Source: an uncultured Opitutales bacterium
GTDB taxonomy: Bacteria > Verrucomicrobiota > Verrucomicrobiia > Opitutales > UBA9783
Reading direction: 5' to 3'
Length of the DNA: 42,145 nt
Assembly (NCBI GenBank): GCA_944389435.1
Contig: CALXMI010000037.1
Coordinates: forward strand, 1-42,145
Shown here: piece after piece, positions 1 through 42,145 of the stretch
Position numbering within the stretch: the first letter of the stretch is position 1
Layout: every line of letters starts with the position of its first letter
Made by a program: the position numbers and the translations under genes
Notes under the pieces: model-generated
Database searches by the model: none
Seen by the model: the letters and a program-made list of their open reading frames with translations, nothing else
Told to the model about the DNA's origin: nothing

Positions 1-957
1 CGTGAGAAATACGAAACGGACTTCCCGGAATTAGCCGAAAGCAAAAAGGTTGAGTGGACTGTTACCTACGGTAAGGAAAGCAAGACTATCAATAATCCCG
101 GCTCGGATAAGGTGTATGAAATCAAGGCGGAAATCGAAAAATCCAAAAAATTTATTGACGGTATCAAAAAAGGAAAATCCGATGCCGACAAGAACCCCGA
201 ATGTATCGTTAAGCCGCGTGTCAAGATGCAAAGCAAGGGTGAAGTAATTCCTTTGTCATCCTACAAGGAGTTTTGCACAACCTTTGCAGACGCACATAAA
301 AGCGATAAGGCTATTGTCCTCCTCCCGTCTTCGGACGGGAGGCTCTACCAGATGCGAAACACGCCCGTTGGAACTTTTACGGCTCAGGTGGATTATCTGC
401 CCGAGTTTGAGGCGGTAAATCCCGGCTTTCAAATGACCGTTCCGAAAATTCCGATGTCGCTTTTGCTGTTCATCTGGGACTTCTTTGCGGGACTTTCCGA
501 AAGATACCGGTTAGAGGCTCTGGTGCACATCCTTTTTGATACAAAGCGAAACAAATACACCGTTCGGATACCAAAACAAAAACTAACCCATACAAGCGTT
601 GATTCGGTTATGGACGAAGAATATCCCGAACATATGATTCATGTAATGGATATCCATTCCCATAATACGATGCCGGCGCACTTTTCCTCTGTTGACGATG
701 AGGACGAAAAGCCCACGCGGTTATATGCCGTTATGGGGAGACTGGATAAGGTATTACCTGAAATTACGGTAAGAGCCAGCTGCGGCGGAAAGTTTATTCC
801 GGTAGACCCTGCAGATGTGTTCGATACCAAATCCACCTCTTTCCCCCATCCTACAGTCTGGGACGAAAAGATCGAGTTACCCGAACCCACAGATGTTTTA
901 GCTCTGCCCGCACCAAAACCGCAAAGAAGATTTTGGCGTATGGGAGCAAGATTATGA
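1..957 (+). CDS. JAMM/JAB (Mov34/MPN) metalloprotease-like protein, 5' end cut by window
   Basis: The frame is open from base 1, so the start lies outside the window; 318 residues are visible. A complete JAMM motif is visible from base 655: HSH, seven residues, then SSVD (HxHx7SxxD), with a candidate upstream glutamate in LEALVHILFD. JAMM enzymes are zinc isopeptidases that remove ubiquitin-like tags. In mobile elements this domain occurs beside ThiF/E1-like and E2-like genes as the PRTRC cassette, and here the ThiF gene follows with an ATGA overlap. The roughly 200 residues before the motif are of unknown fold. The substrate is unknown; a role in processing a ubiquitin-like partner is inferred from family and neighbours. 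Confidence 0.8.
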   Translation, partial: REKYETDFPELAESKKVEWTVTYGKESKTINNPGSDKVYEIKAEIEKSKKFIDGIKKGKSDADKNPECIVKPRVKMQSKGEVIPLSSYKEFCTTFADAHKSDKAIVLLPSSDGRLYQMRNTPVGTFTAQVDYLPEFEAVNPGFQMTVPKIPMSLLLFIWDFFAGLSERYRLEALVHILFDTKRNKYTVRIPKQKLTHTSVDSVMDEEYPEHMIHVMDIHSHNTMPAHFSSVDDEDEKPTRLYAVMGRLDKVLPEITVRASCGGKFIPVDPADVFDTKSTSFPHPTVWDEKIELPEPTDVLALPAPKPQRRFWRMGARL

Positions 958-1733
958 GATATTCAAGTACTGCTCCCGTTAAAATCGTTGTCATAGGCGC
1001 AGGCGGAACGGGCGGATATGTAATACCCCACCTTTACCGACTGGGCTATGCTTCGCACCGATATATCAGAATTATCGTATGCGACGGCGATGTGGTTGAA
1101 GAGAAAAACCTTATCCGACAAAATTTTATAGAGCAGGATATCGGTAGAAACAAAGCTCAGGTACAAGCGGAGCGATATTCCGCCGCTTTTGGTATCGAGT
1201 GCGAGTATAAGCCGGATTTCATCGAAAACGATAATGAGCTTCTCGAATTGACCTCTCCCGATTTCTTTGCAAGACCTAATTCCGGAGTGCCTGAAACACA
1301 AAAGGTTATTCTGCTCGGATGCGTAGATAACAACAAATCACGGCAGATGTGCAACCGTGTTTTCAACCGGCAAAAGGATTTAATCTACATTGATTCGGGG
1401 AACGGCGAGCATACAGGACAGGTTGTATGCGGCGTAAGGCAGAACGGAAGAACCACATACAAGCCGGTAGCCTCTCTCTATCCTGATGTTCTTAAAGAGG
1501 AAGATAAATTCCCCTCGGAACTATCCTGTGCTGAAAGAACCGTATCTGCTCCGCAGTCGGTTACTGCAAATCTTACTGCTGCTACCGCAGTTGTGGGATT
1601 TTTGTATGACCTTCTGATTGTAGGAGAGCTTAATACCCGGTATGTTACCTTTTCATCCAAGCAAATTAATATGCGCGCGGAAATGACGAAAAAACGCAAA
1701 ACAAATAAAAAATCCACTAACAGAAAGGACTAA
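954..1733 (+). CDS. ThiF/E1-like adenylyltransferase, PRTRC type
   Basis: A protein of 259 residues with a Rossmann-type GxGGxG loop (VVIGAGGTGG, residues 12-21). The E1 hallmark DGDVVEEKNLIRQNF and the GCVDNNKSR segment follow. A late LSCAERTVSAP segment has a plausible catalytic cysteine. ThiF/E1 enzymes adenylate the C terminus of ubiquitin-like proteins and pass it to a thiol. I chose the ATG at 954, which overlaps the preceding stop and has GGGAGC upstream, over a TTG at 933. Together with the JAMM gene before it and the E2-like gene at 6868, it forms a ubiquitin-like set. The target is unknown. Confidence 0.88.
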   Translation: MRYSSTAPVKIVVIGAGGTGGYVIPHLYRLGYASHRYIRIIVCDGDVVEEKNLIRQNFIEQDIGRNKAQVQAERYSAAFGIECEYKPDFIENDNELLELTSPDFFARPNSGVPETQKVILLGCVDNNKSRQMCNRVFNRQKDLIYIDSGNGEHTGQVVCGVRQNGRTTYKPVASLYPDVLKEEDKFPSELSCAERTVSAPQSVTANLTAATAVVGFLYDLLIVGELNTRYVTFSSKQINMRAEMTKKRKTNKKSTNRKD

Positions 1734-1738
1734 ATCAA

Positions 1739-1966
1739 ATGGAAGTACGCAATCTTGTAATCTCTTTTGACAAGCATAATTGCCGAATCGGCGGACAAAA
1801 AGGCACACTTAAAACCGTAAACATTGTGGAAACTCTGCCAAACGGTAAAAAGAAGACCGTTCATTCGGATATTCACTTTCAGTCCCGTGAAACAGAGCAG
1901 GGATATAAGAACCTGTTAAAGCTCCTTAAAATGCCCGTAAAGGACTCAAAAAGGAGGGCTGCTTAA
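1739..1966 (+). CDS. Small protein of the PRTRC-type cassette (possible ubiquitin-like partner)
   Basis: A basic protein of 75 residues, preceded by AGAAAGGA and ending in a TAATG overlap with the next gene. Alternating hydrophobic segments (NLVISF, LKTVNIVETL) suggest a mostly beta fold with a C-terminal helix. It sits directly after the E1-like gene, where such cassettes usually encode a ubiquitin-like protein. It has no C-terminal Gly-Gly (it ends SKRRAA) and I could not match it to the Prok_Ub/PRTRC protein C pattern, so the ubiquitin-like role is only positional. Confidence 0.7.
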   Translation: MEVRNLVISFDKHNCRIGGQKGTLKTVNIVETLPNGKKKTVHSDIHFQSRETEQGYKNLLKLLKMPVKDSKRRAA

Positions 1967-2391
1967 TGGGACGCGGGTATTGGTTGCCGCCTCAGCACGA
2001 CAAATTGACCGCCTCAGACGGTTTTTATGTAGATAGCTCGGCGGTGTATACTGACGATATTTCTGCGGGCTGGGACAGGCTGCTTGAATCGGTATCTAAA
2101 AGACTTATGTTAAAAGAGAAAACCTTTAACAAGCTTTGCAACTGGAAATCCTGCGGTTTAGGACAGAACTATTTTGTTCTTGTCTATAACCGCCATGTAG
2201 AGATTATCGCAGAAGACGCAGACGGATATGTGGCTGTATATGCCATTATTCCCGAAGACTGCGAGGCTCCCGGCTTTGCAAAGCGTTCCTTCCCGCGATA
2301 TCTTTCATTGCTCAAAGAAACACTGACCGAATTATATCCCGGAGCCGTATCCAAACGGATAAACTCCCAGCATATCAAAAAGGTCGGATAA
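1966..2391 (+). CDS. Hypothetical protein, PRTRC-cassette neighbour
   Basis: A protein of 141 residues that I do not recognise. It is coupled by a TAATG overlap to the small protein before it, with GGAGG just upstream. It appears soluble, with a hydrophobic core segment (GQNYFVLVYNRHVEIIAEDADGYV, quoted here only to locate the likely strands near residues 66-88) and no signal peptide or catalytic motif. It is the last gene before a terminator, so it closes the JAMM-E1-small protein transcription unit and probably acts with it. Confidence 0.75.
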   Translation: MGRGYWLPPQHDKLTASDGFYVDSSAVYTDDISAGWDRLLESVSKRLMLKEKTFNKLCNWKSCGLGQNYFVLVYNRHVEIIAEDADGYVAVYAIIPEDCEAPGFAKRSFPRYLSLLKETLTELYPGAVSKRINSQHIKKVG

Positions 2392-2398
2392 ATCCTTT

Positions 2399-2426
2399 AG
2401 ACTGCATTCAGTTGCGGTCTTTTTTA
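2399..2426 (+). terminator. Rho-independent terminator after the E1/JAMM genes
   Basis: The arms AGACTGC (2399-2405) and GCGGTCT (2414-2420) pair with one G-T wobble and are followed by a run of T. It separates the PRTRC-type genes from the radical SAM gene at 2439. Confidence 0.65.
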
Positions 2427-2438
2427 TTGGAGGAAATC

Positions 2439-3497
2439 ATGTTAATTGACTTTGAATGTTTAACAATCGAAATCACAAGGCGCTGCGGTATGAAATGTGC
2501 CCATTGTATGCGCGGAGACGCCCAAGATGTTCTGATGGACTATAATGCTATTCAAACACTTTGCAAAAAGACAGGATGCATAAAACATCTAAATATTACG
2601 GGCGGCGAGCCTTCATTGGCTCCTGATGCACTTAAATATCTGTTGTTTTATCTTAAAAGCTACAACTGCAGAATCGGTGAGTTTTTCTGTGCAACAAATG
2701 CACAGGAATATTCAAAAGAATTTGCAGACGCTTTGACAGATTTATACTACTATTGCGAACACCCCGAATTATGTATGCTGACAATAAGCATTGACCAATT
2801 CCATTCTGCCGCCGATCCTCTGGCACTGCAGGAATATAGGAAACTTCCCTTTTATAATCCTATCAACGAAAAAGGCACTATTCCTAAGAGCAATATCCTG
2901 GATGAAGGCCGAGCAAACGATAACGGGATCGGAATGTTTTCTATGCCGATAAGCCCGTATATTTTTGATGTGCAATTAGACGGCTGCAGATTAAAGGTTG
3001 GAGACAGATTATATATCAATGCCTTCGGCGATGTTCTTTTGGATGCAGATATGAGTTATTCTATACAGGAAAACGAAAGCATCGGCAATATATTATCGCA
3101 ATCGTTGGGTGAAATCATAATAGCAAACACATATAGAATTCCGGACCATTGGCATAATCCGCCCGAAAAAGAAATGTACTGCCTTCATATAATTGCCGAT
3201 AACGATATTTTCGTAAAGGGAGTTTTTGAAGACAGAAAATTCTTTTCTACCGACAAAGATGTCTCTGTGGCATATCATCAAATTATTCACAACATACATA
3301 TGACGCCTATAAATCCCGAAATTGGTAAAGTTCCTGACGGACTAAAGCTCGTTACGGAGCGATTGGAGGAGGATACCGTCAGATGTATCGGAACAAAAAT
3401 CAATTATGTTGTGCCGGGTGAAGCCAAACAAAAATCCGTAATGATTGAGGTTCTTCGCTGTCCGTTAGGAGGTAGTGTGGATGACTGGCTCAGATGA
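2439..3497 (+). CDS. Radical SAM protein in the element backbone
   Basis: A protein of 352 residues. The 4Fe-4S motif CGMKCAHC (C16, C20, C23) and the SAM-binding NITGGEPS segment are near the N terminus, so it is a radical SAM enzyme. I see no cysteine-rich SPASM domain; the last 60 or so residues look like a separate beta-rich tail. The ATG at 2439 has GGAGG eight bases upstream and is preferred over the in-frame 2412. It lies just after a terminator and its end overlaps the methyltransferase gene by 17 bases. The substrate is unknown, and no precursor-like small gene lies beside it. It may be a modifier of a backbone protein or captured cargo. Confidence 0.85.
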   Translation: MLIDFECLTIEITRRCGMKCAHCMRGDAQDVLMDYNAIQTLCKKTGCIKHLNITGGEPSLAPDALKYLLFYLKSYNCRIGEFFCATNAQEYSKEFADALTDLYYYCEHPELCMLTISIDQFHSAADPLALQEYRKLPFYNPINEKGTIPKSNILDEGRANDNGIGMFSMPISPYIFDVQLDGCRLKVGDRLYINAFGDVLLDADMSYSIQENESIGNILSQSLGEIIIANTYRIPDHWHNPPEKEMYCLHIIADNDIFVKGVFEDRKFFSTDKDVSVAYHQIIHNIHMTPINPEIGKVPDGLKLVTERLEEDTVRCIGTKINYVVPGEAKQKSVMIEVLRCPLGGSVDDWLR

Positions 3498-4875
3498 ACA
3501 GCAGCAAACCGCTTTTTGCCTGAAAGAAATCGCAGAATCAAAAACTCTTATTTTAAACCTATCTGCGGGGTTTCCTAAAATCCGGGCTGCTTATGAAAAG
3601 TACAAAGGCACAGGGCTAAAGCGTGAGTATGACTCTCTGGTTGATCTCAGGCGGGCTGTAAAACGCTTATTAGAAGAATTTCCCGCGTTGGTACTGCGGC
3701 TTAACGAGTACGGAGACAGCGAACTCTCAAAGACTACAGAAAGGCTGTACGGTGTCCTTAAAAAGTTTAACTACATAGGGACCGCCGATTACTCCAAACT
3801 TTGTATGGCTTTGGAAAGCTTTGCGAACGGTTTGCCGACCGCAGACCATAACATAAATACTGCAAAGCTCGCACACCTTATGAACCGTGCCCGTATGGGT
3901 TACTTTCCAACGGATTTATCTCACGTAAAAATGCTTAAAGACGCCATTGTATTTCCCGGAGAACCCGTGAACCTTATTGATCCTTGCTGCGGCGAAGGAA
4001 TTGCCTTGCAAGCCTTTTCAAAAGGTATACAGGCCAGAACCTACGGTATAGAAATTGACGAGGTGCGCGGCGAAGAAGCAGGACGGCGACTTCAGCGTGT
4101 CGGCTTCGGCAGTTTCTTTTATTCAAGGATAAGTCTTAATGCTTTTCAAGGCTTGTGGCTTAATCCACCGTATCTTTCTGTCCCCTCCGAAAACGGAACC
4201 AGAAGACTTGAAAAAAGTTTTCTTGCCGACAGTATGAGGCTTTTACAGGTCGGCGGAATTATGATCTACATTATTCCGTATTATCGGGCAACGCCCGATG
4301 TATGCCGTGTGCTTTGTGAAAATTTTACGGATTTACGGGTACATAAATTCATCGGTAAGGAATTTGAGCGTTTCAAGCAGGTCGCTATTATCGGCAGAAG
4401 AATTGAGCGGCGCGAAGCAGAAAAAATGGCTAAAAAGCTATCCGAATATATGCTTGACGCCGACAAAATACCGCCAATCACAGATTTGCCGAAGGACTGT
4501 TATGAGATGCCTGCGGCAACAAAAAAAGTCGAGCTGTTCAAAGGCGCCGTTTTTAATGTATCGGAGCTTGCAGAGCAGTTAAAGAAATCTCCGAGCACCC
4601 AACGATTATTCGAGGATCGCACCTTAGACAACCGTAAACTAAGCCCCCTTCTTCCCCTTAATCTATCACAGGTAGGACTTGTGGGAGCAAGCGGAATGAT
4701 GAACGGACTTGTCGAATGCGATACCCCTCATATTATCAAGGGTCGCATTGTTAAGGAGAAAAAAACAAAAATCGGAGTCGAAGATGATAAAGGCAAGACA
4801 GCTATTCGTGAAATCACATCAAATAGGCTTATTTTTAATGTATTAACACCAACCGGGCTAAAATCGCTCGGCTAA
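3481..4875 (+). CDS. Class I SAM-dependent DNA methyltransferase-like protein (DUF6094-like)
   Basis: A protein of 464 residues. The central part has the SAM-binding motif LIDPCCGEGIALQAF and the catalytic NPPY tetrapeptide of N6-adenine or N4-cytosine amino-methyltransferases. The first 150 residues are helical. The ATG at 3481 fits the AGGAGG at 3467 better than the GTG at 3475. I see no restriction partner or recognition subunit next to it. It resembles methyltransferases carried in clostridial ICE backbones and may protect the element against host restriction. The recognition sequence cannot be read from the protein. Confidence 0.83.
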   Translation: MTGSDEQQQTAFCLKEIAESKTLILNLSAGFPKIRAAYEKYKGTGLKREYDSLVDLRRAVKRLLEEFPALVLRLNEYGDSELSKTTERLYGVLKKFNYIGTADYSKLCMALESFANGLPTADHNINTAKLAHLMNRARMGYFPTDLSHVKMLKDAIVFPGEPVNLIDPCCGEGIALQAFSKGIQARTYGIEIDEVRGEEAGRRLQRVGFGSFFYSRISLNAFQGLWLNPPYLSVPSENGTRRLEKSFLADSMRLLQVGGIMIYIIPYYRATPDVCRVLCENFTDLRVHKFIGKEFERFKQVAIIGRRIERREAEKMAKKLSEYMLDADKIPPITDLPKDCYEMPAATKKVELFKGAVFNVSELAEQLKKSPSTQRLFEDRTLDNRKLSPLLPLNLSQVGLVGASGMMNGLVECDTPHIIKGRIVKEKKTKIGVEDDKGKTAIREITSNRLIFNVLTPTGLKSLG

Positions 4876-4902
4876 TTAAATCACTGAAAAGAGGACAAAA
4901 CA

Positions 4903-5439
4903 ATGTTAAAACAACAACCCCGAATTCTTACCGCGACAGAATCTGCCTTTGCGGCAAAGCACTTTACGCAGGTCTACTCATTTCTCAATGAAAACAATCT
5001 GTCAGAGGACGATTATTACGATTCTGCTATAAACGGCTTTTTGAAAGCTGTGCAGGAATATAACACCTCTGCCGCCTTTGGCGACTTTAAAGAGTTTGCT
5101 GCGGCGTGTATGAAAGCAGAATGTGCCGCCTACAAAGAAAAGCTGAGCAGAACGCCGACCGTTCTCAGCATCAGCGAATGTTACAACAGTGCAAACGAGT
5201 TTGAGGATACTATCGCCGATGTTAAAAATACAATGGACGAAGCCATCTCTGCTATATGCTTGGAAGAAACAATGCAGTGCTTCGACGCTACCCAGCAGAG
5301 AATTGTTCATCTGTTAATGGAGGGCTATTCCAGAATGGATATTGCCGCTATACTTCAGATGAGCGTAACTGCGTTGTTTGATGAAATCCGCCTTATCCAG
5401 AATAAAGCAATGGCAAGTCCCCTGATGGCGGCTGCGTAA
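4903..5439 (+). CDS. Sigma-70-like protein of conjugative elements
   Basis: A protein of 178 residues. Residues near 40-75 (YYDSAINGFLKAVQEYN) resemble sigma region 2. The C-terminal part (QQRIVHLLMEGYSRMDIAAI) resembles the helix-turn-helix of region 4. It starts after AAGAGGACAAAAC. Such short sigma-like proteins occur in ICE replication operons; whether this one binds RNA polymerase or has become a structural or regulatory protein is not known. Confidence 0.65.
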   Translation: MLKQQPRILTATESAFAAKHFTQVYSFLNENNLSEDDYYDSAINGFLKAVQEYNTSAAFGDFKEFAAACMKAECAAYKEKLSRTPTVLSISECYNSANEFEDTIADVKNTMDEAISAICLEETMQCFDATQQRIVHLLMEGYSRMDIAAILQMSVTALFDEIRLIQNKAMASPLMAAA

Positions 5440-5462
5440 AAAATACCGAAAGGACAGAATTT

Positions 5463-5960
5463 ATGAATCGTATTAAATACTTATTTGCTAAAATCCGTCT
5501 TATTTTTACCGCTTGCAGAGCCAAGAGCGCTAAAGACCTTATGAACAAGGTTATTATAAGCTCCCGTGCAAAAAAGGAAGAAATCGACTACAGCTACGAA
5601 AACTTTCTTAAACGCTGTAAGCAGCAGGAAAAGGCGGCGGTTATGCTTAAACGGGCAAAGAAAGAAAATCCCGCCAGACCTTTTCTCAAGGTTGACCTCG
5701 GCATCGAGCATTTTAATGTTTCGGCTGTTGCGTCGAATTGGATTAACCGCCTTGATATTGAAAAAGCAATAACCCGACACCGATACGGTGACTGGGGCGA
5801 AGTGTCTGAACATCATTGGCTTTGCAATAACGAAGGCGTCAAAGATCCCTGCGGTATCATTAGATCCTGTTATTTATCCGCCGGTAACAGATATTTCTTT
5901 GTTGAGACGGACAAAGCCGCCAAAACAACAAATATATACTTAGGCGGTGAAGTTATATGA
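5463..5960 (+). CDS. Hypothetical protein of element backbone
   Basis: A protein of 165 residues with GAAAGGACAG upstream of its ATG. It has a basic N terminus (about 65 residues, many Lys/Arg) followed by a compact domain with several aromatic residues (GDWGEVSEHHWLCNNEG). I do not recognise it. It ends in an ATGA overlap with the next gene, so the two are probably translationally coupled. Confidence 0.72.
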   Translation: MNRIKYLFAKIRLIFTACRAKSAKDLMNKVIISSRAKKEEIDYSYENFLKRCKQQEKAAVMLKRAKKENPARPFLKVDLGIEHFNVSAVASNWINRLDIEKAITRHRYGDWGEVSEHHWLCNNEGVKDPCGIIRSCYLSAGNRYFFVETDKAAKTTNIYLGGEVI

Positions 5961-6295
5961 GATATGAGCTTGATCTTGATTTGTTAAGGCGGAAGCTTTC
6001 GAGGGCGCGCCTGCAAAGAGAGAATCCTAAGTATCTGATAAAGCAACCGGAGGGCGAATTAGCGGAAAGTCTGAGCTATTTAATTGAAAATGTTCTGAAA
6101 CCGTTATTTGCCGGTGAGCAGATTCATTCTTCCGACCTTGATTTCAATGCTTTTGACGGCGGAGACATCACAGACCTATACGACTTCTATATGGAACACT
6201 ATTATGACGGAACAAGTGATTGGCAGCGCTTAGGTACGGTTTATAACCTATGTAAAAACGCTGTGCCGCTTACAAATACCGTCAGCTTCATATAG
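5957..6295 (+). CDS. Hypothetical protein, backbone operon
   Basis: An acidic protein of 112 residues that I do not recognise. It is coupled to the preceding gene by ATGA. The N-terminal 30 residues are basic (RRKLSRARLQREN) and the rest is rich in Asp and Tyr (GGDITDLYDFYMEHYYDG). There is no signal peptide or membrane segment. Confidence 0.7.
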   Translation: MRYELDLDLLRRKLSRARLQRENPKYLIKQPEGELAESLSYLIENVLKPLFAGEQIHSSDLDFNAFDGGDITDLYDFYMEHYYDGTSDWQRLGTVYNLCKNAVPLTNTVSFI

Positions 6296-6304
6296 GAGGC
6301 ACTT

Positions 6305-6871
6305 ATGTTTGATAATATCAGAAACCTTGAAGGTATCATTGAATCGCTGAGGTTGGAAGAGGTAATGTTCAGGAATAACTCTAATTATACCGGAAACTTT
6401 CTGAACGCAGATGAATATTATATTCAGGCTTGGGAGGCTTTAGCAGAGTTGTCGGATGAATATGTGGAGATCGACTGGACCTACAGTGTTCTATATAAGT
6501 TCAGTTTTCCGGGAATGATTAAATTCTATGACTTATGTAAGGAACACAGCAGGCTTAATAAAATAAACTTCAAGAAAAATCCTTATGTGACAGCGGCTGA
6601 GGATTATGTCAGAACAGCCATTGATAACGCGTATGTCAGAAATATTGCCTGGAACTTATGGATTCCGAAGAAAATCGTAAAAAAGAAAAAATATATTTTC
6701 TTAATTGAAACAGGTTGTTATTTTGATGACTATATCGATATGCTCGACCTTTTATACGAGATACGCGATTATTATGACGCTCAAAGCAAAATTCTCGAAA
6801 AGGAACTGCACGGCAAAGTCAAGGTAATCAAGCTCCCCGCCGATAAAAAAGAAACGAGGAAAGCAGCATGA
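6305..6871 (+). CDS. Hypothetical protein upstream of the E2-like gene
   Basis: A protein of 188 residues with AGGAGG immediately upstream (AGGAGGCACTTATG). It is predicted mainly helical and rich in Tyr. A basic KKIVKKKKY stretch lies near residue 125 and the C terminus is charged and basic. It is not recognised. It overlaps the E2-like gene by ATGA, which suggests the two products are made together. Confidence 0.72.
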   Translation: MFDNIRNLEGIIESLRLEEVMFRNNSNYTGNFLNADEYYIQAWEALAELSDEYVEIDWTYSVLYKFSFPGMIKFYDLCKEHSRLNKINFKKNPYVTAAEDYVRTAIDNAYVRNIAWNLWIPKKIVKKKKYIFLIETGCYFDDYIDMLDLLYEIRDYYDAQSKILEKELHGKVKVIKLPADKKETRKAA

Positions 6872-7527
6872 TAAATGATGAAGTTGTAATCCACATCAAG
6901 GAAGACAAGTCTGTAAGGTTGGAGATAACCGAAAACGGCAAAACCCGAACCAAGCTGATAAGTCCCCAAACCCTATTTGATTGCATTAAGGGCAGTCTTT
7001 CAAGCACACCCGTAAAAGTAGCTTCCGGTCTGTTGCCTTCAAATATTATAAGCGTAACGGGCGACGAATCGGGTGCAAGATACGCTGTTGTTGAATATCC
7101 TTATAAAACCGCAGATATTACATATATGTCAACGGAATATAAGGATTTTCCGTTACCGAGACTTATTTTCGGATTTATGGTTGAAAGCAGCGGGCGTATA
7201 TCTCAGGTGAAGCTGGGAGTTCCTGATATCGGGAAATTAAAGCCTAACACCAAAATGTACTACTATCCTTTTTCAAATGTGAGCCATTTTTCTTTATGCA
7301 CGGGAACAAATGCGTTACCGAACATAAAAACGCTCCAAAGCCTTGAAAATCTACCAAGCTTCATCCTCTCTTTGCCCGACAACGACGACTACTATCAAGA
7401 TAGGAATACCAAGCTCAAATTGGGACATAGAGAATTGCTGGAGCATTTAAAGAATAAGGATAGACAGTATTATTATGACAATGTCCTGCTTCAAATGCCT
7501 AATGCAACCCTTAAAAACTTCTTATAA
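6868..7527 (+). CDS. Prokaryotic E2-like protein (Prok-E2_D / PRTRC protein B-like)
   Basis: A protein of 219 residues. The segment YYYPFSNVSHFSLCTGTNALP (cysteine at 144) resembles the conserved 'PF.NV....C.G....P' region of PRTRC protein B / Prok-E2_D proteins, an E2/UBC-superfamily group, in which this cysteine is the proposed thioester site. E2 enzymes accept an activated ubiquitin-like protein from E1. The E1-like and JAMM genes lie 5 kb upstream on the same strand. The assignment rests on a recalled family pattern and on context. The ATG overlaps the previous stop (ATGA). Confidence 0.65.
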   Translation: MINDEVVIHIKEDKSVRLEITENGKTRTKLISPQTLFDCIKGSLSSTPVKVASGLLPSNIISVTGDESGARYAVVEYPYKTADITYMSTEYKDFPLPRLIFGFMVESSGRISQVKLGVPDIGKLKPNTKMYYYPFSNVSHFSLCTGTNALPNIKTLQSLENLPSFILSLPDNDDYYQDRNTKLKLGHRELLEHLKNKDRQYYYDNVLLQMPNATLKNFL

Positions 7528-7573
7528 CTATTTGAATGACGACGCTATGCGTCTTATTAAAGGAGGCAAATCA

Positions 7574-8476
7574 ATGACCGAAGAGCAAGCCAGATTGTTA
7601 GCATTACCATTTACCTTTGAGGAAATCGAATGGCGTGTACTCCGAGTCTCAAAAAAGAAACCCGTAGCACAGGTTGCCGCTTATGTCGATTCCCGTGCAA
7701 TACAAAAAAGGTTGGATGAGGTTGTCGGCCGTGAAAACTGGCAAAATGAATTTGTTACCGTTGCCGGAAATAAAAATGAAGAGACAACCCATATCTGTAA
7801 GCTGAGTATTTATTACAAAGATCGCGGTGAATGGATTACCAAAAGCGACGGAGCGGGATGCACCGATGTTGAACCCATTAAAGGCGGACTTTCCAATGCT
7901 TTTAAAAGATCTGCGTCTATGTGGGGTATCGGTCGCTATCTCTATGAGCTGAAAAATATATGGGCGGAAATTGATGAGTATAAGTGCATTAAAGAGCACG
8001 AATACCCTGAGCTTGAACGCAAATATAATCAGTTTTTGAAAAACCGTCAAAACGGTAAAGGACAGGCTCCGAAACAAACGGGTCAGAAAAATCAGACAAA
8101 GCCGGCTGCCGCACGGCAACCGTCCGTTTCCGGACAGCAGGCTCCCGTACAACCGCAAAATCAAGCACCTGCGCCGAATCTTCCGAACGGCAGGTTTTCA
8201 AATGCTCCTTCAGCACCCGCTGAAAACCCGCAGCCTGTACCGCAGATGAAAAGCAACGAGTGCAAGATAGTAGAGCTCAAGGTAACCAAGGGTGCCAAGT
8301 CCGAACAGACCTTTGTTGTTCTTGAAAACTGTCAAGGCAAGAAATTGCAGGCTTATATTCAAGGCACGCCTCAGTTATCTAACGGTCAGATCATCAGCAA
8401 CCCCAAAATTACAACAAAAAATCATCCGGTTGTCGGTGTTTATAACATCATCGAGAGCTATAACCTTGCGGCGTAA
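7574..8476 (+). CDS. Rad52/Rad22-like single-strand annealing protein
   Basis: A protein of 300 residues. The first 150 resemble Rad52-family recombinases: 'PF..EEIEWRV' near the start, AYVDSRAIQKRLDEVVGRENW, then SDGAGCTDVEPIKGGLSNAFKRSASMWGIGRYLY (parts named only to locate it). A long Pro/Gln-rich linker follows (about residues 165-240), then a small beta-rich C-terminal domain. The ATG at 7574 has AAAGGAGG upstream and is chosen over the in-frame 7475, which lies inside the previous gene. It probably anneals single strands during replication or transfer and sits with Rad50-like and primase-like genes. Confidence 0.82.
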   Translation: MTEEQARLLALPFTFEEIEWRVLRVSKKKPVAQVAAYVDSRAIQKRLDEVVGRENWQNEFVTVAGNKNEETTHICKLSIYYKDRGEWITKSDGAGCTDVEPIKGGLSNAFKRSASMWGIGRYLYELKNIWAEIDEYKCIKEHEYPELERKYNQFLKNRQNGKGQAPKQTGQKNQTKPAAARQPSVSGQQAPVQPQNQAPAPNLPNGRFSNAPSAPAENPQPVPQMKSNECKIVELKVTKGAKSEQTFVVLENCQGKKLQAYIQGTPQLSNGQIISNPKITTKNHPVVGVYNIIESYNLAA

Positions 8477-8502
8477 TGCTAATTTGAAAGGACAAATCAA
8501 TC

Positions 8503-9120
8503 ATGAAGAAAGAAAACAAAATACTGTACCTTTTTGTAATAGGAATTATTACAGCCCTTGCTATCATTTCCGGCATCTTTGTCGGTATAAGTGATATTCT
8601 CGTAAACAACAGATACAGCTTTGTCACAATCATTTTTGCTGCCGCAACCGCCGCAGTATGCTGTATTGTCGGCTACCGCGACAGCCGCCTTAATGCTTCA
8701 TATTTTAAGCAGTATACCGATGCCTCGGAAGAAGCGGGCAAATACAAAGAGCGTATGATGAAGGTTGCAGAAGAACGGGATTCGCTTAAATCACAGCTTG
8801 AATACTACACCTCCGGCACTGTTAAGGAGGAATACGAAAGGCTTAAAAGCAAATGTGAAGCCATCGAAGCCTTCCGCAACAGCTTTCCGTATAAAATCGC
8901 AGACGGATATATTCTTTATAACATTATGAGAACTAACCTGCAGGTCGGCAAAGCAAGTACCTGGCAGATTGTCGGCGACTTTAACGGAGATTTATGGGAG
9001 TGCAGTATCGTGCGGCCGCATACACAGTCGTATAAGGAACTCCTTACCCTTGTAGCTTCCACCAAAGAACCTAATGAGGTAGGCGCACTTAACCAGAGCG
9101 AAACCTTACTGTGGGAATAA
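8503..9120 (+). CDS. Membrane-anchored coiled-coil protein
   Basis: A protein of 205 residues. There are two hydrophobic segments at about residues 8-28 and 38-58, then a charged helical region (about 70-125) with coiled-coil character, then a small C-terminal domain of unknown fold. It starts after GAAAGGACAAATC. It lies between the annealing protein and the Rad50-like ATPase. A role in tethering the processing machinery to the membrane is possible but is only inferred from position. Confidence 0.72.
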   Translation: MKKENKILYLFVIGIITALAIISGIFVGISDILVNNRYSFVTIIFAAATAAVCCIVGYRDSRLNASYFKQYTDASEEAGKYKERMMKVAEERDSLKSQLEYYTSGTVKEEYERLKSKCEAIEAFRNSFPYKIADGYILYNIMRTNLQVGKASTWQIVGDFNGDLWECSIVRPHTQSYKELLTLVASTKEPNEVGALNQSETLLWE

Positions 9121-9133
9121 GGAGTGTGTCAAT

Positions 9134-10951
9134 ATGGAACAAATCACCGCTATGAAAATAACCGGTCTTACTATGACCAATTTCCGTAATCATACCGAAA
9201 CACAGCATTTTGACTTCGGTGATATCAGTTACATAACCGGACACAACGGCACCGGCAAAACGACAATGGCTCACGCTGTTTGCTATGTACTCTACGGGGT
9301 TACATACTACGGCGAGCAAAAAATCGAAAGATTAATGAATGAAAGCGCAGACAGTGTAAGCGTGCAGCTTCATTTCATCGACCAAAACGGAGCCGCCCAC
9401 ACCCTTATACGCACAAGAAAAAACGAGAAATATTCCTTGCTTATGGACGGATATACCGTAAGCCAAGGCGGGGTCGAGCAGATGTTTGGTGATAAAAACA
9501 CCTTTATATCAATGTTTAATCCCACATATCTTGTTGAGAATATGGGCAATGACGGCAGAGAACTTATCCTGCGCCATATTAAGCCTGTTTCTAAAAAAGA
9601 TGTCCTGAAGGCTATCCCTACACATCAGTCAATACTTGAAAATGTGGATTTTGAAACACAATCCCCGGAGGACGCTCTTAAAGAAACCCGTGCGGCAATT
9701 CGCAGGGTTGAACAACAGATGGATATACTTCAAGGACACATTGAGCAGATTGAGGAAGCCCGAAAAACCGCCGAAGTTAAACTCGGTGAGTTGTATTCCG
9801 AAAAGCGTACCGTTGAAGATCAAATCAAAACATTTAAGGCAAAACAGTTTGACGGTATTGATACCGATGATTTTGCTATTCAACGTGATATATTAACTCG
9901 GAAACTCAGCGAAAATTCCGGCGAGGATCCCGCTGTAACCGCCGTAAAGGAAAGGTTGGCAGGTGCAAAAGCCCGCGTATATTCCTCAAAATTCACTCAG
10001 CCGCTTGCCGAAGCGTCCGCCGAGTACAATTCCTTGGTCAAGCAGTATAACGGACTTAAAGAGCGTATAACAGCCCTTAAAGTCGGTGATACCTGTCCTA
10101 CCTGTATGACGCAGGTGACGGAATCCAATATTGAGGAAATGCGAACATACCTTATTTCTGAGTGCAGCCGTATCGGCGAGCTTGGAAAATCCGTCGTTGC
10201 ACGCGGCAAGGAAATCTCAGAGCTTGACAAAAAAGCGAAGGAACAGTTTGAACAGTGGAAAGCGGAGGATATTGCAAAATTCGCCGCCGAGCTTGAAGAA
10301 CTGCAAAACGGTGCCGAGCGTGTAGATACCGTCGAAATTCGTTCAAAACTTGAGTCGCTCACCGAGCTTGAGAAATACGGTAATCTTTCCGAAGAAGAAT
10401 TTTCCGAGCTTCGCGACCTTGAGGCAACGCTGATCGGTATCAATGCACAAATCGAAACCGTGGAACAATCTGCAAGTGAAGAAAAGCTGAAATCAGCTAT
10501 CGTAGAAAAGGATGTATTCACTGAGCAAATAAAAAAGTACAAAGATACGGTTACTGCTATTACAGAATACATCTTTAAGCGTGCAGAGCTTGCGACGGCA
10601 GGGCTTGATATGCCTAATGTCAAGATCCGTCTTTTCGATATTGTAAGAGGAACAGGCGAACTGAAAAGTGCCTTTAAGTTCGACTATAAAGGGCGCGAAT
10701 ACACAACATTATCTCTTTCCGAAAAGACATTGGCGGGTATTGAAATCTCTGCAATGATTCGCAGAATAACAGGCAAGGATTATCCCATTTGCATCGACAA
10801 TACCGAAAGTATTGCCGCGTTTAATGATGTGGATATGCCTTCCCAGGTTCTGCTTATCCGTGTTGTCAAGGGGCAGCCGCTTACGGTCAAGTTCCAAAAC
10901 AACTACACTTCAGCCGTTCCCGCCGGTGAAGAAACACGAAAGGCAGCCTGA
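9134..10951 (+). CDS. Rad50/SbcC-like AAA ATPase
   Basis: A protein of 605 residues. The Walker A motif is GHNGTGKTT (about residues 35-43), following the 'MTNFRNH' strand typical of SMC/Rad50/RecF proteins. Long coiled-coil arms run through the middle and are broken by a zinc-hook-like CPTC at about residue 319. A Walker B-like PICIDNTES lies near residue 556. At 605 residues it is shorter than SbcC (about 1000). No SbcD nuclease gene is next to it. It probably organises DNA ends during element replication or transfer. Confidence 0.85.
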   Translation: MEQITAMKITGLTMTNFRNHTETQHFDFGDISYITGHNGTGKTTMAHAVCYVLYGVTYYGEQKIERLMNESADSVSVQLHFIDQNGAAHTLIRTRKNEKYSLLMDGYTVSQGGVEQMFGDKNTFISMFNPTYLVENMGNDGRELILRHIKPVSKKDVLKAIPTHQSILENVDFETQSPEDALKETRAAIRRVEQQMDILQGHIEQIEEARKTAEVKLGELYSEKRTVEDQIKTFKAKQFDGIDTDDFAIQRDILTRKLSENSGEDPAVTAVKERLAGAKARVYSSKFTQPLAEASAEYNSLVKQYNGLKERITALKVGDTCPTCMTQVTESNIEEMRTYLISECSRIGELGKSVVARGKEISELDKKAKEQFEQWKAEDIAKFAAELEELQNGAERVDTVEIRSKLESLTELEKYGNLSEEEFSELRDLEATLIGINAQIETVEQSASEEKLKSAIVEKDVFTEQIKKYKDTVTAITEYIFKRAELATAGLDMPNVKIRLFDIVRGTGELKSAFKFDYKGREYTTLSLSEKTLAGIEISAMIRRITGKDYPICIDNTESIAAFNDVDMPSQVLLIRVVKGQPLTVKFQNNYTSAVPAGEETRKAA

Positions 10952-10954
10952 TAA

Positions 10955-12097
10955 ATGGGTATTACTAACTACATTTCCATAGATGTAGTTGATGCTGCGG
11001 TACTCTGCAATTTGGACATCAAGCAATCAACCGTCACTCGCGAAGAGGTTCAAGCAAGGTGTCCTTTTTGCGGGGACTACAAGTACCGTATGTATCTCAG
11101 TCATCGCATGGATAACGCTACCTACTGGTGTCACAACTGCGGCGCTACCGGGAATGCGGTTACACTCTATGCGGCTTTTAACCCGGAAGGACGCAGGCTA
11201 TCCAACGCCGAGGCATATCACGAGCTGCTCCGTCATCCTAATGTACGCTGTGATGAAATGCCTGTCGAGACGAAGGATTATAAAGCTTTGCCGATCAGAC
11301 CGTTGCACGAACGCAGTCAGATTTATCTTACCTTTTTAAGTTTGCTCGATTTAGAGGAAAAGCACTACCGCAATCTACTTAGTCGTGGACTTTCCAAAGA
11401 AATCATTGCAGGAAATATGTATAGGAGTATTCCTACCGATCCTGTCAAACGGAGAAAGGTGTTAAACGAGCTGTCGCAGCGGTTTGACCTTTCAGGTATT
11501 CCCGGTTTTTTTACTAAAAACAACAAATGGCAAATGGCGAACTGCCGCTACAGCGGTATTCTGATTCCTGTATGTGATATGGATAATCAGGTACAGGGCT
11601 TACAGATTCGGTTTGATGATCCGCCGCCTAAAATCATTCAAAACCAAGACGGTACCAAACTTAAGAAAAAAGGCGAACGTTTCCGTTGGTTTTCTACGGG
11701 CGGCGAGTATTATCAAAACGGCACAGGAATATCCAGTTATATTCATGTTGTCGGAGACACAAATTGCGATACATTACATCTCACAGAAGGACCGATGAAA
11801 GCGGATATTGCAAGTTTTTTGTCTGAGGGCGAGCTTTTTATTGGGCTTACCGGAGTACAGAATGTGCGGTATCTGGCAGAGGTTGTGAAGAAGCTCCATC
11901 CAAAGCGGATTGTCGAGTGCATTGATATGGATGTTCGCACTAACCCCCATGTTCAGAAGGCACAGTCTAAAATACGCTCTATCTGTATGCCTCTTTGCGA
12001 GGATTATCGGACATTTACCTGGCCGATCGAACAGAAAGGTATTGACGATTGGCTGTTGTTTGAAAAACTCAAGCGCGAACACGGGCTAATACCATAA
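10955..12097 (+). CDS. DnaG-like primase with CHC2-type zinc finger and Toprim-like domain
   Basis: A protein of 380 residues. A zinc finger is formed by C36-x2-C39 and C59-x2-C62 (CPFCGDYKYRMYLSH, YWCHNCGATGN), as in CHC2 primases. A Toprim-like core follows, with EGPMKAD and IDMD carrying the acidic metal-binding residues. No helicase domain is attached. It starts four bases after the Rad50-like gene. It probably primes synthesis on the transferred strand; whether it makes primers has not been shown. Confidence 0.82.
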   Translation: MGITNYISIDVVDAAVLCNLDIKQSTVTREEVQARCPFCGDYKYRMYLSHRMDNATYWCHNCGATGNAVTLYAAFNPEGRRLSNAEAYHELLRHPNVRCDEMPVETKDYKALPIRPLHERSQIYLTFLSLLDLEEKHYRNLLSRGLSKEIIAGNMYRSIPTDPVKRRKVLNELSQRFDLSGIPGFFTKNNKWQMANCRYSGILIPVCDMDNQVQGLQIRFDDPPPKIIQNQDGTKLKKKGERFRWFSTGGEYYQNGTGISSYIHVVGDTNCDTLHLTEGPMKADIASFLSEGELFIGLTGVQNVRYLAEVVKKLHPKRIVECIDMDVRTNPHVQKAQSKIRSICMPLCEDYRTFTWPIEQKGIDDWLLFEKLKREHGLIP

Positions 12098-12128
12098 TCT
12101 AACAACGAATATTGAAAGGACAACATTT

Positions 12129-13103
12129 ATGAAAAACATGGAAAGCCTAATGGCGGTTCACCAAAATTCCGAGGGCATAATCGGGAAGTTTTTCTACTAC
12201 TCAACCTCAAGTATTTTAATTCCTAAGACCAAATTCATCGAGATAGGACAGGCATACGGTTTGCCGAAATTCAAGCCAGCAAAAGAATCAAGAGCTAGTG
12301 CCTACCGTTGTGCGACAACGGCATTAAAAGACCGCGTTACCGTGAAAGGCAGCGACGGTACATCGCATATCTACCGCATTTACTGCAGAGACAATAAAAA
12401 AGAAGATGCCAAGTACATCACCAGAGAGCTTGTCAAGGAGACCCTTAATTCCCGAACAAATGAATACAAAAAGCTTGCTAACATCTGCTTTGACAAGGAA
12501 AACGAAATTGTTATTGTCGAAAATGAAGTTTATGATTCAGATGTGGATGTTCGTGATTATTGTTTGAAAGCCGAGGAGCTATATGAGCGTTACTGTAACT
12601 GCTATACCTCCGATCAGGTAGATTCGGTTATTGACGATATGCTGTGTCGTATGCAGGCAAACAGCATCAGCATCAAAGGTAATCTCTTCTTTATTCCCAA
12701 GCAGTATTTATCTTTGCTGAACTTATTGGAAGATTATATCGAATCTTTAAGCAGAGAAAACCTTAATACTAATCTGGTTCACAGCAACAGTATGTTTGTG
12801 GTTGACGATGAAAGACAGCGTCAGAAAATGACCGATGAATTTTACGCCAACTATAAACGGGATATTGAATTTTACCAAGAGCGTATTCAGCATTTTATTG
12901 ACAACGGTTGCGATTCTCAGGCTGTTATCCAGCGTTGGATGCAGAAAATCAATGCCCTGCAGATGAAAAAGCAGACCTACGAGGAAATCTTACAGCGTCA
13001 GCTTGATGATCTGAACAGTGATTATGCAATGCTTCAGATGCAAGGTCAGGAATTAGCCGTTCGTAATGTTAAAGGGCAAACCCAACTCAACATAGCTGCT
13101 TAA
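12129..13103 (+). CDS. Hypothetical ICE backbone protein (DUF6744-like)
   Basis: A protein of 324 residues with GAAAGGACAAC upstream. It is mainly alpha-helical, with a C-terminal coiled coil (about 230-310) rich in Gln. It resembles the DUF6744 proteins of clostridial conjugative elements, recalled by pattern and not confirmed. No catalytic motif is visible. It follows the primase gene and precedes the DpnD/PcfM-like gene, so a DNA-processing role is plausible. Confidence 0.72.
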   Translation: MKNMESLMAVHQNSEGIIGKFFYYSTSSILIPKTKFIEIGQAYGLPKFKPAKESRASAYRCATTALKDRVTVKGSDGTSHIYRIYCRDNKKEDAKYITRELVKETLNSRTNEYKKLANICFDKENEIVIVENEVYDSDVDVRDYCLKAEELYERYCNCYTSDQVDSVIDDMLCRMQANSISIKGNLFFIPKQYLSLLNLLEDYIESLSRENLNTNLVHSNSMFVVDDERQRQKMTDEFYANYKRDIEFYQERIQHFIDNGCDSQAVIQRWMQKINALQMKKQTYEEILQRQLDDLNSDYAMLQMQGQELAVRNVKGQTQLNIAA

Positions 13104-13115
13104 TGAGGTATGGTA

Positions 13116-13289
13116 ATGGAAAAAGAATATATCGTTACCATAACCGAAGTTTTACAGCGAAAGGTTACTGTAAAAGCCGAAAGCAAAGGCGATGCAGAAT
13201 ATATCGTTGAGAAGCAGTATTATAACCAAGAGCATATACTTAACGAAAGCGACCTTACAGTACAATCCTTCAAAGCAAAAGCAGCGTAA
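13116..13289 (+). CDS. DpnD/PcfM-like small protein
   Basis: A protein of 57 residues with TGAGGTATGGTA before its ATG. The sequence begins MEKEYIVTITEVLQRKVTV and continues with KAESKGDAEYIVEKQY. This matches the compact DpnD/PcfM pattern: a YxVTITE strand, an RxVxVxAxS strand and a helix. Such proteins are found in conjugative plasmids and ICEs; their function is not established. It is the last gene of the left arm, just ahead of two terminators. Confidence 0.8.
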   Translation: MEKEYIVTITEVLQRKVTVKAESKGDAEYIVEKQYYNQEHILNESDLTVQSFKAKAA

Positions 13290-13297
13290 AACAAAAA

Positions 13298-13346
13298 GAG
13301 GTTGTTGCAGGTGATTTTCTTACTTGCGGCAACCTCGGATTTTTTA
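13298..13346 (+). terminator. Strong terminator of the left backbone operon
   Basis: A 17-bp stem (arms 13298-13314 and 13320-13336) has only G-T wobbles and is followed by six T. It ends the left-arm operon. Confidence 0.88.
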
Positions 13347-13378
13347 GGAAATTTATATCCTAAAATCCAACTCTTTTT
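13337..13378 (+). terminator. Second, tandem terminator
   Basis: The arms 13337-13349 (GGATTTTTTAGGA) and 13358-13368 (TCCTAAAATCC) form a hairpin with a 2-base bulge, followed by CTCTTTTTT. It overlaps the first terminator's T-run and marks the edge of the AT-rich cargo. Confidence 0.6.
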
Positions 13379-13478
13379 TAATATTATCAAATCTGAATTT
13401 ATAAAGTATTATATGACCTTACAGTTTAGTATTAAGTTATAACTTGCAATCTCAAGAATAATAATATATTTAATAACA

Positions 13479-14546
13479 TCAAATATAATTATTATCAAAC
13501 CGTTCCCAGTCAATGCCATGGTATAAGAATGTATCCAATGCCGCTCTTTCTTTAAGAAAAGTCGACGGAATCTCATCAATTATGTGCTTTAATATTTCTT
13601 TGTCTTGATTGAATTCATACTTCAAACATAAATTCAACCATTTTTCGGAAACTTGAACACAATCATTATATTTCACTAATGCAGAATTAGCTTCATCGGT
13701 AAGTGCAATTTCCCATTTCTCTATTATATATTCCATAGATGTTTTTATCATACACCTGTGTTCGTAAAGCTTCTTGGCAGCGCTCGTTAATCCTCTGAAC
13801 CAATCACAAAATTTATCTCCGTTAATCTCGGTTTGAAGAACTTCTTTAAAAGCGTCCAAACAAGCAATACCCATATAATGATAGTGGTGGTAACCATAAT
13901 CTCCTATTTCTTTTGGATGATGAATAATACATATCTTACCATCTAATTCTTTCCTAATTTTCAAATATGATTCAAAGGCACAATTATCCGGTTTATAGGT
14001 AGGATTCAGTTTCATTGCTGTGGCAGGATATTGAAAATTTATAGACAGTTCCATACCACGAAACGGTCTGTCTAAATAGTATTTTTTTATGTCTTCTATC
14101 GTGGCTTCTATATGTGAATAATCAATACATATGGTACGAAAGCCTCTTTCTGCAAGCCCCACAGAAATCAACTGCCCTTTACTATCGTCAAATCCGTAAA
14201 ATAGAACCTCATGATAATGATCTTCATTTATATATGGCTTAATATACATTATAATATAATATCCGCTTTTTAAGTTATCCTTTAAAGTATCTACTATATT
14301 GGGACTATTCATATCAAAGACTTTCAAAGGTTTTCTTTGCAAAATTTCTTCATGATATGACGGCGGATACATATTCATTTCTCCAAAATGAAAATTTCCG
14401 GCATCCGAATATAAATTATAATGTGAAGCTATCCAGTCCCTGTAATATTGCGATGTTTTTATAATAGCCAATCTATTGTATATCCAGCAATCTGTTACGG
14501 AATCAACATCTTCTATATGTATGGGTAGCTTTAATATCTCTTTCAT
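13479..14546 (-). CDS. BtrH/C39-like putative cysteine peptidase or acyltransferase
   Basis: A protein of 355 residues starting after AAAGGACAG. The N-terminal part has DCW (C20) and, about 90 residues on, YHEVLFYGFDD (H112). This spacing and the 'YYIIMYI...H..LFYGFDD' strand pair recall BtrH_N/papain-like folds in peptide and antibiotic clusters. The C-terminal 180 residues are helical and unrecognised. It has the same orientation as cluster 1 but is separated from it by about 0.9 kb of decayed sequence. Membership in the pathway, for example in leader removal or acyl transfer, is inferred; the catalytic pair is a guess from spacing. Confidence 0.72.
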   Translation of the reverse strand: MKEILKLPIHIEDVDSVTDCWIYNRLAIIKTSQYYRDWIASHYNLYSDAGNFHFGEMNMYPPSYHEEILQRKPLKVFDMNSPNIVDTLKDNLKSGYYIIMYIKPYINEDHYHEVLFYGFDDSKGQLISVGLAERGFRTICIDYSHIEATIEDIKKYYLDRPFRGMELSINFQYPATAMKLNPTYKPDNCAFESYLKIRKELDGKICIIHHPKEIGDYGYHHYHYMGIACLDAFKEVLQTEINGDKFCDWFRGLTSAAKKLYEHRCMIKTSMEYIIEKWEIALTDEANSALVKYNDCVQVSEKWLNLCLKYEFNQDKEILKHIIDEIPSTFLKERAALDTFLYHGIDWERFDNNYI

Positions 14547-14899
14547 TTAATTCTGTCCTTTATTCATAATTTTTAAATTTATGTCATTGCAAGACATTCG
14601 AAGACGAAATAATAAATATTATTTATGACTTGATTTTTATATTGCGTTGCATTTTTCGATAATTGTTTTTATATAAATATGTTTAGTGCTAGAAATTCTA
14701 TTTGTTTTTCGCTTATTACAACATTACTTAAAACGATAAATAGCTGAGTCCTTATGAATAAGTGACAATTTGAGCTCGGTAGTATGAGAAAATAACGTGT
14801 TTGTAGTTTTGCACCATATTGAGCATTAGAAGTTTTTACGAAGCAAAAATGAAAGATTGTGCGCAACAAGAGCAACAAAAAAGTCAGATAAAAGTGAAG
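14547..14899. other. Gene-poor AT-rich spacer
   Basis: I see no supported gene. A 69-codon minus-strand frame at 14669-14878 has no good ribosome site and an unconvincing composition. It may contain remnants of the same decay that produced the fragments at 14900-15311. Confidence 0.5.
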
Positions 14900-15100
14900 T
14901 TAGTAAGTGCGAAATATTTTATTATTTTCTCCAAAAGTGAAATTGTATAATTTCGCATCTACAAAAAGACTGTAATGCGAAGCTATCCAATCTCTATAAT
15001 AGGGCGAATTTTTAGCTATAGTCAATCTGTTATATGTCCAACATTCTGTAACAGATTCTATATCATCAAATTTTAACGGCAACTCAAATGGATTAATCAC
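14900..15100 (-). pseudogene. Truncated paralogue of the BtrH-like gene
   Basis: A GTG at 15100 follows AAAGGAG. About 50 codons then match the start of the gene at 13479-14546: 'DIESVTECWTYNRLTIAKNSPYYRDWIASHYSLF' corresponds to 'DVDSVTDCWIYNRLAIIKTSQYYRDWIASHYNLY', including the CW pair. Similarity stops after FGEN and the frame soon ends, so only the N-terminal sixth of the protein remains. This is a decayed duplicate. Confidence 0.8.
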
Positions 15101-15464
15101 TATAAAACTCCTTTGTTGATAAAAATAAATCCGACATGCAAATGTATTGGTTTGAGACTTCTGGAACATAGTAATTTTTTACAAAGAAAAGCTCTCTTGC
15201 TGTTTTATTGACAAATATTTCTGCGGGATACGTTTTAAGCTAGAAATGTTTGCTGTTTTCTCCAAAGGCGACTTATATAATTTTTTATCTGCATATTCTG
15301 TAACGATTTATTCGTTGCTCATGCTTATTTGTGATTGTTGTTTATTTGTTATTTATAGCATCCTAAAATACAACTATTGTCAACATGCTGCCTATGTATA
15401 GCTCAACATGTCTTGAATACAGATGGCAATCATATTTTTATATCGAAGTGAGTACATATCCTCA
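15101..15464. other. Decayed region downstream of cluster 1
   Basis: Apart from the 15249-15311 fragment there is a short minus-strand open stretch at about 15105-15230 (coding for KTARELFF and NYYVPEVSNQ) that reads like the remnant of a protein, without a start. The plus-strand frame at 15385-15777 is antisense to the DUF2000 gene and has no ribosome site. Confidence 0.5.
15249..15311 (-). pseudogene. Second, internally deleted fragment of the BtrH-like gene
   Basis: The plus-strand stretch TTTTCTCCAAAGGCGACTTA and the following bases to about 15292 match the FGEN region of the fragment at 14900-15100. The adjoining ATTCTGTAACGATT matches its start region (ATTCTGTAACAGATT near 15050). The middle is missing, so this is a third copy reduced by deletion. 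Confidence 0.6.
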
Positions 15465-15881
15465 TCACTTTAACAAACTAAATGATTTCGTGATTTGTTT
15501 AATTTGTAGTTCTTCACCAAATATTGCTATACCTATAGGATTAAGATCAAATAGACAACTTTCGGTAATTGTTTTTTTATATACATCAAATTTATTGTTC
15601 AACGCTTGCCCTTCTTCTGTGAATATAACTAAAACAATGTTGTTAGTTTCATTGGTTTTCTTTATCGTTGAACTCAATTTCAACATTTTACTTAGATTTG
15701 TTTTCAATACAATAACATTGCACCTGATTGCACTATGTATAAAATCTGTTTTATCACAAAGTAGGTGCGAATTGTAAATATCATCACAACACTTTGCTAA
15801 TTGCCCCATCAAAATAGACGCTATATTAGCCGACACTCCAGGAGAAAGTTTTTCATTTACAATAATTGCAACCCTATTCAC
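15465..15881 (-). CDS. DUF2000-like protein, last gene of cluster 1
   Basis: A protein of 138 residues. The opening 'RVAIIVNEKLSPGVSANIASILMGQL' follows the DUF2000 pattern (a hydrophobic strand, then 'NE.L..G..AN..A.L'), a small alpha/beta fold related to peptidyl-tRNA hydrolase II. I chose the GTG at 15881 because GGGAGG lies seven bases upstream; an in-frame ATG at 15908 has no site. It overlaps the preceding gene by 8 bases, so it belongs to the cluster 1 operon. Its reaction is unknown; one possibility is to act on an activated intermediate made by the two genes before it. Confidence 0.72.
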   Translation of the reverse strand: MNRVAIIVNEKLSPGVSANIASILMGQLAKCCDDIYNSHLLCDKTDFIHSAIRCNVIVLKTNLSKMLKLSSTIKKTNETNNIVLVIFTEEGQALNNKFDVYKKTITESCLFDLNPIGIAIFGEELQIKQITKSFSLLK

Positions 15882-16434
15882 AAAAACACCTCCCTGATTT
15901 ATTTGCAAAACATACCCAAGGCATTATTACGCTATTTCTTAATATAGCTATAATATTCAATCCAAAATGCTCTGCACATAGTTTATTTGTTATTGATATG
16001 CAATTTGCATCTTCGTCCTGAATAAGTTCCTTACAGGCTTCTATGTTCGAATTAACATAAACAACATCTAAATTATCAACTTGTATATTTATTTCTCTTA
16101 ATAACGAATTGGTTGCTTGATGAAGATAGATTTTATCTGTTTTATGTAAATTTATGTTAGTGTTTTTGCTAACACAAACCAGAGGAGGAAGAGACTCTAA
16201 GAAAACTTCTGTGGCAATTAATTTGTTATCCATAATAAACTCGCTTATATTTGAGTATGCTGCAGGAACCAATATGCAAGAAAGTTCTTTTCTTTTCAAA
16301 GCGTCGGCAGCCGCCTCAAAAGAGTGATATGGTATAATCTCGGAATTGACATTCCATCTTCTTGCTATATACATGGAACAAGTCAAAGAACCAGAAGAGT
16401 CTCCTAGTGTACCAACTTTACATTTACGGGTCAT
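15874..16434 (-). CDS. Prephenate-dehydratase-like / type 2 periplasmic-binding-fold protein
   Basis: A protein of 186 residues. The start 'KVGTLGDSSGSLTCSMYIAR' followed by 'FEAAADALKRKELSCILVPAAY' resembles the first half of prephenate dehydratase (GPxGSFS ... A...G..D..V.P.EN). The usual catalytic Thr-Arg-Phe segment is not seen, so dehydratase activity is doubtful. The ATG at 16434 has GGAGG upstream and overlaps the preceding stop (ATGA). It may bind or remodel an amino-acid-derived substrate in cluster 1. It could equally be a binding protein without catalysis. Confidence 0.65.
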   Translation of the reverse strand: MTRKCKVGTLGDSSGSLTCSMYIARRWNVNSEIIPYHSFEAAADALKRKELSCILVPAAYSNISEFIMDNKLIATEVFLESLPPLVCVSKNTNINLHKTDKIYLHQATNSLLREINIQVDNLDVVYVNSNIEACKELIQDEDANCISITNKLCAEHFGLNIIAILRNSVIMPWVCFANKSGRCFCE

Positions 16435-17138
16435 TTTGCATCCTCCGTGAAACTGTTTATACAAGCTCTTCGTTCATTTGTTATAGTCAAATTATATTGT
16501 ATAGGGCTATCAAAACAATCCGCATCAACCAATGTTGTGTGAAACTCACCATTTTCACCGAATGGATCTATTCCGATAGATTTAAAGTGCTGATATGCTA
16601 ATCGATCATATTTTTCCCCAAGCCACTTTGTATCTATGGATGGATGGTTAATTGTAGTAATTATACTTTTAATTTTTCTGTTTTCTAGTTCCGTTATCAA
16701 ATCGTCATACGGAACTAGATACAAAGGGAAACATGGAATCATGCCGGCACTCTTACATAATTTGACTTGTATTATTATATTATCTAATGAATTCAAGTCA
16801 CCAAAAACGACATATTTTACTCCTTGCCGGCAGAAATCTCTGTATAACTTCGTGATTTTATCCCAACGCACCCACCATTTGTAATTAACATATATTATTG
16901 GGATGCGAAGTTTTTGAGCTTGTATATCTATTAAGCTTTGTTTTTGCTCATGAAACAACGATTCATTTTTATCGCTATCTAAACAATGGATTAAACTAAC
17001 AGCTTTACCAACCTCTAATGCTTTGGAAAGAGCAAGGCCAGAATCTTTTCCTCCACTGTACATAAAAACGAACGATTCATTTGTCGGTAAATTTCTATAT
17101 GATAAAAGATTTTCTTTATCAATGACAGTATAGTTCAA
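16431..17138 (-). CDS. Dph6-like N-type ATP pyrophosphatase (ATP_bind_4)
   Basis: A protein of 235 residues with the PP-loop SGGKDS at 28-33 and, near residue 196, GENGEFHTTLVDA. Both are hallmarks of the diphthine-ammonia ligase (Dph6/ATP_bind_4) family. Known members adenylate a carboxylate and form an amide. Bacteria lack diphthamide, so a biosynthetic use in cluster 1 is likely: amidation of the peptide or of a small adduct. The start is TTG at 17138 with AGAGGTG upstream. It is coupled to the next gene by ATGA. Confidence 0.85.
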   Translation of the reverse strand: MNYTVIDKENLLSYRNLPTNESFVFMYSGGKDSGLALSKALEVGKAVSLIHCLDSDKNESLFHEQKQSLIDIQAQKLRIPIIYVNYKWWVRWDKITKLYRDFCRQGVKYVVFGDLNSLDNIIIQVKLCKSAGMIPCFPLYLVPYDDLITELENRKIKSIITTINHPSIDTKWLGEKYDRLAYQHFKSIGIDPFGENGEFHTTLVDADCFDSPIQYNLTITNERRACINSFTEDAK

Positions 17139-17166
17139 TAATTTACACCTCTTATCTGTTTAATAT

Positions 17167-18945
17167 TTATCTATAATTCTCTGCTTGCTTACTAAACATC
17201 TCATAGTATTTGCCTCGTAGAGAGATCAACTCATCATGTGTGCCAACTTCTTTGACCCCCCCATCACCTATCAAATAAATTCTATCAGCGTTTCTAATAG
17301 TAGAAAGGCGGTGTGCAATGATAATAGTTGTCGATAAATTGCTACTGTCGAAAATAAGTTTTGTCATCTCATATTCTGCAATGGGATCCAATGCAGCTGA
17401 AGGCTCATCAAATATTAATAGTCCAAAATCCCCAGATAAAAGTCTTGCGATCCCAATCTTTTGAATTTCTCCTCCGGATAACATAATTCCGCCTTCATCA
17501 AATTCTTTCGTTACATTAGTGTGAATGCTTGCATTGTTTTTGATTAAAACATTTTTAAGATCCGCTCGCATTATAATATCGTGAACTTTTTTTTCGTCGG
17601 AATTATCATATATACACAGATTATCGGCAAAGGACATTGCATAAACATTTGTGTTTTGAAAAGCTACACCTATTCTTCGTCTCAAATCATTTATATCGTA
17701 GTTACGTATATCAACATCATTTATACATATGCTTCCTTTGTTAACATCATAAAACCGCATTAATAACTTAACTATTGTTGATTTTCCTACTCCATTTTCA
17801 CCTACTATAGCAATTTTTTCACCAGGATTGATTTTTAAATTTAAGTGATTTATTCGGAAATTTGAATTTTGATAATTAAAGGAGATATTGTTAAACGAAA
17901 TTTTAAATGCGCCCGTTGGAGCCATAATACCGGCATTTTTTTCTGTTTCTATGTAAGATTTCAGGTCGAAAAAATTTTTAATTCTTTTCGCATACATACT
18001 TAGACGATTTGCGTCTTTAACATAATAAAACATTTCATTTAACGCATTTTTTAAAGTTTCTACTGCTACCATCATAGTTATGTAAGAACCCACTGTTGCA
18101 ATATTTCCGGTATAAATACCATGCGCAATATTTAGAATAACGAATGTTCGCGCAATGTAAAACGTGAAGGTTCCTGTCAAAGCCCACGGAATCATTTTAA
18201 AAGCGAATTTCTTTATAACATTGATTTTCCCATCTTGGGCAGCATTGTATCCTGCGAACAGATAATCTTTTATATTGGTGCTTTTTAAATCTGCGGCATA
18301 GTTATTAGTATAGAAAACTCTATGATAATAATTCAGTTTTCTATCATATGGAATTATCTCCGTATCTTTTTTCACATCATAATAGTTTGTTAATATATGC
18401 ATTATATTCTCAACGATAGTCCCGATTATGGTGACAATCACAGCGATGGGACTTAATGTCGCAATAATAGAAAGCATTGAGATAATGGTTATAATGGAAG
18501 ACACCATTCGATTAACCATGTTTTGAGCATCGGCAGCTTTGGTTGCATACTCACTAACGGCCCATGTGTAACTATCGAAATACTCTGGATCATCAATATA
18601 TCTGTAATCCGTATTTATTGCCTTACGATAAGCGTTAAATTTCAACTGTGCATCAATCTGTGGTAACATTCTATTTTTGCAGAACATATTAAAAATATCT
18701 TCATAAACGGGCTGAAACATCAAAATTAACTGCATTAATATCACAATTAAACATATATCTTTAAAGGAATATCCCCCCTGTAACATATTGATAATTGTGC
18801 TCGGTAGATAGACCCCCACTAATTGAGCAATAGGTATTATTATTCCCCAAAAAAACAAAGAAAAAACTACAAACATTTTTCCATATTTCCAATATGGTTT
18901 GTATAGCCATGCTATATTCTTAATTGATTTAATTATTGTTTTCAC
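17167..18945 (-). CDS. ABC exporter (membrane plus ATPase) of cluster 1
   Basis: A protein of 592 residues. Hydrophobic segments lie at about 22-48, 60-75, 155-190 and 255-300, followed by an ATPase domain with Walker A GENGVGKST (about 380), signature LSGGEIQK, Walker B LLIFDEPSAALD and switch AHRLS. It is a full-length half-transporter, presumably a homodimer, without an N-terminal C39 peptidase, so it does not cleave a leader itself. The start is GTG at 18945 inside the end of the kinase gene, with AAGGA upstream. It probably exports the cluster 1 product. Confidence 0.92.
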   Translation of the reverse strand: MKTIIKSIKNIAWLYKPYWKYGKMFVVFSLFFWGIIIPIAQLVGVYLPSTIINMLQGGYSFKDICLIVILMQLILMFQPVYEDIFNMFCKNRMLPQIDAQLKFNAYRKAINTDYRYIDDPEYFDSYTWAVSEYATKAADAQNMVNRMVSSIITIISMLSIIATLSPIAVIVTIIGTIVENIMHILTNYYDVKKDTEIIPYDRKLNYYHRVFYTNNYAADLKSTNIKDYLFAGYNAAQDGKINVIKKFAFKMIPWALTGTFTFYIARTFVILNIAHGIYTGNIATVGSYITMMVAVETLKNALNEMFYYVKDANRLSMYAKRIKNFFDLKSYIETEKNAGIMAPTGAFKISFNNISFNYQNSNFRINHLNLKINPGEKIAIVGENGVGKSTIVKLLMRFYDVNKGSICINDVDIRNYDINDLRRRIGVAFQNTNVYAMSFADNLCIYDNSDEKKVHDIIMRADLKNVLIKNNASIHTNVTKEFDEGGIMLSGGEIQKIGIARLLSGDFGLLIFDEPSAALDPIAEYEMTKLIFDSSNLSTTIIIAHRLSTIRNADRIYLIGDGGVKEVGTHDELISLRGKYYEMFSKQAENYR

Positions 18946-19786
18946 TTTCTGTCATTCCTTGGTAAAATAAAAAATTAGTAATCGCTATAAAATTATTCGT
19001 ATTACGGTAAGCAACTTCATAAACTTTTGTGTTTTTTAGAAGATTGTTTATATCTTGAAATAGCGTACACATATCTTTAGAATGTCTTACATTATTGATA
19101 ATTGTTTTAAAAGCTTCACTTTTATCTAGTTTGCGTACGAAATCATTTTCGTTGTTGTACTTAGGCAATATTACTACGTCTATATTGTGCACACTAGGAC
19201 TTGTCTTTGGGGGATAATAAATTGTTCGCATTGTTTCTCCATCAAAAGTCTCACCCACCATATTGCTTTCCATCAATTGATCAACATTTTCTCTCACGGA
19301 AATAGGCATATTAAATCCGATATACTTACTTTTAGAAATATAAACGCAATCGTCGTCTATGTATTCTGCGTGCAAAACCAACGACAAATAGCTTGTTAAT
19401 GTTGTTTTACCGGATTTTCTTTCTCCTATCAATAAAATATTTTTATTGTTTAATCTCACACAAGAACCATGAATAATTGTACAATTCAAAATATTTGCAT
19501 ACCAATCTTCTAAAGCCCCAATTAATTGAAAAGCAAAGTGCTTGTCAATTGCATTGCAAAAAATACGATAGGGTGCTTTGTCGATGCATTTTTTGAAGGT
19601 GTTTCCAGAAACTATTTCTAACGCAATATCATTATCCGTGCTTTCATTTTTTGTATCTAAAAAAGTTTTTTTATAAGTGGAAAGCAAAGTTTCAAACAAA
19701 CCAACATTTTTCAAATAAAGGTTTTTGTCTATATGTAGTTTTAATGTAGTGTCATTAATGGTCCGCTTAAAATAAAGCACGATCAT
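18929..19786 (-). CDS. HPr-kinase-like peptide kinase of cluster 1
   Basis: A protein of 285 residues. An IIHGSCV segment (H106) is followed by a Walker A LIGERKSGKTTL (about 119-130) and YIDDDCVYI, the order seen in HprK C-terminal-like kinases. Such kinases occur in RiPP clusters beside PqqD-like proteins; in paeninodin-type lasso clusters they phosphorylate the C-terminal serine of the precursor. The precursor at 21536-21640 ends in serine, so it is a plausible substrate (inference). Its ATG is preceded by AAGGAG. It overlaps the ABC gene by 17 bases. Confidence 0.82.
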   Translation of the reverse strand: MIVLYFKRTINDTTLKLHIDKNLYLKNVGLFETLLSTYKKTFLDTKNESTDNDIALEIVSGNTFKKCIDKAPYRIFCNAIDKHFAFQLIGALEDWYANILNCTIIHGSCVRLNNKNILLIGERKSGKTTLTSYLSLVLHAEYIDDDCVYISKSKYIGFNMPISVRENVDQLMESNMVGETFDGETMRTIYYPPKTSPSVHNIDVVILPKYNNENDFVRKLDKSEAFKTIINNVRHSKDMCTLFQDINNLLKNTKVYEVAYRNTNNFIAITNFLFYQGMTESENNN

Positions 19787-19798
19787 TCTCCTTATCTT

Positions 19799-20098
19799 TT
19801 AAACGTATTCTTTGATTAGTTCTTCGCAACAGAACTCTTTCAAAATTTTATTTACATCATCAAGCAAGCTTATATTTGTTTTTTGCGGTGCATATGTGGA
19901 TATAATTTTTTCACAAATATATTGGCTGCTGATATCTAAATTTTGTTCATTTGCCTCATTAAGAATATTCCAAATAAAAGAAGCGGATTGATTTAAAGAA
20001 ATTATACGCTTGCGTTGCTTGTCGTATGCAACAATCTCGTTCTCTATATTTTCTATTTCAAGTTTCGTTAATATCATTTCTTTGCCGTTAATTTTCAT
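19799..20098 (-). CDS. PqqD-like RiPP recognition protein
   Basis: A protein of 99 residues with the PqqD layout: a beta hairpin 'EIVAYDKQRKRIISLNQSASFIW' (D24, N36 and W43 in typical places) followed by helices. PqqD domains bind leader peptides and bring them to radical SAM enzymes. It lies between the SPASM enzyme and the kinase, with TAGGAG before its ATG. It is expected to bind the leader of the 34-residue precursor. Confidence 0.85.
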   Translation of the reverse strand: MKINGKEMILTKLEIENIENEIVAYDKQRKRIISLNQSASFIWNILNEANEQNLDISSQYICEKIISTYAPQKTNISLLDDVNKILKEFCCEELIKEYV

Positions 20099-20108
20099 AA
20101 TTATACTC

Positions 20109-21461
20109 CTAATTGCTTGTTAATTTATAAACAGAATTTTTTCCAAAAAGAACGTTGTCGACTAATTCAGCTTTCCAACCAAAGCATGTATTTCCACAAA
20201 GAATCTCGGTAAATACATACGACCAGTACTTTCGAATTAATTGACACTCATAATCCCTGTATTTTGTATCAAAGGCATTGTCTCTCACAACCTTTAGCGG
20301 ACAGCCGCCTTTGCAAAAACGATACGCTATACATCCTCTGCACTCATCAAAAGAATTCTTCACCACATCTAAATGTTGATCGGTATAGCTGTTATAAAAA
20401 TCCACCATATTGTCTTTTATTTCGGCAACGATGGTTTTGAACTGCTCGGCCTCAATACAGTTGATAATTTTTCTATCTGGCATCAGCCAAAAACATTCTG
20501 CAAATGTAGCTCCGCAACAGTATTCTGCAATAGTATTATTAAATATCGGTGTAGAAATATATAACTTGTAATTCTTTTCCTTTGCGTAGTTATGTAAGTT
20601 CACATAATGGTGAAAGAAATCGTATTTTTCTATGTTGTATTGATCTTTGTTGCCGTTTTTTAATGCACGCCCAGACGGAATTATTGGCATAATGCTCCAC
20701 TCGTTTATACCAGAACTGTTGTTTGCAATGTTATCACAAATTTGCTTGAGGTTTTCAAAGTTTTCATACCAAACAGTTGATCTTACCGTTAGTGAGCGTC
20801 CGCTTTGGCTAAAGTCTTGAAGAGTTTTTTCGACGACTGGAGATGAATTTGTTGTGTCAGAACATTTTCTGTTTCTGTTTTGCAAAAAAGATGTTCCATC
20901 ATACGACAACATAATTTTGTCAAAATGTTTAATTATAAATTTTCTCTGAGAGTTATTAAGCATTCCATTTGTCGTTAATTCAAAATAATAAGGCACAGAG
21001 CAGTTATCACAAAGATTTTTTATGGCACGTATTGACTCTTTAAACAACTCCCAATTAAATGTAGGCTCACCACCTCCCGTGAAAAAGAATCGCAAAGGTT
21101 CAGAATCATCGTTCTTATCAATAAATTGATATATTTTCCTCTTTTTAATTGCTTCTTTAACAAAAACGAGAATATCTTTCACTGACAGTAAGTCCTGATT
21201 TCCGCTGGTTGAAGAATAACTACAGTAATTACACCTTAATTGACAATTGTATGTCAAACATATACCAATCAAATTTATTGGCTTGTTTTTGGCAGACATT
21301 TTTGTTTTATCTAATTTATCTAAACAACTTTTTAATTCTTCATAATTATCAGTTTTTCTACAAATAGTATTTATTTCGGTTATTACGCTTTGTGCTGCGT
21401 CTTTGGGATAAAATATCAGTCTTTCCGAGTCGAAAATATAATTGCCTATATAGTGGTACAT
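20109..21461 (-). CDS. Radical SAM/SPASM peptide maturase of cluster 1
   Basis: A protein of 450 residues. CQLRCNYC (C73, C77, C80) is the 4Fe-4S site and FFTGGGEPTF binds SAM. The C-terminal part is SPASM-like, with CCGATFAEC and CRGCIAYRFCKGGCP supplying ligands for auxiliary clusters. Enzymes of this type make thioether, C-C or similar crosslinks on peptides. The ATG at 21461 has GGAGGA ten bases before it and is preferred over 21509. The gene follows the precursor directly, so the likely substrate has the core CCPTGKTNS. The bond formed cannot be predicted; a cysteine thioether is one option. Confidence 0.92.
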   Translation of the reverse strand: MYHYIGNYIFDSERLIFYPKDAAQSVITEINTICRKTDNYEELKSCLDKLDKTKMSAKNKPINLIGICLTYNCQLRCNYCSYSSTSGNQDLLSVKDILVFVKEAIKKRKIYQFIDKNDDSEPLRFFFTGGGEPTFNWELFKESIRAIKNLCDNCSVPYYFELTTNGMLNNSQRKFIIKHFDKIMLSYDGTSFLQNRNRKCSDTTNSSPVVEKTLQDFSQSGRSLTVRSTVWYENFENLKQICDNIANNSSGINEWSIMPIIPSGRALKNGNKDQYNIEKYDFFHHYVNLHNYAKEKNYKLYISTPIFNNTIAEYCCGATFAECFWLMPDRKIINCIEAEQFKTIVAEIKDNMVDFYNSYTDQHLDVVKNSFDECRGCIAYRFCKGGCPLKVVRDNAFDTKYRDYECQLIRKYWSYVFTEILCGNTCFGWKAELVDNVLFGKNSVYKLTSN

Positions 21462-21535
21462 AAACGCATCTTCCTCCAAATAGATGGTGTAAATAGTTCT
21501 AGACACCATTTATATATATATTTCTTATGATAGCA

Positions 21536-21640
21536 CTATGAGTTCGTCTTGCCGGTAGGACAACACGATGCAGCGCGAGCCTCAATAGCACGAAGTTCTT
21601 CTTCGTCATACACTACGATAGCAGGTGTTTCGTATACCAT
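21536..21640 (-). CDS. RiPP-like precursor peptide of cluster 1 (34 residues)
   Basis: The peptide opens MVYETPAIVVYDEEEL, has a helical middle (RAIEARAAS) and ends CCPTGKTNS. A strong ribosome site (GAGGAGGG) lies five bases before the ATG at 21640. It is the first gene after a near-consensus promoter and directly precedes the SPASM maturase, the usual precursor position. The acidic leader, the Ala-rich junction and a short core with paired cysteines support a modified peptide. It shares its pattern (P-x-[IV]-V, then EL, then an A-rich helix, S and C) with the second precursor at 22010. A C-terminal serine could be the kinase target. Confidence 0.85.
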   Translation of the reverse strand: MVYETPAIVVYDEEELRAIEARAASCCPTGKTNS

Positions 21641-21961
21641 AATTTCCCTCCTCTCTCATTCATTCTAATATGTTTTTGGTTCGCTAGAACTATTTACTGA
21701 GTTTAAACGATAAATAATACCGAGTTACAATCCATTAGCAAAATCCGTGCATTTTTAAAAACAATTGTAAGTTTGTTCCGTATCAGATTATAATATAACA
21801 GTTTATATTTGTCAATATTTCGTTTAGTGATTTTAAAAAATAAAATAAAAAAACGTCAAATTGTAGCCATTTTGTAGATAATCTCTTGATTTTTGATAGA
21901 ATAAATGTTATTATATTCAAAAAGCATCGTTTGGTTGTTTTAGGTTTTGCTTCTTAACATA
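21641..21961. other. Leader region and promoter of cluster 1, otherwise no gene
   Basis: From the promoter near 21800 to the precursor ATG there is an untranslated leader of about 140 bases, AT-rich, without a clear riboswitch fold or terminator. Between the promoter and the terminator at 21962 (about 21816-21961) I see no supported gene; the small frames there lack ribosome sites. Confidence 0.6.
21787..21815 (-). promoter_or_regulatory. Consensus sigma-A promoter of cluster 1
   Basis: On the minus strand, TTGACA (21815-21810) is followed by exactly 17 bases and then TATAAT (21792-21787), a perfect match to the vegetative consensus. It drives the precursor and the downstream enzymes. Such a strong promoter suggests constitutive transcription unless a repressor binds. 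Confidence 0.85.
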
Positions 21962-21996
21962 GAAAAGGAACCGTCGACCTTACGGCCGACGGTTCC
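21962..21996 (-). terminator. Terminator of the regulator-precursor 2 transcript
   Basis: The arms GGAACCGTCG (21967-21976) and CGACGGTTCC (21987-21996) extend by a further near-complementary 3 bp around a TTAC loop. On the minus strand TTTTCT follows. It insulates the regulator-precursor unit from the cluster 1 promoter. Confidence 0.85.
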
Positions 21997-22009
21997 TCAG
22001 AAAATTTTA

Positions 22010-22120
22010 TTATCTGAAATCTCCGGCGAAACATTGTCCGGATCTTGCAGCTGCTTGAATATGTTTTGCCAACTCTTTGGCACTCAATTCTACAACCACA
22101 GGCTTAACCCATTTTTTCAA
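22010..22120 (-). CDS. Second RiPP-like precursor peptide (36 residues, TTG start)
   Basis: The peptide opens MKKWVKPVVVELSAKEL, has an AKHIQAAARSG middle and ends QCFAGDFR. The start is a TTG at 22120 that overlaps the stop of the regulator gene (TTGA), with AAGGGGGG seven bases upstream, so translation is coupled. It is followed at once by a terminator. The pattern 'W.KP.V..LSA.EL...I.A.A.SG.C' is typical of precursors handled by PqqD and radical SAM proteins. There is no enzyme gene downstream on this strand, so cluster 2, divergent on the other side of the regulator, is the likely maturation set. Cluster 1 enzymes are the alternative. Confidence 0.78.
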   Translation of the reverse strand: MKKWVKPVVVELSAKELAKHIQAAARSGQCFAGDFR

Positions 22121-23178
22121 CTAAATCCCCCCTTATCTTTATAATATTTTTCTAACATACCGCATAGGGTCTGAAAGTACTGTTTATTAATGCTGTAAAG
22201 AATGGTTCTCCCGCGATTTCGCGTCTTAAGCATACCAGCTTTTATCATTAAAGATAGATGGTAATAAGCATTTGTTCCAGTAAATCCGAATTCTTGCTCC
22301 AAATCTTTTATTGTTATTTCTTCTTTTTCATATATCAAGTTCAAAACCGAAACTCTGTTTGATTCAGAAATTGCGTTTCCGAAATTTTCAAGCTCTGGCA
22401 ATCTAAACTGAACAGTCAAATAATTGATATGTTCAATATAATCAATACCTAATAATATTACAACTTCATTTGAATAATAGTGTGTTTTAACACAATTCTT
22501 ATGATATAAGCAGAACGTGATGTAAATATCGTCAAAACAAGAAAAATCGCCTTTTTGATTTTTCGTTTGCATAAGTTGGTTTAAAACAATATCAAAATCA
22601 AAATTATCTTTAAGTTCACTCAATAATTTATGTTTTGCATCATACTTTTGAGATAACGCAAAACTTTTCTCCATCAACTCATATGACAGTTTGTGGATAA
22701 CCGTTTCAGGCTCTATAAAGAACGAATATAACGCACTTTTAATTTCACCGCTATATGTGGAATTTTTGATGAACTTATTAACATAGGTTATCGAGTCCTT
22801 ACATTTTATGACATCTTCTTCGCGAATATCCTTAAAGTAGAATCTAATAATATTCTCTTTTACCTTTTCGTGATTGGATAATTCTTCTTGCACCATAGAG
22901 AGATTATAATTTTCAAAAACAAAATGTGCTTTATATGGCTCGTAATAATATTTAGTTATTACATTCTTTTTGTCTTCTGTGAAATAGAAAAACAAAAGAA
23001 GCTCATCTGAAATCGGTGAAAATTCATTTAGTATTTTACTGTAATAGTCAGTATCTTCACTTGATTTACTATAGTTTATGAAATTTGTCAGACAATAATC
23101 CTTGTTAAAATTAAAAGCAAATAAGAAAAAAAGGTCGTATATAAAGCCGGGTTCATCAAGAAATTTAATATTTCTCAT
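22117..23178 (-). CDS. Winged-helix (ArsR-like C-terminal) regulator coupled to precursor 2
   Basis: A protein of 353 residues. The last 80 or so form a winged helix: ITIKDLEQEFGFTGTNAYYHL is the helix-turn-helix and TRNRGRTILYSI the wing. The first 260 residues are a large unrecognised helical domain, perhaps a ligand sensor. The ATG at 23178 has AAGGAGG eight bases upstream and is preferred over the GTG at 23181. It has a paralogue at 35873-36817 with the same layout. It is transcribed divergently from cluster 2 across a palindrome and is coupled to a precursor gene, so peptide-responsive autoregulation is plausible. Confidence 0.85.
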   Translation of the reverse strand: MRNIKFLDEPGFIYDLFFLFAFNFNKDYCLTNFINYSKSSEDTDYYSKILNEFSPISDELLLFFYFTEDKKNVITKYYYEPYKAHFVFENYNLSMVQEELSNHEKVKENIIRFYFKDIREEDVIKCKDSITYVNKFIKNSTYSGEIKSALYSFFIEPETVIHKLSYELMEKSFALSQKYDAKHKLLSELKDNFDFDIVLNQLMQTKNQKGDFSCFDDIYITFCLYHKNCVKTHYYSNEVVILLGIDYIEHINYLTVQFRLPELENFGNAISESNRVSVLNLIYEKEEITIKDLEQEFGFTGTNAYYHLSLMIKAGMLKTRNRGRTILYSINKQYFQTLCGMLEKYYKDKGGFS

Positions 23179-23203
23179 CACCGTATCCTCCTTAACTTCG
23201 TTA

Positions 23204-23232
23204 ATTGTAGCACACTTTTTTTATAAAATCAA
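23204..23232 (-). promoter_or_regulatory. Promoter of the regulator-precursor 2 unit
   Basis: On the minus strand, TTGATT (23232-23227), a 17-base spacer and TACAAT (23209-23204) precede the regulator's AAGGAGG site. The -35 box lies two bases from the palindrome at 23235-23259, so a protein bound there could control it. Confidence 0.7.
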
Positions 23233-23234
23233 TT

Positions 23235-23259
23235 TATTTTTAGTGAACAACTAAAAATA
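23235..23259. promoter_or_regulatory. 25-bp palindromic operator between divergent units
   Basis: Perfect 10-bp arms (TATTTTTAGT and ACTAAAAATA) are separated by GAACA. The palindrome touches a plus-strand -10 box TATAAT at 23258-23263 (its -35 position is poor) ahead of the XRE gene, and it abuts the minus-strand -35 box of the winged-helix gene. One bound dimer could therefore control both directions. Either the winged-helix or the XRE protein could be the ligand; the sequence does not decide. Confidence 0.75.
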
Positions 23260-23300
23260 TAATAAAACCAATGTTTAAGAAACATACGAAAGGCATAAAT

Positions 23301-23609
23301 ATGATAGGGAAAAAGTTAAAGAGAAGCAGAATATCCGCAGGTTTAACCCAACAGCAGTTGGCAGAAAAAATTGGAATTAGCAGAAGTGCGGTTTCCAAAT
23401 ACGAATGTAACAAGTTGCGACCAAGCCTTAAAGTAAAGGCCAAACTTTGTTTGCGTTTGGATGATTGTGCCGATTTCTTATTAGCCTCCAACTCTCGAAA
23501 GCACGACAAAGTTTCCGTGTCCTCTCAGCCCCTTTCACCCGAAGAAATCAATAATATAGCAGAATTAATTAAAGAATGGACTTCGGAAGAATACCGTCTA
23601 TTTCCCTAA
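23301..23609 (+). CDS. XRE-family helix-turn-helix regulator
   Basis: A protein of 102 residues. Residues about 2-55 form a Cro/CI-type domain (LKRSRISAGLTQQQLAEKIG, then ISRSAVSKYE). The C-terminal 40 residues are short and acidic. The ATG at 23301 has GAAAGG upstream; an in-frame ATG at 23271 has none. It is the first plus-strand gene after the palindrome and heads cluster 2. Confidence 0.85.
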   Translation: MIGKKLKRSRISAGLTQQQLAEKIGISRSAVSKYECNKLRPSLKVKAKLCLRLDDCADFLLASNSRKHDKVSVSSQPLSPEEINNIAELIKEWTSEEYRLFP

Positions 23610-23640
23610 CAGAAAAAACAAGAAATATGCATTTTTAGAA

Positions 23641-23859
23641 TTGCAGCAATCATTAAAGAAATCTCTACCCAAAACAGTAACCGAAGCAATAGTTTTTCCT
23701 AACAATAATGCATATTGGATATGCCCAAATTGCAAATGCTCTTTTGAAAGAGAGTACCAATCGTATTGTGACAGATGTGGACAACGATTAAAGTGGATCG
23801 CTTTAAGAAAAGTTAAATATATACTAATAAAACCACCAAATAATAAAAAATATTTTTAG
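23641..23859 (+). CDS. Small zinc-ribbon protein
   Basis: A protein of 72 residues starting at a TTG, with no convincing ribosome site. The middle has CPNC and CDRC, a zinc-ribbon (CPNCKCSFEREYQSYCDRCG). The tail is basic. Its role is unknown. The zinc ligands make it likely to be real even though the start is uncertain. Confidence 0.6.
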   Translation: MQQSLKKSLPKTVTEAIVFPNNNAYWICPNCKCSFEREYQSYCDRCGQRLKWIALRKVKYILIKPPNNKKYF

Positions 23860-23898
23860 TCATTGGCAAATTATAAATCGCAAATCAGGGAGAATATT

Positions 23899-24708
23899 AT
23901 GTTAACGATAGCCATACACGCACCATTCCAAACAAGCTTTACCATAAAAACCAACTGCAAAGAGTTAGCAAATGCAATTGTGTTAAGGCACGGTAAATAT
24001 GCAACTAAAAGTACAACTCAATCAGATATTACAATTATCGCTGAAAAAGAACAATCAGGTTATAGCATATACTTTAACGGCAATTCTGTAAAAACAAATG
24101 CTCCCTTAAAAAAAATAGAAGACATTATGTATGACAACCGTAAATATGAAGAAACAATATTTGCCGTTCACGGCGGTGCTGTAGAATACAATAATGGCGC
24201 ATATCTTGTTGTTGCCTCCACTACAAGCGGAAAAACCACCCTTACATCATATCTAGTTTCAAACGGTTTTGGATATATTACTGATGATTGCATACTTCTT
24301 GACCGTGAAAGCTTTAAAATATATCCGTTTACAACTCCCCTGCATTTGCGCAAAGGCGGTTATAACGCTCTGAAAGCTTTAGGTTGTGCCCCTGAAAGCT
24401 ATGATTTTTTAGACTCGGTTTCCATTAAAAGATATGTTTATACGCCTAATAATTCTGTTTCAAAACCGCTGCCGCTTAAAAAAATATTTTTTATCACAAG
24501 AACGGAAGATACGAATATGATAGAAGAAATGAATACCACAGAAAAAATAACCGCTCTTCTCAAATCGCCTATTACTGAATATGAAATTGGCGGCAGTTAT
24601 CTTTCGTTTATTTCCAAACTGTCCGCTATTCCCTGCAAAAGGCTTTATTACAGCAATATGGATTTTGTCGCCGAGGTAATTAAATATGAACAACAATCTT
24701 ATAATTAA
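23899..24708 (+). CDS. HPr-kinase-like peptide kinase of cluster 2
   Basis: A protein of 269 residues. The order FAVHGGAVE (H91), then VVASTTSGKTTL (105-115), then YITDDCILLDRE matches the HPr-kinase-like protein of cluster 1, but the first glycine of the P-loop is alanine. The ATG at 23899 has AGGGAG upstream and is chosen over 23863. It overlaps the next gene by 23 bases, giving a kinase plus PqqD pair as in cluster 1. It may phosphorylate a precursor serine or threonine; Ser27 of precursor 2 is a candidate. Confidence 0.8.
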   Translation: MLTIAIHAPFQTSFTIKTNCKELANAIVLRHGKYATKSTTQSDITIIAEKEQSGYSIYFNGNSVKTNAPLKKIEDIMYDNRKYEETIFAVHGGAVEYNNGAYLVVASTTSGKTTLTSYLVSNGFGYITDDCILLDRESFKIYPFTTPLHLRKGGYNALKALGCAPESYDFLDSVSIKRYVYTPNNSVSKPLPLKKIFFITRTEDTNMIEEMNTTEKITALLKSPITEYEIGGSYLSFISKLSAIPCKRLYYSNMDFVAEVIKYEQQSYN

Positions 24709-25405
24709 AATTCTGCCTGCTGTTTTAAAAACCAAAGGACAGGCAGAACTCACTGTAACAGGGACGAGCATGGAACCGACTCTAATTGAAGGTGATTTGA
24801 TAACAATCATAAAGTGTGATAATTACACAATCGGCGATATTCTTGTTTTTGACTATAAAAACGAGGGGCTTCTGGTTCACAGATTACTAAAAACATCCAA
24901 CCGATACTTCTGTAAAGGCGATAATTCTTTTAGGCTTGAAGATATGCCTGCAGAAAACATTATTGGAAAAGTCACAGCTGTAAACGGAGTTCCAATTGCC
25001 GTTTGGCAAAAATGGAAAATGGATTTGTCTTATGCTGTCAATCGATCATTTGTTAAATCAAAATATGATATTACAAATACAATGCAGACAGATATATATA
25101 AACTGTATTCAGCCTTAATTTTAGGAAAAGAGGAAAACAAAATGAATTACAAGAAAACAGATAAAATGGACTTTATTCTTTCAGATGAAACTTCACTTGC
25201 CGTATTTGATCCGGAAAGCAACAATACATACTTTTTTGACGAAACCGGGATAGACATTCTAAATTGTCTTGACATCCCTTGTGATATTGAAATGCTTTTA
25301 GATATGCTTTGCAATATTTATTCAGCATCCCCTGAAGATATCAGGGCAGATGTTGAAGAATTCTTAGCAGATACAGTAACCAAAGGAATTGTTGAAATAG
25401 TATGA
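24686..25405 (+). CDS. S26 (SipW-like) signal-peptidase domain fused to a PqqD domain
   Basis: A protein of 239 residues. The first part is peptidase-like: VTGTSMEPTLIEGD (S28), GLLVHRLLK (H65) and FCKGDN (77-80). This is the Ser-His arrangement of SipW/SEC11-type enzymes. The last 90 residues are PqqD-like (LAVFDPESNNTYFFDETGIDIL). No clear membrane segment is present, unusual for S26 enzymes. An in-frame ATG at 25142, preceded by AAGAGGAAAAC, could give the PqqD domain alone. The fusion would let one protein bind and cut the leader (inference). It overlaps the radical SAM gene by ATGA. Confidence 0.82.
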   Translation: MNNNLIIKILPAVLKTKGQAELTVTGTSMEPTLIEGDLITIIKCDNYTIGDILVFDYKNEGLLVHRLLKTSNRYFCKGDNSFRLEDMPAENIIGKVTAVNGVPIAVWQKWKMDLSYAVNRSFVKSKYDITNTMQTDIYKLYSALILGKEENKMNYKKTDKMDFILSDETSLAVFDPESNNTYFFDETGIDILNCLDIPCDIEMLLDMLCNIYSASPEDIRADVEEFLADTVTKGIVEIV

Positions 25406-26448
25406 ACATTAAAACCGTTTATGTTGAAATAACTAATTTCTGCAACTTAAATTGTATCACTTGCTATAACCGATCGGGCTTAAACTGTCAAAGAACAGAA
25501 TTGTCATTTGAACAAATCGAGAATATTATCAAACTTTTTACGCCTTTAGGATTGAAAAGATTTTTATTATCAGGTGGAGAACCTACACTGCATTCCGAAT
25601 TTGACAAAATTCTTGATTTAATCGATAAATATCCAAAAATTAATTTTGGTATTGTTACTAACGGAACAAATCATAATAAAAAGCTATTAGAATGCCTTAA
25701 CTCAAGAGACAATTTAAAACTTCAGATAAGTCTTGACGGTTCCTGTGAAGAAATAAATTCCAAAACCCGCGGTATAGGCAATTTCAAAAAGACCTTAAGC
25801 TTTGCCAAACAAATACGCACCGCTCATAATATTCCTCTGCTTAAAATGGTCATATCACAAGGCAATTATGACGATGTAGAAAATTTCTGCAATTTAGCGA
25901 TTTCATTAGGCTTTACACCTGAACTTGCATTTATATACAAATCCGGAAACGGGTGTGACGAATGGGGCACTAAAGAGCTTACATCCATACAAAAATTAAA
26001 AATATTGAAACTTGTCGAGCGCATTAATAAAGAAAGAAATGCAGGTATATTTCTTCCAATCTGCACCACAAAATGTCCGTTAGCAGAAGGAATCAATGAA
26101 CTTTCTTTCTGTATTAAAGTAGACGGTTCAATTCAACCATGTCAATCCCTTTACAGTGAAAAATATACTGTCGGAAATGTTCTTTTCTTCGATAAAAAGC
26201 TATTTTTACAGAATATAAATAATATTTCCGATTTAGCAAGGCAGCGTTGTGAACAAGACTATGGCTGTGAAAAATGTATGCTGAATGACATTTGCGGCAG
26301 AGGATGCATGGCAGAAGCTGTAAATCTTCACGATAATCCATTTGCAAGTGACGGCAACTGCGAATATAGAAAACAACAATTTATTAACTTTAATCTAAAA
26401 GGAGGTATATCTGTACTTGAAAAAGAAGACAAAACATTCCACGCTTAG
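25402..26448 (+). CDS. Radical SAM/SPASM peptide maturase of cluster 2
   Basis: A protein of 348 residues. CNLNCITC (C14, C18, C21) is the 4Fe-4S site and LLSGGEPTL binds SAM. The C-terminal SPASM region has FCIKVDGSIQPCQSL and CEKCMLNDICGRGCMAE, then a last cysteine in GNCEYR. It follows the peptidase-PqqD fusion directly (ATGA overlap) and overlaps the first ABC gene by 32 bases. Substrate and bond type are unknown. Precursor 2 (a single Cys30) is the nearest candidate. Confidence 0.9.
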   Translation: MNIKTVYVEITNFCNLNCITCYNRSGLNCQRTELSFEQIENIIKLFTPLGLKRFLLSGGEPTLHSEFDKILDLIDKYPKINFGIVTNGTNHNKKLLECLNSRDNLKLQISLDGSCEEINSKTRGIGNFKKTLSFAKQIRTAHNIPLLKMVISQGNYDDVENFCNLAISLGFTPELAFIYKSGNGCDEWGTKELTSIQKLKILKLVERINKERNAGIFLPICTTKCPLAEGINELSFCIKVDGSIQPCQSLYSEKYTVGNVLFFDKKLFLQNINNISDLARQRCEQDYGCEKCMLNDICGRGCMAEAVNLHDNPFASDGNCEYRKQQFINFNLKGGISVLEKEDKTFHA

Positions 26449-28228
26449 CAACAATTTATACATACTGAAACAAATACATATTGCAAGCCGCGGAAGAATA
26501 TTTTTTGAACTTTCGAGTATTATACTAAACACCGTTTCAAATATACTACTTGATGTTTATATGTTCAAATATATTATTAATGGTATTCAAAAGGGCTTAG
26601 ATTTTAAAAGACTTGTCGGTTTTATCCTGATTATTACGGCGTTTCATATTTTCACCGCTACCGTTGTCGACTATTTTTGGGAAAAATTCGCACCTGTCTC
26701 GAATCAAAAAATATATAGCCATATTCAAAAAAACTTGTTCGAAAAGGCCTCGTCTGTCGAGTTTGCCTGCTTTGAAGACCCTGACTTTTACGATAAATAT
26801 GTTAAAGCAATAAGCGAAGCATACAATAGAACCAATGAGGTTCTAAGGTCGTTGTGCGACATTGTATATTTTATTTTTAACGCTTTTGCTACCTCGTTTA
26901 TCATATTTACAATTGATCCCGTGCTGATAGTATTCGCGCTGATACCCTTTATTGTAAGTATTCTGTTCGGGAAAAGGCTTAACAAAGTGCGATACAATTA
27001 CACTATGGAAATGCAGGAAAAATCCAGAAAACGCGACTATGTAAAAAGGGTGTTTTACCTTGCCGACTACGCAAAGGAAATGCGGCTCACGAATATAAAC
27101 AGGGTTATGTTCAAAAAATTTTACGAGGCGATAAAGGAGCTTAAGGGGGTTATTAAAAAGCACGGGCTTAAGGTTGCGTTATTGGATTATTTGTTCATAG
27201 CGGTTAATGATATTATCGTTTACCTCGGCGCTATTCTATATTCCGCCTATAAAACCCTTGTTTCAAAAACAATGCTTTACGGCGACTGCGTGGTTGTTAT
27301 AAACGGAATAAACAATGTCGCGTGGTCACTGCGCAATATGGCTGATGTTTTTATTCAGTTTCAGAATCACTCGCTTTATATCGACAATCTGCGCTATTTC
27401 CTTGAATACAAGCCCGCAATTTATGAAAACAGGGAGGGACTCGACCCGCCCGATACCTGCGCGCTCACCCTTAAAAACGTAAGCTTTAAATACGCAGGTC
27501 AGGAAGATTATTCCCTTAAAAATATTAATTTCACAATAAAGCAGGGCGAAAAAATCGCCTTGGTCGGTCACAACGGCGCGGGTAAAACCACCCTTGTTAA
27601 GCTGTTAATGCGGCTTTACGATGTGACCGAGGGCGAGATACAGCTAAACGGCAGACCGATAAAGGAATACAAGCTTAAAGGCTACCGTAATCTGTTCTCG
27701 GTTGTGTTTCAGGATTTCAAGGTCTTCGCCGTATCGGTTTTGGAAAATATTTTGCTTAAAGCAGATATTACTAAGGAAGAAAAAAATCGCGCGGTAAGCG
27801 GTATGAAGGACGCGGGTATTTATGACAAGGTAATGTCCCTTGAAAAGGGCTATGAAACCGTGCTTACAAAGGAATTTGACGAAAACGGAGCGGTGCTTTC
27901 GGGCGGAGAGACCCAGAAAATCGCTATATCAAGGGTGTTTGCAAGGGACTGCCCCATCGCGATTTTAGACGAGCCTTCAAGTGCGCTTGACCCGCTGGCG
28001 GAGTACGCCATGTACGAGGCTATGATGAATGCGTGCAGGGACAAGGCGGTAATCTTTATTTCCCACAGGCTTTCCTCCGCGGTTTTGGCGGACAGGGTTT
28101 ACCTTATGGAAAAGGGAGAAATAATTGAAAGCGGCACCCACCGAGAGCTGCTCGAAAAGGGCGGCAAATACGCCGATATGTGGAGCAAGCAGGCGGAAAA
28201 ATACCGTAAAAAGGAGGAAGATGTATGA
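26417..28228 (+). CDS. ABC half-transporter 1 of cluster 2
   Basis: A protein of 603 residues starting at TTG after AAAGGAGG. The membrane domain spans about residues 30-320 and the ATPase has Walker A GHNGAGKTT (about 383), signature LSGGETQK, Walker B IAILDEPSSALD and SHRLSS. No C39 peptidase domain is present. It forms an ATGA-coupled pair with the next gene, probably a heterodimeric exporter. By eye, GC content rises inside the gene near 27000. Confidence 0.92.
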   Translation: MKKKTKHSTLSNNLYILKQIHIASRGRIFFELSSIILNTVSNILLDVYMFKYIINGIQKGLDFKRLVGFILIITAFHIFTATVVDYFWEKFAPVSNQKIYSHIQKNLFEKASSVEFACFEDPDFYDKYVKAISEAYNRTNEVLRSLCDIVYFIFNAFATSFIIFTIDPVLIVFALIPFIVSILFGKRLNKVRYNYTMEMQEKSRKRDYVKRVFYLADYAKEMRLTNINRVMFKKFYEAIKELKGVIKKHGLKVALLDYLFIAVNDIIVYLGAILYSAYKTLVSKTMLYGDCVVVINGINNVAWSLRNMADVFIQFQNHSLYIDNLRYFLEYKPAIYENREGLDPPDTCALTLKNVSFKYAGQEDYSLKNINFTIKQGEKIALVGHNGAGKTTLVKLLMRLYDVTEGEIQLNGRPIKEYKLKGYRNLFSVVFQDFKVFAVSVLENILLKADITKEEKNRAVSGMKDAGIYDKVMSLEKGYETVLTKEFDENGAVLSGGETQKIAISRVFARDCPIAILDEPSSALDPLAEYAMYEAMMNACRDKAVIFISHRLSSAVLADRVYLMEKGEIIESGTHRELLEKGGKYADMWSKQAEKYRKKEEDV

Positions 28229-30000
28229 AAGAAAAGGGCAGCGTACTGTTTATGATTAAGCAAGCCGTAAAATATGTTCCCTCCTTCTGTCTCTTTACAG
28301 TTGCGGAGGGTGTTGTTTGGGGCTGTATACACTCCTTTACAAGTACGCTCTTTATAAAGGCGCTGTTTGACAGAATAGAAAGCGGCGTCCCCTATTCTGA
28401 AATACTCCTGCTTGTCCTTGCTATGGCGGTTTTTCTTATTTCAGCCTACATATTCCACGAATGGTACTGGCAGTTTATAGAGCCGAAAGCGCGGCAGGAG
28501 CTGCACAAAAAAATGCAGGAGCAGCTATACAAAAAAGCGGCTTCCATAGACCTTGCCTGCTATGACCGCCCCGACTTTTACAACGACTTTGTCTGGGCGA
28601 TTAACGAGGCGGACTCAAGAACAATCGCAATATGTGAGGACATAGGCAAAATAATAAACCGCCTTATCACATCGGCGGTTATAATAGGCGTTTTATTCAC
28701 GATAGATTTGTGGATTGTGGCGGCGGTGCTTTTTTCGGTTGTCTTCAGCGTAGTTTTGCAAAGACTTATTACAAAAATTTATTTTAAGCGCGACAACGAG
28801 CTTAAACCCTTTCAACGCAGGGCTGAATATATAAGCAGGGTTCACTATCTTGCGGACTATGCAAAGGAAATCCGAATGAGCGAAGCCGAGGACTTACTCT
28901 TAAAGAATTTTGACACGGCTGTAGGAAGCAATATTTCAATAACCAAGTCCTACGGCAATAAGCTGTTTTTTCTGAATCTTACAAGAACCACCTTTACCGC
29001 CGTAATGTTTGACGCGGTTATTACAATACTGCTACTTTATAAGATGATGATAGAAAAATCCGTAACTCTCGGCGGATTTGCCGCCACATTCAGCGCTATG
29101 TGGAAGCTTTTTTGGACGCTTAATAATCTTATGGATTATTTTGCAAAATTCAAGGAGCATAAGCTTTATGCTAACAAGTTCAGGGTGTTTCTTAATTACG
29201 AGCCAACCGTGTGCGATAAGGAGGGTTGTACCGAATTAACCGCCCCGTTTAAGACCCTTGAGCTTAAAAATGTCTCCTTTGCCTACCCTGAAGCCGAAAA
29301 AAACATAATAAACGGCATAAATATGACCGTAAAGGCGGGGCAAAAAATCGCCCTTGTTGGCTACAACGGTGCGGGCAAATCAACCCTTGTAAAACTGCTT
29401 TTAAGACTATATGATGTTTCAGGCGGCGATATTTTTATAAACGGCAAGAGCATTAAGGATTACACCCTTTGCTCCTACCGAAACAAATTCGGTACCGTTT
29501 TTCAGGATTTTCAGCTCTACGCCGCCGATATTGCCGAAAACGTCCTTACCGACGAATATTCCGAAGAAGACCAGTCCCGCGTACTTGAAGCCCTTAAAAA
29601 CAGCGGATTTGAAGAAAGGCTTTCTTCCCTTAAGGAGGGTATTCACACACCGCTTACAAAGGAATTTGACCAAAGCGGAATTAACCTTTCGGGCGGCGAG
29701 GCGCAAAAAGTCGCAATATCAAGGGTGTTTGCAAAGGACTGCGAGATAGTTATTTTAGACGAGCCCTCAAGCGCACTCGACCCTATGACCGAATACGAAT
29801 TAAACAATACTCTGATGACCGCCCTTGACAAAACGGTTATAATAATTTCCCACCGCCTTTCTACGACCCGTATGGCGGACGTTATCTATATGCTTGAAAA
29901 CGGCGAGATTATTGAACAGGGCAGTCACGACGAGCTTATGCAAACGGGCGGCAAATACGCCGAAATGTTTTTAAAGCAGGCGGAAAAATATAATTTTTAG
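28225..30000 (+). CDS. ABC half-transporter 2 of cluster 2
   Basis: A protein of 591 residues coupled by ATGA to the previous gene, with AAGGAGG upstream. It has an N-terminal membrane domain, Walker A GYNGAGKST (about 378), signature LSGGEAQK, Walker B IVILDEPSSALD and SHRLST. Both partners have an intact ATPase core. It is clearly related to its neighbour and to the cluster 1 exporter. Its base composition is GC-richer than that of the genes on either side. Confidence 0.92.
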   Translation: MKEKGSVLFMIKQAVKYVPSFCLFTVAEGVVWGCIHSFTSTLFIKALFDRIESGVPYSEILLLVLAMAVFLISAYIFHEWYWQFIEPKARQELHKKMQEQLYKKAASIDLACYDRPDFYNDFVWAINEADSRTIAICEDIGKIINRLITSAVIIGVLFTIDLWIVAAVLFSVVFSVVLQRLITKIYFKRDNELKPFQRRAEYISRVHYLADYAKEIRMSEAEDLLLKNFDTAVGSNISITKSYGNKLFFLNLTRTTFTAVMFDAVITILLLYKMMIEKSVTLGGFAATFSAMWKLFWTLNNLMDYFAKFKEHKLYANKFRVFLNYEPTVCDKEGCTELTAPFKTLELKNVSFAYPEAEKNIINGINMTVKAGQKIALVGYNGAGKSTLVKLLLRLYDVSGGDIFINGKSIKDYTLCSYRNKFGTVFQDFQLYAADIAENVLTDEYSEEDQSRVLEALKNSGFEERLSSLKEGIHTPLTKEFDQSGINLSGGEAQKVAISRVFAKDCEIVILDEPSSALDPMTEYELNNTLMTALDKTVIIISHRLSTTRMADVIYMLENGEIIEQGSHDELMQTGGKYAEMFLKQAEKYNF

Positions 30001-30013
30001 GAAGTGTACGAAT

Positions 30014-31201
30014 ATGGACAAGGAAAAAATTTTAGAAGTATTAGGAAATATCATTGATATAAATAAAGAACAGCTTTTAAAAACTTCAGTTGATACGAAA
30101 CTGACCGATTTGGGGCTTACTTCAATTCAATTCATTCAATTTATTGTGGCTATTGAGGAAGAATTTGAAATTGAAATTTTAGACAGCGATCTTATAATGA
30201 CAAATTTCGAAACGGTAGAAATGCTTTTCAGTACATTAGAAAAGTATTTCACCCCCAAAAGCACTTTAAAAAAAGTACTTATTTGTGATTGCGATAATGT
30301 ATTATGGTACGGCATTTCAGGCGAAGAAGAAATATACATAGATGCTATAATCCTGAAATTTCAAGAAACCTTAATAGAATTATACAACCGCGGAATACTT
30401 ATATGCCTTTGCAGTAAAAATGAGCCGGAAAATATAGAAACGGTATTTAACTCTCTTGAAATGCCGCTGAAAAAGAATCATATCTTAATATCAAAAATAA
30501 ATTTGACGGATAAAGCCACAAACATAAAAGAAATTGCTCTTGAATTAAATCTTTCTGCCGATAGCTTCGTTTTTGTTGACGACAGCAAATATGAGCTTGA
30601 CCTTGTATCTTCTATAATTCCCGATATTACAACCGTCCTTGCGGATTATTCTAATTGCGATTTTATAGAAAAAATCAAAGGATTTTTTGACGGGAGTTCT
30701 ACAGATATTAACCGTACACAACAGTACAGAGATCAAAAAGAACGTGAAAAAGAAAAGCAGCGTTATGCAAGCGCTGAAGAATTTAATGCATCGCTCAAGA
30801 CCGAGATAAAATGTGAAACGGCGTCACCTGCTCAAGCAGCACGAATATCTGAATTATCACAGCGAACCAATCAATTTAATCTTTCCGATGTAAGATATAC
30901 CGAAGAGGAAATTAATTATTTTATCAGGGATGAAGGATATTGCGTGTATGTCCTTTCCGCTTCAGATAAATACGGCGATATGGGATTGGTTGGTGCCGCG
31001 GTGGTACGCAAAACAGAAAATCCTGTCATTATAGGTTTTTTTCTTTCTTGTCGGGTCTTCGGAAGAGGTTTTGAAGAACATTTTCTAAATCAAATCAAAA
31101 GCAATTTTGCTGTTCCAATGTATGGTATTTATAAAAGAACAGATAAAAACAAGAGGTTTGAAGATTTTTACTCTAAAAATGGAGTTGAAATATATGAATA
31201 A
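30014..31201 (+). CDS. ACP-FkbH protein (HAD-IIIC glyceryl-ACP synthase-like)
   Basis: A protein of 395 residues. Residues 1-80 are an acyl carrier domain with the pantetheine serine in DLGLTSIQF (S37). Residues about 85-225 are a HAD domain with DCDNVLWYG (D92, D94) and VFVDDSKYE. The rest is a GNAT-like domain. FkbH proteins take a three-carbon unit from 1,3-bisphosphoglycerate and load it on an ACP as glyceryl-thioester. Here the ACP is fused in. No ketosynthase or condensation gene is nearby, so the glyceryl unit may be passed to the peptide (inference). It overlaps the next gene. Confidence 0.85.
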   Translation: MDKEKILEVLGNIIDINKEQLLKTSVDTKLTDLGLTSIQFIQFIVAIEEEFEIEILDSDLIMTNFETVEMLFSTLEKYFTPKSTLKKVLICDCDNVLWYGISGEEEIYIDAIILKFQETLIELYNRGILICLCSKNEPENIETVFNSLEMPLKKNHILISKINLTDKATNIKEIALELNLSADSFVFVDDSKYELDLVSSIIPDITTVLADYSNCDFIEKIKGFFDGSSTDINRTQQYRDQKEREKEKQRYASAEEFNASLKTEIKCETASPAQAARISELSQRTNQFNLSDVRYTEEEINYFIRDEGYCVYVLSASDKYGDMGLVGAAVVRKTENPVIIGFFLSCRVFGRGFEEHFLNQIKSNFAVPMYGIYKRTDKNKRFEDFYSKNGVEIYE

Positions 31202-32247
31202 ATATATCGAAGCCGTTCGCGATTTAGCAAACGAAAAACAAACAAGCTTTGATATTTCTGAAATATTATACAATCATGGTTGTATCTATCTTCTTTCAAA
31301 AATAAAGGGCAAGAATAAATATACAGATAGATTAAAAGCAGAGAATTTATTAAATAAAATATGTATTAACGAAAGATATAAAACCTGTTCTGCAGTCTTC
31401 CGCGAATTTAAAGAAAACAATATCTCCTATGCCGTAATAAAGGGCGCTGTATTATCTGCTGCGGCATATAATAATCCGTTTTGTCGACAATCAGGAGACA
31501 TAGATATACTTATCAACCGAAAGGATATTGATAAAATAAAAGAAATAATGCTTCGAAACGGCTTTGTCCAAGGAAAAATTACCGAAAATGGAGTTGAGCC
31601 TTTCTCTCGCAAGGAAATATTATTCCAGACCGCTATGTCTCACCAAACTGCTCCCTTTGTTAAAAAAAACAAACAATAAAATATGTCCATATATTAATGT
31701 TGATCTTAATTTTGATATAATGTGGGGTGAAAGTGAAACAAAGGCAGATATGGAATTTGTTCTTCAAAACACTATGGAAACGGCAATACTGGGCGTGATA
31801 TTTAATAAGCTCTCTCCGGAAATGGAATTCATATCGCTTTGCCTGCACCACTATAAAGACTTAAATTCCATTTATTTGCTATATGAGCGTGGATTAACAT
31901 TAAGCCATTTCTGCGACATATATTTTTTCATTAAGAATTGTAACATAGATTCAGAAGCTCTTTATAATTATTGTTTAAAATTGAATGTCGGCAAATATGT
32001 TTACTATTGCTTATACTACACCAATCTTATATTTGACGATGAAATCATAAAAAAATATATGTTATTATTGCATTCAACTGAATCAGATGCAATTCTTAAT
32101 TCCTTCGGCCTTTCCGATAAAGAACGGCAAAGCTGGGATATTGACTTTTTTACAAGGCTGTTTGATTCAAATATTAGTCAATATTTGGAAAATTCACTTT
32201 CTGAATCTGATTTGAAGAAAATAATTATAAATCAACAGCTTATGTAG
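31194..32247 (+). pseudogene. Frameshifted nucleotidyltransferase (NTP_transf_5-like)
   Basis: The first frame (31194-31679) has the nucleotidyltransferase core: ISYAVIKGAVLSAAAY, then QSGDIDILI with the metal-binding DxD. It stops at TAA after a run of eight A (31662-31669). The +1 frame continues the protein (NVDLNFDIMWG onward to 32247) as a natural C-terminal half. With seven A the two would join into one frame of about 350 codons, the usual family size. The family occurs beside HPr-kinase-like genes in paeninodin-type clusters. It may be a pseudogene, a sequencing error, or be rescued by slippage at the A-run. Confidence 0.8.
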
Positions 32248-32270
32248 CAATCACTTAGGATGTGTAAATA

Positions 32271-35200
32271 TTGAAAAAGTTTATTACAGTACTAATAATA
32301 ATTCTATCATCTATTTGTATATTTGCAACATTGACCAAGAGTACTTCTTTTAATATTGAACCCACAAATTTAAGATTTAGAAATGATTATTCTTCTATGT
32401 ACGATCAGTTTCCTCCTAACCATGTTAAAATAATAAAATTGGAAATAATAGTTCATTTAAATAATACTGCTATTGATATTTCAGGAGAGTATATCAAGAA
32501 TCAAACTGATTCTAATACCAAGAAAAGAATTGATGATTACATTGATTCATACTATATTCCTTTTGCTAATTATGATAATACAATCCTTTGTTTTTCCGAA
32601 CGCACTTTATATATAATAACCGCAAATAATTACGAATCAATTAACACATTTGAATTTATATATAATGATAATAGTTTGAGAATATATGACGAATTTGGTC
32701 ATTGTGATGTTTATAACTGTACATTCAAATACAACGATGAGGATTTTTTCTCTAATAACAGTCAAATCTCCAATAATATTAATGATGGCACCAATACCTC
32801 AACCGGAGAACTGAAACCTCAAGCAATACAGGAATCAGAATCTAAATTCATTTCATTTTTAAAAAATATTATTATTCCATGGCTTTGGGAAATAATATGT
32901 GCCGTGCTTTTTAGCATTTTAATTTGTGTTTTCATTTTCAGCAGAATGTCTTTTATCTTATATCGCAAATATAAAAAGAATTTAAAAACAAGCATCTTCC
33001 CACGAGAGCATACATGGTTTGGTAATAATACGCCCACTGAAATTTATATATCAACTAAAGTATTTATCGGTGATACATGTCAAGAATACGGCTTACTGGA
33101 GTATTTTTCTTCAGCTATTATGCAAGATGTATCAAAATATGTAATTCTCGGCAATGCAGGAGAAGGTAAAACATTTTCACTTTCAAGATTGATATTAGCC
33201 TTGTTGGATTGTTTTTCAATAGATAAAAATAATAAAAACGCTCGTAAAAAAATCAAAAAACTAATTCCTGTATTATTAAATTTTTCGCAATTGAGCGATT
33301 GTAAAAGCAACGATGACTTAATTAATGTGATATATAAAAACATTTCAGATTCAGTCAAGCTTAAAAGCAATATCATAAATAAGATTATATATTTCCGTTA
33401 TAAATCAAAAATGATTAATACTATAGAGCATTACTTAAATTTAGGCAGATTTATTCTTTTAATTGATGGATATGATGAAATAGCCAATACAGAAGATCGA
33501 CTTCATACCTCTAAAATGCTTATGGATTTTATGAATGAATTTGAAAAGTGTAACTTTATTATGACATCAAGAACACAAATTTACGAAAAAGAAAAATTCC
33601 TAAATATACCACCAGAAAATACATTATATCTCTCACCGCTAACAAAAGAACAAATACATAAATTTGTTTCAAAATGGAATTTTCCGAACGGAAAATCTTC
33701 TTCTGATTTATTTCAAAGAATCGTTAATACCAAACAATTAGAGGGAATAATTACTAATCCGTTGTTGCTGACAATGGTTACTCATACATATAGTAATTCA
33801 AATATTTCAACTTTCAATAGTAAAACCGAGTTATATAAAAGCTGTTGTAATTGTTTATTGTCCGAATGGGAAAACAATAAAGTATTTTTCAAAAGAATTA
33901 TAAGATATAATACTATAAAAAATCCAAATATGAAAATAGAATTATTATCCTCGCTTGCATATGAACTGTATTTATCAAATTCTCCAAGTCTTGAAGAGGA
34001 AAGAGTCCTTCAAATTTGGGCTAATCATCCGAAAGAAAATTCCTATTTTCACGGTCAAACTCAAAATGTGTTAGATGATATAATTAACCAAAGCAGTATT
34101 CTTGAGCGTACAAACGACAGCATTAGATTTCGTCATAAATCTTTTTATGAATATTTTATTGCATTATATTTCTCACAAAACAATTATGACATAAAAAAAT
34201 TGTATGAAAATATATTGAGTAATTTAAACATTTTATTCTTTTACTTCTCATTAGTACCGGACGAAAAAATTGTTACAGATTTTATATTGAATAATTCCGA
34301 ATATAAAAAATTAATATGCGATATTATTCTTGAAAGACATATAAAATATAATACTGTCATTGAAAACATAGTAGATCCAATTATCGACAAAACTTCTTTT
34401 ATCAATTTAACGGATGTTCAGACATTAGGGTACATTGCTAAACAATATCCCGTGGTCGCACAAAAAATAGAAGATGTATTGTTAAAAAAGCTTTCATCTA
34501 CTAATAATAAAACCGAAAGAATCAATGTCCTTATCGGTCTTTTGATTTTTTGCAACAAAGAACTTTTATCTTCAATATTTGATAAGTATATATCAAAAAT
34601 CGATATAGAGTACCTTGTGGAATATTCAGGAGAAAGCATTAATGATTTCGCATGTTTAATTGTACAACTGTTAGAGGATAATGATCACAAGATTAACTTT
34701 ATTGAAAGTTTGGCGAAATCGTTTAGGTTTGATGCAATTTACAATATTTATAATAACAGTTCAAACGAAATAAAAGATTTTGCAGTAATTGGATTATTAT
34801 ACATGGGAAAAGAACCGGAATTGCTAAATTGGTTGTATACAAAAAAATTTGCTGACAGCATTACTCCAGATGAACAAAACAAAGTTAATAATATTAAAGA
34901 AAATTATGGTTGGGAAAACGATAGACTAAGTGATGAAGCACTTACAAATCTTTACACCCTAACTTATTTAAGTTCGCAAGTAATTCTAAACGGATTTCGT
35001 CCCAATATGGAATTAGTTGAAAACAAGTTGGCTTTTTTACTGTGTTTATTAATCAGCGATTCAAAAGGGAAATTGTACTATGAATTATTGAATATTGATA
35101 ACTTATATATTAAATCGTATGTAGAACTGACTTATCATTGGAATCTGATAAAAAGAAGTAAAAAGAAAAGCAATTTTTTAAGAAAAGGAATTATAGACAC

Positions 35201-35669
35201 TGTTAGTATTAATAGAATAATAATCGCATTGGTTCTCTCTTCAATTCTTATACAAATGCTTATTATAGTCATTAACTGCAGTAATTTAAATGAATTATCG
35301 AATGAAGGTTGGATATTTGTTAATATTAATAGCAATTCATTATTTCCTTTTAATACATTATATATATTAATGGTTGGGTTGTTTTTCATGGTTATAAGGA
35401 GTTTTAATGAACTATTAAAAAAATTTGAGTATAACTTTTTTACAATTGCTGCTTCTTTTGCTTTTTCTTTAATAACATTCATATTATTTTGCATCGTAAT
35501 ATATAATATAACTTTCAGATTGTTAACACTATTATCTATGATAATGGTAAGCATTTTAGAAATAATTAAACATAAAAACAATTATCCCTCTTTGAAAGAA
35601 CCTCAATACAGTAAAATAATTAACTTTCTTAATGATGAATATCATTTTAATGACATTCATATAGGATAA
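32271..35669 (+). CDS. Membrane-anchored NACHT-type NTPase
   Basis: A protein of 1132 residues starting at TTG after TTAGGA. Order: an N-terminal hydrophobic segment (4-22), an extracytoplasmic-looking domain (25-195), a membrane segment (200-225), then a NACHT core with Walker A LGNAGEGKT (293-301), Walker B FILLIDGYDE (394-403) and FIMTSRTQ. Helical repeat-like sequence follows, then about four C-terminal membrane segments (from about residue 985). NACHT proteins are STAND NTPases, several of which defend bacteria against phage. Sensing of a surface signal, immunity to the cluster 2 peptide, or anti-phage defence are all possible. Its composition is very AT-rich. Confidence 0.85.
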   Translation: MKKFITVLIIILSSICIFATLTKSTSFNIEPTNLRFRNDYSSMYDQFPPNHVKIIKLEIIVHLNNTAIDISGEYIKNQTDSNTKKRIDDYIDSYYIPFANYDNTILCFSERTLYIITANNYESINTFEFIYNDNSLRIYDEFGHCDVYNCTFKYNDEDFFSNNSQISNNINDGTNTSTGELKPQAIQESESKFISFLKNIIIPWLWEIICAVLFSILICVFIFSRMSFILYRKYKKNLKTSIFPREHTWFGNNTPTEIYISTKVFIGDTCQEYGLLEYFSSAIMQDVSKYVILGNAGEGKTFSLSRLILALLDCFSIDKNNKNARKKIKKLIPVLLNFSQLSDCKSNDDLINVIYKNISDSVKLKSNIINKIIYFRYKSKMINTIEHYLNLGRFILLIDGYDEIANTEDRLHTSKMLMDFMNEFEKCNFIMTSRTQIYEKEKFLNIPPENTLYLSPLTKEQIHKFVSKWNFPNGKSSSDLFQRIVNTKQLEGIITNPLLLTMVTHTYSNSNISTFNSKTELYKSCCNCLLSEWENNKVFFKRIIRYNTIKNPNMKIELLSSLAYELYLSNSPSLEEERVLQIWANHPKENSYFHGQTQNVLDDIINQSSILERTNDSIRFRHKSFYEYFIALYFSQNNYDIKKLYENILSNLNILFFYFSLVPDEKIVTDFILNNSEYKKLICDIILERHIKYNTVIENIVDPIIDKTSFINLTDVQTLGYIAKQYPVVAQKIEDVLLKKLSSTNNKTERINVLIGLLIFCNKELLSSIFDKYISKIDIEYLVEYSGESINDFACLIVQLLEDNDHKINFIESLAKSFRFDAIYNIYNNSSNEIKDFAVIGLLYMGKEPELLNWLYTKKFADSITPDEQNKVNNIKENYGWENDRLSDEALTNLYTLTYLSSQVILNGFRPNMELVENKLAFLLCLLISDSKGKLYYELLNIDNLYIKSYVELTYHWNLIKRSKKKSNFLRKGIIDTVSINRIIIALVLSSILIQMLIIVINCSNLNELSNEGWIFVNINSNSLFPFNTLYILMVGLFFMVIRSFNELLKKFEYNFFTIAASFAFSLITFILFCIVIYNITFRLLTLLSMIMVSILEIIKHKNNYPSLKEPQYSKIINFLNDEYHFNDIHIG

Positions 35670-35747
35670 ACTATAAATTTGATAAGAGGAAAAATTGTGT
35701 TATGGACAATTTCATTCTTGTTGTTGTTGACAGTCAAACAGTAGAAA

Positions 35748-35781
35748 TAATTTGCCGAGATTACTATCTCGGCGAATTTTA
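35748..35781. terminator. Bidirectional terminator between the NACHT gene and regulator 2
   Basis: The arms GCCGAGAT (35754-35761) and ATCTCGGC (35766-35773) with loop TACT extend outward by five more A-T and G-T pairs. T-rich tracts lie on both strands. It lies between convergent genes. Confidence 0.85.
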
Positions 35782-35872
35782 TACTGTATTAACTTAATTT
35801 TTACTGTTACATTTAAAATTGATTCCAACTGCCCAAAAAGAGCATTTAAGTCAAAAAAATGAAATATAATTA

Positions 35873-36817
35873 TCATTCGCTGTATTTATACAATTTCTTA
35901 CACAGCTTTTTAAAATACTCTTTATTAATACTGTAAAAGACAGTTCTCCCTTCATATCTTGTGTTTACCATACCGGGTTTTGTCATTGACGACAAATGAT
36001 AATAGGCATTAGTGCCGCTTAAACACAATTGCTGCTCAATATCCTTAATCGTTATTTCTCCGCTTGTTTTCATCATCTCTAACAGCTTCAGTCTGTTGAT
36101 TTCCGTAAAAACATATCCAAAATCTTTTAAATCGTAGCGATTTTCGGTATCTATATTATTACTGTAATCCTCGCTTATCAATAATAAATAATTGCCGCTT
36201 TTCAGAGGAAAAACTTTCAATACTTCCTTGTCCAATAAAGAAACTGCACACACGGTATTATCAGAGATTTTATCAGTTAAATTCAGTTTATCCAACACTT
36301 TGGGTTCTAAAATACCCTGGTGAATTTTTGAAATGCTGAACGAATGATTTTCATACTTTCTTTTTAACTGTAAATTTAATTCCAACAGAGTCCTCATTAA
36401 CTCGTGTACAGTTTTAACAGGCTCAATAAATAACGAATATAGAGAGCTTTTTAATTCATCGGGATATTTCGACTTTAAAATTAACTTGTTTAAATCATAT
36501 AAAGACCTGAAATCGTTAAAAACAAATTTAATATTAACATCGCCGAAATAATAATCAATAATTCTATTTACGGAATTTTCACAGTCAATAAGCTTATTTT
36601 GAATAACCTCAATATTTTCATTGATCAATAATTCCTCATAGCTTTCAGCAAAAATATTCTGCATAAAGGAATACCCTTTGTCGCTCTTATAAAAGAAGGG
36701 CAGAATACAATCAGATACGCCTTTCCAGTCCAACCATTTATTTTCGTATTTGCTGTTAAAGTGTTCGGATAGAACATATATCATATCATAATAAATTCCA
36801 ATATCAGAATGAATCAT
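35873..36817 (-). CDS. Paralogous winged-helix regulator 2
   Basis: A protein of 314 residues. The C terminus ITIKDIEQQLCLSGTNAYYHL and RYEGRTVFYSINKEYF matches that of the regulator at 22117. The middle SLYSLFIEPVKTVHEL also matches. It is about 40 residues shorter at the N terminus. Its ATG has GGAGG nine bases upstream. Unlike regulator 1, no precursor-like gene follows; a bidirectional terminator does. It might control the plus-strand NACHT region, the resolvase or cluster genes; the target is unknown. Confidence 0.85.
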   Translation of the reverse strand: MIHSDIGIYYDMIYVLSEHFNSKYENKWLDWKGVSDCILPFFYKSDKGYSFMQNIFAESYEELLINENIEVIQNKLIDCENSVNRIIDYYFGDVNIKFVFNDFRSLYDLNKLILKSKYPDELKSSLYSLFIEPVKTVHELMRTLLELNLQLKRKYENHSFSISKIHQGILEPKVLDKLNLTDKISDNTVCAVSLLDKEVLKVFPLKSGNYLLLISEDYSNNIDTENRYDLKDFGYVFTEINRLKLLEMMKTSGEITIKDIEQQLCLSGTNAYYHLSSMTKPGMVNTRYEGRTVFYSINKEYFKKLCKKLYKYSE

Positions 36818-36842
36818 AAAACAATACCTCCGTACATTTGGA

Positions 36843-36862
36843 AAAAAGTATACTTTTTGATA
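36843..36862. repeat. Half-degenerate copy of a 24-bp palindrome
   Basis: AAAAAGTATACTTTTT (36843-36858) is a perfect palindrome with GATA on its right. The same core lies in the hairpin at 36972-37021 (TATCAAAAAGTATACC). It is upstream of regulator 2 and 0.15 kb from the resolvase gene. It could be an operator or a recombinase-binding half-site. Confidence 0.6.
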
Positions 36863-36896
36863 AAACTTACCATAATAATATTCTTAGTTTAAAATC

Positions 36897-36925
36897 TTGA
36901 TTTTAGACACTTTTTTTGATATAAT
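36897..36925 (+). promoter_or_regulatory. Promoter-like sequence without a downstream gene
   Basis: TTGATT (36897-36902), a 17-base spacer and TATAAT (36920-36925) form a good plus-strand promoter. Only about 45 bases separate it from the bidirectional hairpin at 36972-37021, so a transcript of roughly 90 bases without a credible frame would result. Confidence 0.5.
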
Positions 36926-36971
36926 TTCCTTGAAAAAATGTAAAATAATATGTTTTTTTAAAAATTTAGGT

Positions 36972-37663
<692 letters not shown>

Positions 37664-37737
37664 TTAATTTCGCAGTTGCTTTTATATGGACTTAATGTGT
37701 TTTTTCATTTTCAATATTTAAACAATGCAACTCCATT

Positions 37738-38613
37738 TTACCACTTTGCCACTATTTTTCCGTACACAAGTTTTCGCGTGTAGTCATACTTTGTAATAAC
37801 CACGATTACTTGGTCGCCAATATCAAAGTCTTCATCGCATTGGTACATCGAATAGGTGCACAGGCAGTCAAGGTTTTCCTCTAATTTACAGAACACGCCG
37901 CCTTTATATTTGCCGGAAATAGTAGAAGCACGGCGGGAATTAAGCGGATGGCGAATCTCCACACCGTCAAAGGGGTGAGGCTCTGCCTCTTTTACGGATA
38001 CGCGCAGTTGTTTGGTTTCATCGTCATATTCCTTTAGGATAGCGTTATGCGTTTCTCCAGGGTGGAACTTCTCACGCAGGTCGCTTATCATACCGTAGGA
38101 CAAATCTCTTTGCGAAAGCGTCATATCAAAGCCGCCGCTTGTTGCAAGCAGATGTGTGGCGCCGACCGCTAAAACATTTACGGCAACCTTTTTTCCTGCT
38201 TTGGGAGCAAGCTTCAGGAAAGAACGGCGTCTTACGCTCATTGCAAGCCTTCGTGATGCAGTACAGCAATCACTTTCACGGTCAATTCCTGTTATGACAT
38301 AATCTATAGTTGCACCCGTCATTGAACGGAGTACATGCTCGGGGCGGGTTGTTTTCTCGTCAAACCACACCTGTTGCTCGGGAATAAGGACTTTTACACG
38401 GTAACTTATAACAACCAGACAGTTAATAGCAACACGCTTGTTTTCTCCCGTTTCTTTGTCGGGGAGTGTTATAGTGTTGGTATCCATACCGACAACTCTG
38501 CCTGTAAGCACCGAGCCTGCTCGATAGGACGCGTATATCGCGTTCCATTCCTTTTGTTGTTCTTCGGATAAATCCTTGTCAAGTTCAGTTAAATCAAGAT
38601 CTTTGAAATCCAT
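37738..38613 (-). CDS. S1-domain RNA-binding-like protein
   Basis: A protein of 291 residues. Repeated segments have the S1 look: GSVLTGRVVGMDTNTITL near the N terminus, a middle copy, and GKYKGGVFCKLEENLDCLC near residue 235. It lacks a signal peptide and catalytic motif. It starts after AAGGAG, three bases beyond the preceding gene. S1-like proteins of this kind occur at the end of replication operons of clostridial elements; the role is unknown. Confidence 0.75.
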   Translation of the reverse strand: MDFKDLDLTELDKDLSEEQQKEWNAIYASYRAGSVLTGRVVGMDTNTITLPDKETGENKRVAINCLVVISYRVKVLIPEQQVWFDEKTTRPEHVLRSMTGATIDYVITGIDRESDCCTASRRLAMSVRRRSFLKLAPKAGKKVAVNVLAVGATHLLATSGGFDMTLSQRDLSYGMISDLREKFHPGETHNAILKEYDDETKQLRVSVKEAEPHPFDGVEIRHPLNSRRASTISGKYKGGVFCKLEENLDCLCTYSMYQCDEDFDIGDQVIVVITKYDYTRKLVYGKIVAKW

Positions 38614-38616
38614 AAT

Positions 38617-39150
38617 TTATTCTCCTTCCTTCGAGTAAAGATAAAATTCATATTCACCGTTATTCTTTAGAACATAACAGTGTTCGCAGGCAACTCGAAT
38701 ACCTTGCATTTGTTCTTCTTTTTCGGGTACGAATACAAACATACGGTACTTTGCATATTCGCCTTCAAGCTGTGCGGATATAACTGCCTCGGTTCCGTAT
38801 GCCACAGGGCAAATATCGTACCGCCAGAGCTTACTTCCGCGCCACTTGAAAAAGGTTAAGGCAAATATATCCTTGCCCTTTTTGAAAGGTTCGTTGAAAT
38901 CCGGTCCGAGCAGAAGCATTATGTCAATAGCCTCAATAATCTTTTCATCCAACTTGCCGCTTCGTGAAAAGAGATACCCGTTGCTTTTCTTGATTTTTCT
39001 GCCGGTCAATAAAGGATATATGGTTCGTTCCAAATCTGCGTTCGGATATTTGTGCTTTAGAATTGCTTGGGCCTGGTCTTCACGGACTGCCCCGAACAGA
39101 TTTAGTAGGTCCAAAATCACCTGTTGGTCTGCTTTCGTATAGGTCACCAT
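38617..39150 (-). CDS. DUF5697-like protein
   Basis: A protein of 177 residues. The N-terminal 70 residues look like a winged helix (QQVILDLLNLFGAVREDQAQ). The rest is an alpha/beta domain. It resembles DUF5697, a group found next to RepA_N initiators. The ATG at 39150 has AAGGAG nine bases upstream and is preferred over 39156 and 39198. The first 71 bases lie inside the end of the repA frame. Confidence 0.75.
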   Translation of the reverse strand: MVTYTKADQQVILDLLNLFGAVREDQAQAILKHKYPNADLERTIYPLLTGRKIKKSNGYLFSRSGKLDEKIIEAIDIMLLLGPDFNEPFKKGKDIFALTFFKWRGSKLWRYDICPVAYGTEAVISAQLEGEYAKYRMFVFVPEKEEQMQGIRVACEHCYVLKNNGEYEFYLYSKEGE

Positions 39151-40228
39151 CTTCATCGTCTCCTTCCTCAGCACCCCGAAAAGAATCCGGCGGTGCATAT
39201 AAATCTTTTTGGCTCACATACCTGGCCGGAAGGCTCAGTATCAAATCGCTGTCCTTTTCGCAAATATTATTGATAATGGTTGACATTATGTACGCCATCG
39301 GATTGATTATTCGTTCCTCATTGGATTTCATAGTTTCAACCGTGGAGATAAGGGTATCGCAGTCAAGCAGATTTAAGTAACTGCGCACCTTGGCCTGCGG
39401 CAGTATTGCGTTTCCGATTTTAAGGCTTTCGGAATAATACAACCGCTCTATTGCCTGTATCAGCATTTGGCGGACATTCTCCGAAAATATGTTAAGCTCA
39501 CAGCGGTTAAGGATATCCTGTATTGACTTTTCATCGTCGGTCTGTCCGTCCGTCATTTTTTTACGACCTATACCGCTAAGGTTTTCGTAAGACTGATTGA
39601 CAGACTGACTGTTCTCAATATGACTGTTTTCAGTCTTTTTATTATTAATCTTTTTAGTGTGCCGATCCGGCATATCTTGAACTTCCGTATCGTCAGTTCT
39701 TGATGTGCCGTTTTGACAGTTCTTGATGTGCGATTTCGGCATATCTTGATGTGCCGTTTCGGCATGTCTTGATATGCCGTTTTGGCACATCTGCATATTT
39801 AGCGGGTTTGCGGACTCTTTTTCGCCGTTTTCATCATTATTTCCGTCAAAGCTTTCGCTGAATTCTGCGGCGTCTTCATCGGTAAGCTCTGCTTTTAATA
39901 CATACAGAAGGTTAGGTGCGCCGAGACCTTGACGCTGCTCGTAAAGCAATCCGTTTTGAATGAGCTCCTTAAACGCCGATATAGATTTCTTATACGAAAT
40001 ATTAAGGGTGTTGGCGGCTTCTTCACGGGTATAAATGAGATAGACCTCGTTATCCTCATTAATCCAATCGTTTTTCTGGGATAAGGTCATACGGTTGAGC
40101 AAAAGCGAATAGATAAACTTAGCCTCAAGGGACATTTGCTTATATTTCGGGTTGGCGATGAGTGCAAGCGGTAAGCGTAGAAATTCACTTTTTACTACAT
40201 CGTTCACCCTATATGTTCGATCTATCAT
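39080..40228 (-). CDS. repA: RepA_N-family replication initiator with iterons in its gene
   Basis: A protein of 382 residues. The N-terminal 120 residues match the RepA_N winged-helix domain (FLRLPLALIANPKYKQMSLEAKFIY, with YTREEAANTLNISYKKS). A polar linker (about 125-215) is encoded by the 23-bp repeat array. The C-terminal domain (ILNRCELNIFSENVRQMLIQ) resembles DUF6017. RepA_N initiators bind iterons inside their own gene. GAGAGGG precedes the ATG. It overlaps the next gene by 71 bases. Confidence 0.9.
   Translation of the reverse strand: MIDRTYRVNDVVKSEFLRLPLALIANPKYKQMSLEAKFIYSLLLNRMTLSQKNDWINEDNEVYLIYTREEAANTLNISYKKSISAFKELIQNGLLYEQRQGLGAPNLLYVLKAELTDEDAAEFSESFDGNNDENGEKESANPLNMQMCQNGISRHAETAHQDMPKSHIKNCQNGTSRTDDTEVQDMPDRHTKKINNKKTENSHIENSQSVNQSYENLSGIGRKKMTDGQTDDEKSIQDILNRCELNIFSENVRQMLIQAIERLYYSESLKIGNAILPQAKVRSYLNLLDCDTLISTVETMKSNEERIINPMAYIMSTIINNICEKDSDLILSLPARYVSQKDLYAPPDSFRGAEEGDDEDGDLYESRPTGDFGPTKSVRGSP
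39652..39797. repeat. 23-bp iteron array inside repA (probable origin)
   Basis: Units begin at 39652, 39675, 39698, 39721, 39744 and 39767, exactly 23 bp apart, with a partial one at 39790. The consensus starts TCTTGATGTGCCGTTTCGG and ends CATA. Since 23 is not a multiple of three, the repeat is conserved as DNA and not as protein. RepA_N plasmids keep their origin at this place in the gene. Confidence 0.82.
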
Positions 40229-40259
40229 ACTTGATTATCCCTCTCTTTTTAATATTGTT

Positions 40260-42145
40260 CTAAATATTTTTAGGTGTTTCTTTCTTGTAATTGTAATTCT
40301 CAGCATTTTGATAAGAAATCTTTTTTGCAGGTGCATTATCCTCTGCGTCAAGCTGAACTTCCTCTGTAGTATCATCTTCAGGCTCTATAGGAATCTTTAC
40401 CTGATAGTTAGGAACAGAGTGACTTTGTGCACCTGTTGCACGCTTAGGTTTCTGTTTTTCCTGTTTCTGCCACAAAGGTTCATAGTCAATCGCCTTGCAG
40501 GGTTTAAGCTTATCAAAAAAAGGATGCTCTTCCGGAGTAATCTTGCTGAGCTTCAGCGGCTTTGAGCCGCGAATTAAAAGTATTGCTTGGTCTTTTGGTA
40601 AGCGCCGAACTTCATCAGGCATCATTAAGGATCTGCCGGTGCTTGTTTTGTTATGCGTGTACGGTCGTGTTGTGTTCAGGACGGGAGAAAACAGCGGCGT
40701 CATAGGAACTACGGAATTGTTTATACGAACCGTTATTTCTCCGCATTGGTCGCTGATATGTTCTGCGGTCATCATATCGTTACAGCCGAGAAAAAGCTGA
40801 TAATCGCAGTCACCGATGATTTCCTGCCATTCATTTTTGGGGTATCTGTTGGCTATCTGTGCGATACTCTGTATAGCCGCCTGAATGTTTATGTTTCTTG
40901 AACGGGCTACGGAGAATATCTTTTTGCTGTCTAAAAGACTGATATTACAAAACTCATCCATCAGCACATTAACACATACGGGAAGTCTGCGGTTGGGCTG
41001 ACTTCGGGCAAAATCGAATAGTTTAACGAACAGCAATGAAAAGAACATTGAAGATAAAAATTCGAGTGAACTGTCCTGATCGGATATGATACAAAAGTAG
41101 GCGCACTTTTGTTTTCCCGGTAATGTAAGGTCGATTTCGTGGTGTTTGGTTATATCATCAACCAACTTGTTTTGGAACACATTTAAGCGGTTGCCGAGAC
41201 CGATGATGATATTACCCCAAATCTGCTTATGAGCCTGACGGAAAATACCGTAGGGCGGCAGCGCAGGATGATCGGGCGGCAGACTTCTGAACTTTGCGTC
41301 AAGCTCCTGTACCGAGGTTGAGGACAGTATCTTGTAAATAGTGCCGAGACTGCGTTCTTCCACGGGCAGGAGCTTATCTGTGCCGGGATAGGTCATTGTG
41401 CCGACATAGTGCAAAAGAGCCATAAGCAGGTTTTTTTCCGCCTTAGCCCAGAAGTCGTCCTTGTCGCTTTCCGAGGAGGTGTTTCGTATAATGATTTCTG
41501 CCACATTCTGAACAAGGTTAAGATCGTTAGCGGTTTCGGTTACACAATTCCAACCGTCTGATGCAAACAGGTCAAGAAGATTGTAAGCACAAACGGTATA
41601 GCCCTCTCCTCTTAAAAATTCAGAGTACATTTCGTAAAACTCTGCTTTCGGATCGACCATAATAAGACTTTCACCGCGCTTTACTGCCTGCATAGCAAAA
41701 GGCATTACAAAGCCCCTTGATTTTCCTGTACCGGGTGAGCCATAGATTATTATGTTTTTGTTCATACCGCGAATATCCTTGAGGGATACATATTCGCCGT
41801 TATCCAATTTTCCGAACAGGGTTTCGTCTAAGGCGTCAATCGGACCCTTATTCAGCACCTCGGACAGCTCGTTTTTATTCATCCAGCCGGAGGTGCCGTG
41901 AGTCCCCTCGGGAAGAATCTCTATACCCCGTTCTTTGTCCTTTACTGTTTTGTATCCCGATAGAAGCTGATAGCCTTTTTTAGCAAACAGGCAGTACATA
42001 AGGACAACGAATATAGTTATCATCATGCCGTAGGGTGTGAAGACAGCACCGATGTTTTTGAAAGGGTTTAAGGTGAACCATTCTTCATTTGCGGCATTAC
42101 GAAAATTCATTACAGCAACGCCTATGCACCGCACAACCATTCCGT
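40260..42145 (-). CDS. VirD4/TraG-type conjugation coupling ATPase, 5' end cut by window
   Basis: At least 626 residues are visible; the frame stays open to the window edge, and a further N-terminal membrane segment is expected upstream. One membrane segment is visible (about residues 37-52). The Walker A motif IIYGSPGTGKSRG is at about 130-142, VDPKAEFYEM follows, and Walker B is VLMDEFCNI. It is the coupling protein that feeds DNA to the type IV secretion channel. The C-terminal tail is Pro/Lys/Glu-rich. It lies upstream of repA on the same strand. Confidence 0.92.
   Translation of the reverse strand, partial: GMVVRCIGVAVMNFRNAANEEWFTLNPFKNIGAVFTPYGMMITIFVVLMYCLFAKKGYQLLSGYKTVKDKERGIEILPEGTHGTSGWMNKNELSEVLNKGPIDALDETLFGKLDNGEYVSLKDIRGMNKNIIIYGSPGTGKSRGFVMPFAMQAVKRGESLIMVDPKAEFYEMYSEFLRGEGYTVCAYNLLDLFASDGWNCVTETANDLNLVQNVAEIIIRNTSSESDKDDFWAKAEKNLLMALLHYVGTMTYPGTDKLLPVEERSLGTIYKILSSTSVQELDAKFRSLPPDHPALPPYGIFRQAHKQIWGNIIIGLGNRLNVFQNKLVDDITKHHEIDLTLPGKQKCAYFCIISDQDSSLEFLSSMFFSLLFVKLFDFARSQPNRRLPVCVNVLMDEFCNISLLDSKKIFSVARSRNINIQAAIQSIAQIANRYPKNEWQEIIGDCDYQLFLGCNDMMTAEHISDQCGEITVRINNSVVPMTPLFSPVLNTTRPYTHNKTSTGRSLMMPDEVRRLPKDQAILLIRGSKPLKLSKITPEEHPFFDKLKPCKAIDYEPLWQKQEKQKPKRATGAQSHSVPNYQVKIPIEPEDDTTEEVQLDAEDNAPAKKISYQNAENYNYKKETPKNI

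Follow-up and report, generated by a model that had tools for sequence, protein, structure and literature searches.

The minus strand of the window, i.e., the whole 42,145-nucleotide stretch analyzed herein, carries a radical SAM peptide operon that begins with a promoter and a short gene, pepB, and ends with a trio of genes. In their order on that strand, these three genes encode a Dph6-like PP-loop ATP pyrophosphatase of 235 aa (16431..17138), a BacA/TdaC-like protein of 186 aa belonging to Pfam PDT (15874..16434), and a DUF2000 protein of 138 aa (15465..15881), with matches to PF01902 (E 8e-27), PF00800 (E 8e-8), and PF09391 (E 3e-16), respectively. The PP-loop gene has TTG 17138 as its start codon, 28 nt downstream of the ABC exporter gene, and the starts of the other two genes were reset using Shine-Dalgarno positions: ATG 16434 for the BacA/TdaC-like gene, which shares 4 nt (ATGA) with the end of the PP-loop gene, and GTG 15881 for the DUF2000 gene, which overlaps the stop of the BacA/TdaC-like gene by 8 nt. 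Such overlaps are the usual appearance of translational coupling. An earlier note on this DNA had described three tightly coupled genes of these families, in this order, behind the exporter of a peptide operon; the Pfam matches and the overlaps bear out this description, with two starts corrected. Just downstream of the trio are an orphan gene for a 355-aa protein lacking a significant Pfam match (13479-14546), the structure model of which was set aside (pLDDT under 40), and a truncated duplicate of this orphan (14900-15169; 61% identity over 56 aa).

The genes preceding the trio are those of a radical SAM RiPP operon. The promoter (TTGACA-17-TATAAT; 21787..21815, minus strand) lies between a terminator and pepB and matches the sigma-70 consensus perfectly; it is the sole perfect match across the whole window, and 34 of 1500 simulated 7.8-kb regions contained one. 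The first gene 3′ of this promoter, pepB (21536..21640, minus strand), has a strong Shine-Dalgarno sequence and encodes a 34-aa peptide, MVYETPAIVVYDEEELRAIEARAASCCPTGKTNS, with a leader-like half and a tail containing two Cys, which the earlier note had overlooked. This peptide had no family match in databases and no relative on the plasmids searched, and it is therefore considered a putative precursor by position and form only. On the same strand follow a radical SAM/SPASM enzyme (20109..21461), a PqqD-like peptide recognition protein (19799..20098; PF05402, 26.1 bits, cutoff 23.4), an HprK-related kinase-like protein with a weak match (18929..19786; TIGR04352, 25 bits, cutoff 200), and an ABC exporter (17167..18945). 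No strong terminator was found on the minus strand from pepB through these genes and the trio, and an 8-pair terminator-like site within the BacA/TdaC-like gene (16408-16390) is of a kind equally common in shuffled sequence. The trio is probably cotranscribed with the precursor, radical SAM, and PqqD genes from one promoter. Neither an aminotransferase nor a second exporter was seen in the operon. The radical SAM enzyme is nearest to the PapB family, and PapB-type ranthipeptide operons likewise combine a radical SAM/SPASM enzyme, PqqD, an exporter, and a short Cys-containing precursor; by contrast, the window enzyme scores 86.8 bits against a PapB equivalog cutoff of 340, and no description of an accessory trio of this kind was found for such operons.

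A possible second peptide of 36 aa, pepA (22010..22120, minus strand), is coupled to the stop of a regulator gene, and this regulator–pepA unit is closed by the terminator at 21998-21965, upstream of the sigma-70 promoter. The leaders of pepA and pepB resemble each other weakly, with 590 of 20000 shuffles being equally good. The window contains two paralogous ArsR-like regulators (22117-23181 and 35873-36817; 32% identical), and a peptide ORF is coupled to the stop of the former only. Elsewhere in the window, a second cluster (23863-32247) comprises an HprK-like protein, an S24/S26-like peptidase fused to PqqD, a radical SAM enzyme, two ABC transporters, an ACP-containing protein, and a nucleotidyltransferase; no precursor was seen in it, and its NTP_transf_5 gene (31107-32247) is split over two frames, being either frameshifted or affected by a sequencing error. 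A large NACHT-domain ATPase encoded at 32271-35669 is possibly defense-related.

The T4CP, S1-domain, and neighboring genes of the window, among them conjugation and replication genes, match those of Oscillospiraceae plasmids (44% and 46% identity), and the other contigs of the MAG appear Verrucomicrobiota-like from their gene content. Because of these plasmid matches, the contig probably represents a conjugative plasmid from Oscillospiraceae that mis-binning has placed in a Verrucomicrobiota-like MAG, and the lack of other PDT genes in the MAG therefore says little regarding prephenate supply. Likewise, the window copies of DUF2000 and of a PDT-like relative of this type are the only ones among 387 genomes of the MAG's phylum, a rarity concerning a phylum that is probably not that of the true host.

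The PP-loop protein aligns with its relatives with both SGGKDS and GENGEFHT intact, the motifs of a Dph6-like PP-loop ATP pyrophosphatase, and its closest solved structures are N-type ATP pyrophosphatases. Dph6 forms a plain carboxamide on diphthine with ammonia. The window protein shares the PP-loop fold and both catalytic motifs with this diphthine-ammonia ligase but differs from it in being bacterial, in residing within a peptide operon, and in scoring 80 bits against the archaeal Dph6 equivalog cutoff of 197.3. The earlier suggestion of an adenylating, amide-forming enzyme is favored by the two motifs, which such an enzyme would be expected to have. Membership in the Dph6 family with intact motifs would also fit an enzyme that makes a plain peptide carboxamide from ammonia in the manner of Dph6, while the BacA/TdaC-like and DUF2000 proteins do an unrelated job; the low Dph6 score and the overlaps among all three genes, which suggest one pathway, render this explanation improbable. 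Plasmid matches to the PP-loop protein are all Dph6-like genes, and those inspected sit in unrelated settings. Within the MAG's phylum, its relatives are neighbors of B12-transport genes, as in several genomes (L004-L009) with Dph6-like PP-loop genes beside BtuCD-like or cobalamin genes.

The second protein of the trio had been described as prephenate-dehydratase-like. Its PF00800 match agrees with this description; however, it is a distant BacA/TdaC relative rather than a plain prephenate dehydratase. The protein scores 77.5 bits against a profile built from ten BacA/TdaC-type proteins, covering the nonaromatizing prephenate decarboxylase family and its kin, whereas the best of 400 control shuffles scores 2.6 bits and the window protein itself only 14.2 bits against the PheA profile; identity as plain PheA was rejected on these scores. 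In a tree with long branches, PheA is split from the window, Priestia, and BacA/TdaC proteins with support of 100/100. Furthermore, the TRF motif of PheA is replaced by an M-x-W-x-x-F type motif (MPWVCF in the window, MPWICF in Priestia, and MPWSVF in Pantoea), as in BacA relatives. The GTSSE and SHPAP motifs of BacA proper are lost, with GSLTCSM and LHQAT in their place; the protein is therefore named BacA/TdaC-like, not prephenate decarboxylase. What TdaC itself does is poorly understood (PMC7497051). A structure model was set aside (pLDDT under 40), and the BacA query sequence served solely as bait for retrieving real records. The lost motifs, together with weak Pfam matches of BacA itself to solute-binding proteins, which point to that fold, raise the prospect that the window protein has a binding or sensing role without catalysis and that the trio acts in immunity or regulation. 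This is highly improbable, as the window protein has five cysteines and the MPW.CF motif in common with its sole close plasmid relative, from Priestia aryabhattai (about 42% identity), and BacA-like and DUF2000 genes adjoin biosynthetic genes elsewhere.

The DUF2000 protein scores 59.9 bits against a Pfam gathering cutoff of 25, and a four-sequence DUF2000 profile matches PDB 2gax (E 8e-4); the fold is presumably PTH2-like. No paper naming DUF2000 was found in the literature searched. Its closest relative is likewise from Priestia (38% identity), and DUF2000 genes are also found without BacA-like genes nearby.

The BacA-like and DUF2000 genes recur as a pair. In 7 plasmid records from 4 genera, the distance between the two is at most about 3 kb, with records of the same genus not being independent; with 86 BacA-type and 53 DUF2000 records among 72,556, about 0.06 co-occurrences are expected if the two are independent. 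On Priestia aryabhattai p-LAD2 (NZ_CP072475.1, 2.1-7.0 kb), these closest relatives of the two window proteins are adjacent and in the same order, divergent from genes for an ATP-grasp enzyme that matches a solved L-amino acid ligase (E 1e-32), an MFS exporter, and an aminotransferase, which the window trio is not accompanied by; no PP-loop and no radical SAM peptide genes occur within the 18.6 kb read. P. aeruginosa pNY8709-IMP, Pantoea, and Photobacterium share a cluster (Dabb-DUF2000-AMP-binding-BCAT-BacA-like-CMD-OCD-LysE) in which the pair is also present, but with a different order, different partners, and divergent sequence (about 25% identity). Three further Pantoea pair records are known by gene positions. 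An attempt to connect the Pantoea cluster with Pantoea Natural Product 3 yielded no proof of such a connection. No PP-loop and no radical SAM peptide genes were seen near the other pair loci. The pair thus resides elsewhere in small-molecule clusters and is not RiPP-specific, which speaks in part against the interpretation in the earlier note.

The full trio had no second instance in genome, plasmid, or viral searches. Two scans of about 85,000 genomes, both requiring exact short motifs, yielded no relative of the pair or the trio, their lone match (L065) being a chance match, and nothing matching was found among the viral contigs searched.

The neighbors of the pair activate carboxylates, with an ATP-grasp ligase in Priestia and an AMP-binding enzyme in Pseudomonas, and BacA/TdaC relatives in general show similar company. 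They lie near L-amino-acid ligases in S. xylosus (E 5e-107) and Pseudoalteromonas, and near ATP-dependent carboxylate-activating enzymes in Streptomyces NBC_00464 and WZ-12, Pantoea, Pseudomonas, and Priestia; no ligase was seen near those of S. goshikiensis, S. scopuliridis, and Phaeobacter. Streptomyces BacA/TdaC relatives are accompanied by PhzF. Plasmids of S. xylosus and Pseudoalteromonas combine a TdaC-like gene with an ATP-grasp L-amino-acid ligase and DUF6421 (records L108 7716-9507, L109 1-1242, and L076 4004-7019). In bacilysin biosynthesis, the cupin BacB comes after BacA, and both act in tandem on prephenate (PMC9147277). The window resembles the BacA/BacB/BacD/BacF system in that a BacA-family relative adjoins a putative enzyme for a second step and an enzyme that activates carboxylates with ATP, and by analogy DUF2000 may hold a place like that of BacB after BacA. 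By contrast, the window has a ribosomal peptide operon, a PP-loop enzyme instead of ATP-grasp, DUF2000 instead of a cupin, and a BacA relative devoid of GTSSE and SHPAP.

Operon structure, gene overlaps, family placement, PP-loop motifs, and the recurrence of the pair are read directly from sequence. On this basis, the trio is tentatively interpreted, at somewhat less than an even chance, as a building-block-and-ligation module embedded in the radical SAM peptide operon. The BacA/TdaC-like and DUF2000 proteins would work one after the other on a small carboxylate, possibly prephenate or a related compound, with BacA-like chemistry first and isomerase-like or hydrolase-like catalysis by DUF2000 next; the PP-loop enzyme would adenylate a carboxylate and form an amide, either by attaching the small unit to the peptide or through amidation of the peptide itself. 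The substrate, the role of DUF2000, and the connection to the peptide are predictions, the roles being derived from homology and context and the peptide link from one operon. This interpretation is favored by a single promoter-to-DUF2000 operon with a precursor-like peptide at its start, by the gene overlaps, by the BacA/TdaC placement in profile and tree, by the recurrence of the pair beside carboxylate-activating partners, and by the tandem action of BacA and BacB, and it is countered by the PP-loop gene lacking a counterpart in the other pair loci, by the lost BacA motifs, by the absence of an aminotransferase from the operon, by BacA relatives that have no ligase, and by the poorly understood role of TdaC; with one locus and no second trio, confidence in it is limited.

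The small-molecule clusters in which the pair occurs elsewhere, with aminotransferase, ligase, and exporter and with no radical SAM peptide genes seen, also accord with a separate, bacilysin-like pathway leading to an amide or an unusual amino acid, for which operon and exporter would be shared while the peptide itself is left untouched. Probable cotranscription with the precursor, radical SAM, and PqqD genes from one promoter, and the lack of an aminotransferase or second exporter in the operon, leave this pathway unlikely. A specific hybrid, in which a shikimate-type, bacilysin-like block made by the BacA-like/DUF2000 pair would be joined by the PP-loop enzyme to a radical SAM-modified peptide, is rather unlikely. 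If correct, the building-block-and-ligation interpretation would link ribosomal radical SAM peptides with bacilysin-type small-molecule units, i.e., two chemistries of peptide antibiotics, and Dph6-like PP-loop enzymes would gain a tailoring role. Furthermore, DUF2000 would be offered a testable role as a recurring partner of BacA-like proteins.

Follow-up and report, generated by a model that had tools for sequence, protein, structure and literature searches.

A predicted RiPP operon with a Dph6-type, BacA-like and DUF2000 trio on a contig of an uncultured Opitutales bacterium

Proteins of the PqqD and SPASM kinds serve pathways of the PQQ and mycofactocin type. The SynChlorMet and HPr-rel-A cassettes are made up of the same kinds of protein as the operon described here, and we know of no Dph6/BacA/DUF2000 module in them. 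A Y..P leader motif, also found in this operon, is known from the lasso precursors of paeninodin and pseudomycoidin. The diphthine-ammonia ligase Dph6 belongs to the PF01902 family and carries the SGGKDS and GE.GEFHT motifs, both of which recur here; to our knowledge, bacteria have no diphthamide. As represented in NCBIfam, SynChlorMet and HPr-rel-A resemble the operon in having a kinase-like ScmC or HprK_rel_A with a PqqD-like partner, and SynChlorMet also in its SPASM enzymes ScmE and ScmF. The lasso systems of paeninodin and pseudomycoidin share with it an HPrK-like kinase beside a PqqD-type carrier and a precursor with a C-terminal Ser, the residue that lasso-peptide HPrK homologues phosphorylate (PMC8498205). 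The ranthipeptide or SCIFF-type maturases (PapB, SCIFF and CcpM) are alike in their SPASM radical-SAM architecture and short Cys-bearing substrate, PapB crosslinking a motif of the Cys-Xn-Asp/Glu type (PMC9413430). Finally, the bacilysin pathway, with BacA, the ligase BacD and the exporter BacE (protein roles according to PMC9147277), is matched by a BacA-like protein, an ATP-dependent amide ligase and an exporter, with the differences that the ligase is here of the Dph6 type, not ATP-grasp, and that it adjoins a RiPP precursor.

The window analysed covers positions 1 to 42,145 of contig CALXMI010000037.1 (assembly GCA_944389435.1) from an uncultured Opitutales bacterium. On its minus strand, eight tightly spaced genes occupy positions 15465-21640 behind a predicted sigma-70 promoter (TTGACA-17-TATAAT; 21787..21815, minus strand), the sole 12/12 consensus match (21815-21787) among the 40 promoter-like matches of the region scanned. 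From the promoter onwards, they encode a precursor peptide, a SPASM radical-SAM enzyme, a PqqD protein, an HPrK-like kinase, an ABC exporter, a Dph6-type protein, a protein of the prephenate dehydratase (PDT) fold and a DUF2000 protein. With a 466-aa start for the maturase, the successive intergenic distances are 26, 10, 12, -17, 28, -4 and -8 nt, the first becoming 74 nt with a 450-aa start. The last three genes, the trio, are promoter-distal, lie behind the 28-nt gap and overlap one another by 4 and 8 nt. The initial annotation had placed the precursor, SPASM enzyme, PqqD, kinase, exporter and trio in one operon under a consensus promoter, which the coordinates, the 12/12 promoter and the spacing confirm. 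The operon has no gene for a leader protease, and the collections searched yielded no relative of it as a whole. A RiPP operon fits this locus by far the best and is well supported, with a short leader/core precursor beside modifying enzymes and a leader-binding protein of the RRE/PqqD kind.

The precursor gene (21536..21640, minus strand), directly upstream of the maturase gene, has a strong ribosome site, gagaGGAGGGaaattATG, and its predicted translation is a peptide of 34 aa, MVYETPAIVVYDEEELRAIEARAASCCPTGKTNS, with the Y..P motif in the leader segment YETPAIVV, a CC in the core ASCCPTGKTNS and a C-terminal Ser. It matched no family, and the sole relative seen is a second precursor-like ORF with the same leader pattern (22010..22120, minus strand; MKKWVKPVVVELSAKELAKHIQAAARSGQCFAGDFR), which could belong to the present operon (cluster 1) or to a neighbouring cluster 2. 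Both ORFs conform to the pattern [YW]..P..VV.....EL...I.A.A.S..C. The second one lies downstream of a gene for an ArsR-type winged-helix regulator (22117..23181, minus strand; NF033788, 45.4 bits, below the cut-off of 55) and upstream of a terminator-like hairpin of 15 pairs (21998-21965).

The SPASM radical-SAM maturase (20109..21461, minus strand) was identified from its motifs and TIGR04085. Its initially annotated length of 450 residues agrees with an internal start at codon 17 of a longer frame, which begins at 21509 and gives 466 aa; the shorter form is preferred because codon 17 is preceded by the better ribosome site, ttGGAGGAagatgcgtttATG. In the 466-aa numbering, a CX3CX2C motif is found at residues 89-96 and the SPASM motif CX2CX5CX3C at 390-403, and the domain scores exceed their cut-offs for both radical SAM (PF04055, 39.3 bits, cut-off 29.5) and SPASM (TIGR04085, 30.2 bits, cut-off 27). 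No curated equivalog cut-off is reached by the enzyme, the ranthipeptide models included: the best score, for PapB (NF047865), is 86.6 bits against a cut-off of 340, and the best matches also include CcpM (TIGR04068, 66.8 bits, cut-off 500), SCIFF (TIGR03974, 63.7 bits, cut-off 425) and the lachnocin maturase family (58.8 bits, cut-off 550). Among 373 genomes of the order, a close match was found in its own genome only, the next two being 24% and 27% identical. An ordinary ranthipeptide or sactipeptide-type cluster, that is a known class with accessory passengers, would fit the presence of PapB, CcpM, SCIFF and lachnocin among the best matches as well as the CC of the core. Such a reading is nevertheless unlikely, given that the scores lie far under each cut-off, that the core, having no Asp/Glu after its cysteines, lacks the Cys-Xn-Asp/Glu motif of the PapB type, and that the lachnocin cluster viewed has an S8 protease with no PqqD or kinase annotated. 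The same missing motif leaves unproven the crosslinked cysteines that had been predicted for the product, a point that also weakens the case for a new class. Nothing searched places the maturase in a characterised family whose clusters already include these partners, in line with the initial annotation.

The PqqD-type leader-binding carrier (RRE; 19799..20098, minus strand) matches PF05402 with 26.1 bits (cut-off 23.4). The putative HPr-kinase-like peptide kinase (18929..19786, minus strand) matches TIGR04352 weakly (25.1 bits, cut-off 200) and keeps HG..V, the P-loop GERKSGKTT and DDD in alignment with other HPrK-like proteins; a search of the order with this protein gave no other genome. By sequence, these motifs together with the C-terminal Ser of the precursor suggest a kinase of the lasso type. 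Given the terminal Ser of the precursor and the action of lasso-peptide homologues on such a residue, C-terminal phosphorylation may reasonably be inferred by analogy. This part of the earlier prediction is thus favoured by the Ser end and the lasso kinases, but weakened by the second precursor-like ORF, which ends in Arg though cluster 2 also has an HPrK-like kinase. In contrast to the lasso systems, the operon has a radical-SAM maturase instead; no lasso B2 protease (PF13471) was found in the binned genome (88% complete), and no asparagine-synthetase-like cyclase among the cluster proteins scanned. The ABC exporter (17167..18945, minus strand) consists of permease and ATPase (ABC_tran, 97.2 bits, cut-off 25), and a domain profile search matched no peptidase domain in it. 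The pairing of PqqD with a SPASM enzyme would also fit a precursor that, by the logic of PQQ or mycofactocin, gives rise to a redox cofactor or a small pseudo-amino acid and not to an exported peptide; however, the operon has a dedicated exporter and a kinase, with no dehydrogenase or peptidase partner, which makes this reading very improbable.

The core gene set has a counterpart within the same window. Cluster 2 (23863-32247) encodes an HPrK-like kinase, a signal-peptidase/PqqD fusion, a radical-SAM enzyme and two ABC proteins, along with an acyl-carrier/FkbH protein and an NTP_transf_5 gene, and its proteins match the NCBIfam HPr-rel-A and SynChlorMet models, all below cut-off. For cluster 1, the searches did not point to SynChlorMet: no Scm model was listed for the kinase or PqqD, and none was among the 25 best of the maturase. 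Across 309 genomes of the phylum, 40 have weak matches to TIGR04352, and of 15 such places extended and scanned with the window proteins, one was seen to hold a kinase-PqqD-ABC operon (L096), while distant phmmer matching showed no radical SAM in it and no such operon at the other places. Judged by gene content, the association of radical SAM, PqqD, kinase and exporter is a recurring architecture, hence novelty lies in the divergence of the maturase and in the trio. The proposal of a new RiPP class is accordingly supported in part: the maturase falls into none of the curated families, but the core set recurs in cluster 2.

The first member of the trio (16431..17138, minus strand) is a Dph6-type ATP pyrophosphatase and a putative adenylating amide ligase, with 94.6 bits to PF01902 (Diphthami_syn_2; cut-off 23.2), the motifs SGGKDS and GENGEFHT and the solved relatives 3rjz and 2d13; it scores 80.0 bits against the Dph6 equivalog TIGR03679, below the cut-off of 197.3. 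The second (15874..16434, minus strand) has the PDT fold (PF00800, 32.9 bits, cut-off 25.2) and is of BacA-like type. In a comparison of two BacA-annotated proteins (from Pantoea and Streptomyces) with one prephenate dehydratase, its family profile gave 52 and 46 bits to the former and 7 to the latter. The M.W motif of the BacA type is present, with MPW aligned where prephenate dehydratase has TRF; within this comparison, the protein resembles the prephenate decarboxylase BacA more than it does the PDT. The top match of its AlphaFold model (pLDDT 88.9) in a fold search is prephenate dehydratase 6vh5. A role as a dehydratase of the phenylalanine pathway was considered and dropped, the catalytic TRF motif being absent. 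The third member (15465..15881, minus strand) is a DUF2000 protein (PF09391, 60.3 bits, cut-off 25) with a peptidyl-tRNA-hydrolase-2-like fold, its good model matching 2gax at a TM of 0.83 and then PTH2 1xty; no paper was found under the word DUF2000 in the library searched. The initial label of an amide-forming trio holds for the Dph6-like member, which is in an amide-forming family, but not for the PDT-like and DUF2000 proteins, which fall outside such families; the idea that the trio is amide-forming throughout was therefore abandoned.

The BacA-like and DUF2000 proteins recur as a pair in other genomes. A hand-made DNA pattern for TN..CA.[HY]...MPW returned 20 loci, each of only 8 kb, from a collection of 84,980 genomes. 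By BLAST with the window proteins, a BacA-like ORF was present in 18 of these (17 full and one, L020, truncated), while neither a BacA-like nor a DUF2000 match was obtained for L017 (ANME-2) or L026 (Verrucomicrobia). DUF2000 is also encoded in 14 of the 18, all Paenibacillus, where an ATP-grasp gene is in reach in 13 of 14 loci and an MFS gene in 12 of 14, the 8-kb length possibly cutting off the rest; the four Curvibacter/Acidovorax loci have a BacA-like and an MFS gene with no DUF2000 match. Identity to the window proteins is 41-45% (BacA-like) and 29-31% (DUF2000) in Paenibacillus, and 42.8% and 37.5%, respectively, in Priestia, where the pair adjoins ATP-grasp, MFS and aminotransferase genes on a plasmid (L008). 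The ATP-grasp proteins of both genera resemble the dapdiamide synthase DdaF, and that of Priestia also BacD, all below cut-off. A more distant version is found in Pantoea, where a single region combines a BacA protein and DUF2000 with a protein of the phenylacetate-CoA-ligase family and an MFS gene, and Pantoea BacA-annotated proteins are the next matches of the Priestia homologue. Phylum-level (388 genomes) and class-level (345 genomes) searches yielded no other BacA-like copy. In viral_contigs, nothing was confirmed by scanning with P0001, P0005, A1 (an alignment of two rows) or A3 (a DUF2000 profile), the DNA pattern had 0 matches, and a first scan of genome_contigs with A1 gave 72 pattern matches with no relative among them. 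Dph6-like plasmid matches viewed in Priestia and Peribacillus stood alone, without the BacA-like/DUF2000 pair.

By analogy with bacilysin, the pair would belong to a module of small acid, ATP-dependent ligase and exporter. Since an ATP-dependent ligase and an exporter accompany the pair elsewhere too, the module keeps a slot for a carboxylate-activating ligase whose type varies, and in the window this slot is occupied by the Dph6-type protein. In Paenibacillus and Priestia, the PDT-like/DUF2000 pair has ATP-grasp and MFS genes as neighbours and is thus not RiPP-specific, which further qualifies the claim of a new class. This also bears on the possibility that one transcript serves two products, the first five genes giving an exported RiPP and the trio a separate dipeptide-like or amide molecule, with a shared promoter and perhaps a shared exporter. 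The related pair in Paenibacillus probably makes a separate small molecule; the 18 BacA-like loci, within their 8 kb and the limits used, have no match to the maturase, kinase, PqqD, Dph6 or ABC exporter of the window; no RiPP genes are annotated beside the Priestia pair; the trio is promoter-distal, behind its gap; and co-transcription alone would also fit two products. However, the trio brings along neither an exporter nor an aminotransferase, whereas its relatives have MFS in Paenibacillus and both MFS and an aminotransferase in Priestia, and we regard two products as a minority possibility.

The reading that we prefer, tentatively and with a little less than an even chance, is that a RiPP operon, carried by a contig resembling a mobile element, took in a bacilysin-like small-molecule module, the Dph6-type ligase replacing ATP-grasp, and that the trio modifies the peptide. 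The PqqD carrier would hold the YETPAIVV leader while the radical-SAM enzyme introduces crosslinks or some other change into the ASCCPTGKTNS core, and the HPrK-like kinase would phosphorylate the C-terminal Ser. The BacA-like/DUF2000 pair would make or handle a small acid or amine, and the Dph6-type enzyme could activate a carboxylate with ATP, releasing AMP and PPi, and form an amide between small molecule and peptide before export by the ABC protein. That the product is in fact such a hybrid, a radical-SAM-modified and C-terminally phosphorylated peptide joined through an amide by the Dph6-type enzyme to a non-ribosomal block handled by the BacA-like and DUF2000 proteins, is conceivable if rather doubtful. 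Against the preferred reading, BacB, BacG and BacF, which BacA pathways likewise require, were not recognised among the operon's genes. In addition, neither the binned genome nor its family, represented by eight members, has chorismate synthase, hence no prephenate would be available there for BacA activity, unless the contig has another host. Its tetranucleotide correlation with sampled bin contigs is 0.56, compared with 0.83-0.93 for 11 of 12 sampled contigs, each of which was scored against a pool containing itself and one of which was as low as 0.56. An ORF at the right end of the contig resembles, by eye, a VirD4-type coupling protein. Because of the atypical tetranucleotide profile and the VirD4-like ORF, the contig may represent a mobile element or have been assigned to the wrong bin.

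No precedent was found for Dph6-type chemistry in RiPP biosynthesis, and a RiPP operon with such a small-molecule trio was found nowhere else in the collections searched. Independently of its product, the combination of BacA-like protein, DUF2000, ATP-grasp ligase and MFS is a recurring cluster type in its own right, with many examples in Paenibacillus, and the operon offers a concrete setting for finding the roles of DUF2000 and of bacterial Dph6-like proteins. If the preferred reading is true, the maturation of a ribosomal peptide would be linked to bacilysin-like assembly of amino acids or amides within one short operon.

A second RiPP-like operon, cluster 2, occupies 23863-32247 on the plus strand of the window and encodes an HPrK-like kinase, a signal-peptidase/PqqD fusion, a radical SAM protein, two ABC proteins, an ACP-FkbH fusion and an NTP_transf_5 protein. 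The NTP_transf_5 match is divided between two overlapping frames (31194-31679 and 31564-32247), which cover profile positions 41-124 and 137-248: either a gene with a frameshift or an assembly error.

Downstream of the cluster 1 RiPP operon, on the same strand, lie two related ORFs, 13479-14546 and its fragmentary relative 14900-15169, neither of which gave a Pfam match over the cut-off. In Paenibacillus (loci L015, L018-L025, L027, L028 and L030-L032), genes for a BacA-like protein, resembling the prephenate decarboxylase BacA, and a DUF2000 protein form a cluster with ATP-grasp and MFS genes, and the BacA-like and DUF2000 ORFs overlap. To our knowledge, no product of this cluster has been characterised.

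The window also encodes two similar ArsR-type regulators, each with a long N-terminal region (22117-23181 and 35873-36817), the former directly upstream of the second precursor-like ORF (22010-22120, minus strand). The 1132-aa protein encoded at 32271-35669 contains a NACHT domain (29.8 bits; cut-off, 26.7) and possibly has a role in defence.

Follow-up and report, generated by a model that had tools for sequence, protein, structure and literature searches.

The 34-residue open reading frame located at positions 21536–21640 on the minus strand of the window, i.e., the whole stretch of 42,145 nucleotides analyzed, is real and not a product of chance. As proposed in the initial annotation, whose coordinates proved to be exact, it very probably encodes a precursor peptide, judging from its ribosome-binding site, its leader motif, and the RiPP operon located directly behind it. 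The gene, hereafter referred to as precursor A (MVYETPAIVVYDEEELRAIEARAASCCPTGKTNS), almost certainly provides the raw peptide for a radical SAM (rSAM) enzyme and an HPr-kinase-like enzyme, yielding an exported natural product. With a probability of roughly 60%, precursor A represents the precursor of an RRE-dependent exported RiPP made by the enzymes of its own operon.

The strong ribosome site previously ascribed to the frame was confirmed, as AGGAGG is located 6 nt 5' of its ATG. In a comparison set comprising 500 start-to-stop ORFs of 20–70 aa from the whole window, precursor A was the only one featuring a Shine–Dalgarno match of at least six bases at a distance of 4–10 nt. Its GC content amounts to 49% versus 26% in the 300 bp upstream. 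The promoter TTGACA-17-TATAAT (21787–21815, minus strand) agrees at 12 out of 12 positions with the sigma-70-type sequence, representing a consensus match only, and a strong terminator of 15 pairs (21998–21965) closes the unit upstream. Because of this perfect promoter and the upstream terminator, precursor A heads its transcript, as had been suggested originally. The leader is indeed acidic, with one Asp and five Glu residues versus two Arg residues before AASCC, as read from the sequence, and the previously highlighted tail residues are all present, namely C26 and C27, a Thr, and the C-terminal S34. The N-terminus, MVYETPAI, contains the leader motif Y3xxP6xI8 (YETPAI). A [Y/W]xxPx[L/V/I/F/A] leader motif is known to be bound by discrete RREs, as in lasso-type RiPPs, and is shared by PQQ leaders (PMC13381572). 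Within the first 15 residues, this motif was found in 4 out of 472 small ORFs of the window, precursor A being among them; the remaining three are the peptide encoded at 22010–22120, an antisense frame overlapping it, and one further ORF.

Precursor A is the first gene of a co-directional operon comprising eight genes on the minus strand (cluster 1), separated by gaps of 10–28 bp or overlapping each other. The next gene, starting 26 bp after precursor A, encodes a radical SAM/SPASM peptide maturase (20109–21509) of 466 aa, or of 450 aa when starting from Met17 at 21461. It matched PF04055 (9.9e-10) and, above the cut-off, the SPASM model TIGR04085, while its best NCBIfam relative was the PapB family (1.8e-24; 86.6 bits versus a cut-off of 340). 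It is followed by a discrete RRE of the PqqD family (19799–20098; 99 aa; PF05402, 26.1 bits, cut-off 23.4), an HPr-kinase-related protein (18929–19786; 285 aa; TIGR04352, 8.6e-6, far below the cut-off), and an MsbA-like ABC exporter composed of permease and ATPase (17167–18945), in which no peptidase domain was found by profile search. The operon is completed by a Dph6-like ATP-pyrophosphatase (16431–17138; PF01902, 8.3e-27), a prephenate-dehydratase-like protein consisting of the catalytic domain only (15874–16464; PF00800, above the cut-off), and a DUF2000 protein (15465–15908; PF09391, 3.2e-16). Profile searches detected no signal-peptidase-like or other leader peptidase within the operon (15465–21640), and no Rfam family was found in the window. 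Searches for relatives of the kinase and the exporter returned nothing informative. Approximately 0.9 kb past the DUF2000 gene, a 355-aa protein without known family is encoded, and a truncated duplicate of its N-terminus is located between both genes (14900–15100), protein gene and duplicate together spanning 13479–15100; searches for relatives of this protein were uninformative, and its single-sequence structure model was too poor for interpretation.

The kinase of cluster 1 carries H106, the P-loop SGKTT, and IDDDC, which are conserved with the kinase of the adjacent cluster 2 described below, and possesses the His-Lys-Asp-Asp set. This same set is found in paeninodin-type kinases, whose phosphorylation target is the C-terminal Ser of lasso precursors (PMC9266682), so the argument made previously from the C-terminal serine is sound as a prediction. 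The match to paeninodin-type clusters was, however, only partial, as these also need a lasso cyclase and a B2 peptidase, neither of which was detected in the contig or in the 88% complete genome bin, and as the maturase next door is of the rSAM/SPASM type. Assignment of the frame to the phosphorylated-RiPP precursors stands as a prediction but was incomplete regarding the class.

The RRE and the leader appear to fit each other. In LppB, the Tyr of the leader is held by N33 and D70, while the Trp-preferring RREs deviate at these sites, paeninodin RREs having Gly at the N33 site and PbaB1 having Gln at the D70 site (PMC13381572). According to a mapping via hmmscan coordinates, the cluster 1 RRE features N36 and D81 at the N33 and D70 sites, its peptide carrying Tyr, and the cluster 2 RRE features D185 and D222, the nearby peptide carrying Trp. 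RRE residues and leader residue thus seem to agree in both clusters. A single-sequence model of the cluster 1 RRE was of low confidence and displayed no wHTH fold.

Based on these observations, the following pathway is proposed. The PqqD-type RRE would bind YETPAI via N36 and D81 and present the core to the rSAM/SPASM enzyme, which would modify it, most likely at one or both of C26 and C27. The resulting linkage can hardly be named from the sequence, because the PapB score is far below the cut-off and precursor A lacks C-x3-D/E, the Cys pair being the obvious candidate target. The HPrK-like kinase would target a Ser in the manner of phosphorylated lasso and LPP peptides, S34 being the most likely residue and S25 a second candidate, because the LPP kinase LppK acts on an internal serine, namely S3 of the core (PMC13381572). 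The core modifications are in each case predicted. Removal of the leader would perhaps be accomplished by the RRE-fused signal peptidase of cluster 2 or by a host enzyme, the ABC exporter would release the product, and the Dph6-like, prephenate-dehydratase-like, and DUF2000 proteins may both provide a small building block and attach it. Counted in favor of precursor A being an RRE-dependent RiPP precursor were the unique strong Shine–Dalgarno site, the leader motif, the GC contrast, the perfect promoter and first position, the operon members recognized by profile, the His-Lys-Asp-Asp set of the kinase, the Asn and Asp of the RRE together with the Tyr leader, the parallel gene make-up of the LPP-like neighbor cluster, and the inverted repeat around the gene, which did not arise in 2000 local shuffles. 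Counted against it were the lack of a homologous precursor in the searches performed, of a leader peptidase in the operon, and of an acidic residue at Cys+4, as well as the weak similarity between precursors A and B and the RRE model lacking a wHTH fold.

Precursor B refers to the frame at 22010–22120 on the minus strand, which is likely a second RiPP precursor. It encodes 36 aa from a TTG start (MKKWVKPVVVELSAKELAKHIQAAARSGQCFAGDFR) with the motif W4xxP7xV9 (WVKPVV), its start overlaps the stop of an ArsR-like gene (22117–23181), and the terminator at 21998–21965 follows it. The window contains two long ArsR-type regulators (22117–23181 and 35873–36817), which resemble each other in their C-terminal HTH, each having a large N-terminal portion. 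Whole-length similarity between A and B is weak, 3.4% of shuffles scoring as well. Cluster 2 (23863–31201, plus strand) encodes an HPrK-like protein, a signal peptidase–RRE fusion, an rSAM enzyme, two MsbA-like exporters, and ACP-FkbH. It is followed by a nucleotidyltransferase (PF14907; 31107–32247, plus strand) split over two overlapping frames, representing either a broken gene or a sequence error. The five core genes by which the LPP family is defined (PMC13381572) all occur in cluster 2, namely signal peptidase, RRE, HprK, nucleotidyltransferase (split), and MsbA exporter, with rSAM and ACP-FkbH as extras. The LPP precursor pattern YxxPxVLxHQxIxFETxxS is absent from precursor B, which has WVKPVVVELSAKELAKHIQAAARS instead. 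Searches for relatives of the signal peptidase–RRE fusion were uninformative.

The arrangement of both clusters raises the question of whether they form one pathway with two precursors, in which precursor A would be an LPP-type substrate of the neighboring signal peptidase and kinase. Clusters 1 and 2 (the latter spanning 23863–32247) are located back-to-back on the contig, their kinases are related, as are their exporters, and the leader peptidase missing from cluster 1 is present in cluster 2 as an RRE fusion. However, each cluster possesses a kinase, an RRE, an rSAM enzyme, and an exporter of its own, the RREs differ at the leader-sorting position (N36 versus D185) in parallel with the leaders (Tyr versus Trp), and precursor A is set apart from B by a terminator followed by a new promoter. 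A shared pathway is accordingly considered rather unlikely. The leaders of both clusters differ in the exact residue (Tyr versus Trp), and their RREs at one of the positions, shown in 2026 to separate LPP and lasso pathways. The two clusters would represent an independent natural test of this sorting rule, in which rSAM enzymes are involved.

The distal genes point to a further possibility. The prephenate/DUF2000 module stands out as the most unusual component of cluster 1, and the three genes at the operon end hint at an unusual small molecule made alongside the peptide. The prephenate-dehydratase-like protein is 41% identical to a protein encoded on a Priestia plasmid, where it is adjacent to DUF2000 in the same order as in cluster 1. 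The neighbors of the Priestia pair (L006:6044–7010) are an L-amino-acid ligase, an MFS pump, and an aminotransferase, so that the set looks like an uncharacterized dipeptide pathway. BacA-type decarboxylases belong to the prephenate-dehydratase fold, and Dph6 makes an amide using ATP. In the bacilysin operon, BacA acts as a prephenate decarboxylase, while BacD ligates amino acids (PMC9147277). Owing to the resemblance of the Priestia set to this operon and to the amide chemistry of Dph6, coupling of a building-block pathway to the RiPP is conceivable by analogy. In its full form, this would lead to a hybrid, namely an rSAM-modified, phosphorylated peptide joined by the Dph6-like protein to a non-protein amino acid derived from prephenate by the prephenate-dehydratase-like and DUF2000 proteins, which is regarded as unlikely. 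DUF2000, an uncharacterized family, would thereby gain a biosynthetic setting. A further scan with the pair returned no match, and class and phylum samples searched for the prephenate-dehydratase-like protein were also empty.

A PqqD-type RRE combined with an rSAM/SPASM enzyme, a short tail, and a motif also occurring in PQQ leaders would suit a redox cofactor or signal in the style of PQQ or mycofactocin, featuring a very short core and no antimicrobial role. The operon, however, includes a kinase and an exporter, its setting is that of a mobile element, and no dehydrogenase partner was noted, leaving a low probability for a cofactor precursor.

Precursor A is probably not a lasso precursor, because contig and genome bin yielded neither a lasso cyclase nor a B2 peptidase. 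The [Y/W]xxPx[LVIFA] motif, the kinase, and the C-terminal Ser are compatible with a paeninodin-type lasso precursor whose cyclase and B2 peptidase are encoded elsewhere. Searches for the B2 transglutaminase-like peptidase (PF13471, Transglut_core3) in the window and the genome bin, which is 88% complete so that absence is not proof, returned no match. For the asparagine-synthetase-like cyclase (PF00733, Asn_synthase), no match exceeded the 21-bit cut-off in the genome bin, a single one of 16.5 bits being located on another contig. Furthermore, paeninodin leaders are of the W-type and their RREs have Gly rather than Asn, the tail of approximately ten residues is short for a lasso core, and a dedicated rSAM gene adjoins precursor A. 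The lasso identity of precursor A was rejected for want of a B2 peptidase and of any above-cut-off cyclase in contig and bin; it is very improbable.

The precursor A gene is enclosed by a perfect 14-bp inverted repeat (21489–21697, minus strand). Its 3' arm, GTAAATAGTTCTAG (21489–21502), spans codons 3–7 of the rSAM gene in its long form and sits just ahead of an internal GGAGG preceding Met17, while the 5' arm (21684–21697) is the exact complement of GTAAATAGTTCTAG. Although the repeat attracted attention only in retrospect, none of 2000 local dinucleotide shuffles contained one of this length; the region as a whole folds with an unremarkable energy (z −1.45). On the mRNA, base pairing between the arms would bring the 5' leader together with the beginning of the rSAM gene, which could hold translation of the maturase below that of the precursor, so that the enzyme would be made in lower amounts than an abundant precursor A. 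It is barely conceivable that the ORF is a translated leader controlling the rSAM gene without giving rise to a product, as its location inside the repeat and the overlap of the 3' arm with the beginning of the rSAM gene would allow, since the RRE motif, the GC contrast, the complete RiPP operon directly behind, and the unremarkable folding energy all argue against it.

No relative of the cluster 1 rSAM enzyme above approximately 25% identity was found in its own genus, family, order (372 genomes), or class (384 genomes), and searches of plasmids, phages, and viral contigs yielded only distant matches or none. A scan of 84,980 genomes returned no match, which is weak evidence of absence, as only six exact 8-residue patterns outside the conserved motifs were used. 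Homologues of precursor A were found neither in plasmids nor in 303 genomes of the order, and the genomes searched yielded no homologous cluster. Two distant rSAM relatives (24% and 22%) possess small Cys-rich frames of another kind downstream (L003:865–1056 and L004:1185–1406), encoding related peptides that end in ...RIS[QH]CSCNCN..PC... and appear to constitute a separate precursor family. The window corresponds to an entire contig from a genome bin of 0.95 Mb that is 88% complete. Because its VirD4-like gene is 44% identical to a Subdoligranulum plasmid gene, a conjugative element probably carries both clusters as cargo. The contig also encodes a 1132-aa protein with a NACHT-type NTPase-like motif and membrane segments, as read from its residues (32271–35669), and two long inverted repeats adjoin a serine recombinase gene (36848–37020).

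Among known systems, bacilysin/dapdiamide-like dipeptide clusters share the prephenate-dehydratase-like protein, as compared via the Priestia plasmid homologue; the pair of cluster 1, however, belongs to a RiPP operon that encodes a Dph6-like ATP-pyrophosphatase but lacks an ATP-grasp ligase. PapB-type ranthipeptides provided the best-scoring model for the rSAM enzyme (1.8e-24), but 86.6 bits are set against a cut-off of 340, and precursor A has neither C-x3-D/E nor an acidic residue at Cys+4. HprK-like, PqqD-like, and radical SAM/SPASM proteins occur together in SynChlorMet (SCM)/HPr-rel-A cassettes (TIGR04248–04251, TIGR04352, TIGR04353), with which the likeness is limited to cassette logic, all cluster scores being below the family cut-offs. 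Paeninodin-type lasso systems resemble cluster 1 in leader motif class, HPrK-like kinase, and C-terminal Ser, whereas cluster 1 lacks a B2 peptidase and a lasso cyclase, possesses an rSAM enzyme, and has a leader and an RRE of the Y-type and not the W-type. LPP (Popov et al. 2026, PMC13381572) shares with cluster 1 a PqqD-type discrete RRE whose Asn and Asp suit Tyr leaders, a YxxPx[V/I] leader, an HPrK-like kinase, an MsbA-like exporter, and the lack of a lasso cyclase. In contrast to LPP, cluster 1 is devoid of a signal-peptidase-like leader peptidase and a nucleotidyltransferase, adds a radical SAM/SPASM enzyme and three further genes, and encodes a precursor without the HQxIxFETxxS extension. 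Cluster 1 is likely a variant of the phosphorylated YxxP/RRE RiPPs combining a Tyr-type RRE, an rSAM enzyme, and a kinase, and would, if so, connect peptide phosphorylation of the HPrK type with rSAM chemistry acting on a single short precursor.

Follow-up and report, generated by a model that had tools for sequence, protein, structure and literature searches.

A putative RiPP cassette with a peptidase-RRE fusion and a mixed set of tailoring enzymes on a mobile element of gut Clostridia

The window, a stretch of 42,145 nucleotides, holds a gene cassette that is carried by a mobile element of gut Clostridia and appears to make a small, heavily modified peptide. Our favoured reading, a RiPP pathway that belongs to a new family, is given a probability of roughly 0.7. 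The precursor gene lies outside the interval 23899-32247, to which the original prediction had assigned an unusual mix of tailoring enzymes, and close by on the opposite strand. With this substrate located, the mix becomes a coherent pathway that can now be tested. The features are as follows.

21965-21998, minus: intrinsic terminator directly after the precursor gene, 15 bp stem with 9 GC pairs
22010-22120, minus: precursor peptide, 36 aa, TTG start; MKKWVKPVVVELSAKELAKHIQAAA followed by the core RSGQCFAGDFR
22117-23181, minus: regulator, 354 aa, directly upstream of the precursor; weak Pfam HTH_20/HTH_5 matches
23899-24708, plus: predicted HPrK-like peptide kinase; top-scoring model HprK_rel_A (E 2.9e-7), which stays below its cut-off
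24686-25405, plus: fusion of an S26/S24 peptidase and a PqqD-type RRE; PqqD E 1.5e-11, Peptidase_S24 E 3.5e-7
25402-26448, plus: predicted radical SAM/SPASM peptide maturase; Radical_SAM E 1.4e-21
26417-28228, plus: ABC exporter permease-ATPase 1, no peptidase domain; ABC_tran E 2.4e-31
28225-30000, plus: ABC exporter permease-ATPase 2; ABC_tran E 4.3e-30
30014-31201, plus: ACP-FkbH protein (HAD-IIIC with C-terminal transferase); PP-binding E 1.1e-8, FkbH (TIGR01686) 210 bits against a cut-off of 147
31194-32247, plus: NTP_transf_5 nucleotidyltransferase-like enzyme in two frames; E 2.8e-17 and 1.2e-11
35873-36817, minus: paralogous regulator, no adjacent precursor; 64% identity to L046 9220-10161

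A conserved enzyme cassette and its precursor

Profile searches matched every enzyme that had been named for 23899-32247, namely the HPrK-like kinase, the S24/S26 peptidase-PqqD fusion, the SPASM radical SAM enzyme, ACP-FkbH and NTP_transf_5; they also placed there two full-length ABC exporters that had gone unmentioned, with identities of 72% (permease-ATPase 1) and 72% (permease-ATPase 2) in L046 and 65% and 63% in L044. NTP_transf_5 is present as predicted, but not intact: a run of eight A (31662-31669) carries a 1-nt frameshift, and the gene is split over two frames covering profile positions 41-124 and 137-248, so the window copy may be partly decayed or misassembled. An initial reading of these frames as two genes was dropped because comparison with relatives showed a single frameshifted gene; it is one intact frame in L046, L044, L043 and L045.

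The co-occurrence of the S26-PqqD fusion with FkbH and NTP_transf_5 genes is borne out by seven other genomes that carry the same gene set, a recurrence far beyond chance that marks a conserved cassette. In L136, regulator, precursor, HPrK, S26-PqqD, radical SAM, NTP_transf_5, ACP and FkbH genes form one run. S26 and PqqD are one fused gene in seven loci and two adjacent genes in L084, while the ACP, fused to FkbH in the window, is a separate neighbouring gene in L084 and L136. The cassette sits on an ICE-like element with cargo genes. When the fusion was sought in the order, class and phylum to which the window belongs, only partial single-domain matches turned up; viral contigs yielded nothing, and plasmid and phage records only generic FkbH, ABC or radical SAM matches.

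The precursor gene is preceded by the ribosome-binding site AAGGGGGGA, and its start overlaps the stop codon of the regulator (TTGA), to which it is translationally coupled; the terminator behind it parts it from the window's other cluster. Each of the seven other genomes with the cassette has a homologue. A first model, built solely from the window and L045 peptides, retrieved a precursor in the other three cassette genomes, and widened models retrieved homologues in three further ones. Among 398 genomes of one family, full-length matches were confined to the five with the cassette. Compared with its L049 homologue, 17 of 27 nucleotide differences in the window precursor fall at third codon positions.

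All ten precursors share a W-x-x-P leader and a signal-peptidase-type -3/-1 site, usually A-x-A (A-A-A in the window peptide, ahead of its 11-residue core), in which -1 is always A and -3 is A, G or V; when A-x-A is taken as the cleavage point, the residue at -2 is A, S or M. The cores, only 9-15 aa long, differ between regulator-peptide pairs. Eight of the ten follow the pattern [RW]-S-x(1-3)-C...R, Ser is conserved at core position 2, and the last residue is R in nine and W in one.

On the basis of sequence, fold prediction and comparison, the 36-aa peptide is very probably the substrate of the cassette, although some other peptide could be one too. Precursor and cassette are linked by their co-occurrence, in genomes that also supplied the model members, because the two are not neighbours in several genomes: the precursor is on a separate contig in G731, G732 and G734, some 2.5 kb off in L083, and across the regulator in the window. 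In L045 it stands within the enzyme run. Two other candidate substrates were set aside. A zinc-ribbon-like 72-aa ORF (23641-23859) has no homologue beside the relatives, and the peptide of the window's other cluster (21536-21640) is not matched by the precursor family and has its own promoter ahead and its own radical SAM gene behind.

The cassette enzymes might instead modify something else, such as a surface glycan or protein, as in polysaccharide loci. FkbH genes do occur in unrelated exopolysaccharide-type loci (L037, L038), and L025 groups HPrK, PqqD, S26 and NTP_transf_5 without a radical SAM gene. Co-occurrence with the precursor family, the match of the leader and cleavage motifs to the cassette enzymes, and the inclusion of a precursor in the L136 run make this reading improbable.

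Proposed maturation of the peptide

Both halves of the fusion exceed their Pfam cut-offs (PqqD and Peptidase_S24), while TIGR02228 scores 51.0 bits, just under its cut-off of 51.85, and PqqD_rel_X 26.9 bits against 35. The AlphaFold2 model (pLDDT 90) was compared by Foldseek, which returned SipA, LexA, LepB and SpsB for the N-terminal half and TbiB1 and PqqD for the C-terminal half. S28, H65 and KGDN do not vary among family members. Taken together, sequence, predicted fold and comparison support the S26 half as a signal-peptidase-fold Ser protease with conserved Ser and His, and the PqqD half as an RRE of the type that binds W/Y-x-x-P leaders. The W-x-x-P leader fits PqqD/lasso-B1 recognition; TbiB1 with its bound leader is a top fold match of the model (target TM 0.84). 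The -3/-1 residues of the precursors would suit a signal peptidase I, and an RRE-fused enzyme of just this kind is encoded in the cassette. Given the signal-peptidase fold of one half and the lasso-RRE match of the other, the fusion probably binds the leader, and cleavage of the precursor at A-x-A is its likely activity.

In the proposed pathway, the precursor is made together with its regulator, and the RRE would present it to both the radical SAM/SPASM enzyme and the HPrK-like kinase. The former, in whose family the CxxxCxxC motif and the SPASM cysteines (C-x2-C-x5-C-x3-C...C) are invariant, would probably crosslink the core, or modify a C-H bond in it, near the conserved Cys; its best NCBIfam score is to the mycofactocin maturase (TIGR03962), at 108 bits against a cut-off of 265. 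The kinase is a candidate for phosphorylating Ser2 of the core, a step to which we give about even odds; the position of this Ser, close to the N-terminal end of the core and not C-terminal as in lasso kinase substrates, counts against it. Its H91, K112, D129 and D130 are invariant in an alignment of five members and follow the order of the His-Lys-Asp-Asp motif of lasso kinases (PMC9266682), an equivalence drawn from this order and the P-loop context. NTP_transf_5 may then decorate the phosphate, as PsmN does in pseudomycoidin, where an HPrK-like kinase and a nucleotidyltransferase act together on a Ser (PMC9266682).

ACP-FkbH, whose PP-binding and FkbH matches are both over cut-off and whose S37, DCDNVLW, VDDS-type motif and SCR are invariant, is by its sequence a predicted glyceryl-S-ACP synthase, which would use 1,3-bisphosphoglycerate from glycolysis as the source of a glyceryl group. 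That this group ends on the peptide is a tentative suggestion. No obvious conserved transferase from glyceryl-ACP to peptide was found across the cassettes; a BtrH-like protein, encoded in L044, L045 and the window's other cluster, was rejected for this role, being neither conserved nor over the BtrH_N cut-off. Finally, cytosolic cleavage by the S26 half behind the A-x-A-type site would free a product of 9-15 residues, which the paired ABC exporter would expel.

Lasso enzymes and other known systems

The locus has lasso decoration genes in common with paeninodin-type clusters, yet it is not a lasso cluster. A reduced or degenerate cluster, with cyclase and B2 protease encoded elsewhere in the genome and acting in trans, might be considered, as the HPrK-like kinase, NTP_transf_5 and PqqD/B1-like RRE are known lasso companions (PMC7533575; PMC9266682) and TbiB1 is among the top structural matches. 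The predicted lack of both enzymes nevertheless holds throughout the window's whole bin (G000), where Asn_synthase (PF00733) and the B2 family (PF13471) have no match. PF13471 gave no match over cut-off in seven genomes tested, PF00733 had none at all in G731 as well, and the matches it has in other genomes are on contigs other than that of the cassette, or some 80 kb from it in G888. Conserved in place of the lasso enzymes are a different leader peptidase and the SPASM radical SAM enzyme. The Asp/Glu that a lasso ring needs is missing at position 7-9 of most cores. With A-x-A as the cleavage point, the lasso-type Thr at the penultimate leader position is absent from all ten precursors, as is the C-terminal Ser targeted by paeninodin-type kinases. 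The lasso reading was rejected on the absence of B2 and cyclase in these searches and is largely refuted; a cluster acting in trans is very improbable.

Among close known systems, paeninodin/pseudomycoidin-type lasso clusters (kinases PadeK, ThcoK and PsmK; nucleotidyltransferase PsmN) share with the cassette an HPrK-like kinase (H, K, D, D), a nucleotidyltransferase-type enzyme, a B1/PqqD-like RRE, a W/Y-x-x-P-type leader and an ABC exporter. The cassette differs in having an S26-type peptidase in place of the lasso cyclase and B2, in adding the SPASM radical SAM enzyme and ACP-FkbH, and in the place of its conserved Ser, at core position 2 and not at the C-terminus. PQQ (PqqA/PqqD/PqqE) and mycofactocin (MftA/MftB/MftC) likewise combine a short precursor, a PqqD-type RRE and a SPASM radical SAM enzyme, and the PqqA leader carries W-x-K-P; unlike them, the cassette has a kinase, NTP_transf_5, ACP-FkbH, a dedicated leader peptidase and a different core. 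HPrK-like and PqqD-like proteins also meet in the HPr-rel-A system (HprK_rel_A, PqqD_rel_X) and, with radical SAM enzymes, in SynChlorMet (ScmC, PqqD-like ScmD, radical SAM ScmE/F), but the cassette kinase and radical SAM enzyme score far below the curated NCBIfam cut-offs, and these models name no S26 fusion, FkbH or NTP_transf_5.

No description of the enzyme combination or of the precursor was found in the literature searched or in NCBIfam/Pfam models, and a 2023 review of RiPP leader proteases names no signal peptidase, S26 or S24 enzyme (PMC10885120). The suggestion of another peptide class gains support, as the seven homologous cassettes have no lasso cyclase nearby.

Possible biological role

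The regulator combines a helical N-terminal domain with a C-terminal ArsR-like winged helix. A homologue stands directly before the precursor in L049, L050, L051, L083, L084, L099, L132 and L138, and G905 carries further regulator-peptide pairs on separate contigs (L099, L132; L100 degenerate) besides the L083 pair. A homologue of the paralogous regulator at 35873-36817 also follows the cassette in L046, and no precursor-like frame was found downstream of the window copy.

The mature peptide could be a pheromone, each regulator sensing its own neighbouring peptide and one shared cassette maturing and exporting all of them. This possibility, to which we give somewhat less than an even chance, is a rival on biological role that is compatible with the biosynthetic proposal; it would work like Rgg-SHP or PlcR-PapR, but with another regulator fold and modified peptides. 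The adjacency of regulator and peptide in nine of ten cases, several overlapping or translationally coupled, the several pairs in G905 and the short, variable cores argue for it. Against it, the N-terminal domain of the regulator is no recognised peptide receptor (the AlphaFold2 model of the regulator, at a pLDDT of only 59, was too poor for a fold search), bacteriocin operons carry regulators too, and the L045 precursor lies in the enzyme run instead. Streptococcal RaS-RiPPs (streptide, tryglysin) similarly tie a radical SAM RiPP to a regulator and a small peptide gene (PMC13361665); there, an Rgg is the regulator and the SHP pheromone is a different peptide from the RiPP, whereas in the present loci it is the RiPP-type precursor that sits beside a regulator, one of ArsR-like type.

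Alternatively, and still tentatively, the product may be a narrow-spectrum bacteriocin-like RiPP that favours the host of the mobile element, the regulator being an ordinary control gene. The location on an ICE-like element with cargo genes fits this, and so does the finding that the window, L044, L046 and L136 each hold two dedicated ABC exporters. However, no immunity gene was recognised, exporters are not adjacent to the cassette in L043, L045, L083 and L084, and repeated regulator-peptide pairs are unusual for bacteriocins.

A more far-reaching and rather unlikely proposal is a new signalling family of radical-SAM-crosslinked, phospho- or glyceryl-decorated pheromones of 9-15 residues, released in the cytosol by an RRE-fused signal-peptidase-like enzyme, served by one cassette for several regulator-peptide pairs per genome and spread by conjugative elements among gut Clostridia.

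If the pathway is as proposed, it would represent a RiPP family with a signal-peptidase-fold leader peptidase fused to an RRE, and in which a ribosomal peptide is offered a C3 unit bound to an acyl carrier; neither feature was found described in the literature searched. With precursors in hand, substrate, cleavage site and reaction order are directly testable. Should the peptides be signals, they would constitute a new modified-peptide communication system in gut Clostridia.

The tailoring cassette and its conservation

The interval from 23899 to 32247 holds seven plus-strand genes, tightly packed and most of them overlapping, including all of the SPASM radical SAM, peptidase-PqqD fusion, ACP-FkbH, HPrK-like and NTP_transf_5 genes named in the original prediction. 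The lasso B2 and C genes were looked for and, as that prediction had stated, both are absent.

Genes of the cassette in the window
23899-24708, plus strand: HPrK-like kinase
24686-25405, plus strand: S24/S26 peptidase-PqqD fusion
25402-26448, plus strand: SPASM radical SAM enzyme
26417-28228, plus strand: first ABC exporter, without peptidase domain
28225-30000, plus strand: second ABC exporter, without peptidase domain
30014-31201, plus strand: ACP-FkbH protein
31194-32247, plus strand: NTP_transf_5 protein, in two frames broken at an A8 run (31662-31669)

Using the ACP-FkbH protein as query, a scan of genome contigs identified four loci in MAGs titled Clostridia, Clostridiales or Woodwardibium, with the order HPrK, S26-PqqD, radical SAM, ACP-FkbH and NTP_transf_5 at about 38-82% identity; the ABC-ABC pair lies between radical SAM and ACP-FkbH in two of them. 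The family to which the L046 genome belongs yielded two additional cassette loci (L083 and L084), and the class of that genome yielded L136, which is more distant. The enzyme set is thus a conserved cassette. Six loci encode ACP-FkbH as a fusion, and L084 and L136 have ACP and FkbH as neighbouring separate genes; in L084, S26 and PqqD are also adjacent but unfused. In L043, L044, L045 and L046 the NTP_transf_5 homologue reads through as one uninterrupted frame of roughly 350 or more residues; the split in the window gene may be biological or an assembly error.

In both L046 and the window, the cassette is followed by a regulator, a serine recombinase and conjugation genes, which places the two on ICE-like elements of one type. 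Directly 3' of the cassette, 32271-35669 encodes a NACHT-type NTPase of 1132 residues that has membrane segments and may serve the element in defence or regulation. At the left, ICE/plasmid-like end of the contig, Prok-JAB-like and ThiF (E1-like) genes precede another radical SAM protein and a DUF6094 methyltransferase (112-1733 and 2412-3497). The contig belongs to a bin of 0.95 Mb, and the cassette is missing from that bin's relatives. The closest cassette homologues are from Clostridia MAGs, and the contig's GC content is 37%, against 41-44% in five other contigs sampled from the bin. Mis-binning and horizontal acquisition are both possible, an uncertainty that does not affect the cassette analysis.

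A precursor peptide coupled to a regulator

The search for a precursor began with small frames near cassette relatives. Between FkbH and NTP_transf_5, L045 encodes a 36-residue peptide; over aligned columns it shares 58% identity with a peptide at 22010-22120 (minus strand) in the window. A model of these two sequences picked out a single clear match per genome in the remaining three cassette genomes (E 4e-19, 3e-9 and 1e-4), each on a contig other than the cassette's and directly after a homologue of the window regulator (22117-23181, minus strand); this first step was blind, two sequences leading to a precursor in three of three genomes. The widened model added precursors in L083 and L084, again next to this type of regulator, and in L136/L138, and revealed more regulator-peptide pairs in genome G905 (L099, L132 and a degenerate L100). 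Of 398 genomes from one family, the five cassette-bearing ones alone gave full-length matches; there was one additional weak partial match, interrupted by a stop. This is co-occurrence and not a blind test, since the widened model contains sequences from the cassette genomes themselves.

A strong RBS precedes the window precursor gene, whose start overlaps the regulator stop as TTGA; a terminator with a 15-bp stem comes after the gene. Of its 27 nucleotide differences from the nearest homologue, 17 fall at third codon positions, as expected if selection acts on the protein. All ten precursors share a W-x-x-P leader; position -1 is always A, and position -3 is A, G or V. Their predicted cores span 9-15 residues, with the pattern [RW]-S-x(1-3)-C...R in eight.

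Two further small peptides with W-x-K-P leaders, MKKWKKPEIEHIGRDELEDIITAAGCSSFVDICQEGY and ...MKDWHKPFMQSMSQSEVDNAVVLNACSNHSCLARLTRII (L140 and L142, G1143 contig 27), adjoin a different regulator and a radical SAM fragment match. The neighbouring cluster 1 has a candidate precursor of its own, MVYETPAIVVYDEEELRAIEARAASCCPTGKTNS (21536-21640, minus strand, RBS GGAGGG), with a promoter upstream (21815-21787, minus strand; TTGACA-17-TATAAT, 12/12 sigma-70 consensus match) and, directly after it, a PapB-like radical SAM enzyme, PqqD, an HPrK-like kinase and an ABC exporter.

Proposed maturation and related loci

A -3/-1 pattern of this type characterises signal peptidase I substrates; the precursor has no hydrophobic signal sequence. 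The AlphaFold2 model of the S26-PqqD fusion reached pLDDT 90; in a Foldseek search its N-terminal half hit SipA, LexA, LepB and SpsB, and its C-terminal half hit PqqD and leader-bound TbiB1 (TM 0.84 by target for TbiB1). Ser28 and His65 of the S26 half are invariant, suggesting a Ser-His dyad in the manner of archaeal/SipW-type signal peptidases. Given the signal-peptidase fold joined to a leader-binding domain, the -3/-1 site and these invariant residues, the fusion is proposed to be the leader peptidase.

FkbH keeps its HAD motifs and SCR cysteine; known FkbH enzymes convert 1,3-bisphosphoglycerate into glyceryl-S-ACP. The radical SAM enzyme has the full SPASM set, and its putative crosslink site would most naturally be the conserved Cys of the core. 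The kinase retains the residue set on which lasso kinases depend, His, Lys, Asp and Asp (PMC9266682). In pseudomycoidin, Ser is phosphorylated by the kinase, and the hexose on that phosphate requires the nucleotidyltransferase PsmN (PMC9266682). If the analogy holds, phosphorylation here would probably fall on the invariant Ser2 of the core, although the position of the target Ser differs.

BtrH-like proteins, candidate acyl-ACP transferases, adjoin NTP_transf_5 in L044 (BtrH_N E 0.025, under cut-off) and L045; the window has one that falls in no Pfam family, plus a second, truncated copy (13479-14546 and 14900-15169, minus strand). A variant cluster (L137 4559-18722, G1343) combines HPrK, radical SAM, NTP_transf_5, FkbH, ACP and a separate S26 gene with an apparent YcaO enzyme (7442-8833) and an AMP-ligase-like gene, so the decoration set seems common to different RiPP classes. 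Beside its cassette, G733 has a second cluster (L090 4356-17808, L045 361-5634) with FkbH, ACP, NTP_transf_5, two ABC exporters, several radical SAM enzymes, two HPrK-like genes and an S26 peptidase fused to a radical SAM enzyme (L045 3227-4846). In the very different, GC-rich genome G585, HPrK-like, PqqD-TPR, S26 peptidase and NTP_transf_5 genes are consecutive (L025 16103-19874), with no radical SAM or lasso genes seen nearby.

Novelty and biological role

Unlike lasso leaders, those of this family have no Thr at -2. The cassette scores far below cut-off with the mycofactocin, PQQ, SynChlorMet and HprK_rel_A models, and the five precursors tested matched no NCBIfam model and no Pfam model at cut-off. 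Within open-licence papers, HPr kinase, nucleotidyltransferase and PqqD appear together in work on lasso peptides that makes no mention of radical SAM enzymes, and no paper was found with FkbH in such a context; a review of RiPP leader proteases names no signal-peptidase-type enzyme. An earlier description outside the open-licence papers is possible. We rate the cassette and its precursor as a new RiPP family.

The main alternative for the peptide's role is that of a bacteriocin. The regulator adjoins the peptide in nine of ten cases, and several regulator-peptide pairs occur in one genome with one cassette, an arrangement that suggests a role in signalling.
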